This document shows, one piece after another, positions 1 to 64,000 of a stretch of DNA of 64,000 nt. Position numbers and translations under genes: made by a program. Numbering within the stretch: position 1 is the first letter of the stretch; every line of letters begins with the position of its first letter. The notes below the pieces were generated by a model. That model saw only the letters and a program-made list of their open reading frames with translations. It was not told the DNA's origin and did not search any database. Origin of the DNA: Halobacterium sp. CBA1126 (GTDB taxonomy: Archaea > Halobacteriota > Halobacteria > Halobacteriales > Halobacteriaceae); assembly GCF_009741975.1 (NCBI RefSeq), contig NZ_WPCF01000002.1, positions 1 through 64,000 of the forward strand. Reading direction: 5' to 3'.

Positions 1-227
1 GAGCGCTCCATGACGTGGAAGTCGAGGCGTGTGGGTGTGTGCATGCGGTGGGGGCGAGTGGAACGGTCGTCCACCGGATGGGGTACAAGGCCCCGCCGCT
101 GCGGACGCTCGCGCGGTGGTTCGATTGGTGGACGCGAGCGTCGCCGACCGGTGAGAACCTCTACGGAATTGCAGTCGGCCGGCCGCACATCGCGGTCGGT
201 GCGAGCGGCACGATTCTCGAGCGGTGA
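1..227 (+). CDS. 3' end of a beta-propeller-like protein (partial)
   Basis: The reading frame is open from the window edge to a TGA at 225-227 and gives 75 residues. Two segments are alike, VHAVGASGTVV near the start and HIAVGASGTILER at the end. This G-x-SGT-ILER pattern resembles blades of YCF48/WD40-type propellers, which often have an aspartate-box-like turn. The start codon lies outside the window, so length and signal peptide cannot be judged. The family call is inferred from the internal repeat only; it could be another repeat-rich protein. Confidence 0.5.
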   Translation, partial: ALHDVEVEACGCVHAVGASGTVVHRMGYKAPPLRTLARWFDWWTRASPTGENLYGIAVGRPHIAVGASGTILER

Positions 228-791
228 CGGGAGCCGGCTGCACTACCGTCACCGATAACCCCGACGACGAAACCAATAGGAAATAAGAGTGGAATCACGA
301 ATTATATTCTAAAATATACTTTCGAGCGGGTTTCAGCTTCCGTATTCTTCATGGCGTGGTTCAGGCCGGTACTGCAGTTAGGTGCTCTTCAGTATGGCTG
401 TGCTATCCCCGAGAAAATCTGATTAATCGAGGTAGTGTTAGTGGCTTGCATGGTATTTTGAGAACTGGGACTAGTGTGGACGGCCGGTCGTGCCGGTTGG
501 AGCTTGTTGCAGTGATTCAGTCGGTTCTGTGTTGATAACCGTGGGCAGTCAGAACGCTCCAGTACTGGGCTGAAACGCGGGTTTGTCGATCCGAAGGTAG
601 TTCAGAGGTCGTCGAAAGTCGAGTTGTCGCTCGGCTTCACTCGCTCATTTTCGATACGGTAACCGAATCCGACTGTCGCCAGATACATCAAGAGTATATA
701 CAGTATTCTAAAGTGGTTTGTGAGTCGAGATGAGGGAGAGGCGTGGGTCGTGACGAGAGTGAATTAGGGTCCTACGGAACGGGGTAGGTCG
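228..791. other. gene-free A+T-richer intergenic stretch
   Basis: No convincing coding frame was found on either strand. The stretch has two A+T-rich patches near 300-320 and 690-712. The second patch reads GTATATACAGTATTCTA (694-710) and resembles the motif found before genes of the neighbouring catabolic cluster. No gene start lies close enough to assign it a role. Confidence 0.5.
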
Positions 792-2057
792 TTACTCAGA
801 CGTACCCGTATCGAGCGAGTCGGTGACTACTGTGAGGCCGGCCGCCGCGTCGAGTTCGTCGAGCGTCTCGCGGAGGTGGGTTGGTCCGCTCCCGACGAGC
901 GTGACCTCGACGGGCGTCCGGTTCGGGTGGTCGGCGGCAGTGCGGGATTGCGTGTTGACGGCGTCGAGTTCGGCGCCGGCGTCCATCACGACCTCGGTGA
1001 GCGTATCGAGGCCGCTCGGCCAGTCGTGGACCGCGACCCGTGCGTCCGTGCATCGGCCGAGTCGCATCAGGCCGGCTCGCACGAGTTCACCGTGTTCGGT
1101 CAGGTTCGCGTTGCCGCCGGAGACGACGGCGGCGACTCGCTCTCCGGAGACATCGAGGTCGTCGCTGAGGAGCGCGGCGACGGGCGCGGCGCCGGCGGTC
1201 TCGGCGACGGTCTTCACGCGTTCGGCGAGCAACGCGAGGGCGGTGGTGAGTTCGGCGTCGCTGACGGTGACGACGGCGTCCACGCGTTCGGAGACGACCG
1301 CCCACGTCCGCTCGAGGAGGCGGGTGTCGGCAATCCCCTCGGCGACGGTGTCGACGTCGCTCAACTGGTGGATCTCACCAGCAGCGAGTGACGGCGGAAC
1401 GTGAGCGGCGCCCTCCGGTTGGACGCCGACGACGCGGACGTCCGAGTCGTGTGCCTTCAGGGCGGTCGCGACGCCGCTGATGAGGCCGCCGCCGCCGATG
1501 GCGACGAGGACGGTGTCGATGTCGCCGAACTCGTCGCGGAGCTCCAAGCCGACTGTTCCTTGCCCGGCAATCACGTCGTCGTCGTCGAACGGGTGGACGA
1601 ACGTGTAGTCGTGCTCGTCGGCGAGGTCGAGGGCGTGCTCGTAGGAGCGCTCGTAGATGTCTCCGTGAACGACGACCTCCGCGCCGTAGCCCTCGGTGGC
1701 GTCGATCTTCGCGGCGGGAGTGACCTCGGGAACGACGATCGTCGTCTCGATACCCAACAGTTCCCCGGCGTGGGCGACGCCCTGCGCGTGGTTCCCCGCG
1801 CTCGACGTGACGACGCCGCGCTCGCGGGCGGCCGGCGAGAGCTGCGCCATCGTGTTGTACGCGCCCCGAATCTTGAACGAGCCGGTGCGCTGCATGTTCT
1901 CGAGCTTGAGGCCGACTGCGTCCGCGGACGCCCGCTCCGCGAGCGTGCGTGAGGTGTCGAGCGGGGTGTCGTTGACGACGCCCGCGATGCGCTCGCGTGC
2001 GTCCTCGATGTCCGCGAGCGTGACGACGTCGGCCGCCGAGGGAGTCTGCTGGCTCAT
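792..2057 (-). CDS. ilvA: Threonine ammonia-lyase-like PLP enzyme with C-terminal ACT-like domain
   Basis: The product has 421 residues and is a fold-type II PLP enzyme that would deaminate threonine or serine to a 2-oxo acid. Visible marks are the PLP lysine motif SFKIRGAYN (Lys62), the substrate loop SSAGNHAQG (residues 85-93) and the phosphate-binding GGGGL (188-192). A regulatory ACT-like region spans about 335-421. The start codon ATG overlaps the stop of the upstream M20 gene (ATGA), so the two are probably translationally coupled. The neighbours are catabolic, not isoleucine-biosynthetic, and include RidA, which clears the reactive enamine these enzymes release. In bacterial ectoine clusters a related dehydratase, EutB, handles the hydroxyectoine branch; EutB lacks the ACT domain, so a plain threonine deaminase remains the safer call. 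Confidence 0.85.
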   Translation of the reverse strand: MSQQTPSAADVVTLADIEDARERIAGVVNDTPLDTSRTLAERASADAVGLKLENMQRTGSFKIRGAYNTMAQLSPAARERGVVTSSAGNHAQGVAHAGELLGIETTIVVPEVTPAAKIDATEGYGAEVVVHGDIYERSYEHALDLADEHDYTFVHPFDDDDVIAGQGTVGLELRDEFGDIDTVLVAIGGGGLISGVATALKAHDSDVRVVGVQPEGAAHVPPSLAAGEIHQLSDVDTVAEGIADTRLLERTWAVVSERVDAVVTVSDAELTTALALLAERVKTVAETAGAAPVAALLSDDLDVSGERVAAVVSGGNANLTEHGELVRAGLMRLGRCTDARVAVHDWPSGLDTLTEVVMDAGAELDAVNTQSRTAADHPNRTPVEVTLVGSGPTHLRETLDELDAAAGLTVVTDSLDTGTSE

Positions 2058-3334
2058 GGTCGCTGGGCTGCGGTGGCGACGATTGCGTCGGTGAGGACGT
2101 CGACGCCGGTTTCGAGGGTGCGTTCGTCCACGTCGAAGGTCGGGGTGTGGTGGTCGCCGGGGTGGTCGGTGCCGACGATGGCGTAGCAGGCGCGCCCGCC
2201 CTGCTCTTGGACGCGTTGCATCAGGAACGTCGCGTCCTCGCTGGCGCCGAACTCCGCGGAGTCGAGGACTGTCTGGACGTCGTGGCGGCCGCGGGCCGTG
2301 TCGGCGACGACGGCGGCGAGCTCGGGGTCGCTGTCGGCGCGCGGGCATTCGCTGACGACGTCGACGTCGACGGTGCAGCCGTGGGCCGCGGCGGCGGCCT
2401 CGACGCGCTGCGTGAAGGCGTCCTGCATGTACCGCATGAGTTCGGTCGTCTCGCCGCGGACTTCGCCCCAGAGTGTCGTCTCGTCGGCGACGACGTTGCT
2501 CACGCTCCCGCCCTCGATGCGGCCGACGTTCACGCGCGTCAGGCCGTCTGCGTGCCGCGGAATGCCGTAGAGGTCGCTGACTGCGCTCGACGCCGCCTGG
2601 ATGGTGTTGTCTCCTGCTTGGGGTGCGTTGCCGGCGTGTGCGGGGGTTCCGGAGAACGTCGCGGTGATGTGCGCCATCGCGAGCGGTTTGACGATGCCGG
2701 CGACGACTTCGCCGGTCGGGTGCCCGAGGCCGACGTGGACGGCGTAGAGGTAGTCGACGTCCGCGAGGTGGTCGGTTTCGGCCATCGGCTTTCCGCCGCC
2801 GCCGGCCTCCTCGGCGGGTTGGAAGAACACTTTGAGTGTGCCCGAGAACTCGCTTTCTTTGACGGCTTCGAGGACGCCGAGCCCGATGGTCATGTGGGCG
2901 TCGTGCCCGCAGGCGTGCATCGTGTCGCCGGTCTCGGAGCGAAACCCGTCGGCGGCGGGGACGTGGTCGGCGCTGTCGCTCTCCTCGATGTGGAGCGCGT
3001 CGATGTCCACGCGGAGACCGATCGTGGGGCCGTCGCCGCGTTCGAGGACGGCAACCGCACCCGTATTGCCGCCTTCGAGCTGTTCGAGGACGGATTGGCG
3101 TGCGCCGGCGTCGCGTGCGCGCTCGTACCACGCGGTGAGTGTGTCCTCGTCGGGGACGTTCATGCGTTGGGTGGTGTCGATTGCGTCCGGGCCGACGTGG
3201 AGGGCGTCGACGCCGATTTGCTCGATTTCGTCGACGAGGCGGCAGGTGGTCCAGAACTCACACCAGGCGGGTTCGGGGTATCGGTGGAACCGCCGACGGC
3301 GGTCGCTGAGGCTGGAGTGGTGCGTGCGACTCAT
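2054..3334 (-). CDS. M20-family amidohydrolase, AbgA/DoeB2-like N-acyl amino acid deacylase
   Basis: The product has 426 residues and is a metal-dependent amidohydrolase of the M20D group. Motifs are FHRYPEPAW near the N-terminus, the metal site HACGHDAH (residues 140-147), and QPAEEAGGG (172-180) with the catalytic glutamate pair. Length and N-terminal pattern fit the p-aminobenzoyl-glutamate hydrolase AbgA group; N2-acetyl-diaminobutyrate deacetylases called DoeB2 belong to the same family. The first ATG giving the family-like N-terminus is at 3334. The gene is followed by ilvA with a 4-base overlap. An operator-like motif lies 29-54 bases upstream. In this context I infer removal of an acyl group from N-acetyl-diaminobutyrate; peptide or other acyl-amino-acid substrates are possible. 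Confidence 0.8.
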   Translation of the reverse strand: MSRTHHSSLSDRRRRFHRYPEPAWCEFWTTCRLVDEIEQIGVDALHVGPDAIDTTQRMNVPDEDTLTAWYERARDAGARQSVLEQLEGGNTGAVAVLERGDGPTIGLRVDIDALHIEESDSADHVPAADGFRSETGDTMHACGHDAHMTIGLGVLEAVKESEFSGTLKVFFQPAEEAGGGGKPMAETDHLADVDYLYAVHVGLGHPTGEVVAGIVKPLAMAHITATFSGTPAHAGNAPQAGDNTIQAASSAVSDLYGIPRHADGLTRVNVGRIEGGSVSNVVADETTLWGEVRGETTELMRYMQDAFTQRVEAAAAAHGCTVDVDVVSECPRADSDPELAAVVADTARGRHDVQTVLDSAEFGASEDATFLMQRVQEQGGRACYAIVGTDHPGDHHTPTFDVDERTLETGVDVLTDAIVATAAQRP

Positions 3335-3362
3335 CGTGTGTGAGTGGTTCCATACCAAGGTC

Positions 3363-3388
3363 CATAAGTGTACACGAAATCCGTACCC
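3363..3388 (-). promoter_or_regulatory. Operator-like motif before the M20-ilvA operon
   Basis: On the plus strand the core reads TGTACACGAAATCCGTAC (3369-3386). It matches the motif before the gene at 5548-6180 (TGTATACAATATCCGTT) closely, including ATCCGT. The octamer GTACACGA recurs at 3392-3399. It sits 29-54 bases upstream of the start codon. The binding protein is unknown; the IclR gene at 14956-15762 is the local candidate. Confidence 0.5.
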
Positions 3389-3490
3389 GTCGTACACGAG
3401 AAGTCGAAACAATCGAACGGCGTCGGGCGGATACGCGAGTCAGGAGGAATCGGCGCCTCGAGGCTCGGTCACGAAATTACTCAGAAACTG

Positions 3491-3514
3491 TGTACGATAT
3501 GCGTATTTCCTGTG
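3491..3514 (+). promoter_or_regulatory. Weak copy of the cluster operator motif
   Basis: TGTACGATATGCGTATTTCC lies about 40 bases before the aminotransferase start. It shares the TGTA and ATATNCGTW parts of the motif seen elsewhere in the cluster but has a gap. An A+T-rich TATA-like stretch (GATAAGATATTTGG) follows, then a purine-rich GGAGAGAGG before the ATG. Confidence 0.35.
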
Positions 3515-3551
3515 GATAAGATATTTGGTGGCGTGATTCCTGGAGAGAGGT

Positions 3552-4925
3552 ATGGCAGGTCCACCGATCGAGGAGATCCACTTCGACGACGCACCGCACG
3601 TTGAGGAGTTCCCCGGACCGAAAGGCCGCGAACTGTTGGAACGACAGGAGGAAATCGACTCGAACGCCGTCGCCTACCCCGACCACATCCCCCTCGTGCC
3701 CGACGAAGGGAAGGGCGCGACCATCAAGGACGTCGACGGCAACGTCTTCCTCGACCTGTTCGCCGGCATCGGCGTCCTGAACGTCGGCCACGCGAACCCG
3801 TACGTGATGGAGGCCGTCCACGAGCAGGCGGACAAACTGGTTCACACCGTCGACTTCCCGAGCGAACCGCGCCTCGACCTCATCGAGAAGCTCGAGGCCA
3901 TCGCCCCCGGCGACCTCGCCGGCAACAGCAGAGTCGTGTTCGGCGGCCCCACGGGCAGTGACGCCATCGAGGCCGCAATCAAGCTCGCGAAGTACAACAC
4001 CGGCGGCCACGGCCTCATCGCCTTCCGCGGATCGTACCACGGCGCCACGAGCGGCGCGATGAGCATCACGGGCAAGAAAGACTTCAAGGAGCCGTACGCG
4101 CCGCTGCTCGGCGACGTCGAGTTCGCGCCGTACCCCAACGCCTACGAGCAGGGCGTCGACCCCGAGGCGGCGGTCGAGCGCTCCCTGTCGGAGGTTCGCG
4201 CGATCGTCGAGGAACCGTACAGCGGGCTGGCGAACCCCGCCGGCATCTTCGTCGAACCCATCCAGGGCGAAGGCGGCGTCGTCGCCCCGCCGGAGGGATT
4301 CCTCTCCGGGCTCCGGGAGATCGCCGACGACAACGACCTGCCGCTCGTGTTCGACGAGATTCAGGCGGGGCTCGGCCGGACCGGCGAGTGGTGGGCGAGC
4401 GACCACTACGACGTCACCCCGGATATCCTCACGACCGCGAAAGCGCTGGGCGGTGTCGGCTTCCCGCTCTCCGCCGCCATCTACCACGAAGACCTCGACA
4501 CGTGGGGGCCGGGCGACCACGCCGGCACCTACCGCGGGCACGTCGTCGCGATGCGCGCCGGCCTCCGCGCGATGGAGTACATCGAGGACCACGACCTGCT
4601 CGCCCACGCCACCGATCTCGGCGAGTACATCCGCGGCCGGCTCCGCGACGTCGACTCCCCGCTCGTCGGGGACGTCCGCGGGAAGGGACTGTTCGTCGGC
4701 GCGGAGTTCAGGAACCCCGACGGCACGCCCGCCGACGAGGCCGTCAAGCAAGTCCAGAAGTACTGCTACGAGCGCGGCGTCCTCATCTGGAAGGCCGGCC
4801 AGTACAACAACGTCCTGCGGCTCCTGCCGCCGCTCGTTCTCACCGAGGCACAGGCCGAAACCGGCCTCGACGTCATCTGTGAGGCCATCGAGCACGTCAG
4901 CGCCGAACACGTCGCGACGACCTGA
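3552..4925 (+). CDS. Class III aminotransferase (DoeD/GabT-like)
   Basis: The product has 457 residues and is a fold-type I PLP enzyme moving a terminal amino group to 2-oxoglutarate. Visible features are GGPTGSDAIE (131-140) for cofactor phosphate binding, FRGSYHG (158-164), the PLP-pyridine aspartate in LVFDEIQ (Asp268) and the Schiff-base lysine in TTAKALGG (Lys297). The size fits diaminobutyrate, GABA and ornithine aminotransferases, which cannot be told apart by eye. It is divergent from the M20-ilvA operon across a 217-base region with operator-like motifs. In the proposed ectoine pathway it would turn L-2,4-diaminobutyrate into aspartate semialdehyde. GABA transamination is the main alternative, since a semialdehyde dehydrogenase gene is nearby. 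Confidence 0.85.
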   Translation: MAGPPIEEIHFDDAPHVEEFPGPKGRELLERQEEIDSNAVAYPDHIPLVPDEGKGATIKDVDGNVFLDLFAGIGVLNVGHANPYVMEAVHEQADKLVHTVDFPSEPRLDLIEKLEAIAPGDLAGNSRVVFGGPTGSDAIEAAIKLAKYNTGGHGLIAFRGSYHGATSGAMSITGKKDFKEPYAPLLGDVEFAPYPNAYEQGVDPEAAVERSLSEVRAIVEEPYSGLANPAGIFVEPIQGEGGVVAPPEGFLSGLREIADDNDLPLVFDEIQAGLGRTGEWWASDHYDVTPDILTTAKALGGVGFPLSAAIYHEDLDTWGPGDHAGTYRGHVVAMRAGLRAMEYIEDHDLLAHATDLGEYIRGRLRDVDSPLVGDVRGKGLFVGAEFRNPDGTPADEAVKQVQKYCYERGVLIWKAGQYNNVLRLLPPLVLTEAQAETGLDVICEAIEHVSAEHVATT

Positions 4926-5011
4926 ACCGACGACTGACGCGGACGACCTCCGTTTTCTCCCACGCGAAAAATCCGGCGCTCCCGCAGCGACACCGGTCGT
5001 CGCCGACCACG

Positions 5012-5407
5012 CTAACTCGTCGGGACGTACGCGACCGCGTCGATCTCGACCGCGACGTCACCGGGGAGTCGTGCGGTCTCGACGCAGACGCGCGCGGGCG
5101 GCACCGGCCCCTCGACGTACTCAGCGTACGCGTCGTTCATCGCGTCGTAGTCGTCCATGTCGTCGAGGTAGACGGTGAGTTTCACGGCGTCCGCGAGGCT
5201 CGCGTCTGCCTCCGCGAGCACGGCCTCGATGTTCTCCAAGCACCGCTGGGTCTGGGCGGTGACGTCGCCCTCGACCTCCGCGAGCGTCTCGGGCTCGACG
5301 GGGCCGAACCCGGAGACGTAGACGAAGTCGCCGGCGTGGACGCCCTGCGAGTAGGGGTGGTCGGTGAGCGGTGCGTCCTCGGTCGTGAGTGCGGTCTTCT
5401 CGGACAT
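5012..5407 (-). CDS. RidA family enamine/imine deaminase
   Basis: The product has 131 residues, the usual RidA size. It has YSQGV (19-23) near the N-terminus, and PPARVCVE (103-110) containing the conserved arginine (Arg106) that holds the substrate carboxylate. RidA proteins hydrolyse 2-aminoacrylate and similar enamines released by PLP dehydratases, protecting other PLP enzymes. That fits its place between a threonine dehydratase-like gene and two aminotransferases. The start at 5407 gives the family-typical short N-terminus. It could instead be a specialised RidA relative with a pathway hydrolase role. Confidence 0.9.
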   Translation of the reverse strand: MSEKTALTTEDAPLTDHPYSQGVHAGDFVYVSGFGPVEPETLAEVEGDVTAQTQRCLENIEAVLAEADASLADAVKLTVYLDDMDDYDAMNDAYAEYVEGPVPPARVCVETARLPGDVAVEIDAVAYVPTS

Positions 5408-5547
5408 CGGTCTGTGGTGTCTGCCCGGCGACGGCGCTCACGGTGGCGGGCAGTAGCTCTCGCCGCCACGCGTGTCGTCCCCGGGACGGCAGTTCGTGGT
5501 GGGCGCCGCGCCGCCATAAAAGTTCGAGGCGCCCGCGAGACGGCCGC

Positions 5548-6180
5548 CTAGTCGCGCAGGTCGCTGACCTTCTGGTCGCGCGCTCGCTCTGCGGCCTCGA
5601 CCTGCCCGACGAACTCCTCCATCTGCGCGTGCAGTTCCTCGCGTGCCGCGTCGGGCGAGAACTCGTCGCTCTCGGTGAGCAGGCGGACGAACGCGCGCAG
5701 TTCCTCGTCGGTGAGCTGTTCGAACTCGTCGTTGTCCAGCTTGTCGATGACGTCGTCGACGTCGATTCGGCCGACCGGGTCGACGTTGAACTCGACGTTC
5801 ACCATCCGGTAGTCCGACCCCGCGAGGCGCTGCTCGGCCTTGTTCACGCCCTCGGCGAGCATGTGTTTGAACGGGACGTAGTACCCCATCGTCCCGAGGT
5901 GGAGGAACCCCAGCATGTTCGTGATGCCGCGGGTGTACGCCTCGCGTGCGTCGTCGTCGGGGTCGAACACCATCTCGCGGTCGCGCTCCTCGAGGTGCTC
6001 GAAGATGATCGAGAAGTCGAGGATGGCGTTCCGGAGTCGCCGCCGAATGCGGTTGCGCTTCTGCTTCTTCGAGTGCTCGGTGTAGTCCGTCTTCTGCCCG
6101 AGGAGGAACTCGCGGTCGCTCGGCGTGAGTATCCCGCGAGGCCGGTCGTCGTCTTCCGTCGGGTCGTATGATTCGTCCAT
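5548..6180 (-). CDS. Uncharacterised haloarchaeal protein in the catabolic cluster
   Basis: The product has 210 residues and is highly charged and soluble. I do not recognise a characterised family. The N-terminus is acidic, then a patch rich in Lys and Arg (about residues 30-55, ending in RRRLRNAILDF), a central more hydrophobic part (ITNMLGFLHLGTMGYYVPF), and an acidic C-terminus ending in a charged helix. No signal peptide, membrane span or cysteine motif is visible. The basic patch followed by a hydrophobic segment would be consistent with nucleic-acid or membrane-surface contact, but this is speculation. The gene has one of the best copies of the cluster operator motif 11-27 bases before its ATG, so it is probably co-regulated with the catabolic enzymes. 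Confidence 0.8.
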   Translation of the reverse strand: MDESYDPTEDDDRPRGILTPSDREFLLGQKTDYTEHSKKQKRNRIRRRLRNAILDFSIIFEHLEERDREMVFDPDDDAREAYTRGITNMLGFLHLGTMGYYVPFKHMLAEGVNKAEQRLAGSDYRMVNVEFNVDPVGRIDVDDVIDKLDNDEFEQLTDEELRAFVRLLTESDEFSPDAAREELHAQMEEFVGQVEAAERARDQKVSDLRD

Positions 6181-6190
6181 ACACAGATAA

Positions 6191-6207
6191 TGTATACAAT
6201 ATCCGTT
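6191..6207 (-). promoter_or_regulatory. Operator-like near-palindrome before the 5548-6180 gene
   Basis: On the plus strand it reads TGTATACAATATCCGTT. The wider stretch GATAATGTATACAATATC (6186-6203) is nearly self-complementary around GTATAC. On the gene's own strand the reading is TTTAACGG (TATA-like), then the motif, then the ATG, so the site lies between promoter box and start codon. That placement suits a repressor. Confidence 0.55.
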
Positions 6208-6353
6208 AAATCTTCTGTAAGCTGCTCTTTTCACTCGAACGGAACCTATAATAGCCACGTACGGCGCATATACCGGCGATTCCACTCGTTCAGTATTCGA
6301 AAACTGTTGACCAAGAATCCGCGCACGGGTAGCCGAGTGCGTGGCGCTGCGGG

Positions 6354-7736
6354 CTAGTCGTCGAGGCCGTCCGGCGGGGAGAGCCAGACGGTCTTCTCGT
6401 TGGTGAACTCCCGGATGCCCTGCGTCGCGAGCTCGCGCCCGTACCCCGAGTTCTTCACACCGCCGAAGGGGAGTCGCGGGTCGGAGGACACCAGCTCGTT
6501 CGCGAACACCGCGCCCGCTTCGAGCTCCCCCGTGAGTCGCTCGGCGCGGTCGAGGTCCGACGTCCAGACACTCGCGCCGAGCCCGTACTCCGTGTCGTTC
6601 GCCAGCTCGACGGCGGCGGCCTCGTCGGGCACCCGGAAGAGACTCGCGACGGGGCCGAACAGCTCGTCGCAGGCGGCCGGCGCGGTCTCGGGCACGTTCT
6701 CGAGGACCGTCGGCGCGTAGAAGTACCCCTCCCGGTCGAGCGGTTCGCCGCCGAGGAGAACGTCCGCGCCCGCATCGACACTCGCCTGGACCTGCTCCTC
6801 GAGCGTCTCGAGGAGGTCCTCGCGCGCGAGCGGGCCGACGTCTGTCTCGGGCGCAGTCGGGTCGCCGACCGTGAGCGCGTCCATCTCCGCGACGAACCGC
6901 TCCTTGAACTCCTCGTAGACGTCGTCGACGACGATGAACCGCTTCGCTGCGATGCAGGCCTGCCCGTTGTTCTTCGTGCGTGCGTCGACGCCGACGCGGG
7001 CCGCCCGGTCGAGCGGGGCGTCGTCGAGGACGACGAAGGGGTCGCTGCCGCCGAGTTCGAGGACGGAGGGTTTGAGGTGCTTCCCGGCGGTTTCGGCGAC
7101 CGCACTCCCCGCACGTACGCTCCCGGTGAGCGTGACGGCGGCGACGCGGTCGTCCGCGATGGCGTCGTGGACGGCGTCGGGTTCGACGACGAGCGTCTGG
7201 AAGACGCCCTCGGGGATGCCGGCTTCGTGGAGGACGTCCTCCAGGACCTTCGCACAGCCGGTGACGTTCGGGGCGTGCTTGAGGAGCATGACGTTCCCGG
7301 CGGCGAGGGTGGGAGCGGCGACGCGGAGCACCTGCCAGAAGGGGTAGTTCCACGGCATCACCGCGAGGAGCGGGCCGAGCGGTTCGTAGGCGACCTTCGT
7401 CTTCGCCTGCGGGTGGACGCCGACGCGCTCGTCCTGCAGGAACTCGGCGGCGTGCTCGGCGTAGTACTCACAGACCCACGCGCACTTCTCGACCTCGGAG
7501 CGAGCCTGGTCGACGGGTTTCCCCATCTCTTCGGTCATCAGCGCGGCGTACTCGTCTTTGTTCTCGCGGAGGACGTCCGCGACACTGTCGACGAGCGCCT
7601 GCCGCTCGGTGATGTCCCGGCCACTCCACGATTCGAACGCCGCAGCCGCGTCGTCGAGTGCCGCGTCGAGTTCGCCAGCGTCGTGCTCAGCGTACGTCTG
7701 TAGTGGTGACTCGGTGGTTGGGTTGACGGTCTGCAT
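6354..7736 (-). CDS. Aldehyde dehydrogenase, succinate/aspartate-semialdehyde type (GabD/DoeC-like)
   Basis: The product has 460 residues and is an NAD(P)-dependent aldehyde dehydrogenase. Motifs are MPWNYPFWQ (127-135), TGSVRAG (204-210), the general-base glutamate in LELGG (Glu227) and the catalytic cysteine in NNGQACIAAK (Cys261). The pattern PWNYPFWQVLR and LLKHAPNV is typical of succinate-semialdehyde dehydrogenases of the Sad/GabD group, to which DoeC is related. The start at 7736 removes an unlikely upstream extension. It is divergent from the M24 gene, with two operator-like motifs between them. I infer oxidation of aspartate semialdehyde to aspartate; succinate semialdehyde is the alternative. 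Confidence 0.88.
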   Translation of the reverse strand: MQTVNPTTESPLQTYAEHDAGELDAALDDAAAAFESWSGRDITERQALVDSVADVLRENKDEYAALMTEEMGKPVDQARSEVEKCAWVCEYYAEHAAEFLQDERVGVHPQAKTKVAYEPLGPLLAVMPWNYPFWQVLRVAAPTLAAGNVMLLKHAPNVTGCAKVLEDVLHEAGIPEGVFQTLVVEPDAVHDAIADDRVAAVTLTGSVRAGSAVAETAGKHLKPSVLELGGSDPFVVLDDAPLDRAARVGVDARTKNNGQACIAAKRFIVVDDVYEEFKERFVAEMDALTVGDPTAPETDVGPLAREDLLETLEEQVQASVDAGADVLLGGEPLDREGYFYAPTVLENVPETAPAACDELFGPVASLFRVPDEAAAVELANDTEYGLGASVWTSDLDRAERLTGELEAGAVFANELVSSDPRLPFGGVKNSGYGRELATQGIREFTNEKTVWLSPPDGLDD

Positions 7737-7776
7737 GGTTCGTACGTCCTCATCACGGAGCCGGCCATATAGTAGT

Positions 7777-7804
7777 ACTGTACACAGTGTATACAGTATC
7801 TGTT
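7777..7804 (-). promoter_or_regulatory. Operator-like dyad before the aldehyde dehydrogenase gene
   Basis: The plus strand holds TGTATACAGTATCTGTT (7788-7804), which matches the site at 6191-6207 at 15 of 17 positions. It overlaps a dyad with arms ACTGTACAC (7777-7785) and GTATACAGT (7789-7797). The site is 40-70 bases upstream of the start codon and next to a TATA-like CTATAT on the gene's strand. Confidence 0.55.
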
Positions 7805-7880
7805 GCTGCAGTCTGCGTCTCGGTCGGTGAGCCGACGCCGACGGCAGAGTCGTTGCAGCGGCTCGCGCGACGGGCGCTTG

Positions 7881-7899
7881 AATACACATATTCTGTTTC
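7881..7899 (+). promoter_or_regulatory. Operator-like motif before the M24 (doeA-like) gene
   Basis: AATACACATATTCTGTTTC resembles the neighbouring site ATACAGTATCTGTTGC with one inserted base. A further GTACACA follows at 7904-7910. The A+T-rich AAAAGTTTTTAC just downstream is the likely TATA region of the M24-gdhA operon. Confidence 0.4.
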
Positions 7900-7953
7900 T
7901 GAGGTACACAAAAGTTTTTACAGCCAGTCGCGGAAGGTGCGAACGAGACCCGC

Positions 7954-9132
7954 ATGTCCAGAACGGTCTTCCCGAGTAGCGAGTACGACAGACGAATTGA
8001 ACGGACGAAAGCGCGGATGGCCGAGGAAGGCCTTGACGCACTGTTCGTGAGCGACCCCGCGAACATGAACTACCTCACGGGCTACGACGGCTGGTCGTTC
8101 TACGTCCACCAGGGGCTCGTCGTCCTCCCGGACCGCGACGAGCCAGTGTGGGTCGGGCGGAGCATGGACGCGAACGGGGCGCGAGCGACGACGCGGCTCG
8201 ACGAAGACAGCCTCCGGCCGTACAGCGACGACTACGTCCAGTCACCGCACGACCTCCACCCGATGGACGCCGTCGCCGACGTGCTGGAGGAGTTCGGCGT
8301 CGACGACGGCCGCATCGGGCTCGAAATGGACGCCTACTACTTCACCGCGAAGTCCTACACGCGCCTCCAGTCGAACCTCCCCGAGGCGACGTTCGAGGAC
8401 CACACGCTCCTCGTGAACTGGATCCGCATCAAGAAGACCGATGCGGAACTCGAGTACATGCGCGAGGCCGCCCGCATCTCCGAGAACGCGATGCAGGCCG
8501 GGCTGGACGCCGTCGAGGAAGGCGTCCCCGAGTACGAGGCCGCCGAGGCCATCTACTCGGCGCTCATCGACGGGACGGAGGAGTTCGGCGGCGACTACCC
8601 GTCGATCGTCCCGCTGCTGCCGTCCGGCGACCACACCGGCACCCCACACCTCACCTGGAGCGACCGCACGTTCGAAGACGGCGACCCCGTCCTCATCGAG
8701 CTCGCCGGCTGCCGCCACCGCTACCACTCCCCGCTCGCCCGGACGACGTACGTCGGCGACCCGCCCGAGGAAATCCAGGAGACCGCCGACATCGTCGTCG
8801 AGGGGATGGAGGCCGCACTCGACATCGCCGAACCCGGCGTCACCTGCGAAGCCGTCGAGCAGGCCTGGCGGGAGACCATCGCCCAGTACGGCGTCGAGAA
8901 GAAAGACCGAATCGGCTACTCCATGGGGCTCGGCTACCCCCCGGACTGGGGCGAGCACACTGCGAGCCTGCGGCCGGGCGACGAGACGGTCCTCGAGGAG
9001 AACATGACCTTCCACACCATCCCCGGCCTCTGGTTCGACGACTTCGGCGTCGAACTCAGCGAGACCTTCGTCGTCACGTCGAACGGAGCCGAACCGCTCG
9101 CCGACTTCCCGCGGAAACTGTTCACCAGCTAA
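7954..9132 (+). CDS. doeA: M24-family hydrolase of the creatinase/ectoine hydrolase type
   Basis: The product has 392 residues, matching ectoine hydrolase DoeA/EutD (about 400). It has a creatinase N-domain (about 10-160) and a pita-bread catalytic domain (about 165-385). The aspartates that hold metal in aminopeptidase P and prolidase are absent: the usual D-I-G is IELAG (248-252) and the usual S-D-x-T-R is SPLAR (259-263). This is what metal-independent creatinase and DoeA show. PHLTW carries His232, in the place of the creatinase catalytic histidine. The segment [20 protein letters not shown] (321-340) followed by [12 protein letters not shown] is the pattern I know from ectoine hydrolases. 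Its stop overlaps the start of gdhA (TAATG). Creatinase-like activity on another cyclic or guanidino compound is the main alternative. Confidence 0.75.
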
Positions 9133-10439
9133 TGACTGCATCAGACCCGACCGGAACGACGACCGACGACACGACCACCGTCGAGGACGACGCCTCGGCC
9201 GAGACGGCCGTGGCGACCGCCCGCCGGCAACTCGAACGCGCCGCCGCCCACGTCGACGTCGACCGCGGCGTCGTCGAACGGCTGAAACACCCGACGAAAC
9301 TCCAGCAGGTGTCGGTCCCGCTCCGCCGCGACGACGGGACCCTCGAAGTGTTCACCGGCTACCGCGCCCAACACGACGACGTCCGCGGCCCGTACAAGGG
9401 CGGCATCCGCTACCACCCCGAAGTCAACGCCGAGGAGTGCATCGGGCTCTCGATGTGGATGACGTGGAAGTGCGCCGTGATGGACCTGCCGTTCGGCGGC
9501 GGGAAAGGCGGCATCGCCGTCGACCCGAAGACCCTCTCCGAGGAGGAGACCGAGCGCCTCACGCGGCGCTTCGCCGAAGAGCTCCGCGACGTCGTCGGTC
9601 CGAAAAGCGACGTCCCCGCACCGGACATGGGGACCGGCCCACAGGAGATGGCGTGGTTCATGGACGCCTACTCGATGCAGCAGGGGGAAACGACGCCGGG
9701 CGTCGTCACCGGCAAACCCACGATTATCGGCGGTTCCTACGGCCGCGAAGGCGCCCCCGGTCGAAGCGTCGCCATCGTCACCCGCGAGGCGGTCGACTAC
9801 TACGACTGGGACATCGACGACGTGACAATCGCCATCCAGGGCTTCGGGAGCGTCGGCGCGAACGCCGGCCGGCTCCTCGACAACTGGGGCGCGAACGTCG
9901 TCGCGGTGTCCGACGTCGACGGCGCCATCTACGACCCGACCGGCCTCGACACCGAGAACGTGGAAGGCCACGACGAGCGCCCGGGGATGGTCTCGAGTTA
10001 CGACGCCCCGTCCTCGATGAGTAACGCGGAACTGCTCGAACTCGACGTGGACGTCCTGATTCCGTCGGCCGTCGGGAACGTCCTGACGGCGGACAACGTC
10101 GACGACGTCCGGGCGGACATGGTCGTCGAGGGCGCCAACGGGCCGACGTCGTCCGCGGCCGACGCCGTCTTCGAGGAGCGCGGCGTGCCCGTGATTCCCG
10201 ACATCCTCGCGAACGCCGGCGGCGTGACAGTGAGCTACTTCGAGTGGCTCCAGGACATCAACCGCCGGCAGTGGTCCCTCGAGCGCGTCCACGACGAACT
10301 CGAGGACGAGATGCTCAAGGCGTGGAATTCGGTCCGCGCGGAGTACGAGGACACGGAGATGACGTGGCGGGACGCGGCCATCGCGGTCGCGCTCTCGCGC
10401 ATCGGCGACGCGAAGGAGACGCGGGGCCTCTGGCCCTAA
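9132..10439 (+). CDS. gdhA: Glutamate dehydrogenase
   Basis: The product has 435 residues and catalyses reversible oxidative deamination of glutamate to 2-oxoglutarate. It has the substrate-binding KGGIRYHP (89-96), [20 protein letters not shown] (109-128) with Lys113 and the catalytic-site Lys125, [14 protein letters not shown], and the Rossmann motif [10 protein letters not shown]. The ATG shares one base with the stop of the upstream M24 gene, so it is translationally coupled. In this setting it would regenerate 2-oxoglutarate for the aminotransferases and release ammonium from the catabolised amino groups. Haloarchaea carry several paralogues, so this copy may be specialised for the cluster. 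Confidence 0.93.
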
Positions 10440-10460
10440 CGGTCGCTACGCGGAATCGAG

Positions 10461-10465
10461 TTTTT
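10461..10465 (+). terminator. T-run terminator after gdhA
   Basis: A TTTTT run 22 bases after the gdhA stop fits the T-rich termination signals of archaea. The next gene is on the opposite strand. Confidence 0.4.
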
Positions 10466-10514
10466 CGAGCGAAATACAGCGACAGAGAACCGCTGACTAC
10501 GGCGTGTTCGTCGA

Positions 10515-11483
10515 CTAGCGGTCGGGCGCCAGAACCTGGTTCTCGAGGGTCGTTCCTTCGTCGAGGCGGCCGAGGTTCTCGGCGACGATGTCAGCGAGGC
10601 GGTCCCAGTGCTTCGGCGTGTGGCCGCCCGTGTGTGGGGTGATGAGGCAGTTCTCGAGGTCCCAGAGCGGGTGGTCTGCGGGGAGCGGTTCCGGGTCGGT
10701 GACGTCGAGGGCGGCGCCCCGGATCTTGTTCGACCGGAGCGCGGCGACGAGCGCGTCGGTGTCGACGATGCCGCCGCGGGCGGTATTGACGACGACCGCG
10801 TCCGTCGGTAGCGTCGCGAACTCCTCGGCGCCGACGAGCCCACGGGTGAGGTCGTTCAGCGGGCACGCGAGGACGACGTAGTCGCTGCGCGAGAACGCGT
10901 CGTGGATCGCGTCCGCCTCGAAGCCCAGCACTTCGTCGGTCGGGCCGCCCTTCGACGGCGTGTACCGGATTCCGATGGTGTCGACTTCGAACCCGTCGAG
11001 CCGCTGGACGAGCGCCTGGCCGATCGACCCGAGGCCGACGACGGTGACCGTGCTGTCGGTGAACTCCCCGGACTGGAAGTGCCGCCACTCCGAGCGCTGC
11101 TTCCGCCGCCAGCCCTCGTGCAGCTGCCGGGCGAAGACGAGCATGTTGCCGAGCGCCTGTTCGGCGATCCCGGGCGCGTGAATCCCGCCGGCGTTCGTGA
11201 CGGCGACGCCGTGTTCGGCGAGCGCGTCCATCGGCACGTGGTCGGTGCCGGCGAACGTGCACGCGAACAGTTCGAGGCGGTCCGCCCGCTCGAGCAGCTC
11301 TTCCTCGAGGGTGATTCCGGTGACGACGCGCGCCTCGGGGACGAGGTCGCGCTCCTGCTTCGGGGTTCGGGCGAGCGTGACCGTTCGGTCGGGGAGTCGC
11401 TCGCGGAGCGCGTCGGCGTACGATTCCATCGAGAGTCCTTCTGTCCCCTCGCGGAGGACGACGACGTCTGGTTGGTCTGTCAT
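10515..11483 (-). CDS. D-2-hydroxyacid dehydrogenase
   Basis: The product has 322 residues and is an NAD(P)-dependent D-isomer-specific 2-hydroxyacid dehydrogenase. It has the nucleotide-binding motif VVGLGSIGQALV, the catalytic arginine region NTARGGIVD, the glutamate in DVTDPEPLPADHPLWD, and the histidine in ITPHTGGHTPKHW. Length and motifs fit the enzyme group studied in Haloferax mediterranei, which reduces 2-oxo acids. A small oxo-acid product of the neighbouring dehydratase or aminotransferases is a plausible substrate. The start at 11483 (MTDQPDV) is preferred over an in-frame one at 11510 because it gives the family-like N-terminus. Confidence 0.88.
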   Translation of the reverse strand: MTDQPDVVVLREGTEGLSMESYADALRERLPDRTVTLARTPKQERDLVPEARVVTGITLEEELLERADRLELFACTFAGTDHVPMDALAEHGVAVTNAGGIHAPGIAEQALGNMLVFARQLHEGWRRKQRSEWRHFQSGEFTDSTVTVVGLGSIGQALVQRLDGFEVDTIGIRYTPSKGGPTDEVLGFEADAIHDAFSRSDYVVLACPLNDLTRGLVGAEEFATLPTDAVVVNTARGGIVDTDALVAALRSNKIRGAALDVTDPEPLPADHPLWDLENCLITPHTGGHTPKHWDRLADIVAENLGRLDEGTTLENQVLAPDR

Positions 11484-11594
11484 GAGTAGGTGGGCGTCGA
11501 GTCGAGACACTGCCGTTCGGGCGAGTCGGACGATGCGACCGCGTCGTGATCGGCGGCGAGTGCCATCGTTGGGTGTACTGTCATGTTGGGTGGT

Positions 11595-12947
11595 TCATGC
11601 GACTGCGTCCGTTGTGACGGCGTCCATCGCGTCACAGAACAGCTCGGTCCCGAGTTCGATCTCGCGGCGCGTGCTGTCGAGCGGCGGGAGCAGGCGAATC
11701 GTCTTCTTGCCGCAGCCGAGGGTGAGCAGGCCGCGGTCGAGCGCCGCTTCGACGACGGCGTCGCGGCGGTCGCCGGTGTCGAACTCGACGGCGAGCATCA
11801 GTCCCTCGCCGCGCACGTCGACGACGTGGTCGGGCGCTCCGTCGCGGAGAATCTCCTGCGCCTGCCGGCCGCGTTCGGTGGCGTTGTCGAGTAAGTCGTG
11901 TTCCTCGATGGCCTCGAGGGTGAACGCCCCCTGCATGGACGCGAGGAGGTCGCCGCCGCCGAACGTCGATCCGAGTCGGTTCTTCTCGGCGGGGAAGATG
12001 TCCGAGCGGGAGATCGTCGCGCCGACGCGGAGGCCCTTCGCGGAGGCGATGACGTCCGGTTCGATGGGGTAGTGGTCGGCGGCCCACATCTCCCCGGTCC
12101 GTCCGACGCCGGACTGGATTTCGTCCACGACTAGGGGGATGTCGTAGGTGTCACAGACGTCGTCAACCTCGGCGAGGAACTCCTCGTTGGGGAACCGGTA
12201 GCCGCCGACGCCCTGGACCGGTTCGAGGACGAGGAACCCGACTTCGTCGGGGTTGATGTGCCCGCCTTCGGGGGAGAGGGTGTTGCGGAGCCGGGAGCTG
12301 TCGCCGACGAAGAACCCGCACTCACAGGCGGCGGCGCTCTCGCAGTCACAGAACGGAATCGTCTGCACGCCGCCGATTTCGGGGTAGTGGCGGGTGTAGA
12401 CCTCCTTGGACTTGGTGAGCGAGAGTGTGCCGACGGTCCGCCCGTGGAAACTGTTCTCGAAGGCGTACGCGTACTTCGCGGGGGGTTTGTGGTCGTGGCA
12501 GATCTTCATCGCGTTCTCAATCGCCTCGGCCCCGGAGTTCGAGAGGAAGACGGTGTCCATCCCGTAGTGGCTGGAGGCGTCGACGAGCCGGTCCATCAGG
12601 TGACTCGAGCCCGGGAACTCCGCCGTCTCGGGGTCGGGTCCGGCGCCGAAGTACATGTCCTGTCCAGCGATTTTCATCGGCTCGACGAGGTCGAACTCGC
12701 GGAGTTTCGAGAGGACCTTCTCGTTGTTGTAGCCGAGCGGCGCCGCACCGATGTGGCACGTGAAGTCGAGGAGGACGTTGCCGTCGACGTCGGTCACGAA
12801 CGGGCCGTCCGCCTCGGCGGTGACGTCCCAGACGAACTCGTGAGAGTACTCGCTTGGCGCCGCGTTCTCGGAGTGGAAGTCGATCCACCGTTCGGCGTTC
12901 GGCCCGGGAAACGCTGCCGTCTCGGGCTCCGCGGTATCCCTATCCAT
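11595..12947 (-). CDS. Second class III aminotransferase
   Basis: The product has 450 residues and is PLP-dependent, with SNSGAEAIENAMK (136-148), ENSFHGRT (164-171), the aspartate in LVVDEIQSG and the Schiff-base lysine in ASAKGL (Lys304). An insertion with four cysteines (CDCESAAACEC, 200-210) is unusual and could bind metal or form a loop. It resembles archaeal 4-aminobutyrate-type aminotransferases and is clearly distinct from the enzyme at 3552-4925. A leaderless start at 12947 fits the T-rich, TTTTAATG-type box about 25 bases upstream on its own strand. The substrate is unknown; GABA, ornithine or a second step on diaminobutyrate are candidates. Confidence 0.85.
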   Translation of the reverse strand: MDRDTAEPETAAFPGPNAERWIDFHSENAAPSEYSHEFVWDVTAEADGPFVTDVDGNVLLDFTCHIGAAPLGYNNEKVLSKLREFDLVEPMKIAGQDMYFGAGPDPETAEFPGSSHLMDRLVDASSHYGMDTVFLSNSGAEAIENAMKICHDHKPPAKYAYAFENSFHGRTVGTLSLTKSKEVYTRHYPEIGGVQTIPFCDCESAAACECGFFVGDSSRLRNTLSPEGGHINPDEVGFLVLEPVQGVGGYRFPNEEFLAEVDDVCDTYDIPLVVDEIQSGVGRTGEMWAADHYPIEPDVIASAKGLRVGATISRSDIFPAEKNRLGSTFGGGDLLASMQGAFTLEAIEEHDLLDNATERGRQAQEILRDGAPDHVVDVRGEGLMLAVEFDTGDRRDAVVEAALDRGLLTLGCGKKTIRLLPPLDSTRREIELGTELFCDAMDAVTTDAVA

Positions 12948-13046
12948 ACACAACAATCGTTGATACCATACATTAAAACTTGTTATATTCTGGGTTCCGG
13001 ACGGCGGTTGCAAATAAGAACGGCGTGACCGAGCGCCGAGGCGCGG

Positions 13047-14678
13047 TCAGTCGTCGTCCGTAGCGGCCGCGCCCTCAGTCGCTTCGCTCTCACTGGTACT
13101 GGGCCGCCCGATCAGCGTCGTCTCCTCCTGGAGGAGGACGGGCCCGTGCTCGTCTTGGAACGTCCGTATCAGCCCGATCACCGCCACCACACAGACGATT
13201 GCGAACGGCGCACCCGTGATGATCGCCGCCGACTGGAGCGCACGGACGCCACCCACGACCATCAGGATGGACGCGACGACGCCCTGCAGCACCGCCCAGA
13301 ACACGCGGCTCACCGCAGACGGCTCCTCCTTCCCGCCGGTCGTCATCATCGACACCGCCAGCGTCGAGGAGTCCGCGGACGTGACGAAGAACGTCGTCAC
13401 GAGCGCGAGGAACCCGAACAACAGCACCGGCCCGAGGATCGGGAGGTTCCCGAAGAGGACGTACCCGGACACCGCCTCGCCGTACTCCGAGACCGGGCCG
13501 AGGATGTTCGCCGCGCCCGAGAACTGCATCAGGACCCCGGCACCGCCGACGATGATGAACCACGGAATCGTCGCCATCGCGGTCGCACCGATGCCGGCGA
13601 ACGCGACCTCGCGCACGCTACGCCCGCGGGAGATGCGGGCGATGAACAGGCCGGCGAACGGCGACCACGCGAGCGGCCACAGCCAGTAGAACACCGTCCA
13701 GCTGTTCACCCACTTGCTCGTGCTGTCCGTGGCCACCTGCGTGAACAGGCTCATCTCGACGAAGTTCCCGGCGAACCCGCCGACGGCCTGCGTCCCCAGC
13801 TCGAGAATCCGGAACGTCGGCCCGAGGACGAGCGTGGAGACCATCAGGACCGAGAACAGCACCATGTTGAAATTCGAGAGACGGCGGATACCACGGTCGA
13901 CGCCCAGCACCAGCGAGACCGTGAAGATGACCACCATCCCCGTAATGACGAGGACGGTTCCGATGTCGCCGAGCTGGATCCCCCACTGGAAGTCCAGCCC
14001 CGTGATGAACTGCTGGCCGATGAACCCCAGCGACGTGGCGACGCCGCCGAGCGTGGCGAACACCGCCAGGATGTCGACGATCTGGCCGAGTGGCCCGTCG
14101 ACGTTGTCGGCGCCGACAATCGGCGTCAGGACCGCGGAGACGCGGAGCGGAGCGTCGTAGTTGTAGACGAAGTACCCGATTGCGAGCCCCATCACGGTGA
14201 AACACGCCCACTGCGTGAGCCCCCAGTGGAAGATCGCGTACTGCACCGCGACCGGCATCGCGCCGGCGGTCTGGGCTTGCACGCCGTCAGCGATGGGTGG
14301 CACCGTGGAGTAGTGGAACAGCGCCTCGGCGGGTCCCCAGAAGACGATGCCCGCCGCGAGCCCGGCGGAGTACATCATCGCGAAGTACGAGAGGAAGCTG
14401 TACTCCGGTTCCTCGTCGCCGAGTCGCAGGCGTCCCCACGGCCCGAAGATGACGAACAGGAGGAACAGCACGAACGCGAACATGGCGATGAGGAAGAACC
14501 AGTTGAACTGGGCGAGAATCCACTGCCGCACGGCGAGGACCACGTCGTACGCGGCGTCCGGGCGGAGACTGAACGCGCCGACGAACACCAGGGTGAGCGC
14601 GGCGCCGAACGCGAAGATCGTGGGTTCGATCTCGTCAAGGAACTCCGCCCACGCCCCGTCAGCAGAGCTCACAGTCAC
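13047..14678 (-). CDS. BCCT-family compatible-solute transporter
   Basis: The product has 543 residues with about 12 hydrophobic membrane spans, the usual BCCT size. It carries the family signature around FYWLWPLAWSPFAGLFIARI (a tryptophan-rich helix) and MMYSAGLAAGIVFWGPAEAL, and an acidic Glu/Asp-rich tail. BCCT carriers take up betaine, choline, carnitine or ectoine with sodium or protons. A GTG start at 14678 follows a GGGGTGAG purine-rich stretch. Placed between the catabolic enzymes and the IclR regulator, it is the likely importer of the cluster's substrate. The substrate cannot be read from sequence. Confidence 0.9.
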   Translation of the reverse strand: MTVSSADGAWAEFLDEIEPTIFAFGAALTLVFVGAFSLRPDAAYDVVLAVRQWILAQFNWFFLIAMFAFVLFLLFVIFGPWGRLRLGDEEPEYSFLSYFAMMYSAGLAAGIVFWGPAEALFHYSTVPPIADGVQAQTAGAMPVAVQYAIFHWGLTQWACFTVMGLAIGYFVYNYDAPLRVSAVLTPIVGADNVDGPLGQIVDILAVFATLGGVATSLGFIGQQFITGLDFQWGIQLGDIGTVLVITGMVVIFTVSLVLGVDRGIRRLSNFNMVLFSVLMVSTLVLGPTFRILELGTQAVGGFAGNFVEMSLFTQVATDSTSKWVNSWTVFYWLWPLAWSPFAGLFIARISRGRSVREVAFAGIGATAMATIPWFIIVGGAGVLMQFSGAANILGPVSEYGEAVSGYVLFGNLPILGPVLLFGFLALVTTFFVTSADSSTLAVSMMTTGGKEEPSAVSRVFWAVLQGVVASILMVVGGVRALQSAAIITGAPFAIVCVVAVIGLIRTFQDEHGPVLLQEETTLIGRPSTSESEATEGAAATDDD

Positions 14679-14887
14679 TCACCCCATTAGCTGTCCTCAG
14701 TTGTTGCCTCCCGGTGGCCGCGCCGACGCGGGGAGCGGTCTGTAACCGGTGTTCGTGTCGACTGTCGTGGCGAGCACCGTCGCGGTGTGGTCTTGCGGAG
14801 TACATGTGGTTTCTACCGAGGTTGTGTTCGTGCTACTCGGTGCCAACTGTCGTGATACGCTGTGGCACCCAGTCATACCCTTTGGAT

Positions 14888-14908
14888 TAATGTATATAGT
14901 ATTAACGG
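14888..14908. promoter_or_regulatory. Operator-like motif between transporter and regulator
   Basis: TAATGTATATAGTATTAACG matches the start of the 6191-6207 site (TAATGTATACAATAT). A second half-site, CTGTGTACAG, is at 14912-14921. It is in the 277-base region upstream of the BCCT gene and just downstream of the IclR gene, both of which are transcribed leftwards. Confidence 0.45.
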
Positions 14909-14955
14909 TGACTGTGTACAGCTCGTCGGTGACTGGGGTCGCCGACGCGGACCGG

Positions 14956-15762
14956 CTACGAATCCGCCGAGCCGTCCGTCTCCGACTGCGACGTCTGGTA
15001 GGACTCCAACATCTGCTCCTCGAACTTGTCGACGGCGCGTTCGAGAATCTCCACCTGCGTCGCCTTGGTATCCTCGTCGACGTAGTACTCCGGCCCGCTC
15101 AGGTTCAGCGAGCCGTAGACGCCACCCCGTGGTGACTTCACCGGCATCCCGACCGCCCAGAACCCTTCGACTGCTTCCCCGCAGTTCTCTGCGTACCCCC
15201 GCTCACGGACCTGCTCTAACTCCGCGAAGAACTCCTCCTCGGTCGTAATCGACTCGTCAGTCGCCTTGGGGAGGCCCCACCGGTCGAGAATCTCGCGGAT
15301 TCGGCTCTCCGGGTACTCCGCGACGATCGCCTTCCCGGACGCGGTGGTATGCACGTGGAACGGACTCCCGTCGATGAGGAACCGCGGCGTGTTCGCGAAC
15401 TCGAGGTTCCCGTACAGCGAGATGACGCGACCGTGCTCCTCGACTGCGAAGTCCGCCTCCATCGTCGTCTCGTCGGCGAGCCACGCGACGATCTCGTTCG
15501 CGGTCTGGTAGTACTCTTTGCGGGTTCGCACGTAGTCCCCGAGATGGCAGAACTTCGCGCCGAGTTGGTACTGATTGGCGTCACTGACCACGTACCCGTA
15601 CTCGGCGAGCGTGTTGAGGTGGCTGTGGACGGTGCTCTTCGCGAGGTCGGTCGCCTCCGCGAGCTCGGTGAGACCAGCCCCCTCCTTCTCGAGGAGGGTG
15701 TCGATCAGTTGGAGTGATATCGCGGTCGTCTGCAACACCCCGGACGTTTCGTGGTTGGTCAT
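14956..15762 (-). CDS. IclR-family transcriptional regulator
   Basis: The product has 268 residues. It has an N-terminal winged helix (about 10-70, including LAEATDLAKSTVHSHLNTLAEYG) and a C-terminal effector domain (about 80-250, with TTASGKAIVAEYP and ENCGEAVEGFWAVGMPV). IclR proteins bind a small ligand and act on nearby operators as repressor or activator. It is upstream of the BCCT gene in the same direction and is the only transcription factor in the catabolic cluster, so it is the leading candidate to bind the shared TGTATACA-type motif. That link is inferred. Confidence 0.9.
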   Translation of the reverse strand: MTNHETSGVLQTTAISLQLIDTLLEKEGAGLTELAEATDLAKSTVHSHLNTLAEYGYVVSDANQYQLGAKFCHLGDYVRTRKEYYQTANEIVAWLADETTMEADFAVEEHGRVISLYGNLEFANTPRFLIDGSPFHVHTTASGKAIVAEYPESRIREILDRWGLPKATDESITTEEEFFAELEQVRERGYAENCGEAVEGFWAVGMPVKSPRGGVYGSLNLSGPEYYVDEDTKATQVEILERAVDKFEEQMLESYQTSQSETDGSADS

Positions 15763-16920
15763 ACCCCCTCTTTCGCGCCGGACGGTAAAGAAGTACGCTC
15801 CTGTCGGGAGTGCCGGTTAGGACCGTCCGAGACGCGTACCGTGGTTGCTTCAACGGAGTACAGCTCGTGACAGAGCACTGCATGGTATCCTTTCTCTATC
15901 GTGAACGTTTATAATGGATTCCAGACTGAATCACGCACCCGCATATAAACTAACAGCCGATATCACCTCGAATATCCCGTCCCGCTCCCGATTCCGCTCA
16001 CACCCACAGCAACATTACAATAAATGAGTTCGGCTCTCCGGAACCATTCGACGAACGCGGAACTACTAACGGGCTGGAATAGGGCGCTAACGCACGGTTA
16101 GCGAAGACCGCGACCACGGAATTCCCCTCAAAGGAACCTTCAAGTACTCCACCGTGGCCCTCGAAGACCGATCGTGGAGTGGTCGAGTTGTGGACGACTG
16201 ACCAGCACCGGCAGGGAATTACAGACATAGTAGTGTAATACCAGCGCGGTTCAGCGATTCCAACAGAAGGTGCGGCTGTTTGCGGTGAATCGAGCGACAA
16301 CAGTTGACCTCGTTTTGAAGCCCCGAACCCAATCTAAGCTCCACAACTACCAATACCGAATACAGTATATATTTTTTATAATCTCACGTCAGCCGCTGCC
16401 AGCTGGTCGCTCGCAACCGAGTCTGGAAAGTGAATCTACAGCGCTCTGACGGTGGCAACCCAGACGGCGCCCCAACCAGCAAACAACACTCTGGCTCTAC
16501 AACGAGCCATCCATCTGGGTCAAACCTACCAATTCTCAGTCTATACCTCAAATATGTCCGGATTTGTAGAGTCACTACGCCCGATTATCCGACTATCTAC
16601 GGTATAGTTCGTCAGAACAATATCGCCGCCGGCGGCGTTCTTCGACGGTCCTGTACTGTGGTAGGAGATGTTCTCTCGGGCGCGATCTCGTCGACGAGCA
16701 CCAATTACCGGGTAATCAGACCAGCACCGAAAATATATTTTTAGTAGGAAAATACTAGATAAACCAGATTCCGTATATTTCTTCTCTGCGGAACGAGACT
16801 CCAGACGTTCACCGCTACCCGGACCTCGCTCGTCGGCCCCTCGAGTGGCTGGAACTGGAATCCAGATTTCCGTTGTCGGCGTCTGCAACCCGCACAACGT
16901 AGGGCGACAAACCGGACGGG
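15763..16920. other. Gene-free A+T-richer stretch (1.16 kb)
   Basis: No frame here looks like a haloarchaeal protein; the open frames are short and lack the acidic bias. The stretch holds a 7-base-pair hairpin, CGCTAAC/GTTAGCG (16085-16103), one copy of the ATTACA-N10-TGTAAT palindrome (16218-16239), GAATACAGTATATATT near 16359, and A+T-rich runs near 16365-16380 and 16730-16780. It may be decayed DNA or a regulatory or RNA-coding stretch. Confidence 0.5.
16218..16239. repeat. ATTACA-N10-TGTAAT palindrome, copy 1
   Basis: Arms ATTACA (16218-16223) and TGTAAT (16234-16239) are exact inverted repeats 10 bases apart. Read on the minus strand the site is nearly identical to copy 2 at 35836 (ATTACACTACTA start and TGTAATTCC end). 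Confidence 0.55.
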
Positions 16921-17910
16921 CTACGGAGCGTGCGTCAGTTCGTCGGCGAACTCGATGTCGCCGGTAGCGTAGTACGTCCACGCGACGAGGAGGGCGATGC
17001 CGATCGCGGCCCGGACACCCCACAGTTCCACGGATTGAGCGAGCGATGCGCTCCCCAGGCCGTCAACGACGAAGACGGACGGGAGCGTCAACCGTGGGCT
17101 CTGCGAGACGGGGTCCTGCATGACGGTGAGGATGGCGACGCCGCCGAAGTGGACGCCGAGCGGCAGCGACAGTTGGCCGCACAGCACGTACGCCGTCGCG
17201 AACAGCAGCCCCGCAATCGCACTCGTCAGCACAGCAGCCACGCCGCCGCTGCCGACGAGGTGCAACAATCCGAAGACGGGCGCGCTCACGACGACTGCGA
17301 GCGCGACCGCAGCGGGCGGTGACAGCGAGCGCGCCTGGAGGCCGCCGGCGGCGGTGCGGATGAAAATCGCGCGGAACAGTAGCTCCTCGAAGACGTTGTT
17401 CGCCAGATAGAACAGCAGGAGAGCGGCGACGGCGAGGACGGTGAGGCCAATCGAATCGACGCCGACGCCGGTCAGTTCGACTTGGAGGGACGCCTCGCTG
17501 GTCGCTGCGTAGTAGAGCACGGCGCCGACGGACGCAATCACGCCGATGAGCACGCCGACGAGGAACTCGCCGCCCCACCGACGCGACAGATCGAGGCCGT
17601 AACTCGCGGGAGGGCGTTGGTCGAGTCGTGCTGCGACCAGCACCGCGACAAATCCGCTCGCAGCGATGACGAAAGCTAACAGCACGAACAGGACCAACGC
17701 CCAGAGCAAGGCACGCTGTCCCGATACGTCACCGAGGACTGCTCGGACGCCCAGCGGCACCGCTATCTGGCCGGCGAGATACAGTGTCAGCCCGGTTAGG
17801 ACCGGAAGCACGACTCGCCAGGTCGCTCGGAGCCGCCCGTCATCGGAGCCGTACAGCAGCCGCGCCGCGAGGGTTCGCATCCGCGACCGGACCCCGGAAC
17901 GCAGTGGCAT
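16921..17910 (-). CDS. CPBP-family intramembrane metalloprotease
   Basis: The product has 329 residues with about eight hydrophobic segments. The CPBP (Rce1/abortive-infection-like) motifs are in order: NNVFEELLFRAIF with the glutamate pair and arginine, then FGLLHLV, then a histidine in GVHFGG. These form the membrane-embedded metal site. Haloarchaea have many CPBP proteins whose substrates are mostly unknown. It is monocistronic, with a gene-free region downstream and a convergently unrelated kinase gene upstream. No evidence ties it to the catabolic cluster. Confidence 0.9.
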   Translation of the reverse strand: MPLRSGVRSRMRTLAARLLYGSDDGRLRATWRVVLPVLTGLTLYLAGQIAVPLGVRAVLGDVSGQRALLWALVLFVLLAFVIAASGFVAVLVAARLDQRPPASYGLDLSRRWGGEFLVGVLIGVIASVGAVLYYAATSEASLQVELTGVGVDSIGLTVLAVAALLLFYLANNVFEELLFRAIFIRTAAGGLQARSLSPPAAVALAVVVSAPVFGLLHLVGSGGVAAVLTSAIAGLLFATAYVLCGQLSLPLGVHFGGVAILTVMQDPVSQSPRLTLPSVFVVDGLGSASLAQSVELWGVRAAIGIALLVAWTYYATGDIEFADELTHAP

Positions 17911-18040
17911 ACCCGACCTGTATTTCGGTCAGGCCCTTAGCAGTTCAGCCCACACGGCCGCGCTCGGCCCCCACGATACCACGGCAGGAACACCAACGGG
18001 ACACAAACTGAATCTGGGTCACGGTGGCCCGGTGTCGCCG

Positions 18041-20221
18041 TCAGTTACGCGTCGTGTTCGGCGCGGTGTCGACGCCGGTGAATTCGAGGCGGGCGCCGCC
18101 GGCGTCGCTGTCGGTGACGTGGACGTCCCAGCCGTGTGCATCCGCGATTTGTTCGACGATGGCCAGCCCGAACCCGGACCCGCCGTCCAGCGTCGAGAAC
18201 CCGTTCTCGAAGACGCGTTCGCGGTCGCTCTCGGGAATCCCCGCGCCGTCGTCCTCGACGTAGAACCCGTCCGAGAGCTCGCCGACCCGGACGGTCACGT
18301 CGTCGCCGCCGTGTTCGACGGCGTTCCGAATCACGTTCTCCAGCAGTTGCCGGAGGCGACTCCGGTCGGCCTGCACGGACAGCTCCGCCGCCACGTTGAG
18401 TGTCGCGTCCGCCGTTGCGACTTGCGCCCAGCACGTCTCCACGAGTGCCGGCAAGTCGATGGGTTCGACGTCGCTGACGTTCTGGCCCTCGCGGGCCAGC
18501 GTCAGCAGGTCCGCAATCAGGTCGTCCATCCGCTCGTGCGCCTCGGCGACGGCGTCGAGGTGTGGACTCTCGCACGTCTCCCGGGCGAGTTCGACGTAGC
18601 CCTCCGCGACGTTCAGCGGGTTCCGGAGGTCGTGGCTGACGACGCGCGCGAACTCGTCGAGGCGCGCGTTCTGCCGCTCCAGTCGCTGCTCGTACTGCTT
18701 GCGCTCGGTGACGTCCTGGACGGCACCGCGGAGCATCACCGCCTCGCCGTCCTCGACTTCGGGGACGCCCTGAATCCGCAGCCACCGGACGTCCTCGCTC
18801 GGCGTGCGGAACCGCGCCTCCACGTCGAACGCCTCGCCGTTGGCGAGCCCGTCCTCGACGGCCTCCGCGACGATGGGACGGTCCTCCTCGTGATAGACGT
18901 CGAGGGCTTCGTCCAGCGGCGGTTCCTCGTCGTACTCGACTTCCAGGAGCTCGAAGAGGTGGTCGGTCCAGAACACCTCCTGGGTCTCCGTGTCGATCTC
19001 CCACCCGCCGACGTCGGCGATGTGCTCGGTCTTCTCGAGGAGGTCACGAACTCGCTCGATCTCCTGTTCGCGCTCGCGGCGCTCGGCGAGGTCGCGCGCG
19101 ACGCCGACCAGTCCCACGAGGTCGCCGTCCGAGTCCGTCAGTCGGGCGCCGGTCAACTCGTAGGGGGTTCGCTCGCCGGACGCGGTCAGGATGTCGGCTT
19201 GCAGCGACGCTTGGCCGGTCTCTAACACGTCCGACACCGCGTCGGCGACGCGGTCCGCGTCCTCGCCGTCGAAGAACTCGTGGAAGTGCATCCCCCCGAT
19301 TTCGTCGTCGCCGTACCCCGTCACTTCGCAGAGGCTGTCGTTCCACCGCTTGAGCGTGCCGTCCGTTCCGATGACGTAGAACGCCTCGTCGAGCGTGTCG
19401 AGCGCCTGCTCGACGAAGGCCTGTTCTTCCTCGAGTTCTCGCTGGCGGCGGCGTTGCTCGGTGATGTCTTTGGCGGACGCGACCAGCGAGACGACCTCGC
19501 CGGCCTCGTCCGTGACCGGACGGATCGTCCCGCTGAGACTGTACGGGTCTCCGGAGGGCTGTGCGAGGTCGGCTTCGAAGGAGACGTACTCACCGCTGGC
19601 TGCGCGTTCGACCCACTCCTCGACGTCCGACTGGAGGTCCTCGCCCCACCACGGCGTCTCCCAGAACGCCGTGCCGAGCACCCGTTCCTCGGTCGGCTCG
19701 ATGAGCTCCATCGCGGTCTGGTTGACCTGCTCGACGCGGCCGTCGGCGTCGAGCACGCCGACGAGCATCTGCGGGTCTTCGAACACGGCTTCGAATCGGC
19801 GTTCGTTCTCCCGGCGTTCGACGAGCGCGCGTCGCCGGTCGACGGCGTTCCGGATGCGGTTGGCGAGAATCGTGTACTGGCTGGTGCCGGCGTCCTTCTG
19901 GAGGTAGTCGGTGACGCCCGCCGTGATCGCCTGGCTGGCGATCTCCTCGTTACCCTTCCCGGTGAACAGGATGAACGGCAGTTCGGGGTGGTCCTCGCGG
20001 ACGGCTTCGAGGAACTCGATGCCCGTCCGCTCGGGCATGTCGTAGTCGGAGACGATGCAGTCGACCTCGGTGGCCGCGAGGGCTTCGAGGCCGGCGTCGG
20101 TACTGGTGGCTGTCCGGACGGTGAAGCGGTCGTCGTCGCGCCGGAGGAACTCGCCGGCCATCTCGGCGAAGCCGGGTTCGTCGTCGACGTGGAGAACGCG
20201 GATCGGAGCGGAGTCAGTCAT
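18041..20221 (-). CDS. Hybrid REC-PAS sensor histidine kinase
   Basis: The product has 726 residues and no membrane span, so it is cytosolic. Domains in order are a receiver (about 7-120, phosphoacceptor aspartate in SDYDMP, Asp59), three PAS-type sensor modules (about 145-270, 275-400 and 405-530), the HisKA dimerisation helix with the histidine in VVSHDLRNPLN, and a HATPase domain with NVIRNAVEHG, DDGAGIP and GSGFGLAIV. An N-terminal receiver before PAS modules is common in haloarchaeal kinases, which often act without a dedicated response regulator. The start at 20221 (MTDSAPIRVLHVDDEPG) places the receiver at the N-terminus. The signal is unknown. Confidence 0.93.
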   Translation of the reverse strand: MTDSAPIRVLHVDDEPGFAEMAGEFLRRDDDRFTVRTATSTDAGLEALAATEVDCIVSDYDMPERTGIEFLEAVREDHPELPFILFTGKGNEEIASQAITAGVTDYLQKDAGTSQYTILANRIRNAVDRRRALVERRENERRFEAVFEDPQMLVGVLDADGRVEQVNQTAMELIEPTEERVLGTAFWETPWWGEDLQSDVEEWVERAASGEYVSFEADLAQPSGDPYSLSGTIRPVTDEAGEVVSLVASAKDITEQRRRQRELEEEQAFVEQALDTLDEAFYVIGTDGTLKRWNDSLCEVTGYGDDEIGGMHFHEFFDGEDADRVADAVSDVLETGQASLQADILTASGERTPYELTGARLTDSDGDLVGLVGVARDLAERREREQEIERVRDLLEKTEHIADVGGWEIDTETQEVFWTDHLFELLEVEYDEEPPLDEALDVYHEEDRPIVAEAVEDGLANGEAFDVEARFRTPSEDVRWLRIQGVPEVEDGEAVMLRGAVQDVTERKQYEQRLERQNARLDEFARVVSHDLRNPLNVAEGYVELARETCESPHLDAVAEAHERMDDLIADLLTLAREGQNVSDVEPIDLPALVETCWAQVATADATLNVAAELSVQADRSRLRQLLENVIRNAVEHGGDDVTVRVGELSDGFYVEDDGAGIPESDRERVFENGFSTLDGGSGFGLAIVEQIADAHGWDVHVTDSDAGGARLEFTGVDTAPNTTRN

Positions 20222-20320
20222 GTGTGCAGTGGGCGGTCGAGCGAGCAATTACTACCGTACCGAAACGGTTGGTATATAAAAGCGTAGCGGCCGGGCCGCA
20301 AGCACCCGGACGGGACCGCT

Positions 20321-21610
20321 TCAGTCGCCGAGCGCGTCGGCGACGCGCTGGACGACCGGGGGCGCGGCAGCGGCGTAGCGGTGTGCGTTCGCGTACTCCG
20401 AGTAGAGGTAGTGGCCGGGAGAGGACGCGGAGTCCTGCTCGATACTCCGGTTGGCGCTCTGGAGGTGACTGTGGGCGTAGGCCGCCGGGCGACGCGCGAG
20501 GAGGCCCGGCGACGTGTCCAGGAGAGTTCGTAGCGCTTCGACGGCTGCCTCGCGTTCCGCTGCAATCGGCGCCGTCGACTCGGGAACGCCGTACGCGCCG
20601 TCTGCGATGGCGTCGGTCGCGTCCGCGAACGCGCGGTCGAGCGTGAGCGCTCGCATCGCAGAGCCGACCGCGAGCGCGACGTGGCCGTCGTCGCGGCGTT
20701 CGACGGCGGTGTCGGCGGCGTTCCACCGCGCCCCGGCGAGTTCCTGCAGGAGCTCCGACGCGGCAGTGCCCTCGATGTTGCGGTCGAAGCCACCCGTCAC
20801 GTCATCCCAGTCGGGCCGCGTCGCGTGGTCCTCGACGTCGGCGACGAGGTCGTCGGCCACCCGCGCGAACCGCTCGGCGTAGTCGTGCGTGGCGTCGAGC
20901 GTGCCCGCGTAGTGGTCGTAGAAGCGACGGGCGTCGGTCGCGTACGCGTGCCCCCACTCGACGCCTTGCGCGAGTTCGGCGGTGTGGAGGACGGTGTTCT
21001 CGTACTCGTGGTAGTCGCTCGACCGCGCGATGCGAGCGCCGGTCTGCCCCCAGTCGGTGATTTTCGCGTGTGCGGCGAACGCGGCCACCGGGTCGTCGGC
21101 CGGGCCGACGTACGCGTAGTCCGCGAGGAACGACTCGGCGGCTTCGACGTGGCGCTGCCGACGCGCCTCGATGTCGTCAGGCCCAAGGTTTCCTTCGAAC
21201 GCTTGCACGCCGGCGTGGACGAACATCGCTTCCGAGCGCGGGTGCGTCAGCCCGGCGAGCGCGCCGACGCGGGTGTCGTCCGTCTCGTCGTCTTCGAGCG
21301 AGTCGCGGGCGTAGTCGCGTTCGCGGACGAGCCGCCGCCGGACGGCCTCGTTGGGAATCTCCGAGAGGTCCGCGTCCTCGAGCAGCGACCGGATTCGGTC
21401 GCGGGCGGCCGCGACGGCGTCGGCGGGCGGCTGTGCGGGCGTCAACGGCGGGACCTCCGGCAGGTCGCCGGCGAGCGCGGCGATCGCCTCGTCGTCGTAC
21501 TCGACGCGGGACTCGCTGGAGAGCGGATTGAGGCCGCTACAGCCGGCGAGCGCGGTCGTCACTGCGGTGCCGGCCGCGGCGAGCACCGACCGGCGGGTCT
21601 GGCGGGTCAC
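20321..21610 (-). CDS. Tat-type lipoprotein of unknown function
   Basis: The product has 429 residues. It begins with a twin-arginine-type signal (TRQTRRSVLAAAG) and a lipobox LAGC near residue 24, so it is probably exported folded and anchored by a lipid outside the membrane. The mature part is alpha-helical and acidic, without a family I recognise. Its start overlaps the stop of the upstream lipoprotein gene by four bases (ATGA), so the two are probably made together and may act as a pair. Confidence 0.82.
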   Translation of the reverse strand: MTRQTRRSVLAAAGTAVTTALAGCSGLNPLSSESRVEYDDEAIAALAGDLPEVPPLTPAQPPADAVAAARDRIRSLLEDADLSEIPNEAVRRRLVRERDYARDSLEDDETDDTRVGALAGLTHPRSEAMFVHAGVQAFEGNLGPDDIEARRQRHVEAAESFLADYAYVGPADDPVAAFAAHAKITDWGQTGARIARSSDYHEYENTVLHTAELAQGVEWGHAYATDARRFYDHYAGTLDATHDYAERFARVADDLVADVEDHATRPDWDDVTGGFDRNIEGTAASELLQELAGARWNAADTAVERRDDGHVALAVGSAMRALTLDRAFADATDAIADGAYGVPESTAPIAAEREAAVEALRTLLDTSPGLLARRPAAYAHSHLQSANRSIEQDSASSPGHYLYSEYANAHRYAAAAPPVVQRVADALGD

Positions 21611-22239
21611 GCTGACTCACCCGTGGTTCGGTAGCGTTCGGGGACGGGGTCACAGCTCCCGCCGCTGCCGACGGAGTACCCACTGAACCCGTCTGCGGGG
21701 AACGGGAGCCGGACGAACACGGCGGCGTGGTCGTAGGCGTCCCGTTCGCAGTTGATGTCGGCGTCACGAATCACTCGGCAGAGCTCCAGGCTCGGGTCGC
21801 CGTCGTCGTCCCGGGTGACGTAGTTCAGCTCGAGCGCGTAACACTCCGGGATGCGCGACTGGTAGACGAGCACCGACTCGTCGTCGTAGTCTGTCTCGGC
21901 GACGAGCCGCCGGACGGCGGCGGCGTCGCGGGCTTCGTCCGCGAACTCGAACGCTTCGGCGTCGGCTTCGGTCCCGACGACGTGCAGGGACAGCGGTTCT
22001 GTGGCAGTCGATTGGTCGTCGCTGGCCGCGCCCTCGGCGTCCTCGCGTGGCGCGACGACGGGCGGTCGTTCGGTCGGCGAGCGGGTCGTCGCGGCGACGT
22101 AGTCGGTGACGAGCGTGCCGTCCGGCGAGGAGGAGTGCTGGGTCGCAGTCTCCTGACAGCCGGCGAGCGCGGCCGCGAGCCCGGCGCCGAGGCCGGAGAG
22201 GAGGGCGCAACGGGAGGGCGTCTGGAGTGACGGGGCCAT
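21607..22239 (-). CDS. Small lipoprotein of unknown function
   Basis: The product has 210 residues. After the start at 22239 comes a short hydrophobic signal with the lipobox LAGC (about residue 28). The mature domain contains several cysteines (ECYALELNY, LCRVIRDADINCERD, GGSCDPVPE) that could form disulphides outside the cell. The spacing resembles haloarchaeal surface proteins, but I recognise no family. It is the first gene of a two-gene operon with the larger lipoprotein. Confidence 0.75.
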   Translation of the reverse strand: MAPSLQTPSRCALLSGLGAGLAAALAGCQETATQHSSSPDGTLVTDYVAATTRSPTERPPVVAPREDAEGAASDDQSTATEPLSLHVVGTEADAEAFEFADEARDAAAVRRLVAETDYDDESVLVYQSRIPECYALELNYVTRDDDGDPSLELCRVIRDADINCERDAYDHAAVFVRLPFPADGFSGYSVGSGGSCDPVPERYRTTGESA

Positions 22240-22396
22240 ACAGCCGTACAATCCCGGCAGCCCACCAAGAAACCAGCGCCTACGGTCACACGAGTGGCTG
22301 GTGGGTCGTTCTGTCGGTGGCACACGCGCGGTGGTTCTGTGCGGTGGCGAGTTCGCCAGCGCTACGAACCACGGGCGAGAACAGCCAACGAACGGG

Positions 22397-22597
22397 TCAG
22401 GCGTTGTTCATGCGGGTCTTGCTGGTCGCCCCGCAGGCCTGACACTCGGCGATGCGGTACGGCTCCCGGGAGAACGACGCGTTCTCGTCGTCGTCGCTCT
22501 CCGTGAGGATGTCGATGGAGACGTCGTGGGGCTGTTCGCTGCCACACGTCGCACACTCTTCGGCGATCGCATCGGAGTGAACGTTCTTGCTGGCCAT
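22397..22597 (-). CDS. Small haloarchaeal zinc-finger protein (DUF7835-like)
   Basis: The product has 66 residues with two CxxC pairs, EECATCGSE and ECQACGATS, that would bind one zinc. The ending SKTRMNNA and the stretch SFSREPYRIAECQACG are patterns I associate with a conserved haloarchaeal small-protein family. Such CPxCG-type mini-proteins are linked to regulation in Haloferax and Halobacterium, but this one is uncharacterised. An ATG three codons upstream (22606) is also possible. Confidence 0.8.
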   Translation of the reverse strand: MASKNVHSDAIAEECATCGSEQPHDVSIDILTESDDDENASFSREPYRIAECQACGATSKTRMNNA

Positions 22598-22645
22598 CGG
22601 ACTCACCCACCTGTGCGTTACGGCCCGACCGCCTTCCGTCGTACG

Positions 22646-22659
22646 CCTAATATTTTAGG
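22646..22659. promoter_or_regulatory. CCTAA-TATT-TTAGG palindrome
   Basis: A perfect 14-base palindrome lies 49-62 bases upstream of the zinc-finger gene at 22397-22597. It may be that gene's promoter box or an operator over it. Confidence 0.35.
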
Positions 22660-22894
22660 TATCGATGTGAGAGGCGACCGCCGGGACCGCGACTCACCGC
22701 CGGAAGTCATCGCTTACCCACGCGCCAATCCCCAACTCGGGACATCGAGTTCACAATAACCCGAAGGACATGAGAGAACAGTTCATCGAGAGGTGCTAAC
22801 AGTAGGGGTGTCGCGTCCCCGAGCGTTCCGACCCGGCGCTCACACAGTGCAGACTACGAGGACAGCGGGGCTTGCCGCGACAGCGAGGACCGCG

Positions 22895-23162
22895 ATGAAC
22901 ACAGACCCTTCGAAGATGGACGCCGCGAATCGAATCGTTCGGACCGAGTGGACAGCAACTGGAACGCCCAGCGAGGGCGTCGTCGACGCCGTCGCCACGG
23001 CGGCCGACTGTGACCCAACTCGACATCGAACCACTCCAACGGTACGTCGACGCCGACGCGCTCGTCGGCGAAGCAGCCCACGGCTCGGTTCGCGTCGCCT
23101 TCGACTACGAGGCGTTCGGCGTCGTCGAGAGCACCGGCACCGTCGAAATCTACGCCGACTGA
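22895..23162 (+). pseudogene. HalOD1-domain protein with a one-base frameshift
   Basis: Frame 1 from the ATG at 22895 gives MNTDPSKMDAANRIVRTEW, then GTPSEGVVDAVATAADCDP. From 23019 the next frame continues with LDIEPLQRYVDADALVGEAA, a SVRVAFDYEAFGV strand and TVEIYAD to a TGA at 23160-23162. Joined, these give about 88 residues with the HalOD1 layout (helix, DPxxLxPL, then two strands). The break is one extra base in CCCAACTCG near 23018. HalOD1 proteins are small output domains of haloarchaeal signalling. Either the gene is dead or the base is a sequencing error. Confidence 0.7.
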
Positions 23163-23174
23163 CCCCCTCAGAGA

Positions 23175-24380
23175 CTACGACCGCGGGTGGTCGTCGTCGA
23201 ACAGCACCGCTTCGCCCGGCATCGTCGTCGCTCCCGCGCCGAGTTTGACGCCCGCGTTGAGGCTCGTGTTGATTGCGGTCTTCGCGCCGTCACCGAGCAC
23301 GACGCCGAACTTCCGCCGACCGGTCGAGGTCGGCTCGCCCTTGACGACGACTTCGACGTCCGCGTCGTCGTGCCGGAGGTTCGCGACCTTCGTCCCGGCG
23401 CCGAGATTCACGTCGCGGCCGAGGACGCTATCTCCCACGTACGAGAGGTGCCCGGCCGTCGCGCCCGCCGAGAACACGCTGTTCTTGACTTCGACGCCGT
23501 GCCCGATACTGGCGTCGGGACCCACGAGCGTCGCCCCGCGCACGTACGCGTTCGGGCCCAACGTTGCACCCTCCCGGACGAGCGCTGGCCCCTCCACGAC
23601 GACACCCGCGTCGACGCGAGCACCCTCCTCGACAACCACCGACCCGCGCAGGTCGGCGTCCTCGTGGACGTCACCGTCTATGCGTCGGTCGAGCTCGCCG
23701 AGCTTCCACTCGTTGGCGGCGAGCAGCTCCCACGGCCGGCCGACGTCCAGCCACCGGTCGAACGGCACCGGCGTCACGTCCGCGTGCTCGCAGGCGCGCT
23801 CGAGGACATCCGTCAGTTCGAGCTCGCCGCGCTGGCTCTCCCCGACATCGAGCCACGACCACGCCGCCGCGGGGAAGACGTACGCGCCCGTGTTCACGAG
23901 GTCCGATGGCGGGTCCGCGGGCTTCTCGGTGACACCGGTCACGCGGCTCCCGTCCGCGGTGGTGTGGAGCACGCCGTACGAGGAGGGATCGTCCGCGCGG
24001 TACGAACCGACCGCCGGCCCGCTGTCGTACAGCTCCGCCAGCCCGCGCTCGTCGTGGAGCGCGTCCCCGTTGAGCACGGCGAACGGCCCGTCGTCGAGCT
24101 CGGAGGCGGCCACCCGCACCGCGTCGGCTGTCCCGCGCTGTTCGGGCTGTTCGACGAGCGTCACCGGGACGCCGCGGAACTCGTCGCCGAAGTACTCGCG
24201 GAGGGCCTCACCGCGGTAGCCGACCACGACGACCAGCCGGGACGCGCCGGTCTCGACGGCCGCGCTGGCGGCGTGGCCGACGAGCGGCTCGCCGGCGACT
24301 GGAAGCATCGGTTTCGCGGTGTTCGCCGTCAGCGGTGCCATGCGAGTGCCGCGGCCGGCAGCGAGGAGAACGGTCTGCAT
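23175..24380 (-). CDS. GlmU-like bifunctional sugar-1-phosphate nucleotidyltransferase
   Basis: The product has 401 residues. The N-terminal part (about 1-225) is a nucleotidyltransferase with LLAAGRGTRMAPLT (residues 5-18), EKPADPPSDLVNTGAYVF and DRWLDVGRPW. The C-terminal part (about 240-395) is a left-handed beta-helix of hexapeptide repeats, as in acetyltransferases. This layout fits archaeal GlmU-type enzymes that make UDP-N-acetylglucosamine or dTDP-glucose for glycoprotein and lipid glycans. The exact sugar and nucleotide are not readable. The start at 24380 puts the nucleotide-binding loop at the N-terminus as in the family. Confidence 0.88.
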   Translation of the reverse strand: MQTVLLAAGRGTRMAPLTANTAKPMLPVAGEPLVGHAASAAVETGASRLVVVVGYRGEALREYFGDEFRGVPVTLVEQPEQRGTADAVRVAASELDDGPFAVLNGDALHDERGLAELYDSGPAVGSYRADDPSSYGVLHTTADGSRVTGVTEKPADPPSDLVNTGAYVFPAAAWSWLDVGESQRGELELTDVLERACEHADVTPVPFDRWLDVGRPWELLAANEWKLGELDRRIDGDVHEDADLRGSVVVEEGARVDAGVVVEGPALVREGATLGPNAYVRGATLVGPDASIGHGVEVKNSVFSAGATAGHLSYVGDSVLGRDVNLGAGTKVANLRHDDADVEVVVKGEPTSTGRRKFGVVLGDGAKTAINTSLNAGVKLGAGATTMPGEAVLFDDDHPRS

Positions 24381-24928
24381 ACGGGCCAGTTCGGGAACCA
24401 CCAATAAAACGGTTCCACCTGAGCGGGGTTCCGCTCCTCACACGAATCGCTCCAGGAACTACCAATTACACGAAACACTAACAGTCTATTATCTGATATA
24501 GAAAGGGAAAATATAGGTATCGATTCTCAGAAGCTTCGAGTTAAGAACGGAAGTGCAGACGAAGTAACCAGATTCTCGGAATAAGACTGCCATACCCGTC
24601 GATTCTGAATAGAAAACAACTGAGCCGGACCTCTCGGTCGGAGGCTCCACACCAACTGATATTGAAGTCTGTAATCCCTCTGAGAGACCGTTTAACTCTA
24701 TTAGAGGTATTCCAAGCTAACTCTCGCGAACTCTTACTGGCGCACACGACAGACTCATGAAATAATTATAGGATAACAACTACTTCCAGAAAAACCCAAT
24801 TTGAGTAGATATCTTCTGACGTGAAATCGTCTCGATGACTGCCCCGTTCGCGCGGCTCGCGCCGAACGACGACCGCAGGTGCGTTCCGGGAGTAGTCGAC
24901 GTGGCTAATCCGACCGCACAAGCGTCGC
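24381..24928. other. Gene-free A+T-rich stretch (0.55 kb)
   Basis: Composition is markedly lower in G+C than the flanking genes. The short frames here do not resemble known proteins. It may hold decayed DNA of mobile origin; no terminal inverted repeats were identified. Confidence 0.45.
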
Positions 24929-26473
24929 TCAGAAGTCCATGATGCCGCGGTACAGCTCCTCGACGGTGAGGTGGTCGTCGGCGACTCGCTGCTCCGTCTG
25001 GCGATAGAAGCGGTCGCGTTCGTCCGCGACATCGTCGCTCACGTCGAAGTCGTTGGTCTCGTAGAACTCCGAGGTGGCGCCCATGTTCCGCATGACCGTG
25101 TAGAAGTCCGGGAGCGCGAACACCTTCAGCTCCGCGAGCCGCGAGGGGTCCGCGACGTCGACGTTCCAGTCGTAGCCGTACCGGTCGAACTCCTCGGCGA
25201 TCTGGTCGACACGCGAACTCACATCCAGCGACTCCATCGCCTCCCAGAACGGCGTGTCCCCGGAGGAGTACTCGTAGTGGACGCCGACGAAGTCGTGGAT
25301 GGACTCCCACGTGCGGCGGACCGAGGCGTTGAACGCGTCCCGGACGTCATCGTCGGCGACCCGGCCGTGCGAGGCCAGCAGGTTCGAGAACTGCACGGCG
25401 AGCGAGGCGTTGGCGGTGAGCGCGGTCGACTGGAGCGGTTCCACGAACCCCTCGGCGTTCCCGATGGCGAGGCAGTTGGCGACCCACGCGCGGTCGTAGT
25501 ACCCGGAGTCGAAGTCGTACCGGTCGACGTCGGCGTCGTCGACGACCGTCTCGCTGTCGGCGTCGCCGGGGGCGACGTCGGCGACGAACTCGCGGAACTC
25601 CGCCCGCGCGGTCGCCTCGTCGGCGTACTCGGTGGCGAACACGTAGCCGAGGTCGCGGTCGTCGTACGTGTCGATCTGCCAGAACCAGCCGTGGTCGCCC
25701 GTCTCGATGACGGTCGCGGGCACGACCTCGGAGAGCGACCGGTCGACGCGGACGTTCAGCGCCGCGTCCAGCGGGAACTCGAACTCCCGGAACTCGACGT
25801 CCTGCTCTGACCGGAGGACGCGGTTGAACCCGGTGGCGTCCACGTAGAGGTCCGCCTCGTAGGCGCACCGGTCGCTGCGGACGCGGTCGATTCGCTGACC
25901 GGTCGTCTCGACGGCCGTGACCTCGTCGTTGACGAGCGAGACGTCGCGGGCGTGGCAGAGCTTCCGCAGGTACGTGTTGAAGCGGTTCGTGTCGAGGTGG
26001 TACGCGACCTTGTCGTACCTGTCGAGGTCGCCGTCCGACCCGTAGAACCACGGCGACTTCCCCTGCGCGACAATTTGCTCGTCCCGCGTCAGGTGGTCGG
26101 GGCTGTCGTAGAGCTCGTCGTAGTGGTAGTAGTAGTGCTCGACGGCGTCCGGCGTGTCCGCGTTCGGGTACTTGTCCGGCGGGTCGAAGGGGTACTGGAA
26201 CGACGGCCGGTCGCACCAGTCCCGGAAGTACACCGACGCCTTCCAGATTGGCTTCACCTCGGAGATGAACTGGTGCTCGTCGATGCCGAGCGAGCCGTGG
26301 AGGATGCTCTGAATCTCGCGGTACGTGCTCTTGCCGACCTGCGGTATCTCCTGCTGGAAGTCGTCGACGACCGAGACGTCCACGCTCGGGTTCATCCGGC
26401 GGACGCCCAGCGCCGTCAGCAGGCCGACGTCGCCGCCGCCCACGACGACGACGCTGTCTACTTTCCCGTCCAT
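24929..26473 (-). CDS. Flavin-dependent halogenase (tryptophan halogenase family)
   Basis: The product has 514 residues, the usual family size. It has an FAD-binding VVVGGGDVGLLTALG near the N-terminus, IWKASVYFRDW with the lysine that in PrnA-type enzymes forms the chloramine, GWFWQID matching the WxWxI signature that blocks monooxygenase chemistry, and NAEGFVEPLQSTAL with the active-site glutamate. These enzymes chlorinate or brominate indole or phenol groups using reduced FAD. A partner flavin reductase is not evident nearby. The following gene is DUF7260-like. The substrate is unknown; in a chloride- and bromide-rich cell a small-molecule or pigment target is possible. A related FAD oxidoreductase without halogenation cannot be excluded. 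Confidence 0.85.
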   Translation of the reverse strand: MDGKVDSVVVVGGGDVGLLTALGVRRMNPSVDVSVVDDFQQEIPQVGKSTYREIQSILHGSLGIDEHQFISEVKPIWKASVYFRDWCDRPSFQYPFDPPDKYPNADTPDAVEHYYYHYDELYDSPDHLTRDEQIVAQGKSPWFYGSDGDLDRYDKVAYHLDTNRFNTYLRKLCHARDVSLVNDEVTAVETTGQRIDRVRSDRCAYEADLYVDATGFNRVLRSEQDVEFREFEFPLDAALNVRVDRSLSEVVPATVIETGDHGWFWQIDTYDDRDLGYVFATEYADEATARAEFREFVADVAPGDADSETVVDDADVDRYDFDSGYYDRAWVANCLAIGNAEGFVEPLQSTALTANASLAVQFSNLLASHGRVADDDVRDAFNASVRRTWESIHDFVGVHYEYSSGDTPFWEAMESLDVSSRVDQIAEEFDRYGYDWNVDVADPSRLAELKVFALPDFYTVMRNMGATSEFYETNDFDVSDDVADERDRFYRQTEQRVADDHLTVEELYRGIMDF

Positions 26474-26551
26474 CGTTCCCGAGGACCGCGCTGGTGGACA
26501 ATAGCTCCGACGGTTCTCTCCGTCGCCGAGCCACGTCGAAGAATCCGGTGG

Positions 26552-27325
26552 TCAGCCACGGGCGGAATTCCTCCGGCCGGGGTTCGGCGACTGCTCGAGG
26601 CTGACCGCCTCGCGGGTGCGTGCGACGGCGGTCAACACGGGGTACGTCCACGGCTCGTCGTCGTAGAGGAGCGCGCACAGCGAGTGCTCGTCGAACTGCG
26701 GCACCGAGTCGCGGCGCTGGATGGTCTGCTGGCGGCGCTGCGCGACCGCGTCGAGGTCGTCGGTGAACGACTCGCAGTGCCACTCCGGGATGATGGTCGT
26801 GTCGAGGGCCGCGAACACCGTCGAGAGGTCGCCGCGTGCGTCCTCGATGGATGCGGCTTCGGCGTCGAGCGTGTCGACGAAGTCCCGTCGCATGCGGATG
26901 GAGCCCGTGGTGCGGGCTTCGAGCGTGCGCTTGTACGGCGCGGTGAACGACACCGCTGAGTCGGGGCGGAACGCGTCCGCGATGCCGGCGCCGAACTCGC
27001 GGCCGAGGTGGGCGACCAGCGGCTCCCCGTACGCCTCGTCGTAGTGGGGCGTCGACAGCACGGTGTCGCGGTAGGCGTCGCGGACGCGCTCGATACGGTC
27101 CGACGTCGTGTCCCGGCCGGGGAGTCCCGCGTCGGGCGGCGTCGACGGAGCCGGGTCGATTTCCCGCAGTCGGTCGCGGAACGTCTCGTAGGCGTCCAGT
27201 TCGGCCACCACTTCCGCGCGTTCGGTCTCGACGAGCCGTGAGGCGGTCGACAGCGGGGCGAGGACGTACTGGCGCAGGGAGTGCACGAAGTACTGTGGGT
27301 TCCGTTCGCTGTTCGCGTCGCTCAT
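26552..27325 (-). CDS. DUF7260-like haloarchaeal protein
   Basis: The product has 257 residues, soluble and mostly helical. YVLAPLSTASRLVETERAEV near the N-terminus and the central RVRDAYRDTVLSTPHYDEAY, followed by GEPLVAHLGREFG, are patterns I associate with a haloarchaeal domain of unknown function (DUF7260). The last part ends with an Arg-rich tail. It lies 78 bases upstream of the halogenase gene on the same strand and may be cotranscribed with it. No enzyme motif is visible. Confidence 0.78.
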   Translation of the reverse strand: MSDANSERNPQYFVHSLRQYVLAPLSTASRLVETERAEVVAELDAYETFRDRLREIDPAPSTPPDAGLPGRDTTSDRIERVRDAYRDTVLSTPHYDEAYGEPLVAHLGREFGAGIADAFRPDSAVSFTAPYKRTLEARTTGSIRMRRDFVDTLDAEAASIEDARGDLSTVFAALDTTIIPEWHCESFTDDLDAVAQRRQQTIQRRDSVPQFDEHSLCALLYDDEPWTYPVLTAVARTREAVSLEQSPNPGRRNSARG

Positions 27326-27455
27326 ACGCGTGTGATACAGTAACGTCCCACTAAAAGCTACTGTCGGCGCGCGCGAACCGGCCGCCCGCGAGCACCCGGA
27401 GTTACTACCGGAATCCGAAGTAACGTTTTTCGCCGAAATCCCCCGCTTCAACAGG

Positions 27456-27465
27456 CTTATTAAAC
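27456..27465 (+). promoter_or_regulatory. TATA box and ribosome site of pckA
   Basis: CTTATTAAAC is a good haloarchaeal TATA box 24-33 bases before the ATG. A GAGGT at 27481-27485 lies three bases before the start codon. Confidence 0.55.
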
Positions 27466-27488
27466 TATCTCGCGGATTACGAGGTAGA

Positions 27489-29003
27489 ATGGTAGGTCTC
27501 AGTAGCGTCCCGAAACCTACAGAGTATCCGGACCCGGAGACAGCCGACCACGTCACGTACAACCCGTCGTTGGACGAACTCCGCGAGTTCTCCTCGCACT
27601 CGGAGACGACGACGGAGTACGGCGCGCCGGCGTACGTCAGCGAGTACCGTTCTCGCAGCGCCGACCGCACCGCCAACGCCGTCGACGCCGACTTCGGCGC
27701 CGACGACGTGGCCGTCTTCGAGAACGGCCTCGACTGGGTGCGGGACGCGGCCAACGACGTCGTCTGCGTGGACCGCGTCGTCGGTCGCCACTCCGAGGCG
27801 TCGTACGTCTGCCGGCTGTACCTCCCGAAAGAGTACGGCCGCATCGCGCTCTCGTGGGCGAAACTCCTCGAGCCGGCCGAGGGCGCCGACCCGGACTTCG
27901 TCACGGTCCAGCTCCCGGACGCGACCGACGAACCGAAAATCCGAGTCCACCCCGAGACCGGCGTCACGACCGTGCTGGGCAGCGACTACACGGGCGAGGC
28001 GAAGAAGTCGTTCCTCCGGCTGTTCATGCTCCGCACGAAAGAACAAGGCGGGCTCGGCCTCCACGCCGGCAGCAAGCGCGTCACCCTCGACGACGAGGAC
28101 GGCCAACGGGAAGTCGGCCAGCTCTTCCTCGGCTTGTCGGGCACCGGCAAGTCCACGCTCACCAGCCACGGCCTCTGGCTGGACGACCCCGAGGGCGTCG
28201 AGATGATCCAAGACGACGTCTGCGCGCTCCTGCCGTCGGGCACCGTCGCGGGCAGCGAGGGCAGCGGCCTCTACATCAAGACCCTCGGTCTGGACGGCGA
28301 CGAACAGCCCGAACTCTACGACGCCGCGACTGACGAGTCCGCCGTCCTCGAGAACGTCGCGGTGGACGACGACGGCACCGTCCACTTCGACGAACCCCGC
28401 TACGGCCGGAACGCCCGCGCGGTGGTCCGCCGGGACAACCTCGAGAGCTCCGCCGAGGGCATCGACCTGCCGAGCGTCGACCAGGTGTTCTTTATCACGC
28501 GGAACCCGCTGATGCCGCCGGTCGCCCGGCTCAGCGACGAGCAGGCCGCCGTCGCGTTCATGCTCGGCGAATCGATCGAGACGAGCGCGGGCGACCCGTC
28601 GAAGGCGGGCGAGTCCATCCGCGTCGTCGGCACCAACCCCTTCATCGTCGGCTCCGAGGGCGAGGAGGGCAACCGCTTCCGCGACCTCATCGCGGAGCTG
28701 GACGTCGAGTGTTACGTCATCAACACCGGCGCGGTCGGCACCGACGACCCCGTCGACGTGGGCGTCGAGGAGACAGTCGCCATCCTCGAAGGCGTCGCCC
28801 GCGGCAGCGTCGAGTGGGAGCGCGACGACGCCCTCGACCTGACCGTGCCCAGCGAGGTGCCGGGCATCGACGTCGACCGGTTCCGGGTGCCCGACCGCGT
28901 CGAAGAGTTCGAGACGGCACAGTCAGAACTCCGGCAGGAACGGCTGGCCTACCTCGACCAGTTCGACGACCTCGACGACGACATCGTCGACGCGACGTAC
29001 TGA
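27489..29003 (+). CDS. pckA: Phosphoenolpyruvate carboxykinase (ATP)
   Basis: The product has 504 residues, matching ATP-type PEPCK. It has LGSDYTGEAKKSF with the lysine contacting oxaloacetate, GLHAGSKRV, the P-loop GLSGTGKSTLT, IQDDVCALLP with the metal-binding aspartate pair, and GRNARAVVRR. It turns oxaloacetate and ATP into PEP, CO2 and ADP, starting gluconeogenesis. Both catabolic regions of this window feed the citric acid cycle (aspartate/oxaloacetate and 2-oxoglutarate), so an adjacent route to hexose is metabolically sensible, although linkage may be chance. Confidence 0.93.
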   Translation: MVGLSSVPKPTEYPDPETADHVTYNPSLDELREFSSHSETTTEYGAPAYVSEYRSRSADRTANAVDADFGADDVAVFENGLDWVRDAANDVVCVDRVVGRHSEASYVCRLYLPKEYGRIALSWAKLLEPAEGADPDFVTVQLPDATDEPKIRVHPETGVTTVLGSDYTGEAKKSFLRLFMLRTKEQGGLGLHAGSKRVTLDDEDGQREVGQLFLGLSGTGKSTLTSHGLWLDDPEGVEMIQDDVCALLPSGTVAGSEGSGLYIKTLGLDGDEQPELYDAATDESAVLENVAVDDDGTVHFDEPRYGRNARAVVRRDNLESSAEGIDLPSVDQVFFITRNPLMPPVARLSDEQAAVAFMLGESIETSAGDPSKAGESIRVVGTNPFIVGSEGEEGNRFRDLIAELDVECYVINTGAVGTDDPVDVGVEETVAILEGVARGSVEWERDDALDLTVPSEVPGIDVDRFRVPDRVEEFETAQSELRQERLAYLDQFDDLDDDIVDATY

Positions 29004-29029
29004 GGCGCTGCGGGTCGATTTTCGGGGTG

Positions 29030-29131
29030 TCAGTCGGCGCCGTGTTTCGGGGCGTAGCCGCAGTCTCGGCAGACGAGTGAGCCGTGTTCCCGAGTGACGT
29101 CGCTGTTGCAGCGGGGGCACTTCCAGCGCAT
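29030..29131 (-). CDS. 33-residue zinc-ribbon miniprotein
   Basis: The frame gives MRWKCPRCNSDVTREHGSLV then CRDCGYAPKHGAD and a TGA. Two CPRC/CRDC pairs form a complete four-cysteine zinc ribbon in only 33 residues. It is immediately downstream of and convergent with pckA. Such mini zinc ribbons are widespread in haloarchaea; functions are mostly unknown. The regular spacing and clean stop make chance unlikely. Confidence 0.72.
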   Translation of the reverse strand: MRWKCPRCNSDVTREHGSLVCRDCGYAPKHGAD

Positions 29132-29285
29132 AGGTGCCGGTTGTTCGACGTTCAACTTTAACGTTGTCGTTGATTGTCGACGCGCGAGTTATGCCGAGAC
29201 TACCAGCGCAGAACGGGGACTCGCCGTCCACCGCTACGCTTACCACGCCCGCCACCGACGTTCTCGACGACACTACCCGAAGCCG

Positions 29286-29912
29286 ATGAAGGCCTACCTC
29301 ACCATCGACGACGCGCCGTCGGCGACCCTCGGCGCGAAACTCGACACACTGACCGCTCACGACGTGCCCGCGGTCCTCTTCTGCGAGGGGCGCCGCCTCG
29401 CCGACAACCGCGAACTCGCCGCGCGCGCCGTCAAAGCGGGGTATCACCTCGGCAACCACACGCACTCCCATCCGCGCGCGTCCGCCATCACCGAACGCGA
29501 GTTCGAGCGAGAGCTCGCACGGACGGAGCGACACATCGACGACGTCTACGACCGCGCGAACGCCTCGCGTCCCGCTCGCCTGTTCCGCTTCCCCTACGGC
29601 GACGACGGCGGCGACATGAGCGAGAGATTCCAGCGCGTCCTCCGCGAGCACGGCTTCGTCGGTCCGGAACGCGCGGACACGGCTGACACGCGGTACGACT
29701 GGCCGTGGACGTTCGACGTCGCAGACTGGCAGACCGACGACCGTGCGGTACTGCACGAGAACTTCGAAGCGACCGCGAGCGACGCCGCCCGCGGCGACGA
29801 AATCGTCCTGTTCCACGACGCCGGCAACGCCCCGGAGCTGTTCGCGGCGTTCGTCGGGTGGCTCGCCGACAGCGACCTCGACCCCGCGGACCCGCTCGAG
29901 TTGCTTCCGTGA
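29286..29912 (+). CDS. Polysaccharide deacetylase (NodB domain)
   Basis: The product has 208 residues, no signal peptide. The NodB fold motifs are YLTIDDAPS with the catalytic and metal-binding aspartates, GNHTHSHPRAS with the H-x3-H metal pair, FRFPYGDD and a late VLFHDAG. Members remove N- or O-acetyl groups from sugars, for example in glycans or peptidoglycan-like polymers. The ATG at 29286 is preferred because upstream sequence lacks coding character. The target in this organism is unknown; xylan acetyl groups are conceivable given the xylanase gene 1.5 kb away, but the enzyme appears cytosolic. Confidence 0.88.
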   Translation: MKAYLTIDDAPSATLGAKLDTLTAHDVPAVLFCEGRRLADNRELAARAVKAGYHLGNHTHSHPRASAITEREFERELARTERHIDDVYDRANASRPARLFRFPYGDDGGDMSERFQRVLREHGFVGPERADTADTRYDWPWTFDVADWQTDDRAVLHENFEATASDAARGDEIVLFHDAGNAPELFAAFVGWLADSDLDPADPLELLP

Positions 29913-29927
29913 CTGGCGGACGACCCC

Positions 29928-31370
29928 TCAGTCGTCGGTCGCGGCGCTCGGCCGGTAGCCCCGGCTGATGGCGCGCCACTTCCCGGAGCGGAACCGGTAG
30001 TAGTTGATGGCGGCGCCCGGCAGGCTCTCCGCGAGGAACGACAGGTGGATACCGACGATGCCCAACGGGGTCGTCGCCGCGAGGTACACCAGCGGGATGG
30101 CGAGCCCGAACATGCCGACCGCGCGGCTGTAGAACGGCCAGTTCGTGTCCCCGGTGGCGTCGAGCGCGCCCGCGACGGCGTTCGTGACGCCCTGCGGGAC
30201 GACCGCGACGCAGGCAGCGTAGACGAGCGTCACGGCGACCGGCACCGCCTGCGACGCCGGGTCGTTGACGAACAACCGCACGATCGGCTCCGCGAACACC
30301 GCCACGAGGACGGCCGCGAACACGTAGACGGCGGCGGTGAACGTGGTGATCTCGTAGCCGTACAGCTCCGCGGTGTCCTCGTCGTCGGCGCCCAGCGACT
30401 GCCCGACGAGACTCGAAGCGGCGAGCCCGAACCCCCAGCCGGGCGTGTTCATCAGCCCCCAGATCCGGCGGCTGATGACGTACGCCGCGACGACGTGCGA
30501 GCCGAACGTCCCGACGAGCGCGAGAATCGGGAACCGCGCGACCGTCCACACCGAACTCCGGCCGACGACCGGCATCCCGATGGAGACGAGGTCCCGGCAG
30601 AACTCCCAGTGGACGTACCGGTCGAGCCACCGCACGCGAATCGGGAACTCGCCGACAAGCGGGAGCCGCCCGAACGCCAGCCCGACGGCGAACGTCGCCG
30701 TGACGAGCACGCCCGCGACGACCGTGCCGAGCGCCGCGCCGACGACGCCCATGTCGAGACCGAAGACGAACACCGCGTTGAGGCCGACGTTCGCGACGGC
30801 GCCGCTGGAGCGGACGACCATCGGCGTCCACGCGTCGTCGGCGCCGACGAGCGCGCGACTCCCGATCTGGTTGAGGATGCCGAACGGCACGCCGACGGCG
30901 AGCACGCGCAGGTAGTCGGCGCCGTACGCGACCGCGACCGGGTCGTCGCTCAACAGCGCCACCAGCTCGTGGGGGAACGTCCAGAACAGCGCGGTCAGCG
31001 GGAGCGCCATCGCGGTGACGACGAACGCGCTCGACCGCACCACCTGCCCGAGTTCGCCGTACGCCTCCGCGCCGTACCGCTGGGAGACGAGCGCGATGGT
31101 GCCCGCCGCCATCCCGCCGCCGACGGCGAACGTCATCCCCCAGTACGGCCCCGCGAACCCCATGCCCGCGATTGCCGTCGGCCCGAGCGCGACCCCGACC
31201 ATCGCGACGTCCGCGGCGCCCTTCGACATGCGGGCGAGCCCGGTGACGATGCGCGGCCACGCGAGGTCGGTCGTCTCGCGCGCCCGTTCGCCGGAGACGA
31301 GGCCGAACCGCGCGAGTACCGCGCCGATGCCCAACAGGAGCAGTCGAATCGGGTTCCGGGAGCGAACCAC
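29928..31370 (-). CDS. MATE-family efflux transporter
   Basis: The product has 480 residues with about 12 membrane spans arranged as two similar halves, as in MATE carriers. Characteristic stretches are GPTAIAGMGFAGPYWGMTFA and the second-half counterpart MNTPGWGFGLAASSLVGQSL. MATE proteins export drugs or metabolites by sodium or proton exchange. A GTG start at 31370 is chosen because the upstream in-frame sequence overlaps promoter-like DNA shared with the divergent xylanase gene. The exported compound is unknown. Confidence 0.88.
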   Translation of the reverse strand: MVRSRNPIRLLLLGIGAVLARFGLVSGERARETTDLAWPRIVTGLARMSKGAADVAMVGVALGPTAIAGMGFAGPYWGMTFAVGGGMAAGTIALVSQRYGAEAYGELGQVVRSSAFVVTAMALPLTALFWTFPHELVALLSDDPVAVAYGADYLRVLAVGVPFGILNQIGSRALVGADDAWTPMVVRSSGAVANVGLNAVFVFGLDMGVVGAALGTVVAGVLVTATFAVGLAFGRLPLVGEFPIRVRWLDRYVHWEFCRDLVSIGMPVVGRSSVWTVARFPILALVGTFGSHVVAAYVISRRIWGLMNTPGWGFGLAASSLVGQSLGADDEDTAELYGYEITTFTAAVYVFAAVLVAVFAEPIVRLFVNDPASQAVPVAVTLVYAACVAVVPQGVTNAVAGALDATGDTNWPFYSRAVGMFGLAIPLVYLAATTPLGIVGIHLSFLAESLPGAAINYYRFRSGKWRAISRGYRPSAATDD

Positions 31371-31463
31371 CGTACGTCGCGGCAACTCGGACCGCCCCAA
31401 TAAGTGTTGTTCCCGCGAGCGGTCGGCGGGCGGAGTTAAGTCCCGGCCCCGCGAAGCCCGACC

Positions 31464-32402
31464 ATGCGAACGCTCCGAGACGCCGCCGCGGACGCTGACG
31501 TCCACGTCGGCGCCGCCGTCGACGTCGACGCGCTCCGGACCGACACCGACTACCGGCAGACGCTCGCCCGCGAGTTCGACGCCGTGACCGCCGAGAACGC
31601 CATGAAGTGGGGGCCGCTGGCGGACGGCGAGCGCGGCTACGACTTCGCTGACGCCGACGACGTCGTCGAGTTTGCGGACCGCCACGACATGTACGTCCGC
31701 GGGCACGCGCTCGTCTGGCACCGCATGTACCCCGAGTGGGTACGGCCGTGGACGCGGTCGGCGGCGGACGCCGACCGCCTCCTCCGGAACCACATCTACA
31801 CCGTCGCCGGCCGGTACCGCGGCCGGGTGGACGCGTGGGACGTCGTGAACGAAGCCGTCGCGGACGACGGCGGCCTCCGCGAGACGCAGTGGCTGGACGC
31901 CCTCGGCCCGGAGTACGTCGACCGCGCGTTCGAGTACGCCGCCGACGTCTCCGACGCCGACCTCTTCTACAACGACTACGGCGCCGACGGCCTCTCCGCG
32001 AAGGCCGACGAGGTGTACGACCTCGTCTCGGACCTCGTCGCGCGCGGCGTCCCCGTCGACGGCGTCGGCCTCCAGCTCCACGTCTTCGACGACCTCGTGC
32101 CGCCGGCGGACGTGGCCGCGAACGTCGAACGCCTCACCGACCTCGGCTTGGACGTCCACGTCACCGAACTCGACGTCGGCATCGGCGAGGCTGTCGCCGA
32201 CCGGGAAGCGCAGGCCCAGTACTACCACGACGTCGTCGCCGCGGCCGTCGACGCCGGCGCCGACACCGTCGTCACGTGGGGCGTGGACGACGGCCAGTCG
32301 TGGCTCCCGCCGCTCGGCCACGGCGAAGCGCCGCTGCTGTTCGACGAGGAGTTCGCGCGGAAGCCCGCCCACGGCGCCGTCGTCGACGCGCTCTCCGAGT
32401 AG
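31464..32402 (+). CDS. GH10 endo-1,4-beta-xylanase, cytosolic
   Basis: The product has 312 residues, a single GH10 barrel without signal peptide. It has TAENAMKWGP (42-51), VRGHALVWH (78-86), the acid/base glutamate in WDVVNE (Glu130) and the nucleophile in VHVTELDVG (Glu235). It would cut short xylo-oligosaccharides after import. Its stop directly abuts the stop of the convergent dehydratase-like epimerase gene. It is the first gene of a locus with GH4, GH67, GH3 and xylose-oxidation genes. Confidence 0.92.
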   Translation: MRTLRDAAADADVHVGAAVDVDALRTDTDYRQTLAREFDAVTAENAMKWGPLADGERGYDFADADDVVEFADRHDMYVRGHALVWHRMYPEWVRPWTRSAADADRLLRNHIYTVAGRYRGRVDAWDVVNEAVADDGGLRETQWLDALGPEYVDRAFEYAADVSDADLFYNDYGADGLSAKADEVYDLVSDLVARGVPVDGVGLQLHVFDDLVPPADVAANVERLTDLGLDVHVTELDVGIGEAVADREAQAQYYHDVVAAAVDAGADTVVTWGVDDGQSWLPPLGHGEAPLLFDEEFARKPAHGAVVDALSE

Positions 32403-33332
32403 CTACGCGAAGTCGGGGCCGTCGATGTCCGCGTCGGCGGCCTCCCGCCACGTGTGCTCGGGCGTCCAGCCGAGGTCGCGTTCGGCTTTCGCCGTCGTGA
32501 ACGCCGCTTCCTCGCCGTCAGTCTCGCAGGGCGGCGCATCCGCGAACAGCGCGTCGAAGAGGTCGGCGGTGTCCACGCCGAGGTAGTTCTCGTCGGCGTG
32601 ACAGAGGTACGCCTCGTGACCGGTGACGTCGGCGTCCAGTGCGGCCGCGACCATGGACGCGAGGTCGCGGACGTCGATGTACGACCAGAAGTTCCCGATG
32701 CCGCCGTCCGGCGGCGCGTCCGCGGAGCGCGCCCGGAGCGCCTCGAGGTCGAAGGCCTCGCGGTTCTGCTCGGTCAGGTACTCGCCGGGGTACTGGACCC
32801 ACGACGGGCGGATGGAGACGACGGAGACGTCGTGGCGGCGCGCGGTCGCCTCCGCGACGGCTTCGCCGGAGACCTTCGAGACGCCGTAGGCGTCCTCCGG
32901 GCGGAGCGGGTGAGATTCGTCGATGGGGACGTACTCCGGTTTCAGCACGCTGTCGGCGAACGGGAAGCCGTACGCGGACTCGGAGCTCGCCCACACGACG
33001 TCGGCGCCGGCGCGCCCCGCCGCGGTGAGGACGTTGTACGCGCTCTCGGTGTTGTTCGTGAACACGCGCGACCCGGCGTGGCCGGTCGGGTCCGGAATCG
33101 CCGCGAGGTGGACGACCGCGTTCGGGTCCGCGGCAGCTATCAGTTCGGCCGTCTCGCCCTGGTCGGTCAGGTCGACCGCGAAGAACGACGCGCCCTCGGG
33201 GCCGCCCGCTTCCGGGAGGCGCTGGTCGAGGCCGACCACGTCGTAGCCGTCGCCGGCGAGCCGGTCGACGACCCACTGTCCGACGCCGCCGAGCGCGCCC
33301 GTGACGACGACACTCGTTGCTGGTGTACTCAC
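32403..33332 (-). CDS. NAD(P)-dependent extended SDR / epimerase-type oxidoreductase
   Basis: The product has 309 residues. It has VVVTGALGGVGQWVV for NAD binding, SSESAYG and the catalytic Y-x3-K in DAYGVSKVSGE. It resembles nucleotide-sugar epimerases and uronate dehydrogenases. In a uronate and xylan locus a sugar- or uronate-dehydrogenase role is plausible, but not proven. A GTG start at 33332 is preferred: a TTTGAA box lies about 27 bases upstream, as in leaderless genes. Confidence 0.8.
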   Translation of the reverse strand: MSTPATSVVVTGALGGVGQWVVDRLAGDGYDVVGLDQRLPEAGGPEGASFFAVDLTDQGETAELIAAADPNAVVHLAAIPDPTGHAGSRVFTNNTESAYNVLTAAGRAGADVVWASSESAYGFPFADSVLKPEYVPIDESHPLRPEDAYGVSKVSGEAVAEATARRHDVSVVSIRPSWVQYPGEYLTEQNREAFDLEALRARSADAPPDGGIGNFWSYIDVRDLASMVAAALDADVTGHEAYLCHADENYLGVDTADLFDALFADAPPCETDGEEAAFTTAKAERDLGWTPEHTWREAADADIDGPDFA

Positions 33333-33380
33333 GACCGTTCGGAAGACGGCCGCCCCCTTCAAACCGTGGGAGACAGCTCG

Positions 33381-34856
33381 TCAGTACGCGTCGGCGGCGG
33401 CGAGCACGTCGGACCCCTCGAGGTCCCAGTCGTCGAGGTACTCGGCCTGTGCGGCGACGAGCTCCGCGAACAGCTCCCGGGCGTCCTCGGTCTGGAGCGT
33501 GCGGACCTGCGGATCCAGCAGGAACGCCCGAAACGCGCGGTCGAGGTCGCCGTCGCGGGCCGCGTCCACGACCGTCTCGATGGTGTCGACGTGCGTGGCG
33601 AGTAGCGAGCGCACGGGCCGGGGGAACCCACCGGCGGCGAGCGGTCGGATTTCGCCGGCGGCGACGAGCGCGTTCGTCTCCACGACCGACCCGGACTCCA
33701 GCCCCTCGACCTGCCCGCGGTTCGGGAGGTTGACGTTCGTGACGAACTCCTCGCCGCCGGCGAGCGCGCCCAGCACGTCCAGCAGTACTTCGCCGGACGC
33801 TTCGAGTTCGAACTCGCGTTCGCCCGTGAGCCACGCCTCCACGTCGGTGGTCTGTTCGGACTCGGCGGGCGTCCAGTGTTTCGCGCGGAAGTCGCTGCCC
33901 GTGCGCTTGACGCCCCACCGGTTCAGTGCCTCCCTGCCGCCCTGCAGGAACCACGTCGCGTACTCGACGACGTGGCGGTCGCCCGCGAACGGGAGCACGC
34001 CGAAGTTCCGGTAGAGCTCCCACGAGACCTGCCACGGGTCGGCGAACGGGCTCTCGTCTTCGAGGTCCGCGGGCTCGAAGGTCCGGTTGCCTTCCTCCCC
34101 GTGCGCGAGGTCGTCGAGCAGCGGCCAGAGGTCCACGCCGTCGACGTACGCCTCGTCGATCCACGTGAAGTGGTTGATGCCCTTGACGTTCACCGAGACG
34201 TCCGCGCGGTCGGCGTCCATCCCGAGGTGCTCGTCGGCGAACGCCGCGAGGCGGTCGCGGGCGTGCAGGACCTCGTGGCACATCCCGACGGCGTTGATGT
34301 CTGGGTACTCGTCGTAGAGGGCGCGCGTCACGAAGTGCACGGGGTTCGTGAAGTTGAACACCCACGCGTCCGGGCAGTGTTCGCGGATGGCGGCGGCGAA
34401 ACGCCGGTAGACGGGGATGGTGCGCATCGCGCGGAAGATGCCGCCCGGGCCGATAGTCGCGGCGACGGCGCCGTAGATGCCGTACGACTCGGGGATGTCG
34501 AGGTCGTGGACGAACGTCTCCGTGGGGTCGTACTGCGTGGACAACAGGACGACGTCGGCGCCGTTGAGGGCGACTGCGAGGTCGCTGGTGGCGGTGTACG
34601 TCCACTCCGCGGTGGCGTCCTCGCGGTCCTGGACCCAGTTCCCGAACTGGGCGTTGCGCTGGGCCGCGTCGGCGTTGACGTCGTAGAGGCGTACGTCGCC
34701 GTCGAACGCGGAGAGCGCGAGGTCCTGGACGAGGTTCGGGACCCACTGGCGGCTGCCGCCGCCGACGTACGCGATGGTCACGTCGTCGCCGTCGAGTGCG
34801 TCTCCGGACGTCGCGCGCGACGCGGCGGCTGGCCGTGCACGGCTGGCTCGGTCCAT
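33381..34856 (-). CDS. GH4-family glycosidase (NAD- and metal-dependent)
   Basis: The product has 491 residues. It starts with the nucleotide-binding IAYVGGGSRQWVPNL, followed by NFTNPVHFVT, the metal-binding CHEV and GINHFTW, all typical of GH4. The family uses an oxidation-elimination mechanism with NAD+ and Mn2+ and includes alpha-glucosidases, alpha-galactosidases, 6-phospho-glycosidases and alpha-glucuronidases. With xylanases, UxaC and UxuA as neighbours, I infer an alpha-glucuronidase or alpha-galacturonidase role. It is divergent from the IclR regulator at 34965-35720. Confidence 0.88.
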   Translation of the reverse strand: MDRASRARPAAASRATSGDALDGDDVTIAYVGGGSRQWVPNLVQDLALSAFDGDVRLYDVNADAAQRNAQFGNWVQDREDATAEWTYTATSDLAVALNGADVVLLSTQYDPTETFVHDLDIPESYGIYGAVAATIGPGGIFRAMRTIPVYRRFAAAIREHCPDAWVFNFTNPVHFVTRALYDEYPDINAVGMCHEVLHARDRLAAFADEHLGMDADRADVSVNVKGINHFTWIDEAYVDGVDLWPLLDDLAHGEEGNRTFEPADLEDESPFADPWQVSWELYRNFGVLPFAGDRHVVEYATWFLQGGREALNRWGVKRTGSDFRAKHWTPAESEQTTDVEAWLTGEREFELEASGEVLLDVLGALAGGEEFVTNVNLPNRGQVEGLESGSVVETNALVAAGEIRPLAAGGFPRPVRSLLATHVDTIETVVDAARDGDLDRAFRAFLLDPQVRTLQTEDARELFAELVAAQAEYLDDWDLEGSDVLAAADAY

Positions 34857-34964
34857 ACCTGATGGCTTCGGCGGGCACACAAAACCGTACCGGGTGCCGC
34901 GAACCCCCCGGGTTCGTTCTCCCATCCAGAACACTTTAGCCGACGTAGGTAGTGAGTCCCTCGC

Positions 34965-35720
34965 ATGGACGCCAAACATCCGGTGCGGACGACCGAGAAG
35001 ACCCTCGCCCTGGTCGAGGAACTGATGGACCGGGGGCCCTGTGGGGTGACGGAGCTGACCGACGGCCTCGACATGGGCAAGAGCGCCGTCCACAACCACC
35101 TCACGACGCTCCGCGAGCACGGCTACGTCCTCAAGACCGGCGACGAGTACCAGCTTGGCCTGAAGTTCCTCGAGGTCGGCGGCGCGACCCGGAAGTCCAT
35201 GGAGTTCTACCAGGTCGCCGAACCCGAGGTGAAGTCGCTGGCGAACGAGACCGGCGAGCTCGCGAACCTGCTCGTCGAGGAGCAGGGGATGGGCGTCTAC
35301 CTGATGCGGTCGAAGGGCGACGAGGCCGTCGACCTCGACACGTACGCGGGGCTCCGCACGCACCTCCACACGACCGCACTGGGGAAGGCCATCCTCGCCC
35401 ACCTCCCCGAAGACCGCGTCGAGGAAATCATCGAGCGGCGCGGCCTCGAACGGAAGACCCCGCGCAGCATCGGCTCCCGCGACGAGCTGTTCGAGGTCTT
35501 GGAGGGCGTCCGCGACCGGGGGTACGCCATCGACGACGGCGAGCGCCTCGAGGGCCTGCGCTGCATCGCGGCGCCGGTGAAGGACTCCTCGGACGAAGTA
35601 CTGGGCGCCATCAGCGTCTCCGCGCCCGCGAGCCGCGTCAGCGACGAGGACCTCCACGGGGAACTCCCCGAGCGCGTGCTCAGCGCCGCGAACGTCATCG
35701 AGCTCAACATCAACTACTGA
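34965..35720 (+). CDS. IclR-family regulator of the xylan/uronate locus
   Basis: The product has 251 residues. A winged helix occupies about 5-65 ([27 protein letters not shown]) and an effector domain about 75-245 ([33 protein letters not shown]). Haloferax uses an IclR regulator, XacR, for xylose and arabinose genes, so this may be its counterpart. It lies between the GH4 gene and the glucuronate genes and is distinct from the IclR at 14956-15762. Confidence 0.9.
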
Positions 35721-35835
35721 CTCACGTTCTAATTTAGAGAATCTCTCCTCTCGCTCTCCTCATACGGCCCTGAACGGACGATTTCGCACCCTCTTGGCAG
35801 TATCTTCGGCACGGATCACTTCATACTGGACCTAC

Positions 35836-35857
35836 ATTACACTACTACGGTTGTAAT
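35836..35857. repeat. ATTACA-N10-TGTAAT palindrome, copy 2
   Basis: Arms ATTACA (35836-35841) and TGTAAT (35852-35857) are exact inverted repeats with a 10-base spacer CTACTACGGT. The spacer and flank match copy 1 read on the other strand. Confidence 0.55.
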
Positions 35858-35885
35858 TCCAATCCCGATTTGCCACCCCCTTTCG

Positions 35886-35900
35886 TTCTGTATTTCAGAA
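35886..35900. repeat. TTCTG-N5-CAGAA palindrome
   Basis: TTCTGTATTTCAGAA has 5-base inverted arms. The same pattern occurs at 59644-59658 and 59773-59787. Confidence 0.4.
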
Positions 35901-36026
35901 TTAGGTTCTGCGAGTCGGCGGCGGGTCGCACCGCTGTTCGGGGCAGTCGAAGTGAGAAACTGCGAGGGTGCGCTCGCCCGGCGAGACGGCGGCGGTGCGT
36001 GGGACAGACGCTGTGGAGTGCAGACG

Positions 36027-36896
36027 CTACTCGTGACGCCGCGTCCAGTGTCCGCCCGGCGAGCCGGCTAGTACCGGTTGCTGACTCCACACAATACTTT
36101 CGGAATTCCGGGGAGCCCTACTGGTCGCCGCGCCCCAGCCGTACGCCTGCCAGCCGCCGTCGGCGTACAGCACTTCGCCCGTCACGAAGTTGTTCCGACT
36201 CACGAGGAACAGCGCACACTCCGCCATCTCCTCGACGGTCCCGAACCGACCCAGCGGCGTCCGGTCGCGGATGTCGTCGTTCGTGTACCCCGCAGAGCCC
36301 TGCGTCTGCTCGGTGATCTCCGTCCAGATGAACCCCGGCGCGAGCGCGTTCACGTGGACGTCGTGCTCGGCCCACTCGACAGCCAGCGTCTGCGTGAGGT
36401 TGTTCACGCCCGCCTTCGACGCACAGTACGGCGACCGCAGCTGGAGACCGCGACCGCCCATCAGCGAGGACATGTTCAGAATCGCGCCGCCCTCCTCCTG
36501 CTCGATCATCTGCCGGCCCGCGGCCTGACAGCCGACGAACGTCCCCACGAGATCGACCTCCACGACCTCCCGCCAGTCGTCGACGTCGAACTCCTCGGCC
36601 GGCCCGAGCGTGGTGACGCCGGCGTTGTTCACGAACACGTCGAGGCGCCCGAACTCCTCGACGGTCGTCTCCACCAGCGCCGCCATCTCGTCCTCGTCGG
36701 TGACGTCGGCCTCAACGCCGATGGCTGTGCCACCCTCGGCTTCGATGGCTTCGGCGGCCTCCTCGGCGCGCTCCTGGGAGCGAGAGTTCACGACCACGTT
36801 CGCGCCCTCGGCGGCGAAGTGCTCGGCGATGCCCTTCCCGATACCCTGACTGGACCCCGTGATGATGGCGGTGTCTCCGCTGAGTCGTCCGGTCAT
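36027..36896 (-). CDS. SDR oxidoreductase of the uronate pathway, C-terminus frameshifted
   Basis: The product has 289 residues. It has IITGSSQGIGKGIA for NAD(P) binding, NNAG, the serine in LNMSSLMGG and Y-x3-K in SPYCASKAG. The classical SDR ends at ADGGWQAYGWGA; about 33 unrelated, less acidic residues follow to 36027. One base restored near 36126 would end the frame at the TAG at 36118-36120 with a tail like ADQ. Beside UxaC and UxuA it would reduce fructuronate to mannonate, replacing UxuB; glucose or gluconate dehydrogenase activity is possible. The core fold looks intact, so it may still work. Confidence 0.82.
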   Translation of the reverse strand: MTGRLSGDTAIITGSSQGIGKGIAEHFAAEGANVVVNSRSQERAEEAAEAIEAEGGTAIGVEADVTDEDEMAALVETTVEEFGRLDVFVNNAGVTTLGPAEEFDVDDWREVVEVDLVGTFVGCQAAGRQMIEQEEGGAILNMSSLMGGRGLQLRSPYCASKAGVNNLTQTLAVEWAEHDVHVNALAPGFIWTEITEQTQGSAGYTNDDIRDRTPLGRFGTVEEMAECALFLVSRNNFVTGEVLYADGGWQAYGWGAATSRAPRNSESIVWSQQPVLAGSPGGHWTRRHE

Positions 36897-36941
36897 GCGT
36901 ACCTCAGACGACCCGCGAGGCCCACTTTACTGTGTCGATGC

Positions 36942-38309
36942 CTACAGTCCGTACAGCTCCTTCGGCCGGTCGTACGCGACGTGCTCGACGAGGCGCTCGG
37001 CGTTCTCGTAGGGAATCCGCCCGCGGTCGACCATCTGCCCGACCACGTCCGCGAGCGTCCGCCGGAACATCTCGAACCGCGAGCCGTAGGAGACCAGCTT
37101 CCGGGAGTCGCTGACCATCCCAGCGTGGTTCGCCAGCAGGTCGACGGCAGCCACGCGTTCGAGCTGGTTCGCGATGCCCATCGGGCTGTCGTTGAACCAC
37201 CACGCCGGCCCGATGCTCACGTTCGGGTAGGCGCGCGCGACGACCGTCGCGCTCGGGTAGTGCGTCGGGTCGAGCGTGTAGAGGACGACCTCCATCTCGC
37301 CGTCGAAGCGGTCGAAGAAGTAGTCCAGCCCGTCCACGAGGTCGACGTCCTGCGTGGACACGTCTCCGCCCGCGTTCTTCCCGACGGTCTCGTAGAGGGA
37401 GTCCCGGTAGTCACGCACCGCGCCGACGTGGAGTTGGGTCGTCCAGCCCGCCTCGCTGTTCAGCTCGCCGACGAACTCCAGCAGGTACGCCTTCCAGTCC
37501 CGAATCTCGGCCGCCGTGAGGTCGTCGCCGCGGCGCGCCTTCGCGTACACCTCACTCGCGCGCTGCGTGCTCACCGGCCGCGAGACGGGATTCGTTCCCA
37601 GGCCGATGTCGCAGGCGACGCAGCCGTGCTCGGCGAAGTAGTCGTGGGTCTCCGCGAGCGCGTCCAGGAAGCCCGCGAAGTCGTCGATCGTCGTCTCGGT
37701 CGCGTCGTCGAGGTCCGCGACGAACTCCGTCCACGCCGCGTTCTCGACTTTCAGCGCGCGGTCGGGCCGCCACGTCGGCAGCACGTCGACGCCCTCGACT
37801 TCGGTCTCGGCGCGCTCGTGGTACCGCAGCCGGGAGGTCGGGTCGTCGCTGCTGCACAGCACTTCGACGTTCATCTCTCGCAGCACCTGCTGGGGTCGCA
37901 TCGCGTCGTCGGCGAGCTGGCGCTTCGTCTCCCGCCAGATCTCGTCGGCGGTGTCCGCGTTCAGTGGCTTCTCGATGCCGAACCGGCGCTTGAGGTCGAG
38001 GTGGACCCAGTCGTAGGTCGGGTTCCCCGCGAAGTCCGGGAACACCTCGGCGAGGGCGTCCCACTTCTCGCGGTTGCTGGCGTCCCCCGTGACCTTCTCC
38101 TCGGGGACGCCGCGCTTGCGCATCAGCTGCCAGACGTAGTGGTCGGTCGCGCCCTCGACCTCCCAGACGTCGTTCCACGGCTCGTTCTCCACGACTTCCG
38201 CGAGGTCGACGTGGTTGTGCGGGTCGACGACCGGCAGGTCCGCGATGGACTCGTAGAGGTCGACCGCGGCCTCGGAACCGAGCAGGTACTCCTCGTCGAG
38301 GAAGCTCAT
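36942..38309 (-). CDS. uxaC: Glucuronate isomerase
   Basis: The product has 455 residues, matching UxaC. It has LPVVDPHNHVDL with the amidohydrolase-type HxH, DPTHYPSATVVARAYPNVSI, WWFNDSPMG and GMVSDSRKLVSYGSR near the C-terminus. UxaC converts D-glucuronate to D-fructuronate (and galacturonate to tagaturonate), the first step of the Ashwell route. Glucuronate would come from 4-O-methylglucuronoxylan side chains cut by GH67. It lies between the SDR and mannonate dehydratase genes, all in one direction. Confidence 0.93.
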   Translation of the reverse strand: MSFLDEEYLLGSEAAVDLYESIADLPVVDPHNHVDLAEVVENEPWNDVWEVEGATDHYVWQLMRKRGVPEEKVTGDASNREKWDALAEVFPDFAGNPTYDWVHLDLKRRFGIEKPLNADTADEIWRETKRQLADDAMRPQQVLREMNVEVLCSSDDPTSRLRYHERAETEVEGVDVLPTWRPDRALKVENAAWTEFVADLDDATETTIDDFAGFLDALAETHDYFAEHGCVACDIGLGTNPVSRPVSTQRASEVYAKARRGDDLTAAEIRDWKAYLLEFVGELNSEAGWTTQLHVGAVRDYRDSLYETVGKNAGGDVSTQDVDLVDGLDYFFDRFDGEMEVVLYTLDPTHYPSATVVARAYPNVSIGPAWWFNDSPMGIANQLERVAAVDLLANHAGMVSDSRKLVSYGSRFEMFRRTLADVVGQMVDRGRIPYENAERLVEHVAYDRPKELYGL

Positions 38310-38333
38310 GGGCGTACAACCGCCGAGCGCGAC

Positions 38334-38339
38334 AAAAAA
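38334..38339 (-). terminator. T-run after uxuA
   Basis: Six T residues on the minus strand, 13 bases after the expected uxuA stop and before uxaC, fit an archaeal termination signal. Confidence 0.35.
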
Positions 38340-38351
38340 GCCTTCGACGGC

Positions 38352-39304
38352 CTACGCGTCGGTCTGCTCCAGCAGTCCCTTCATGTACCCGACGGCGAAC
38401 AGCGGCCCATGTCCGTGTAGCCGGCCTGTGCGTCGTCGCGGTGGCCTTCGTCGAGCATCCGCGGCACGTGGTCGGGGCGAATCGGGCCGTCGAAGCCCAC
38501 CTCGCGGTACGCCTCCATCGCGGCGAGCATGTCCGTCGGGCCGTCGTCCTGCCACGTCTCCACGAACTCCTCGGGGGAGCCGTCGACGTCCCGGAAGTGG
38601 ACGAAGTGGATGCGGTCGCCGAACCGTCGAATCGTCTCGGGGACGTCGGCGCCCATCGCCGCGTAGTTACCCTGACAGAACGTCAGGCCGTGGTTCGGGC
38701 TGCCGTGGAGGTCCAGAATCCGCTGGACGTTCTCCACGGAGTCGACGAGCCGCGGCACCCCGCGCACCGAGTCGACGGGCGGGTCGTCGGGGTGGAGCGC
38801 GAGCTGCACGCCCGCCTCCTCGGCGACGGGCACGACCTCGTCGAGGAAGTACTCGAGGTTCGCCCAGAGCTCGTCCTCCGTGACGTCCACGGGGTAGTCG
38901 GGCGCGCGCTCGGCCTGCTCGTGGTCGTACGCGGTCGTGCGCGAGTCGCCGCGCAGCGGCACCTCGTCCGACGTTCGGAGCACGCCGACCGGGTTCTCGG
39001 TCCACACCCAGCAGTAGACGTCGATGCCCGCGCGGCCCATGTTCCGAATGAGGTCTTTGACGGTCTCGATCTCCTCGTCGCGGCCCTCGCGGCCGAGCAC
39101 CGTTTTCGTCATCGGCGGGCGGTCCTCGACGACGTCCAGCGACAGCCCGTGGTCGGCGAACCGGTTCTTGGTCTGCAGCAGGGAGTCGTACGTCCACCAC
39201 TCGTCTTCGCCCCAGAACCGCACGACTGCGGTCGAGAGGCCGAGTTGGCGCGCGAGCGTCCACCGCCGGTCGGGGTGCGGCGGGAGCATCGTCGTCGTGT
39301 CCAT
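38352..39304 (-). pseudogene. uxuA: Mannonate dehydratase with 3'-end frameshift
   Basis: Residues 1-299 from 39304 match mannonate dehydratase: an N-terminal LARQLGLSTAVVRFWGED, ALHPDDPPVDS, TFCQGNY, IHFVHFRDVDGSPEEFVE and PIRPDHVPRM. The frame then stops at 38381 after the odd tail RCSPSGT. In the next frame the expected ending, LFAVGYMKGLLEQTDA, runs to a TAG at 38352-38354. One missing base in ATGGGCCGCTGTTC (near 38413) explains both. UxuA dehydrates D-mannonate to 2-keto-3-deoxygluconate. Only the last helix is altered, so activity may persist; a sequencing error is possible. Confidence 0.82.
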
Positions 39305-39394
39305 ACCCCGTCTTCGCGGACCCCCACAATAGTGGTTGCGCGACGCGGCGCGGAGTTACGGCCGAGCCCCGCGAGAAAATCCAACGCACCCCCA

Positions 39395-39442
39395 TAATTA
39401 AATAATCACAACCCGTGGGTGTGTTTGGAGTGAGCACACTCC
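39395..39442 (+). promoter_or_regulatory. Promoter and start-site hairpin of the secreted GH10 gene
   Basis: TAATTAAATA (39395-39404) is a clear TATA box. Directly before the ATG lies a perfect hairpin, GGAGTG (39427-39432), AGCA loop, CACTCC (39437-39442). GGAGTG also looks like the ribosome site, so folding would hide it; the dyad could equally be a protein operator. Confidence 0.45.
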
Positions 39443-41425
39443 ATGGCAAGAGACCTCAGCAGTTACGACAGCGGACGGCGCACGTTCCTCAAAGCACTCG
39501 GCGCCCTCGGCGCGACGGCGGCAGCGAGCCCCGCCGTCGCCGGGCAGGCCGCGGCCGACGACGCCGCGGACTACCACGAGTCGCTGCGAGCGGAACTCAC
39601 AGCATCGAGCAGGCAAGCAAAACAACTCCCCGCCGGCGAGTACGTCTACGACACCACGGAGGAAGCGACCATCGAGACGTTCTCCCTCGTGGGCGGCGGC
39701 ACGGAATCGACGATTAGCGTGGACGTCGACGCGGTCCCGCACACGGAGGCGGAGCGCTTGGACGTCCCGAGCGCCGACGATCCCGGTGCGGTCGCGTACC
39801 GCGGACCGATCACCGACCACAGCGTCACGGAGGGCGACCTGCTCCTCGGCGTCGCGTGGGTGCGAAGCGACGACGACGCGGCGGAGGCGAGCGCGCGCTT
39901 CGGCTACGTCGACAGCGACGGCGAACCGGTCGGCGAGAACTTCGTCCAGCGCGGCGCGGCCGTCGACCCGCAGGGCGAGTGGCTGCGGTACTTCTTCCCC
40001 GTCGAGGTCGGCGAGCGGCCCGACGACGCGGACGTCCCCGCGCTCGAACTCCAGGCCGGGTACGCCGACCAGACGCTCGACGTCGGCGGCGTCGCGCTGC
40101 TGGACTACAGCGGCGACGGCGTCGGCCTCGGGACGCTCCCGCCGTACGACTACGAGGGGCGCAGCGAGGACGCCGACTGGCGGCAAGCCGCCCACGAGCG
40201 CATCGAGGAACACCGCAAGACCGACGTCGAAATCGAAGTGCTGAACCCCGGCGGCCAGCCGATGGACGGCGCGACCGTCGACGTGGAGATGGTCGAACAC
40301 GAGTTCGACTTCGGGAGCGCGGTCTCCGTCGAGCACGTCGTCGGCGACACCGAGGACGACGAGATCTACCGGGAGACGTTCCTCGACCACTTCAACAAGG
40401 CCGTCGTGGAGAACGGCCTGAAGTACCCCGCGTGGGAGGGCGTCTGGGACACCGACAACGACGACACCCGGGCGACCCTCGACTGGCTGAACGAGCGGGA
40501 CGTCCCGACGCGCGGCCACTACCTCCTCTGGGAGCAAGACCAAGCATCCGGCGGCGGCGGGATGAACGTCGACCCGGACCTGCCCGCCGACGAGAAGCAG
40601 GAAGTCATCGCGGAGAAGATCGCCGACCACGCCGCCGAGTTCGAGGGCGACGTGACCGAGTGGGACATGCACAACCACCCCATCTGGCAGAGCAACTACC
40701 GCAACAACCCCGAACTCGGCTGGGACGCGGTCGAGGAGTGGTGGGCGGTCGCCGACGACACCACCGACACCGAACTGTACACCAACGAGATGGGCGCGCT
40801 CGGCGGCCAGTGGCAGCGCAGCCAGTACCTCGACTACGTCGAGCACCTCGTGGAGAACGACTACCCCATCGACGGCATCGGGTTCATGGGCCACCACCAG
40901 CAGCAGTGGGGGCAGATGCTGGACATGGACAACCTGCTCTCGGGCATCGACCAGTTCGCGGAGTTCGACCTCCCGCTGCTGGTCACCGAGTTCGACATCC
41001 AGATTCTCGACCGGCGGAACGCCCAGGACGTCGACGTGCAGGTCGACTACACCCGGGACTTCCTGACCGCGCTGTTCAGCAAGGAAGCCGTCGAGGGCGT
41101 CGTCTCGTGGGGCTTCTGGGAGGAGGACCACTGGCGGCCCTCGGGCGCGTACTACGACTCCGACTGGACGCTCCGGGAGAACGGCGAGCAGTTCCTCGAC
41201 CTCGTCTTCGACGAGTGGTGGACCGAGGAGACCGGCGAGACCGGCGACGACGGCGTCTACGCCACGCGCGGCTTCAAGGGCGACTACCGCGTCACCGCCG
41301 AGAAGGGCGCGCTCTCCGGCGAGACGACCGTCACCGTCGACGACGACGCCGACACCGTCACCGTCGAACTCACCCCGCCCGGCAGAGACGATGGGAACGG
41401 CCGAGGCGACGCTGACGGGAACTGA
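39443..41425 (+). CDS. Tat-secreted GH10 protein with altered acid/base residue
   Basis: The product has 660 residues. A twin-arginine signal (SGRRTFLKALGALGATAAA) is followed by an acidic N-terminal region (about 45-225) like a carbohydrate-binding module, then a GH10 barrel (about 285-580) and a beta-rich tail (about 605-650). The nucleophile motif LLVTEFDIQ is present (Glu516). At the acid/base position the usual W-D-x-x-N-E reads WDMHNH, so His412 replaces the glutamate; ENGLKY replaces the common ENELKW. It is probably the extracellular xylan-degrading or xylan-binding protein of the locus. Activity is uncertain. Confidence 0.85.
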   Translation: MARDLSSYDSGRRTFLKALGALGATAAASPAVAGQAAADDAADYHESLRAELTASSRQAKQLPAGEYVYDTTEEATIETFSLVGGGTESTISVDVDAVPHTEAERLDVPSADDPGAVAYRGPITDHSVTEGDLLLGVAWVRSDDDAAEASARFGYVDSDGEPVGENFVQRGAAVDPQGEWLRYFFPVEVGERPDDADVPALELQAGYADQTLDVGGVALLDYSGDGVGLGTLPPYDYEGRSEDADWRQAAHERIEEHRKTDVEIEVLNPGGQPMDGATVDVEMVEHEFDFGSAVSVEHVVGDTEDDEIYRETFLDHFNKAVVENGLKYPAWEGVWDTDNDDTRATLDWLNERDVPTRGHYLLWEQDQASGGGGMNVDPDLPADEKQEVIAEKIADHAAEFEGDVTEWDMHNHPIWQSNYRNNPELGWDAVEEWWAVADDTTDTELYTNEMGALGGQWQRSQYLDYVEHLVENDYPIDGIGFMGHHQQQWGQMLDMDNLLSGIDQFAEFDLPLLVTEFDIQILDRRNAQDVDVQVDYTRDFLTALFSKEAVEGVVSWGFWEEDHWRPSGAYYDSDWTLRENGEQFLDLVFDEWWTEETGETGDDGVYATRGFKGDYRVTAEKGALSGETTVTVDDDADTVTVELTPPGRDDGNGRGDADGN

Positions 41426-41472
41426 ACGCTACGAGCGGGGAGCGCTGACCGACCGCCACCGCGACGGCGGCG

Positions 41473-41928
41473 TCACTCCATCTGGACGGTGACGAACCCG
41501 GGGAAGTTGAGCACGAGCCGCTGGGTGGTGTCCCCGAACACCGCTTTCCCCGTCGGGGAGCGCTGCCGGCCGACCGTGAACACGTGGTCGCAGCCCTGTT
41601 CGTTCCCGATCTCGATGACGCGCTGTGCTTCGACTTCCTCGGTGACGTCCGTGACGACCGTGTAGTCGACGTCGAACCCCTCCAGCGCGTCCTCGGTGAC
41701 GTCCTCGGCGTACTGGCGGGCGACGCTCAGCGCGTCCTCGTCGCTGTAATCTTTGTTCTCCACGCGACCGATCTCGTCGAGTGCGGCCAGCGACTCCTCG
41801 AACTCATCCTCGGTCAGCGGGACGTAGAGCACGAGCTCCGCGTCGGCACCGGTCACGTACGCGGCGGCCTCGCGGACCACGCCGGCAGTACTCTCTCTGT
41901 CGTCGACGACTACGAGTGCGTCTTCCAT
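41473..41928 (-). CDS. Universal stress protein family
   Basis: The product has 151 residues with an N-terminal strand ALVVVDDRESTAGVVREAA and a C-terminal GCDHVFTVGRQRSPTGKAVFGDTTQRLVLN, which follows the G-x2-G-x9-G(S/T) nucleotide-binding pattern of UspA proteins in modified form. Such proteins often sense ATP or energy state and sit beside transporters and catabolic genes. It is convergent with the secreted GH10 gene. The start at 41928 gives the family N-terminus. Confidence 0.8.
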   Translation of the reverse strand: MEDALVVVDDRESTAGVVREAAAYVTGADAELVLYVPLTEDEFEESLAALDEIGRVENKDYSDEDALSVARQYAEDVTEDALEGFDVDYTVVTDVTEEVEAQRVIEIGNEQGCDHVFTVGRQRSPTGKAVFGDTTQRLVLNFPGFVTVQME

Positions 41929-42008
41929 GCCTACCGCCACGAACTCGTCCCGTATAAAACTCCGCGCTTCCCGGGGCGGCGAAAAAACGGCGCCGGACCG
42001 CAGCGACC

Positions 42009-43451
42009 TCAGTAGTTGTCGTAGACGGTTTTCTCGATGGTGTAGAACTCAAGGCCCTCGTCGCCCTGTTCGCGCCACGTCTCGGACGAGGAGCGCTTGA
42101 ACCCGCCGAAGGGCACGTGGAGCTCGAGCCCGGTCGTCTTCTCGTTGACTTTGACGACGCCGGCCTCGGCCTCGTCGACGAAGCGGTTAGCTTCGGTGTG
42201 GTCGTCGGTGACGATGCTCGCTGAGAGCCCGTACTCGACGTCGTTGGCGGTTTCGAGGCCCTCCTCGAAGTCACTCACCTTGATCACGGCGACAACCGGC
42301 CCGAACACTTCCTCCTGGGCGATGCGCATGTCGTTGTCGACGTCCGTGAACACCGTCGGCTCCACGAAGTACCCCGAGTCGTACTCGTTGGGTGTGTCGC
42401 CGCCGGCCGCGAGGGTCGCGCCCTCGTCCTGGGCGATGTCGATGTACTCGAGCGTGGAGTCGAGTTCGCTCTGGCTGACCTGCGGCCCCATCTCGTGCTC
42501 GAGGCCCGGGCCGATGTCGATGGACTCGGCTTCGTCGACGAGCGCGTCCACGAACTCGTCGTAGACGTCCTCGTGGACGATCGCCCGGGAACAGGCAGTA
42601 CAGGACTGGCCGGTGGTGCCGAACCCGCCGCTGGCGACGATTTCGGCGGCTTCCTCGGGGTCGGCGGAGTCGGCGACGAGCGTCGGGTTCTTCCCGCCGA
42701 GTTCGGTCTGGACGCGCTTGCCCTGGTCGGTCGCCTGGTCGTACACCATCTCGCCGACCTGGCTGCTCCCCGTGAAGGAGACGGCGTCGGTGCCGTCGCT
42801 TTCGATGAACTCCTGGCCGACGGAACTCCCGGGGCCGGTGACGACGTTGAACACGCCGTCCGGCAGCCCCGCTTCGTCGAGGGCTTCCGCGATGGCGAGG
42901 ACGACGCCGGGCGCCGCGGAAGCGGGCTTGAGCACGACGCTGTTGCCCGCCGCGAGCGCGGGCGCGAGCTTCCACGCCGGGATGGCGATGGGATAATTCC
43001 ACGGCGTGACGAGCGCGGCCACGCCGACCGGCTCCTTGCGCGTGTACAGCGTCGTGTCCTGGCTGCTGGACCCTTTGACGGTGCCGCCGAGGTCCGACGC
43101 CTTCCCCGCGAAGTAGTGGAAGATGTCGATCGCGCGCTGTACCTCGCCGGCCGCTTCCGGACGGGCCTTCCCCTCCTCTTCGACGAGGAGCTCCGTCAGC
43201 TCGTCCTTCCGCTCGGCGAGAATCGAGCCGGCCTGCCGGAGGACGCGCCCGCGCTCTGGACCGGGCGTGTCCGCCCACTCGTCCTGCGCGGCCACCGCCG
43301 CGTCGACCGCTGCCGCGGCGTCGTCGGCGCTGGACTGCTGGTACGTAGCGACTGTCTCGCTCGGATTCGCCGGGTTCTCGACGTCGAACGTCTCGCCGGT
43401 CTCGGTAGCGACCCACTCGCCGTCGACGTAGTTCTGATTGGTCTCAGTCAC
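42009..43451 (-). CDS. xacF: 2,5-dioxopentanoate (2-oxoglutarate semialdehyde) dehydrogenase
   Basis: The product has 480 residues from a GTG start (VTETNQNYVDGEW); an ATG at 43481 is an alternative. It has TPWNYPIAIPAWKLAPALAA, FTGSSQVGE, the glutamate in TELGGKNPT and the catalytic cysteine in TTGQSCTACSR. It closely follows haloarchaeal XacF, the last enzyme of oxidative pentose breakdown, giving 2-oxoglutarate. It is divergent from xacA, which starts 101 bases away, so the two share a control region. Confidence 0.9.
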   Translation of the reverse strand: MTETNQNYVDGEWVATETGETFDVENPANPSETVATYQQSSADDAAAAVDAAVAAQDEWADTPGPERGRVLRQAGSILAERKDELTELLVEEEGKARPEAAGEVQRAIDIFHYFAGKASDLGGTVKGSSSQDTTLYTRKEPVGVAALVTPWNYPIAIPAWKLAPALAAGNSVVLKPASAAPGVVLAIAEALDEAGLPDGVFNVVTGPGSSVGQEFIESDGTDAVSFTGSSQVGEMVYDQATDQGKRVQTELGGKNPTLVADSADPEEAAEIVASGGFGTTGQSCTACSRAIVHEDVYDEFVDALVDEAESIDIGPGLEHEMGPQVSQSELDSTLEYIDIAQDEGATLAAGGDTPNEYDSGYFVEPTVFTDVDNDMRIAQEEVFGPVVAVIKVSDFEEGLETANDVEYGLSASIVTDDHTEANRFVDEAEAGVVKVNEKTTGLELHVPFGGFKRSSSETWREQGDEGLEFYTIEKTVYDNY

Positions 43452-43551
43452 ACTCCAAACGTCGCAATTCTCCCATACCATTCTTACGATTCCGTCACCA
43501 CTCACGGCCTCGTCCAGTACACTTTTGGGGGGAGCCGCGAACCCACCTACC

Positions 43552-44637
43552 ATGTCAGCAGCAGACTGTCTGAACAGCGTTCGCCACCGCGACTGGGAGC
43601 AACTCGACTCGGGAACGCTCCGGGTCGCGATGGTCAGCCTCGGGTGGTGGACCCGCGAACAGGCGATGCCCGCCGTCGAGGCCTCCGAGTTCTGCGAGAC
43701 GACCGTCGTCGTCAGCAGCACCCACGAGAAAGCCGAGGAGGTCGCCGCCGAGACGCCGACCGTCGAGGCCGCGCTCACCTACGAGGAGTTCGAAGCCGGC
43801 GAAGCCACCGACGAGTACGACGCCGCGTACATCTGCACGCCGAACGCGCTCCACCTGCCGTACGCGGAGGCCGCCGCCGACCACGGGAAGGCCGTCCTCT
43901 GCGAGAAGCCCGTCGAGGCGACCCGCGAGCGCGCCGAAGCCCTCGTCGAAGCCACCGCGGACGTCCCGCTGATGGTCGCCTACCGGATGCAGACCGACCC
44001 GCAGGTCCGCCGGATGCGCGAACTCGTCGCCGACGGCGCCATCGGCGACCCCGTCGCCGTCCACGGGAACATGAGCCAGCAGATGCTCGACGTTGTCTCC
44101 AGCGACACCGACCAGTGGCGCCTCGACACCGAGCTCGTCGGCTACGGCGCGACCGTGATGGACCTCGGCATCTACCCCATCAACACCGCGCGGTTCGTCC
44201 TCGACGCCGACCCGGTCAGCGCGACCGCGCAGATGCACTCCGAAGACAAGGCGTTCGACGACGTCCCCGACCAGCACGCCGCGTTCACGCTGCAGTTCGA
44301 CGACGGCACGTACGCCGCCTGCACGGCCAGCCAGCACGGCGCCCGCTCGGGCCACCTCCGCGTCGTCGGGACGGACGGCGAGCTCCGCCTCGAACCCACG
44401 TTCCTCGGCGAATCCCCGCAGACGCTGACGCTCCGCCTCGACGACAAGGAGATGGAGATCGACGACGGTCGCCGGGACGTGTTCGGCGACGAGATGACCG
44501 AGGAGTTCGACTACTTCGCCGACCGCGTGCTCCGCGGGGAACCCATCCACCCAGACGGCGAGCACGCGCTCGTCGACATGGAGGCCCTCGAAGCCGTCTA
44601 CGAGGCCGCCGACACCGGTGAGACCGTCTTCCTGTAG
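43552..44637 (+). CDS. xacA: D-xylose dehydrogenase (Gfo/Idh/MocA family)
   Basis: The product has 361 residues. MSAADCLNSVRHRDWEQLDS and LGWWTREQAMPAVEASEFCE match the Haloferax xylose dehydrogenase pattern, followed by CTPNALHLPYAEAAA, VLCEKPVEAT (catalytic lysine in EKP) and TEEFDYFADRVL. It oxidises D-xylose (and L-arabinose) to the lactone with NADP, the first step of the oxidative pathway. A T-rich ACTTTTGG lies about 30 bases upstream. The lactonase XacC that follows in Haloferax is not in this window. Confidence 0.93.
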   Translation: MSAADCLNSVRHRDWEQLDSGTLRVAMVSLGWWTREQAMPAVEASEFCETTVVVSSTHEKAEEVAAETPTVEAALTYEEFEAGEATDEYDAAYICTPNALHLPYAEAAADHGKAVLCEKPVEATRERAEALVEATADVPLMVAYRMQTDPQVRRMRELVADGAIGDPVAVHGNMSQQMLDVVSSDTDQWRLDTELVGYGATVMDLGIYPINTARFVLDADPVSATAQMHSEDKAFDDVPDQHAAFTLQFDDGTYAACTASQHGARSGHLRVVGTDGELRLEPTFLGESPQTLTLRLDDKEMEIDDGRRDVFGDEMTEEFDYFADRVLRGEPIHPDGEHALVDMEALEAVYEAADTGETVFL

Positions 44638-44656
44638 GCCGGACCGGAACTCGTTC

Positions 44657-45025
44657 TCACTCGGGCGTCTCCGGGTCGTGTTTCCCCTGCTGTTCGAGAA
44701 TGTCCACGAGTTCGTTCGCGAACTCGACGGTCCGCCGCGGCAGCCCGTACCGGTCGGTCCCCATGTCGTAGTCGCGTAGCTCCGCGACCGTCTCGGCCGT
44801 GTGCGGGAGCGTCGTCACCGTCTCCCGGACGTCCACGTCGAGCACGCCGTCGTCGGTGTCCAGCCACGGCTGCTTGCGCTGCTTCTCGTCGTACTCGATC
44901 GGGTGCGTGTCGCCGCCCATCGCGGCGACCACGTCGTCGACGGCACCGATTTCGACGCGGTCGTCGGCGTCGTCGGCGACCAGAAAGAGCGTGTCGTCTT
45001 CGACGACCGGCTCGTACCGTGTCAT
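44657..45025 (-). CDS. Small acidic haloarchaeal protein of unknown function
   Basis: The product has 122 residues, soluble and acidic, with a beta-rich N-terminus (YEPVVEDDTLFLVADDADD), a central PIEYDEKQRKQPWLDTDDG and a helical C-terminus. No catalytic or metal motif is visible. It lies convergent with xacA and just before the ABC transporter genes. I recognise no characterised family. Confidence 0.65.
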   Translation of the reverse strand: MTRYEPVVEDDTLFLVADDADDRVEIGAVDDVVAAMGGDTHPIEYDEKQRKQPWLDTDDGVLDVDVRETVTTLPHTAETVAELRDYDMGTDRYGLPRRTVEFANELVDILEQQGKHDPETPE

Positions 45026-45094
45026 GTGCCGACGTTGACCGGCGCGCGTAATAACCCTGTTGTCGCGCGCCACGGGCGTGGCAGCCGGCGCGGG

Positions 45095-47293
45095 TTACCG
45101 CTCGACCGCGTCCGGGTCGGCTTTGGCGCCTTCGAGCGGTTCGCTGTCCCAGTAGGCGTGGTCCGGGTCCTCCCGGAAGCACGCCGCCTTGCCGTCGCCG
45201 CCGTCGATGTCCTGGAGCTCCGGCGTCTCCTCGCGGCACGCCTCGCGGGCGACCGGACACCGCGTGTGGAACCGGCAGCCCGACGGCGGGTCGATCGGGT
45301 CCGGCACGTCGACTTCACGCAGCGGCGGCCCCGACTCGTCCATCTCCTCGAGGTCGAGGTTCGGGGTCGCCCACCGCAGCACCTCCGTGTAGGGGTGGCG
45401 CGGGTCGTGAATGAGCCGCTCGGCGGACCCGATTTCGACGATCTCGCCGAGGTACATCACCGCGATGCGGCCGTCGCCGTGCTCGGCGAAGTACCGCGCG
45501 TTCGAGAGGTCGTGGGAGATGAACAGGAACGACGTCTCGAACTCGTCCTGCAGCTCCAGCATGAGGTCCATGATCTCGATGCGGAGCGAGACGTCGACCG
45601 CGCTGATGGCCTCGTCGGCGAGAATCGCCTCCGGGTTCATCAGCAGCGCGCGAGCGAGCGCGACGCGCTGTTTCTCCCCGCCGGAGAGCTGGTGCGGGTA
45701 GCGGTCGAGGAAGTCGTCGGCCGGCGACATCCCCACGCGTTCGAGCAGCGAGCGCATCCGCGCGCGCCGCTCCGAGCGGTCGCTGTTCGGGTGGGTGTGC
45801 CGGAGCGCCTCCGAGAGGATGTTGACCACGCGGTCGTTCGGGTTCAGCGCGCTGCCCGGGTCCTGGTGGATGATCTGGAGCGCTTGCCGAATCTCCTCGT
45901 GGGAGATGTCGCCGTTCCCGCGCTTGGCCTCCCAGATGTCCTGCCCGCGGAACTCGATGGAGCCGCCGGTGGGCTTCTGGAGGCCGATCATCGTCTTCCC
46001 GAGCGTCGTCTTCCCGCAGCCGCTCTCGCCGAGCAGGCAGACGAGGTCCTGTTCCTCGATGTCCAGGGAGACGCCGTCGACGGCGCGCACCGTGTCGGAG
46101 TCGCCGAAGAACTGCTCGACGATTCCCTGTTCTTCTTCGAAGTGGACCTCGACGTCGTTCAGCGAGAGCAGCGGCTCCTCGCCGTCGACGGACGCGGACG
46201 TCTCCCGCTCGCTCGTCGCCTCGATACCGCCGACGTCCGGGCTGTCCTCCCCGAAGTTGAGGGGGATCTCCTCGCGGGCCTCCGCCCAGTGGTGGCACGC
46301 CGAGCGGTGTTCGTTGTCGTCGTGGGAGACCAGCGGCGGGTCGTCCGTTCGGCACTCCGCCGTCGCGAGCTCACACCGCGGGTGGAACCGACACCCCGAC
46401 GGGACGTTCACCGGCGCCGGGCCTTCGCCCTCGATGGGCTGCATCTCCGACAGCGGCGCGTCCAGATTGGGTGTCGCGTTCAACAGCTTCCGCGTGTACG
46501 GGTGCGCGGAGTTCTGGATGATGTCGTCCCGCGGCCCGATCTCCGCGAACTGGAACGCGTAGATGATGGCCATGCGGTCGGCCAGCGACGCGACCAGCGG
46601 GAGGTCGTGGGTGATGAAGACGATAGTGAGGTCGTACTCCGCCTGGAGCTCCTCCAGCAGCGAGAGAATCGACCGCTGCATCAGCAGGTCGAGCGCGGCG
46701 GTCGGCTCGTCCATCACCAGCACCTCGGGGTCGAGCACCATGCTCAACGCGATGAGCGCGCGCTGCTGCATCCCCCCGGAGAGCTCGTGGGGGTAGGCGT
46801 CGAGCACGCGGTCGGGTTCGAGGTAGAGGTTCTCGAGGAGTTCGCGCGCGAACTCCAGGCCCTCGGAGACGCTCTTGTCGTGGGCCTTCAGCGTCTCCTC
46901 GAAGTGCGTCTTGACTTTCATCGTCGGGTTGAACGACGACATCGCGCCCTGGAACACCATCGACACCTCCTCCCACCGGAACTGCCGGAGCTCCTCGTCG
47001 CTGAGTTCGAGGACGTCGACGCTCTCGCCGTCCTCGGGGTGGTAGTGGATCTTCCCGCTGAGCACGCCGGGGTCCGGGATGGCGTCCATCAGCGCGGACG
47101 CGAACATCGACTTCCCGCTGCCGCTCTCCCCGACGATGCCAAGCACCTCGTGGCGGTCGATGCTGACGTTCGCGTCGTCGAGCACGTACGTGTGCCCGTC
47201 GTTGAACGTGACGTTCGTGTCCTCGACTTCGATGATGGGGTCCTCGACGGAGTGGTCCGTCGCGGGCGCCCGAGATTGATTTTCAGTACTCAT
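45095..47293 (-). CDS. ABC transporter ATPase with two fused nucleotide-binding domains (DppD-DppF type)
   Basis: The product has 732 residues, a fusion of two ATPases usually encoded separately. Domain 1 (about 18-340) has GESGSGKS, LSGGMQQR and VLVMDEPTAALD; domain 2 (about 375-715) has GESGCGKTT, LSGGEKQR and ILADEAISAVD. Each ends with the oligopeptide-type C-terminal region containing cysteines (CRFHPRCELATAEC, CRFHTRCPVAREAC). Its ATG abuts the stop of the permease gene. It powers the importer formed with the two permeases upstream. In this locus xylo-oligosaccharides are the likely cargo, although the family is named for dipeptides. Confidence 0.92.
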   Translation of the reverse strand: MSTENQSRAPATDHSVEDPIIEVEDTNVTFNDGHTYVLDDANVSIDRHEVLGIVGESGSGKSMFASALMDAIPDPGVLSGKIHYHPEDGESVDVLELSDEELRQFRWEEVSMVFQGAMSSFNPTMKVKTHFEETLKAHDKSVSEGLEFARELLENLYLEPDRVLDAYPHELSGGMQQRALIALSMVLDPEVLVMDEPTAALDLLMQRSILSLLEELQAEYDLTIVFITHDLPLVASLADRMAIIYAFQFAEIGPRDDIIQNSAHPYTRKLLNATPNLDAPLSEMQPIEGEGPAPVNVPSGCRFHPRCELATAECRTDDPPLVSHDDNEHRSACHHWAEAREEIPLNFGEDSPDVGGIEATSERETSASVDGEEPLLSLNDVEVHFEEEQGIVEQFFGDSDTVRAVDGVSLDIEEQDLVCLLGESGCGKTTLGKTMIGLQKPTGGSIEFRGQDIWEAKRGNGDISHEEIRQALQIIHQDPGSALNPNDRVVNILSEALRHTHPNSDRSERRARMRSLLERVGMSPADDFLDRYPHQLSGGEKQRVALARALLMNPEAILADEAISAVDVSLRIEIMDLMLELQDEFETSFLFISHDLSNARYFAEHGDGRIAVMYLGEIVEIGSAERLIHDPRHPYTEVLRWATPNLDLEEMDESGPPLREVDVPDPIDPPSGCRFHTRCPVAREACREETPELQDIDGGDGKAACFREDPDHAYWDSEPLEGAKADPDAVER

Positions 47294-48310
47294 TTACATC
47301 AGCCCCCCGGTCGACGAGTCGTCTGCTTCCTCGACGGACTCGGACTCCCCCGAGAAGCGGGTCCGCACGCGGGGGTTGAAGATGCGGTCCATCCCCTGAC
47401 TCAGCAGGAGGAGCCCGAAGGCGAGCCCGACGATGGCGGCGATCGGGACGAGTAGCCAGTGCACTGCCTGCATCGTGAACAGGCCCCCTTGGTAGTAGGC
47501 GTTGTTCAGTGTGACGCCCCAGTTCTGCCCGCTGTACGGCAGCACGCCGATGAAGTACAGCCCCACCGACGCGAAGATGGTGTACCGCGCGGCCTTCACG
47601 AAGTTCACCAGCACGTACGGCATGATGTTCGGGAGGATGTCCTTGCGGATAATCCGCAGGGTCCCAGTGCCCATCGTGCGCGACGCCTCGACGTAGCTGT
47701 TCTCGCGGATGGACAGCACCTGCGAGCGGATGGAGCGGCCGAGGCCCGCCCAGTAGTTGATGGTGAGCACCACGCCGAGCAACAGCGGGTTCTCCGGGCT
47801 GAGCGTGATCGCCAGCACGATGACCAGCGGCAGCCCCGGAATCGCCATGAAGAAGTCCGAGATGGTCGTGATGACGGTGTCGACCCGGCCGCCCTTGTAC
47901 CCGGAGACGGTGCCGACGAGGACGGCCAGTGTGGTCGCCCACACGCCGCCAGCGAACACCATCAGCAGGATGAACGGCGTCGAGTCGATGATGAGCGCCA
48001 GCAGGTCGATGCCGGACTGCGTCGTCCCGAGCGGGTACTTCAGCGACTGGAACGGCGGGAGCAGCCGGTGCATCGACTGGTTCGGGCTGGCGTTCCGCCA
48101 GAGGCCGAACACGTCGACCAGCGCCATGACGACGTAGAAGCTCACGATGAAGAACCCGATGCGGGTCCGCATGTCGGACCACGCGACGAGCGCGGGCTCC
48201 CGAATCGAGTGCTGGTAGATCTCCTCGAGGCGGTCGCGGAAGCCGACCTCGCCGGCCGACTCGTCCGCGCGCCAGTCGAACTCGTCGCTGCCCTCGTCCT
48301 CAGTAGGCAT
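47294..48310 (-). CDS. ABC transporter permease (DppC type)
   Basis: The product has 338 residues with an acidic N-terminal tail (WRADESAGEVGFRDRL) and about six membrane spans. The EAA-type loop reads YVEASRTMGTGTLRIIRKDI followed by LPNIMPY, which docks to the ATPase. The start at 48310 overlaps the preceding permease gene by 11 bases; an ATG at 48319 is also possible. It is part of the oligosaccharide/peptide importer operon. Confidence 0.92.
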   Translation of the reverse strand: MPTEDEGSDEFDWRADESAGEVGFRDRLEEIYQHSIREPALVAWSDMRTRIGFFIVSFYVVMALVDVFGLWRNASPNQSMHRLLPPFQSLKYPLGTTQSGIDLLALIIDSTPFILLMVFAGGVWATTLAVLVGTVSGYKGGRVDTVITTISDFFMAIPGLPLVIVLAITLSPENPLLLGVVLTINYWAGLGRSIRSQVLSIRENSYVEASRTMGTGTLRIIRKDILPNIMPYVLVNFVKAARYTIFASVGLYFIGVLPYSGQNWGVTLNNAYYQGGLFTMQAVHWLLVPIAAIVGLAFGLLLLSQGMDRIFNPRVRTRFSGESESVEEADDSSTGGLM

Positions 48311-49298
48311 CGGAATCACCCGCGCTGATGCGTGGGTCGATGAGTCCGTACGTGAGGTCGGCGATGAAGACGGCGACGACGAGTGTTACTGTAATCACGA
48401 GGAAACACCCCATCATGAGGGGGTAGTCGTTGGCGTTGACGGCGGCGATCAGGTAGTAGCCGAGTCCGGGGTACGAGAAGATCTCCTCCAGGACGACGGT
48501 GCCGCCGAGCCGGAATCCGATCTGCAGCAGCAGCCCGGTGTACATCGGGAGGATCGCGTTCTTCGCGACGTAGCTGGTCGCGATGCGGTTGTCCGAGAGG
48601 CCGCGCAGCCGCGCGACCTCGACGAACTCCTCGCCGAGCACTTGGATGCTGTTCCCGCGCATGTTGAGCGCCGTCGACCCGATGCCGCCGAGGGTGAACG
48701 ACGCGATCGGCAGCGCCGCGTGGTAGAGCACGGTCTGGATGTACGCGACCGTGAAGCCGGGCTGGACGCTGCGGGCTGCCGCGTTCCCGGTCGGGAACCA
48801 ACCCAACTGGAACGACAGGAAGAACAGGCCGATCACGGCGAAGATGTAGTACGGAATCGACATCAGGAAGATGGACGCCCCGGAGGTCACCTGGTCGAAC
48901 CAGGAGCCCTCCCAGTACGCCTGTACTGCCCCGATGAGCACGCCGAGCACGAACATCAGCACCGTGGACGTCACGACGAGGAAGACGGTCCACGGGAGCG
49001 CTCGCGCGAGCACGTTGATGACGGGTTCGCCCAGCGAGATAGACCGCCCGAGGTCGAGCTGGACGACGCCGATCATGTAGTCGATGTACTGTTGCCAGAG
49101 CGGTGCGTCCGGTCTGATGTTCTGCAGCGCCTGAATCCGGGCGTCGACCTGGTCTGCCGGAATCCCGCGCTGGAGGAGCTGTATTCGGAGCTGCGTGAAC
49201 GGTCCGCCCGGAAGGAGTCGAATCAGCCCGAACGTCAGCGTCGCTACCGCAAGTATCGTTGCGGGGATGCGGAGCGTGCGTCTGAGGTAGTAGTTCAT
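48300..49298 (-). CDS. ABC transporter permease (DppB type)
   Basis: The product has 332 residues with about six membrane spans. It has the DppB-type N-terminus (MNYYLRRTLRIPATILAVAT, RLLPGGPF), the loop EFVEVARLRGLSDNRIATSY and the C-terminal DLTYGLIDPRI. It is the first permease of the operon, 35 bases after the binding-protein gene. Confidence 0.92.
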   Translation of the reverse strand: MNYYLRRTLRIPATILAVATLTFGLIRLLPGGPFTQLRIQLLQRGIPADQVDARIQALQNIRPDAPLWQQYIDYMIGVVQLDLGRSISLGEPVINVLARALPWTVFLVVTSTVLMFVLGVLIGAVQAYWEGSWFDQVTSGASIFLMSIPYYIFAVIGLFFLSFQLGWFPTGNAAARSVQPGFTVAYIQTVLYHAALPIASFTLGGIGSTALNMRGNSIQVLGEEFVEVARLRGLSDNRIATSYVAKNAILPMYTGLLLQIGFRLGGTVVLEEIFSYPGLGYYLIAAVNANDYPLMMGCFLVITVTLVVAVFIADLTYGLIDPRISAGDSDAY

Positions 49299-49333
49299 GT
49301 TGATAAAGGTTGGAAAGGGAACCGTCGCCTAGC

Positions 49334-51121
49334 TCAGCCCTTGTACTGGAGGTCGCCCTCGTGAACCCACCAGAACTGCGGCCACTTCACCTGCCGATTC
49401 GCGTCGCCCTCCTCGGCGATGGTCCAGTCGTCGTCGGTCGTCCACGACTGCTCGAACTTCGAGACGAGGCCGAGGAACGGCAGCTCGATGTGGTTGTGCC
49501 ACGCCGCCCGCTGGACGTACTCGCGCGCCGCCTCGTCGTCGGGCTGCTTGGCGATCTGGTCGACCTCCTCGAGTGGCGTGATCGTCATCTCGCCGCCGTC
49601 GGGGCCGGGGATCGTCTGCTCGGTCTGTGCGGCCTCGCGGTAGTTGTGACCACCGCCGATCTCGTCCTCCCAGAGCTGGTACCGCAGCGGGAAGTACGGG
49701 AACGACGACCGCGACCCACCGGGCAGCCAGTACAGACTCCCCATCGAGAAGCTGCTGTTCGAGTACTGGCTGAACCAGTCGTTGGTCGGCTTCGTGCTGA
49801 TGGAGAAGTCGAAGCCGAAGTCGTTGAGCTGGCTGACGACCGTCTGGGTCATCGTCGTCCAGTCGGTCCAGCCGGCCGGCGAGTAGTAGTCGCCGCTGAT
49901 GGTGTCCCCGCTCTCGTCCTGCCACGTGCCGCCCTGCTTCTCGTAGCCGGCGTCCTCGAGGAGCTGCGTGGCGGTCTCCGTGTCCTGGGACTCGGGGCTG
50001 TACGTCTCGAAGTCGCTCTGCATGTCGTCAAGCCAGTACTCCTGGTCGCGGGGCGCGATCCCGCACGGCGTCTCCGTCACGAACTTCGAGCGCGGACCGG
50101 CGTTCTCGACGATCGACTGCCGGTCGATGACGTGGGCGGTCGCCTGCCGGACCGCGCGCTTGCCGAAGTGGCGGTCGGCGTGGTTGAACACGATGCCGTA
50201 CCCCCACTTCGCGGGAATGTTGACCTGCTCGACGTGGTCGGCGAACTGATCGACAATCTCAGGCGGACAGAACAGGCTCGGTGCGCCGTCGACGTGGTCG
50301 GCAGACATCAGCGCCTGCTGCTGAGCCGTGTTCCCACCGAAGCTCTCGATCATGAACCGGTCGAAGTTCACGTTGTCGGCGTTGTAGAACTCCGGATTGC
50401 GCTCGAACTCGAAGGCCTGCCGGTCCTTGTTGACGAACGACCACATGCCGCTGGCGACCGGATCCTCCCACGCCCAGCGGAGGAACTCGGAGGCGTCCTT
50501 GTCGAGGAACTGCTCGTGAGTCTCGACTTTCGTGTCCACGAGGAAGTTCGTCAGCTCGAACTTGACGATGCGCGGGTTCGTCGGCCCGGCGAGGTGGAGC
50601 CGGGCGGTCTTCTCGTCGACGATCTCGTAGTCCTCGAGGTACCCCCAGATCGAGCTCCCGGTCTTCTCCGCGAGCTGGAGCTAGACGTCGAAGTCCTCGG
50701 TCGTCCACTCGTCGCCGTTGTCCCACTTGAGGTCGTCGCGGAACGTCAGCGTCACTTCCTGGCCGTCGATGGTCAGGTCGCTGAGCGCGCCCAGGATGAA
50801 CTCGCTGCTGGTGAACGAGTACTTCATGAACGGCGCGAACACCGAGCGGCCGGCGGGCCACCGGTAGTTCTGAATCCCGGACGTGTTGAAGTGGAGGTCG
50901 GCCGGGTTCCCGGTGTACGCGTTCGTGTACGTCGCCTGGTGGACCGAGTCGCCGCCACTGGTCGTCCCGGAGTCCCCCGAGTCGGTCGGGTCCGAACCCC
51001 CGCTGTCGCCGCCGCTGGCACACCCCGCGAGTGCCGCTACGCCGGACGCACCGGCGACGGACAGTATTTTTCGTCGACTGACTGCGTGGTCGTATCCGTC
51101 ACTACCATCGTCTGCTGACAT
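49334..51121 (-). pseudogene. ABC substrate-binding lipoprotein (SBP family 5) with internal amber codon
   Basis: The frame spans 595 codons before its final stop and is intact apart from one TAG at 50681-50683. The N-terminal part has a Tat lipoprotein signal (SRRKILSVAGASGVAALAGC), a Ser/Gly/Asp-rich linker and the start of a family 5 binding domain, up to WTTEDFDV. After the TAG the same frame continues as LQLAEKTGSSIWGYLEDYEI and onward to GDLQYKG. So a single nonsense change (probably from CAG) splits the gene. It would capture the cargo for the adjacent importer. Loss would disable uptake unless another binding protein serves or the base is an error. Confidence 0.85.
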
Positions 51122-51323
51122 AGCGTAGCATCAATTACCGTAATAGGTCATAAATATTGGGGAGGTTGGCACCGCCTGACACCCGAACGCGGGTCGAACA
51201 TCCCGGGCACCGCGCTCGCCGCTCGAATGGCCCACCGCGCAGGCGTCTCTCGGCGTCACGCGGCCAGTCGGCGCCGCGACCACTACCATTTTACCGGGTC
51301 GCGCCGACTCTCCGAGCGACACG

Positions 51324-53393
51324 ATGAACGAGTACGACGACTGCTGGCTCCGATACGACCGCGTGGCCGACGACGACCGCCGCGCCGCGTACCGCCGGCG
51401 GTGCAGCCACGCGTACGTCGCAGAGAAGTCCCCCGAGTGCAGCGCGGTCCGCGACGAACTCCGGCGCGCGCTCCCCGACCTGCTCGGCCGCGACCCCCAC
51501 CTCTGGCAGCACCCGCCCGAGACAGTTGCGGGGTTCCTCGCGGTCGGCACGCCCGACGACATGGCGATGATAGCCGAGACGGTCGACGTCGACGAGGTCG
51601 AATCACTCGCGGACGGCGGCTACCTCCTGCGCTCGGTGACGTGGAACGGCGCCGACTGTCTGGTCGTCACCGCACCGACCGACCGGGGCCTCGTCTACGG
51701 CACCTTCCACCTCCTCCGCCTGCTGAGCACGCGCGACCCCATCGACGACCTCGACGTCCGCGAGGAGCCAGCCCACGAACACCGCCTCCTGAACCAGTGG
51801 GACACGCCGTTCCACCGCTCGGTCGAGCGCGGGTACGGCGGCGAGTCCATCTTCGACTGGGAGCGACTGCCGGACCTCCGCGAGCGCTACGAGGACTACG
51901 CGCGCCTGCTGGCGTCCGTCGGCGTCAACGGCGTCGTCCTGAACAACGTCAACACGACGAAGCCCCCCCGGGGGAGCGCGAACGACGCCTTCGACGCCTT
52001 CGAGGGGTGGCAGCTGCTGGAGTCCGGTCGCCTCGAAGACCTCACCGGGCTGGCGGCGACGTTCCGGCGGTACGGCATCCGGACGTACCTCTCGGTGAAC
52101 TTCGCCGCGCCGATGCTCGTCGGCGACCTCGACACCGCCGACCCCCTCGACGAGGACGTCCGCGAGTGGTGGCGCGAGAAGGCCGACGAGGTGTACGACC
52201 TGCTCCCGGACTTCGGCGGCTTCCTCGTCAAAGCCGACTCGGAGGGCCAGCCCGGCCCCTACGACTACGACCGCGACCACGTGGACGGCGCGAACGCCAT
52301 CGCACAGGCCCTCGAACCCCACGGCGGCCGCGTCTGGTGGCGCGCGTTCGTCTACGGCACCCACGAGGACCGCGCGGTCCAGGCCTACGAGACGTTCGAG
52401 CCGCTGGACGGCGAGTTCGCGGACAACGTCACCGTCCAGGTGAAGAACGGCCCCATCGACTTCCAGCCCCGCGAGCCCGTCTCGACGCTGTTCGGCGCGA
52501 TGCCCGAGACCGACCTCGGCCTCGAACTCCAGATCACCCAGGAGTACACCGGACAGGGCGTCCACGCGACCTACAACCTCCCGATGTGGAAGGAGATATT
52601 CGAGTTCGACACGCACGCGGACGGCCCGGACACGCCCGTCAGCGAGCTGTTCCGCGGGAGCGGCGAGGGCGTCGTCGGCGTCGGGAACGTCGGCGAGGAC
52701 TACAACTGGACCGGCCACTACCTCGCGCAGGCGAACCTGTACGCGTTCGGTCGCGCGGCGTGGGACCCTGACGTCGACGCGCACGCGGTGACCGAGGAGT
52801 GGGTCCGGCAGACGTTCGGCGCCGACGAAACCGTCGTCGACACGATAACCGGCATCCTGCACGACTCGTGGGAGGCCTGCATCGACTACGAGACCGGCGG
52901 ACTCGGCCTGATGCACATGATGCACAACGGCGAGGAGTACCTCGAGAACCACTACTACCCCTCGCCCGAGGAGTGGCCGGGCTACCACGGCGTCACCGAG
53001 GACGGCGTCGGCGTCGACCGCACAGAGACGGGCAGCGGGTACGCCGAGCAGTACCGCGACCCGGTCGCAGAGCGGTACGCGTCCGTCGAGGACTGCCCCG
53101 AGGAGCTCCTGCTGTTCTTCCACCACCTCCCGTGGGACCACGAACTCGAGGACGGCACGACCGTCGTCCAGCGGCTCTACGACAACTGCTTCGCCGGCGT
53201 CGAGGAAGTCCGCCGGCTCCGCGCGCGCTGGCGGGACCTCGAGGGCCGCATCGACGAGCGGCGCTTCCGCCACGTCAGCGAGCGCTTCGACGAGCAGGTC
53301 GCGCAAGCCGAGCGGTGGCGGGACGTCCTCACCGAGTACTTCTACGAGCACTCGGGCATCCCCGACGAACGGGGACGCGTGCCGGCCGAGTAG
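51324..53393 (+). CDS. aguA: GH67 alpha-glucuronidase
   Basis: The product has 689 residues without signal peptide, typical of GH67. It has TAPTDRGLVYGTFHLLRLL, RLLNQWDTPF, NGVVLNNVN, GGFLVKADSEGQPGPYDYDR with an acidic catalytic residue, WRAFVYG, VQVKNGPIDFQPREP, LELQITQEYTGQG and NLYAFGRAAWDP. GH67 removes 4-O-methyl-glucuronic acid from the non-reducing end of short xylo-oligosaccharides, so it works after GH10 cutting and import. Its product feeds UxaC, and the remaining xylose units feed XacA. Confidence 0.94.
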   Translation: MNEYDDCWLRYDRVADDDRRAAYRRRCSHAYVAEKSPECSAVRDELRRALPDLLGRDPHLWQHPPETVAGFLAVGTPDDMAMIAETVDVDEVESLADGGYLLRSVTWNGADCLVVTAPTDRGLVYGTFHLLRLLSTRDPIDDLDVREEPAHEHRLLNQWDTPFHRSVERGYGGESIFDWERLPDLRERYEDYARLLASVGVNGVVLNNVNTTKPPRGSANDAFDAFEGWQLLESGRLEDLTGLAATFRRYGIRTYLSVNFAAPMLVGDLDTADPLDEDVREWWREKADEVYDLLPDFGGFLVKADSEGQPGPYDYDRDHVDGANAIAQALEPHGGRVWWRAFVYGTHEDRAVQAYETFEPLDGEFADNVTVQVKNGPIDFQPREPVSTLFGAMPETDLGLELQITQEYTGQGVHATYNLPMWKEIFEFDTHADGPDTPVSELFRGSGEGVVGVGNVGEDYNWTGHYLAQANLYAFGRAAWDPDVDAHAVTEEWVRQTFGADETVVDTITGILHDSWEACIDYETGGLGLMHMMHNGEEYLENHYYPSPEEWPGYHGVTEDGVGVDRTETGSGYAEQYRDPVAERYASVEDCPEELLLFFHHLPWDHELEDGTTVVQRLYDNCFAGVEEVRRLRARWRDLEGRIDERRFRHVSERFDEQVAQAERWRDVLTEYFYEHSGIPDERGRVPAE

Positions 53394-53410
53394 GACCGCT
53401 CACCGCTGGG

Positions 53411-53415
53411 TTTTT
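53411..53415 (+). terminator. T-run after the GH67 gene
   Basis: TTTTT 18 bases after the stop codon, in a G+C-rich context (GGGTTTTTGG), fits an archaeal terminator. Confidence 0.4.
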
Positions 53416-53440
53416 GGCGTTCGTCCGCGACGCTGCCAGT

Positions 53441-53677
53441 ATGTCGAAGACATCGTCCCTACTCGACCTCCTCTGCGCTCACCGGCCGCAGATGAAGGTC
53501 GCCCTCGGCGTGCTGATCGCGTGCGCGTTGCTCCTCGGGCTCTCCGCGCTGTTCGTCTCCCCGGGCGACGACGCGTGGTTCATCCTCGTCATCGACGGCG
53601 TGCTCGTCGTCGGCGGCATCGGCTTCTTCTCGGTGGCGTACTGGTACTGCACGAAGCGCGCGATGAACGAGAGCTAG
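53441..53677 (+). CDS. Small two-span membrane protein
   Basis: The product has 78 residues with two hydrophobic spans, VALGVLIACALLLGLSALFV and FILVIDGVLVVGGIGFFSVA, and a short basic C-terminus. I recognise no family. Its stop codon shares the self-complementary CTAG with the stop of the convergent HEAT-repeat gene. Confidence 0.65.
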   Translation: MSKTSSLLDLLCAHRPQMKVALGVLIACALLLGLSALFVSPGDDAWFILVIDGVLVVGGIGFFSVAYWYCTKRAMNES

Positions 53678-54579
53678 GCGTCCGTGAGGAAGGCGGCCGT
53701 CTCGCCCGCGAGTTCTCGAACGTCCTCGTTGTCGTCGGTGTCCGCGAGCGTGCGGAGCTTCGGCACCGCGCCGACGTCGCCGAGCCGGCCGATGGCACCG
53801 ACCGCTCGCGCACGCACGCCGGGGTCCTCGTGGTCGAGGCACTCGCGCAGTTCGTCGCTCACGGGCGCGACGGCTTCCGGGTCCGCCGCGGCCAACTCGC
53901 CGAGCGCGTCGATAGCGGGGCCGACGATGTTCGGGTTGTCGTCGTCCAGCAGCGCGGCGAGCGGGTCCACCGCGTCGAAGGCCGACTCGGGCGCCTCCTC
54001 GGTGACGGCGACGACGACGTTGACGAGCGTCTGGCGGCCCGAGATGCGGCGCTCGCGTTCCGCTCGCTCGTGCTCGGCGATGGTCTCCCGCGTGGAGGGG
54101 TGGTCGACGAACTCCTCGAGGTCCGGCGACTCGTCGGTGGGTTCGGTGTCGCGGACGGCCGCTGCGAGCGCTCGCGCGTGCGGCGCGACGAGGTCGGGCC
54201 GTTCGACGACGAGTTTCCCGAACAGCACCGCCGTCGTCAACTGGACGTCCACGATGTCGCTGCTCGCGGCGGCGACCAGCGAGTCCAGCCGCCCGTCGAG
54301 GGCGTCCGGGTCGGCGACCGCGACGGCGTCGAGCGTGGAGACGGCGCTCAACCCGACCGCCGCGTTGTCGTCGTCGGGCAGCGCGGCGACGTCGTCGAGC
54401 AGCGGGCGCACGGCGTCGACGTCGTCCTCGGCGAGCGATTCGCAGACGTCGACGCCGCGCTGGCGGACCAGCGGGTTCGAGGCGTTCAGTGCCGCTCGCA
54501 CCTCCGCGACGTCGACGTCGCCTGGGTCGACCGCGTCCGGGTCGACTCCCTCGAGAGGGTCTGTCGAGTTCGTAGCCAT
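53674..54579 (-). CDS. HEAT-repeat protein
   Basis: The product has 301 residues, highly acidic. About six or seven helical repeats are visible, for example ALNASNPLVRQRGVDVCESL, PLAALLDDDNPNIVGPAIDALGELA, CLDHEDPGVRARAVGAIGRLG and LADTDDNEDVRELAGETAAFL. HEAT solenoids are protein-binding scaffolds. No catalytic motif is present, and its partner is not suggested by context; it separates the GH67 and xacD genes. Confidence 0.85.
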   Translation of the reverse strand: MATNSTDPLEGVDPDAVDPGDVDVAEVRAALNASNPLVRQRGVDVCESLAEDDVDAVRPLLDDVAALPDDDNAAVGLSAVSTLDAVAVADPDALDGRLDSLVAAASSDIVDVQLTTAVLFGKLVVERPDLVAPHARALAAAVRDTEPTDESPDLEEFVDHPSTRETIAEHERAERERRISGRQTLVNVVVAVTEEAPESAFDAVDPLAALLDDDNPNIVGPAIDALGELAAADPEAVAPVSDELRECLDHEDPGVRARAVGAIGRLGDVGAVPKLRTLADTDDNEDVRELAGETAAFLTDA

Positions 54580-54716
54580 GGGCGTACGATGTGCGTCGCG
54601 GGGTAAATACGTGCGGGTCACTGCAGGAGTCGAGCAGCCCCCTGTGTGCGCCGCGACGGTCGAGCGCCGGAATCGCGGGCGCTCTGTCGGGAGTGCGAGC
54701 CGGTAGCACATCCAAA

Positions 54717-54725
54717 GTTTTACTA
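54717..54725 (+). promoter_or_regulatory. TATA box of xacD
   Basis: GTTTTACTA lies 27-35 bases before the ATG, consistent with a leaderless or very short-leader transcript. Confidence 0.45.
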
Positions 54726-54751
54726 TCGGGTTGCGGAATATACGGACGCAA

Positions 54752-55990
54752 ATGGTCGATCACGCGAAGCTCCGCGACCCCAACGCGGAGTACACCATGC
54801 GGGACCTCTCCGCAGAGACGATGGGCATCTCCAACGAGCGCGGTGGCGTCCGCGACGCGGAGATCACGGACGTACAGACGACGATGGTCGACGGCAACTA
54901 CCCGTGGATTCTCGTCCGCGTCTACACGGACGCGGGCGTCGTCGGCACGGGCGAGTCCTACTGGGGCGGCGGCGACACCGCCATCATCGAGCGGATGAAG
55001 CCGTTCCTCGTCGGCGAGAATCCCTTAGACATCGACCGCCTCTACGAGCACCTCGTCCAGAAGATGAGCGGCGAGGGCTCCATCTCCGGGAAAGTCATCT
55101 CCGCCATCTCCGGCATCGAAATCGCGCTCCACGACGCCGCGGGGAAGCTCCTCGGCGTTCCGGCCTACCAGCTCGTCGGCGGGAAGTACCGCGACGAGGT
55201 ACGGGTCTACTGTGACCTCCACACCGAGAACGAGGCCGACCCGCAGGCCTGCGCCGCCGAAGCCGAGCGCGTCGTCGAGAACCTCGGCTACGACGCCATC
55301 AAGTTCGACCTCGACGTGCCGTCCGGCCACGAGAAGGACCGCGCGAACCGCCACCTCCGCAACCCCGAAATCGACCACAAGGTCGACATCGTGGAGGCGA
55401 CCACGGAGGCCGTCGGCGACAAGGCCGACGTCGCCTTCGACTGCCACTGGGCGTTCACCGGCGGCTCGGCGAAGCGGCTCGCCAGCGAGCTCGAGGAGTA
55501 CGACGTCTGGTGGCTCGAAGACCCCGTCCCGCCGGAGAACCACGAGGTCCAGGAGCAGGTCACGAAGTCCACGACGACGCCCATCGCGGTCGGCGAGAAC
55601 GTCTACCGGAAGCACGGCCAGCGGACGCTGCTGGAGCCGCAGGCCGTCGACATCGTGGCGCCGGACCTGCCGCGCGTCGGCGGGATGCGCGAGACCCGCA
55701 AGATTGCGGACCTCGCGGACATGTACTACATCCCCGTGGCGATGCACAACGTCTCCTCGCCCATCGGGACGATGGCGAGCGCTCACGTCGGCGCCGCCAT
55801 CCCGAACTCGCTGGCGCTGGAGTACCACTCCTACGAGCTCGGCTGGTGGGAGGACCTGGTCGAGGAGGACGACCTCATCGAGGACGGCCGCATGGAGATT
55901 CCGGAAGAGCCCGGCCTCGGCCTGACGCTCGACCTCGACGCCGTCGGCGACCACATGGTCGAAGGCGAAACACTCTTCGACGAAGCGTAG
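54752..55990 (+). CDS. xacD: D-xylonate/L-arabinonate dehydratase (enolase superfamily)
   Basis: The product has 412 residues. MVDHAKLRDPNAEYTMRDLS and SAETMGIS match the Haloferax XacD N-terminus, then VGTGESYWGGGD, IKFDLDVPSGHEKDRANRHL, the metal ligands around FDCHW, WWLEDPVPPEN and VGENVYR, and the late histidine in VAMHNVSSP. It removes water from xylonate to give 2-keto-3-deoxyxylonate. It forms a locus with xacE downstream. Confidence 0.95.
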   Translation: MVDHAKLRDPNAEYTMRDLSAETMGISNERGGVRDAEITDVQTTMVDGNYPWILVRVYTDAGVVGTGESYWGGGDTAIIERMKPFLVGENPLDIDRLYEHLVQKMSGEGSISGKVISAISGIEIALHDAAGKLLGVPAYQLVGGKYRDEVRVYCDLHTENEADPQACAAEAERVVENLGYDAIKFDLDVPSGHEKDRANRHLRNPEIDHKVDIVEATTEAVGDKADVAFDCHWAFTGGSAKRLASELEEYDVWWLEDPVPPENHEVQEQVTKSTTTPIAVGENVYRKHGQRTLLEPQAVDIVAPDLPRVGGMRETRKIADLADMYYIPVAMHNVSSPIGTMASAHVGAAIPNSLALEYHSYELGWWEDLVEEDDLIEDGRMEIPEEPGLGLTLDLDAVGDHMVEGETLFDEA

Positions 55991-56041
55991 CTTCATCGAG
56001 CACGCTGGGCTTCGCTCAGCGACGTTCGACGACGCGTAGCT
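55976..56041 (+). repeat. Direct repeat pair and hairpin after xacD
   Basis: TTCGACGAAGCGTAGCT (55976-55992), covering the end of xacD, recurs at 56025-56041 with one change. Between them is a 7-base-pair hairpin, GCTGGGC-TTC-GCTCAGC (56004-56020, one G-T pair). The pair suggests a small tandem duplication; the hairpin may end or stabilise the xacD transcript. Confidence 0.45.
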
Positions 56042-56239
56042 GTACTGAACACGGGACCGACGTCCCGAACGACCGACACGTAACCCTCTGGCTCGCGTCG
56101 CACGGCCCGCTGTTCCGGGTCGGCGGCGCCGCGGCGCCCGCGTGCCGGGCGTCGCGTTCTGCCGCTTCTCCGTCGGACCGAATCGCCAGTCCGACAACCG
56201 ACTATTACCAGTTAGTTCACGGACGGGACGGCGATACTC

Positions 56240-56246
56240 TTTTAAC
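56240..56246 (+). promoter_or_regulatory. TATA box of xacE
   Basis: TTTTAAC is 22-28 bases before the ATG at 56268, which suggests a leaderless transcript. Confidence 0.5.
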
Positions 56247-56267
56247 TACATCGGTGTATCAACGAGT

Positions 56268-57152
56268 ATGCGGTACTATCGACTCCCTAGTAGAGAGCAG
56301 GGAACGGACTCGGAGTCCCTCGTCGTCGTCGACGGGGAAGACGACGCCTACGACCTGACGACGGCGTCCGACGACCTCGGGTCGTTCACAGAACTCGCTC
56401 GCGCGGCGAACGCCAGCGACCGGTCCATCGACGCCATCGCACAGGACCGAATCCCCGACGCCGACCAGTACGAACTGGACGACGCCGAGCGGGACGCACT
56501 CCTCCCGGTCGTCCCCGACGAGGTCTGGGCAGCGGGCGTCACGTACAGCATCAGCGAGGAAGCGCGGAAGGCCGAGAGCGGGAAACCCGAGGTGTACATC
56601 GACGTCTACGACAGCGACCGCCCGGAGCTGTTCCTGAAAGCGACCCCCTCCCGGACGGTCGGTCCGAACGACGCTATCGGCGTGCGCGGGGACTCCGAGT
56701 GGAACGTCCCCGAGCCCGAACTCGGCGTCGTCCTGCACCGCGAGCAGGTCGTCGGCTACACCATCGGCAACGACGTGTCCAGCCGCGACATCGAGGGCGA
56801 GAACCCGCTGTACCTCCCGCAGGCGAAGGTCTACGACCGCTGCTGTTCGCTCGGCCCCTGCGTCGCCACCGGCGACGTCGTCGAAGACCCACACGACCTC
56901 GAGATGACGCTCACAATCGAGCGCGACGGCGAGCTCGTCTTCGAAGACGCCACCTCGACGAGCGAGATGGCGACGACCTGTGAGAACCTCGTCGAGTACC
57001 TCCGCCGGCACAACAACCTCCCCGAGACCCTCGTCTTGCTCACGGGGACCGCGCTCGTGCCGCCGGACACGTTCACGCTCAACGAAGGCGACGAAGTCAC
57101 CATCGACATCGACCACATCGGCGAACTCGTCAACGACACCGTCGTCGTCTGA
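56268..57152 (+). CDS. xacE: 2-keto-3-deoxyxylonate dehydratase (FAH family)
   Basis: The product has 294 residues. MRYYRLPSREQG, EVWAAGVTYSISEEARKAES, VYDSDRPELFLKATPSRTVG, PEPELGVVL with acidic metal ligands, GNDVSSRDIEGENPLYLPQA and LLTGTALVPPDTFTL follow haloarchaeal XacE. It turns 2-keto-3-deoxyxylonate (or arabinonate) into 2,5-dioxopentanoate, the substrate of XacF. It lies 277 bases after xacD with its own promoter-like box. Confidence 0.94.
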   Translation: MRYYRLPSREQGTDSESLVVVDGEDDAYDLTTASDDLGSFTELARAANASDRSIDAIAQDRIPDADQYELDDAERDALLPVVPDEVWAAGVTYSISEEARKAESGKPEVYIDVYDSDRPELFLKATPSRTVGPNDAIGVRGDSEWNVPEPELGVVLHREQVVGYTIGNDVSSRDIEGENPLYLPQAKVYDRCCSLGPCVATGDVVEDPHDLEMTLTIERDGELVFEDATSTSEMATTCENLVEYLRRHNNLPETLVLLTGTALVPPDTFTLNEGDEVTIDIDHIGELVNDTVVV

Positions 57153-57222
57153 CGGGACGCGAAAACACGAAACGACCGCGAGAGTGCGGCGCTAGCTCGA
57201 CGCTGCGAACGGCGATGAACCG

Positions 57223-59553
57223 CTATTCTGCGCTTTCGACGTCCGTCTCGGCGAAGTACGTCCGCGCGCCCTCAGGGACGGCCTTCGTCTCGGTGACCTC
57301 GAAGCCGGCCGCGTCAGCGATGTCCGCCGCGGAGTGACCGACGCGGAACGCGTACGGCCCCTCCTCGACGGCGAGGTTCATGTCGCGGTCGTGGTACGCC
57401 AACTGGGAGGCGTCGACCTCGAAGCTGACGCGCTTGGTCTCGCCCGGGTCGAGGGCGACGCGCTCGAACGCGACGAGCTCCTGCACCGGCCGCGCCTGGT
57501 CGGGGTTCTCCGCGCTCGCGTACAACTGGACGACGTCGTGGCCCGCCGTGTCACCGGTGTTCTCGACGGTCACCTCGGCGGTGACGGTGCCGGCCGGCTG
57601 GAGTTCGGTCGTGGACAGCGAGAGGTCGCCGTACTCGAAGTCCGTGTAGCTGAGGCCGTGCCCGAACGGGAACAGCGGGTCGGTCTCCGTGTAGACGTAC
57701 TCCTCGTTGGCGGTGTTCGGCTTCCGGTTGTAGTGGACCGGGAGCTGGCCGACCGACCGCGGAATCGACACCGGGAGGTGGCCGCCGGGGTTGTGCTCGC
57801 CGAAGACGACCTCGGCGACGCCCTCGCCGCCGCGCTCGCCGGGCAGCCACGCCTGCAGGACGGCGGGCACCGACTCCACGATGGACTCGATGGAGTGGGG
57901 CTTCCCGCTGACGACGACGGTCACGACCGGCGTCCCCGTCTCGTCGACGCGCTCGACGAGCGCCTGCTGGACGCCGGGGAGCCCGAGGTCGACGACGTCA
58001 CAGCCCTCGCCGCTCGTGGCGACGCTGGGCATGTTGACGCGCTCGCGGTCCGAGTCCGAGAAGTCGACCGCCGAGCGGGCGCCCACGAACACGAGCACGA
58101 CGTCGGCGTCTTCGGCGGCCTCGGCGGCCGCGTCGAAGTCGTCGGTGTCGGGGCCGGTCGTCGTGCAGCCCTGCTCGTAGCGGACGTCGAAGCCGTACTC
58201 GTCGGCGCGCGCCTGCACCGCGTCCAGCGGCGTCGTCGCGTCGAGTTCGACTTCTTCCTCCGGGTAGTGGGCGGGGTACGCGTAGTCGCCCATGAGCTCC
58301 TGCGCGTCGTCGGCCTTCGGCCCGACGACCGCCACGGTGTCCGTGTCCTCGCCCGCGAGCGGGAGCAGGTCGTCCTCGTTCTTCAGCAGCGTCATCGACT
58401 CCCGGGCCGCGCGCGTCGTGAGCTCGCGGGCTTCCTCGGTGCCGAACGGCTCGGCCGCCGCGTCGGCGTCCACGGTCGGGTCGTCGAGGACGCCCTTCTC
58501 GGCTTTCGCGCGCAGCACGCGCCGGACCGCGCGGTCGAGGGTCGCCTCCGAGAGCTCCCCGGCCTCGACGGCGTCCGCGAGGTGTTCGCCGTAGCAGTCC
58601 GTGTACGGCAGCTCGACGTCGATGCCGGCTTCGACGGCGGCGACGCCGGCCTCGCGCTCGTCGGCGGCGACGCCGTGCTCGCTGCGGAGGAACTCGACGC
58701 TGTAGTAGTCAGAGACGACCGTGCCGTCGAAGCCCCACTCGCCGCGGAGCACGTCCGTCAGCAGCCACTCGTCGCTGGCACAGGGGACGCCGTCGATGTC
58801 GTGGTAGGCGTTCATCACGGCCTCGGCGTCGGCCGTGCGGATGGCCGCCTCGAACGGGAACAGGTGCGTCTCGCGGAGTTCCCGACGGCCGACGTTGACC
58901 GAACTCCGGTTCTTCCCGCCCTCTCCGGCGCCGTGGCCGGCGAAGTGCTTGAGCGTCGCGGCGATGCCGTCGCCGTCGCCCTGCAGGCCGTCCACGTATC
59001 CGCAGGCCATCGCGGCGACCAGGTAGGGGTCCTCGCCGAACGTCTCCTCGACGCGCCCCCACCGGAGGTCTCGCGCGACGTCCAGTACCGGCGAGAGGGC
59101 GTGGACGGTCCCGATGGCCTCCAGCTGGTCGCGGATGGTGTCCGTGACCGTCTCGAGGAGGTCCGGCGACCACGTGCTCGCCATCCCGATCATCTGCGGG
59201 AACGTCGTGGCCTCCGGCCCCATGTAGCCGCTCAGGCACTCCTCGTGGGGAATCGCGGGGACGCCGAGCCGCGTCTCCTCGCGGAGGTACGCCTGGAGCT
59301 CGTTCGTCCGCTCGGCCGCCTCCTCCGGGGCGAGGCTCCCCTCGCCGCCGATGCGGGTGAGGTGGCCGATACCGTTCGAGAGGTGCTCGTCGACGGCCGC
59401 TTCGTCGAGCGTGCCGTCCTCGTTCAGGAGCTTCTCGGCGTTCACGGAGCCGAGTTGCGCTGCCTTCTCCTCGACGGTCATCTGCTCGAGGAGTTCGTCT
59501 ACGCGTCGGTCGGTCGGCGTCTCGGCGACACCGCCGTCTGGGCCAGTTCGCAT
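57223..59553 (-). CDS. GH3 beta-xylosidase/beta-glucosidase
   Basis: The product has 776 residues without signal peptide. It has the GH3 barrel (about 20-310; RDLRWGRVEETFGEDPYL, KHFAGHGAGEGG, and GTVVSDYYSVE with the nucleophile aspartate), the second alpha/beta domain (about 365-600; TLLKNEDDLLPL) and a C-terminal fibronectin-III-like domain (about 640-760; DVVQLYASAENP). It would split xylobiose and short xylo-oligosaccharides into xylose inside the cell. Glucosidase activity cannot be separated by eye. It is convergent with xacE. Confidence 0.92.
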   Translation of the reverse strand: MRTGPDGGVAETPTDRRVDELLEQMTVEEKAAQLGSVNAEKLLNEDGTLDEAAVDEHLSNGIGHLTRIGGEGSLAPEEAAERTNELQAYLREETRLGVPAIPHEECLSGYMGPEATTFPQMIGMASTWSPDLLETVTDTIRDQLEAIGTVHALSPVLDVARDLRWGRVEETFGEDPYLVAAMACGYVDGLQGDGDGIAATLKHFAGHGAGEGGKNRSSVNVGRRELRETHLFPFEAAIRTADAEAVMNAYHDIDGVPCASDEWLLTDVLRGEWGFDGTVVSDYYSVEFLRSEHGVAADEREAGVAAVEAGIDVELPYTDCYGEHLADAVEAGELSEATLDRAVRRVLRAKAEKGVLDDPTVDADAAAEPFGTEEARELTTRAARESMTLLKNEDDLLPLAGEDTDTVAVVGPKADDAQELMGDYAYPAHYPEEEVELDATTPLDAVQARADEYGFDVRYEQGCTTTGPDTDDFDAAAEAAEDADVVLVFVGARSAVDFSDSDRERVNMPSVATSGEGCDVVDLGLPGVQQALVERVDETGTPVVTVVVSGKPHSIESIVESVPAVLQAWLPGERGGEGVAEVVFGEHNPGGHLPVSIPRSVGQLPVHYNRKPNTANEEYVYTETDPLFPFGHGLSYTDFEYGDLSLSTTELQPAGTVTAEVTVENTGDTAGHDVVQLYASAENPDQARPVQELVAFERVALDPGETKRVSFEVDASQLAYHDRDMNLAVEEGPYAFRVGHSAADIADAAGFEVTETKAVPEGARTYFAETDVESAE

Positions 59554-59643
59554 CAACGGTGTCGTCGCAATCCCCGATATTAATAATTCGGATGTGCGAG
59601 CGCCTGACGCACCCCGAGAAGCGCGAGGACAGCGCCAACTAAA

Positions 59644-59658
59644 TTCTGAATGGCAGAA
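59644..59658. repeat. TTCTG-N5-CAGAA palindrome
   Basis: TTCTGAATGGCAGAA has 5-base inverted arms and is followed by CAATACC. Confidence 0.4.
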
Positions 59659-59771
59659 CAATACCGGAGACAGGCAGAGTGAAATCCGTACAGAATCAGC
59701 GCGAGAAGCCCGTTCTACACCCACAGCTGAAGTTTTCGACCGCCGAAACTCTCGATGTAACGAACAGGATA

Positions 59772-59788
59772 GTTCTGGATACCAGAAC
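59772..59788. repeat. GTTCTG-N5-CAGAAC palindrome
   Basis: GTTCTGGATACCAGAAC has exact 6-base inverted arms; it contains the same TTCTG-N5-CAGAA core as the sites at 35886 and 59644. Confidence 0.45.
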
Positions 59789-60105
59789 GAAAGTCGCGCA
59801 CTAGGGAACCCAACCGATACCGCAGAGGTCACCGCAGTATCCGGCTCTTAGCCCGATTTCCAGTTCACACCTCGCAGTCGTTGCACACCGATTCCACGCT
59901 CCGAGCTCCGAGAGCGGCGGTACTGGAGTCGCTGGCGCGATGAGAGCGCCCCCTTCCGGTCCAGCTGTTTTCTCCCGCTTCGAGTCGAATCCGACCGTTG
60001 AAGTTTGCTATTCCAGAACAGTATCTGACGTCGCCAGGTCGGTCGCCCGTTCGGTGGCCGACGATTCGCCTACGTTCCCAGCCTGTGACTCGGCGACAAC
60101 CGAGA

Positions 60106-60127
60106 ATTACACCAATACGATTGTAAT
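60106..60127. repeat. ATTACA-N10-TGTAAT palindrome, copy 3
   Basis: Arms ATTACA (60106-60111) and TGTAAT (60122-60127) flank CCAATACGAT. The surrounding 31 bases match copy 4 at about 25 positions. Confidence 0.55.
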
Positions 60128-60747
60128 ACCCTGGGTCTCTCAGTTGTCGTTCCACGCGGAACCGCTTATGTAGACGTGAGACGTCGGCTGAAAACAGTGG
60201 CTCGCCGTTCCGCACGCGATCGCCGGCGCCGACGATGGGACGTCGTTCGTCGGTCCGACGAACTGGGTGGCGAGTGCGGTTCACATGAACGAGAGTAGAA
60301 CTAGGCAATAGATGGTCAACTATTTGGTGTTTATCGAGAGTGTAGTGTTACTCGAGACGCTGTGGTCGTACGGGGTTGGTCTCAACGTCACGTAGTACGC
60401 CGGTTAACCGACAATATTCGGAGTTCGTCTGACAGCATCAGTTCGGGGTTCGATGCTCGGGTTAGCCCGATAGGCACGGGATCATAGACGCTCGAAGAAT
60501 TTTTCTCGCCAGTATTGCTTTCGCTGGTCGAGTGTTGGCGTTCTATCGACTGTTCACTCCGTCAGTAGTAATGATTTCTCACGCAATACTCTCCGACAGT
60601 TCGTCGTCTCGTTTGCGCCGTCGACGCTCTCCAAAACGTACTCTGTTAGTGATACGACTTTGGTCGAAGTTAGTTCGCGTCGCAGCCTCGCCGACCGACA
60701 ACGACCGGTCGGATCGCGTCACGAGCGTGCGAGAACCACAGCTCTCG

Positions 60748-60769
60748 CTTACACCAATACCTTTGTAAT
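60748..60769 (+). promoter_or_regulatory. Palindrome copy 4 over the rdfA promoter
   Basis: CTTACA (60748-60753) and TGTAAT (60764-60769) flank CCAATACCTT; one arm base differs from the consensus. TTTGTAAT is 23-30 bases before the rdfA ATG, where a TATA box is expected, so the palindrome overlaps the promoter. Confidence 0.5.
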
Positions 60770-60791
60770 GCCGTGGGGTGTACGTGCGGGC

Positions 60792-61406
60792 ATGACTGAG
60801 TCGTCGCGGCCGAACAGCAAGGTCGCACGCGTCATCGAGGCGTACGACCTCGGCGGGATGGGCGAACAGCTGGAGGTCGCGTGGACCGGCGAGGACGGCG
60901 AACGGACGAGTCTGCGGGACCTCGCCGACGAGTTCAACCGCGCGGTCCTCGACGCCGCTATCCGGCAGTCCGACGGCACCATCGCGGAGACCGACCTCCA
61001 GAGCGCGTACCAGACGCTGACCGAGGACGACGTCTCCAGCGCCGACCGCATGCGGAAGCGCCGCGAGCTCGAAGCGATGGGCGTCGACGTCGACGACGTG
61101 ACCGCGGACTTCGTCACCCACCAGGCCATCCACACGTACCTCACGGAGTACCGGGAGGCCGAACTCCCGGAGGAGTCGGGCGACCCGGAGCAGAAGGCCG
61201 AGATGCTCGAACGCCTCCAGGGCCGCACCTCCGCGGTCACCGAGTCGACCATCGACGGACTCGTGGCCAGCGGCGACCTCAGCGAGCGCGACTACGACGT
61301 CATCGTCGACGTGCGCGTCATCTGCGGGGACTGCGGTACCGACTACGCCGCCGGGGAACTCCTCCGGCAGGGCGGCTGTGACTGCGGCGCCGGTGCGAGT
61401 GAGTGA
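60792..61406 (+). CDS. rdfA: Rod-determining factor RdfA
   Basis: The product has 204 residues. KVARVIEAYDLGGMGEQLE, a TSLRDLADEFNRAVL helix, and a C-terminal zinc-binding end (VICGDCGTDYAAGELL, then GGCDCG) match the haloarchaeal RdfA family. RdfA is needed for rod formation in Haloferax volcanii. It directly precedes the SMC-related gene with a 43-base gap, an arrangement conserved in haloarchaea. The zinc end suggests nucleic-acid or protein binding. Confidence 0.87.
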   Translation: MTESSRPNSKVARVIEAYDLGGMGEQLEVAWTGEDGERTSLRDLADEFNRAVLDAAIRQSDGTIAETDLQSAYQTLTEDDVSSADRMRKRRELEAMGVDVDDVTADFVTHQAIHTYLTEYREAELPEESGDPEQKAEMLERLQGRTSAVTESTIDGLVASGDLSERDYDVIVDVRVICGDCGTDYAAGELLRQGGCDCGAGASE

Positions 61407-61449
61407 CCGTGACAACACTTAAGCAGTAGCGCCGTCTCGAATGTACTTA

Positions 61450-63396
61450 ATGGCACCACAGCAGACTGCCGAACGTGACGTGCGCGTCCACGCTCGCAAC
61501 GTCGGCGGCATCGACGAAGCCGAAGTGTCGCTCCCGCCCGGCGTGACCGTGCTCACGGGGCGGAACGCGACCAACCGAACGTCGTTCCTGCAGGCGATCA
61601 TGGCGGGTCTCGGCAGCGAGCGCGCCACCCTCAAGGGAGACGCCGACGAGGGCGAGGTCGAGCTCCAGGTCGGCGACGAGACCTACACGCGAACGCTCAC
61701 CCGCAGCGGCGACACCGTCGTCTACGGCGGCGACCCCTACCTCGACGACCCCACGGTCGCCGACCAGTTCGCGTTCCTCCTCGAGAACACGGAAGTCCGG
61801 CGGGCCGTCGCGCGCGGCGACGACCTCCGCGAAATCATCATGGACCCGGTCGACACGGAGGAGATCGAGTCCCAGATCCGACAGCTCGAAAACGAGAAGC
61901 GGGACCTCGACGACCAGATTCAGGAGTTAGAGCGAATCGAGCACGAACTCCCTGAGCTGGAGGCCGAGAAACAGGACATCGAGGAGGACCTCGAAGCCGC
62001 CCGCGAAGAGCTCGCCGAGGTCGAAGCCGAAATCGAGGAGCGCGACGTCAGCCTCGAACAGAGCCGCTCGCAGAAGGAAGCCATCGAGGAGGCCTTCGAG
62101 GCGCTGCGGGACGCCCAGTCCGAGCTCGAGGACCTCGAGTTCGACCTCGAAACCGAACAGCAGACCCTCGACGACCTCCGCGACGAGCGCGACCAGCTCG
62201 AAGCCGAACTGGACGACGCCGACGAGTTCGACGAGAACCCGGACCACCTCGCCGGCCGCATCGACGAACTCCGCGAGCGCAAGCGCGCCCTCGACGACAC
62301 CATCAGCCAGCTCGGCAGCGTCATCAGCTTCAACGAGGAGATGCTCGACGGCGAAGGGTTAGACCTCGACGAGTTCGGCGACGACGCCGACACCGACCCG
62401 ACCCAGCAGCTCCTCGGCGACAGCGAGAACGTCGTCTGCTGGACGTGTGGCTCCGAGGTCGAACGCGACAGCATCGAAGAGACCGTCGACCACCTCCGCG
62501 AACTGCGCGCGGAGAAACTCGACGAGCGCAGCGACATCGACGACCAGATCGACGACCTGTCGTCGACGCGCTCGGAGATCCAGCGCCAGCAGCGCGAGCG
62601 CGAGCGCACCGAGCGCCGCCTCTCGGAAGTCGAGGCCGAAATCGAGTCCACCGAGCAGCGCATCGACTCCCTCGAGGAGTCCATCGAAGACCAGCGCGAG
62701 GAGGTCGAGGAACTCGAAGCCGAGACCGAGGACGCCGGGACGGGCGGCGACTACGACGAGGTGCTGGAGCTCCACCGCAAGTCCAACGAGGTCGAAATCC
62801 GCATCGAGCGCCTGGAGAGCGACCTCGAGGACGTCGAGAGCGACATCGAAGAGCACGAGGAGACGCTCGGCGAGCGCGACGAGCTGGTCGAGCGCCGCGA
62901 GGAGATCGACGACGAACTCACGGACCTCCGGACGAAGGTCGACCGCATCGAGGAGGAGGCCGTCGAGGAGTTCAACGACCACATGGAGTCCGTGCTCGCC
63001 GTCCTGGAGTACGACAACATCGAGCGCATCTGGGTCGAGCGCCGCGAGCGCGAGGTCCGCGAGGGCCGCCACAAGGTCGAGAAGACGACGTTCGACCTCC
63101 ACATCATCCGCGCGACCGACGACGGTACGTCCTATCGGGACACCATCGACCACCTCTCCGAGAGCGAACGCGAGGTCACCGGACTCGTGTTCGCGCTCGC
63201 TGGCTACCTCGTCCACGAGGTCTACGAGGACGTCCCGTTCATGGTGCTTGACTCCCTGGAGGCCATCGACTCCGACCGCATCGCGCGCGTCGTCGAGTAC
63301 TTCAGCGACTACGCCGACTACCTCACCGTCGCGCTCCTCCCGGAGGACGCCCAGGCGCTCTCCGAGGAGTACACTTACGTCGAGCAGATCAACTGA
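61450..63396 (+). CDS. sph: Archaea-specific SMC-related protein (Sph)
   Basis: The product has 648 residues, SMC/Rad50-like. An N-terminal ATPase part (about 1-130), two long coiled coils (about 140-290 and 340-550) with a Rad50-hook-like CWTC (Cys330-Cys333) at the turn, and a C-terminal ATPase part with PFMVLDSLEAIDSDR (Walker B). The Walker A position reads LTGRNATNRTSFLQAI, so the usual glycine-lysine is Asn-Arg. The start at 61450 is preferred to 61441 because of an ACTTAAG box about 30 bases before it. It probably acts in chromosome structure or repair and, with RdfA, in cell shape. Confidence 0.9.
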   Translation: MAPQQTAERDVRVHARNVGGIDEAEVSLPPGVTVLTGRNATNRTSFLQAIMAGLGSERATLKGDADEGEVELQVGDETYTRTLTRSGDTVVYGGDPYLDDPTVADQFAFLLENTEVRRAVARGDDLREIIMDPVDTEEIESQIRQLENEKRDLDDQIQELERIEHELPELEAEKQDIEEDLEAAREELAEVEAEIEERDVSLEQSRSQKEAIEEAFEALRDAQSELEDLEFDLETEQQTLDDLRDERDQLEAELDDADEFDENPDHLAGRIDELRERKRALDDTISQLGSVISFNEEMLDGEGLDLDEFGDDADTDPTQQLLGDSENVVCWTCGSEVERDSIEETVDHLRELRAEKLDERSDIDDQIDDLSSTRSEIQRQQRERERTERRLSEVEAEIESTEQRIDSLEESIEDQREEVEELEAETEDAGTGGDYDEVLELHRKSNEVEIRIERLESDLEDVESDIEEHEETLGERDELVERREEIDDELTDLRTKVDRIEEEAVEEFNDHMESVLAVLEYDNIERIWVERREREVREGRHKVEKTTFDLHIIRATDDGTSYRDTIDHLSESEREVTGLVFALAGYLVHEVYEDVPFMVLDSLEAIDSDRIARVVEYFSDYADYLTVALLPEDAQALSEEYTYVEQIN

Positions 63397-63804
63397 CTGG
63401 CGTAGCGAAACTCTATTCAATCACTCTGATAGGAATAGATTTCTATTCTATTTCCGATTATTCTCTTGGCTACCTAAGGTACCTATTGCACCTCGTGCGT
63501 TCAGACGGCGATACGCAGACTCGGTTCGACAATATACTCCCTGAAACCGTTTTTTAGCGCTTCTACCCGATATCTCTCGTTGACTTGTCTCGGTCACTCT
63601 CGAGCGCAGTTTCCGACGGCTGCAGAACTACCGCTGCCAGCTCAAACGCTCGAAAATCCCCTCAAGCGCGTGAATAACCGAATCTAGGTTAGTTGCGACG
63701 ACTCGTTCGTTCTTCGATAGATCGACGCTCCGATCTCTGGAGTCGTCGAACGCTGCCAGCAACAAGTCAGCTCTATGTACTACTTCGAAATCCGTGTACT
63801 CGAC
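63397..63804. other. Intergenic stretch between sph and the last gene
   Basis: About 400 bases, A+T-richer, with the sph terminator at its left side and a T-run (GTTTTTTAG) near 63550. No gene is visible; the two flanking genes converge here. Confidence 0.5.
63433..63448 (+). terminator. Palindrome and T-rich tail after sph
   Basis: GAATAGATTTCTATTC is an exact inverted repeat followed by TATTTCC, about 37 bases after the sph stop. It is a plausible terminator of the rdfA-sph operon. Confidence 0.45.
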
Positions 63805-64000
63805 TTACTCGGGCGACGCTCTATGGCGAGCGACCAGCCCGAGCGTCATCAGCACCGACGCCGCGACGATGGCGACGACGGACCACACGAGGAGCTGTCG
63901 CGTCACAGTAGGTGCGGTGGCGGCGAGGTCGACGAACAGGCGGACGTCGAGGCCCACCACGAGTACCGCACCGACGACGTCGAAGACGAGGTCGAGTGCG
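63805..64000 (-). CDS. C-terminal end of a membrane protein (partial)
   Basis: The minus-strand frame is open from the window edge to a TAA at 63805-63807 and gives 64 residues. Two hydrophobic segments are visible, DVVGAVLVVGLDVRLFV and LLVWSVVAIVAASVLMTLGL, followed by a short basic tail. The start codon is outside the window. No family can be named. Confidence 0.6.
   Translation of the reverse strand, partial: ALDLVFDVVGAVLVVGLDVRLFVDLAATAPTVTRQLLVWSVVAIVAASVLMTLGLVARHRASPE

Follow-up and report, generated by a model that had tools for sequence, protein, structure and literature searches.

The textbook picture of GH10 is of an enzyme family in which two glutamates are essential, and every member is labelled an endoxylanase by automatic annotation. 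The locus described here raises the question of what a secreted member of this fold does when one of the two glutamates is missing. The protein is encoded in a stretch of 64,000 nucleotides from Halobacterium sp. CBA1126 (contig NZ_WPCF01000002.1, positions 1 to 64,000; 'the window') and carries a histidine, His412, at the acid/base position. Proteins with this substitution are called NH here, after the Asn-His pair at the site, and those that keep the glutamate are called NE. The reading that we favour, tentatively and with somewhat less than even confidence, is that the NH protein still works as an enzyme: secreted, targeted to xylan and built on the GH10 fold, it would use His412, polarised by Glu449, as its acid/base.

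The gene translates as a single uninterrupted frame of 660 residues (Table 1). Residues 283 - 568 match Pfam PF00331 (2.2e-28, 99.8 bits against a cut-off of 22.1). The Pfam TAT_signal match at the N terminus is weak and lies under its cut-off; the RR-F-L motif is common to the orthologues. The signal region is followed by a β-sandwich domain, approximately residues 62 - 236, which was modelled with a pLDDT of 83.5, and whose best Foldseek matches are 4xup (a CBM22) and 2y64 (a CBM4-2), with an E-value of 6.9e-08. The model of the GH10 region has a pLDDT of 89.9. Its fold is a (β/α)8 barrel of the GH10 type, the top Foldseek matches are GH10 structures, and the first of them is 7d88 (E-value 1.2e-29). 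The extra β-strands of the barrel are also present in 7d88 and 8b73. Strands 4, 5, 6 and 7 of the model end at His412, Glu449, Met482 and Glu516, respectively (the numbers are those of the window protein, which are the barrel-model numbers plus 40).

Table 1. Features of the xylan locus and of the NH gene, in window positions
Feature	Positions	Strand	Basis
Cytosolic GH10, no signal, both catalytic Glu present	31464..32402	+	sequence
GH4 glycosidase, candidate α-glucuronidase	33381..34790	-	
IclR-type regulator	34965..35720	+	sequence; an IclR gene is annotated at the equivalent position in Halorussus vallis
Glucuronate isomerase UxaC	36942..38309	-	
Mannonate dehydratase UxuA, divergent from the NH gene	38381..39304	-	
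NH protein (660 aa), secreted, GH10-like	39443..41425	+	translation and Pfam
Tat (twin-arginine) signal region RRTFLKALGALG	39443..39562	+	sequence
N-terminal β-sandwich domain, CBM22/CBM4-like in structure	39626..40150	+	model and Foldseek
GH10 barrel and preceding β-strands, residues 240-600	40160..41242	+	PF00331, model, Foldseek
ENGLKY, residues 323-328; E, N and K of the -2 subsite unchanged, Tyr in place of Trp	40409..40426	+	sequence
WDMHNH, residues 407-412; His412 for acid/base Glu, end of strand 4	40661..40678	+	codon and alignment
TNEMG, residues 447-451; Glu449 (usually Asp), Met450 (usually +1 Tyr/Phe), end of strand 5	40781..40795	+	alignment
GFMGH, residues 480-484; Met482 for -1 subsite Gln, His484 kept	40880..40894	+	alignment
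VTEFD, residues 514-518; strand 7, retains the nucleophile Glu516	40982..40996	+	sequence and alignment
Oligopeptide-type ABC transporter genes and SBP_bac_5 protein	45095..51121	-	candidate oligosaccharide uptake, inferred
GH67 α-glucuronidase	51324..53393	+	

A sequence-only reading of the window had proposed that the acid/base glutamate is lost from the motif WDMHNH while the nucleophile motif VTEFD is retained, and both proposals are borne out. Codon 412 is CAC (40676 - 40678), and the same codon is found in two orthologues with 85-86% identity from other genomes of the genus. Pairwise alignment places His412 on the acid/base glutamate, and Glu516 on the nucleophile, of both 7d88 and the Thermotoga enzyme XynB (1vbr). 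The acid/base position of 7d88 is the site of the E182A mutation in 7d89, which its depositors made inactive through E182A/E280A, the two positions that align with His412 and Glu516. The same reading described ENELKW as altered to ENGLKY. The change is real, but the binding residues Glu323, Asn324 and Lys327 are intact and only the Trp after them is replaced. Also kept at the -1 and -2 subsites are His359, Trp363, Asn411, His484, Trp556 and Trp564; at residue 482, Met replaces Gln. The cytosolic GH10 protein of the locus has both glutamates, in WDVVNE and VTELD, as had been claimed. The profile, the fold and the nucleophile of the window protein are thus those of GH10 and the acid/base residue is not, and because that glutamate is missing the protein is a GH10-homologous variant and not a canonical GH10 xylanase.

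Relatives of the window protein occur in 47 of the 392 genomes of the class. About twenty of these sequences, from many genera, have WDxHNHP, and the rest have WDxxNE or a similar motif with the glutamate kept. NH proteins were identified by a named-genome scan in Natrinema zhouii, Candidatus Halobonum tyrrellensis, Halocatena pleomorpha, Saliphagus infecundisoli, Halosimplex carlsbadense, H. pelagicum, Halomarina oriensis, a Salinarchaeum MAG and a Lentisphaeria MAG, and strain HArc-gm2 has three copies. Halorussus vallis has one NH gene (protein WP_253521540.1), which is plasmid-borne; it was the best match in a plasmid search. The Lentisphaeria contig is just 3.1 kb long, but it does not look to be a stray haloarchaeal contig, because the protein has a bacterial-type signal. 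Homologues are present in 58 of the 388 genomes searched in the phylum of this bacterium, and include 13 further NH proteins, which form a second branch. The substitution spans at least ten haloarchaeal genera and some bacteria. The comparison set comprises 174 aligned sequences: 40 NH (26 haloarchaeal and 14 from the Verrucomicrobiota group) and 134 NE.

Several oddities were encountered among these relatives. The NH gene of one haloarchaeal relative contains a single in-frame TGA. Three secreted haloarchaeal GH10 paralogues have EWEVHNE, in which a His stands two places ahead of the acid/base Glu; they also have GN instead of EN at the -2 subsite. A related GH10 gene on a plasmid of Haliscomenobacter hydrossis (locus positions 7914 - 9973) is annotated as two adjacent endo-1,4-β-xylanase ORFs and adjoins SusC/SusD-type genes.

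The suggestion that homologues with the N-H pair might form a clade holds in haloarchaea. When the motif column is masked, all haloarchaeal NH sequences fall into one group in the tree with a single E-to-H change. The tree that includes bacteria, calculated with columns 412, 449 and 482 masked, has two such changes overall, one on the branch leading to the haloarchaea and the Lentisphaeria protein and the other inside the Verrucomicrobiota. Joining both NH branches in one clade is not rejected by the AU test (p 0.328), and either one or two origins of the variant are possible. A broader proposal would be that a subfamily of the GH10 fold exchanged its acid/base glutamate for a His-Glu pair twice independently, once in haloarchaea and a Lentisphaeria bacterium and once in Verrucomicrobiota, that its -1 and +1 subsites changed to match, and that its members remain retaining but have new leaving-group or pH properties. 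We consider this proposal rather doubtful.

The conservation pattern divides the active site into two parts. His359, Asn448, His484, Glu516 and Trp556 are unchanged in all 40 NH sequences, Asn411 is present in 39, and Asn324 and Lys327 in 38 each. Trp328 and His392 are mostly absent from NH sequences. All 40 NH sequences have Glu at residue 449, whereas the 134 NE sequences have 106 Asp and 28 Glu. Met482 is found in 33 of the 40 NH sequences (26/26 haloarchaeal) and in 0/134 NE sequences, of which 129 have Gln. Residue 450, which by alignment is the site of the +1-subsite Tyr196 of Thermotoga XynB (subsite assignments from PMC6163442), is Tyr or Phe in 118/134 NE sequences and is not aromatic in any NH segment. 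The p values of Fisher tests on these counts are very small, but they take no account of shared descent; on the tree the associations amount to one or two events. The -1 Trp (residue 363) is lost in part of the bacterial NH branch: seven sequences have Gln in its place (RGHYLxQ) and keep Gln at 482. Overall, NH proteins have a rebuilt acid/base and leaving-group side, with most of the glycone (-2/-1) side left intact.

Decay or relaxed constraint is not the explanation of His412. Compared with four orthologues, the GH10 region has a dN/dS ratio of 0.23-0.34, and chance or relaxed decay is ruled out by the clade, by purifying selection and by the coupled sites. Catalytic residues free of constraint, the mark of a pseudo-glycosidase, were not found, as the nucleophile and its partners are invariant under the same low dN/dS. 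A conserved exchange with matching changes in its neighbours suggests an altered but working enzyme. A search for a replacement acid across all barrel columns found no new Asp or Glu specific to NH proteins of both branches except Glu449. It lies on the strand next to that of His412 in the model, where adjacency is a matter of strand order and not of distance, and the two residues are invariant together in NH proteins. The search thus yielded a candidate, but Glu449 is not restricted to the supposed dyad, since the same residue occurs in 28 sequences with an acid/base Glu.

The NH gene belongs to a locus for glucuronoxylan use (Table 1). The gene order IclR-SDR-uxaC-uxuA-NH is also found in Halorussus vallis. 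In 14 of 18 haloarchaeal NH loci a gene for GH4, UxaC, UxuA or GH67 lies within about 8 kb, compared to 6 of 20 NE loci; the Fisher p of 0.004 applies to loci that are related and to flanking stretches of somewhat unequal length, and the enrichment counts only as supporting evidence. Most bacterial NH genes have no xylan or glucuronate neighbours; apart from one UxaC and one sulfatase pair their neighbours are mostly housekeeping genes, and these neighbourhoods were dropped as a clue to the substrate. Two unrelated candidate α-glucuronidases, GH4 and GH67, share the window locus. The solute-binding protein gene (49334 - 51121) has a lone in-frame TAG at codon 146 (50681 - 50683, minus strand) in a frame that is open elsewhere, which is either a premature stop or an assembly error. 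Another genome of the genus has the cytosolic GH10 gene adjoining its NH gene split in two pieces (at about 3010 - 3650 of that relative's locus).

The window genome, which is 87% complete, has two GH10 proteins in total, the NH protein and the cytosolic one. This pairing of NH with a short cytosolic GH10 recurs in five of the 16 NH genomes, and in one other, 99% complete, the NH protein is the sole GH10. Among eight NH genomes tested, GH11 is absent from seven and GH5 and GH30 from all eight, and GH43 is present in four. In seven of the eight, the search of GH10, GH11, GH5 and GH30, which are not all of the xylanase families, gave no second candidate for a secreted xylanase.

The following mechanism can be envisaged. 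In the manner of retaining GH10 enzymes, Glu516 would attack C1 of the sugar in the -1 subsite. Unless the leaving group requires no acid, some residue has to stand in for the lost glutamate; His412, with Glu449 of the next barrel strand to polarise it, would protonate the leaving group and afterwards activate a water molecule. The rebuilt +1 site would alter the leaving group that is accepted. A retaining reaction at a xylose-like residue is expected because the nucleophile and the glycone site are conserved, and the NH protein is probably retaining with an altered leaving-group specificity. The pair of His412 and Glu449 is favoured because His412 is invariant at the acid/base position and no invariant carboxylate other than Glu449 changes with it in both branches. 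Of the options listed in the sequence-only reading, the use of another acid (His412, perhaps with Glu449) and action on a different bond, given that the changes concentrate on the leaving-group side, are both plausible. Glucuronoxylan or its oligosaccharides are, on genomic context, the most likely natural substrate, and after uptake the acidic products may be degraded further by GH67/GH4 together with the cytosolic GH10, UxaC and UxuA.

The third option of the sequence-only reading was a xylan-binding pseudo-enzyme. As an alternative to the favoured reading, the protein would then be a conserved pseudo-enzyme whose CBM-like domain and dead barrel bind xylan, as a surface anchor or targeting factor. 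The acid/base glutamate is indeed gone and the -1 Gln is altered, a CBM22/CBM4-like domain is present, and several genomes rich in GH10 paralogues also retain NE ones. A binding role, however, has no need of the nucleophile and its partners, which are kept in 40/40 sequences; most of the eight genomes checked lack another secreted xylanase of the families searched; and the coupled changes around the acid/base site resemble re-tuning. The loss that prompted this idea is thus real, but a decayed form is made less likely by the conserved nucleophile and glycone site, the dN/dS ratio and the coupled sites, and we regard a xylan-binding pseudo-enzyme as unlikely.

Plant myrosinase is a retaining enzyme that has likewise lost its acid/base. 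The NH protein might, in the same way, act on leaving groups that require little or no acid help, such as those of glycosyl esters or of aryl or lignin-type glycosides, or catalyse transglycosylation. The retention of the glycone residues fits such an activity, as does the joint change of the acid/base and the +1-subsite positions 412 and 450, and also of 482. But the histidine is invariant, with no drift to Gln, Ala or Ser, and the locus suggests ordinary glucuronoxylan, so that this possibility appears distinctly unlikely. Still less probable is that the acid/base role has passed to Glu449, whose side chain exceeds that of the usual Asp by one carbon, with His412 serving only to position it. 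In favour of this, no NH protein has any other residue at 449, and the site is on the neighbouring strand. Against it, every sequence has a carboxylate there, even where the acid/base is the normal one, and 28 sequences combine Glu at this site with a normal acid/base. A base-calling or assembly error, which the sequence-only reading had named as a possible refutation, has next to no probability even though the window comes from a 209-contig, incomplete assembly: two base changes separate CAC from GAA or GAG, and homologues, about 25 other haloarchaeal sequences with complete genomes among them, carry the same residue, which rules out a sequencing error as the source of His412.

No GH10 protein with a histidine acid/base was found in the open-access literature searched, and NH members are now annotated as endo-1,4-β-xylanases. 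Strain HArc-gm2 was reported to have seven GH10 endoxylanases (PMC9726719), three of which are of the NH type here. A widespread and conserved branch without one of the essential glutamates breaks the two-glutamate rule of GH10. If its members are active, they show the acid/base role moving onto a histidine, together with the neighbouring changes that accompany the move; if they are inactive, xylan loci contain a large and unrecognised set of pseudo-enzymes.

The closest solved relative of the window protein is XynA, a thermostable GH10 endoxylanase (7d88, 146.9 bits). Both have the same barrel, flanking β-strands and C-terminal tail. XynA, however, keeps the acid/base Glu182 (NNE) and has Asp and Gln where the window protein has Glu449 and Met482, and it lacks the additional N-terminal CBM-like domain and the Tat signal. 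Thermotoga maritima XynB (1vbr), the subsite reference for GH10, shares the nucleophile and the E, N, K and Trp of the -2 subsite; the His, Trp, Asn, His and Trp of the -1 subsite are common to the two proteins. It differs in having Glu153, Gln228 and the +1 Tyr196 in place of the His, Met and Met of the window protein. The secreted haloarchaeal NE paralogues belong to the same subfamily, often with a similar architecture and Tat export, but they have the acid/base Glu, almost all have Gln at 482, and glucuronate genes are rarer among their neighbours.

A histidine with a carboxylate partner acts as the acid in two unrelated glycosidase families, as the His302/Asp320 dyad of GH117 and the His/Asp dyad of GH3 NagZ (PMC11574756, PMC5104943). 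Those dyads were established by structure, kinetics or QM/MM, whereas the one proposed here is deduced from sequence, and GH117 is inverting, unlike the putatively retaining NH protein. The BmaN1 group of GH13 is another clade with a His at the position of a catalytic carboxylate, the third catalytic Asp, and is still active (PMC5347038); there, in a different family, the residue replaced is the transition-state stabiliser and not the acid/base.
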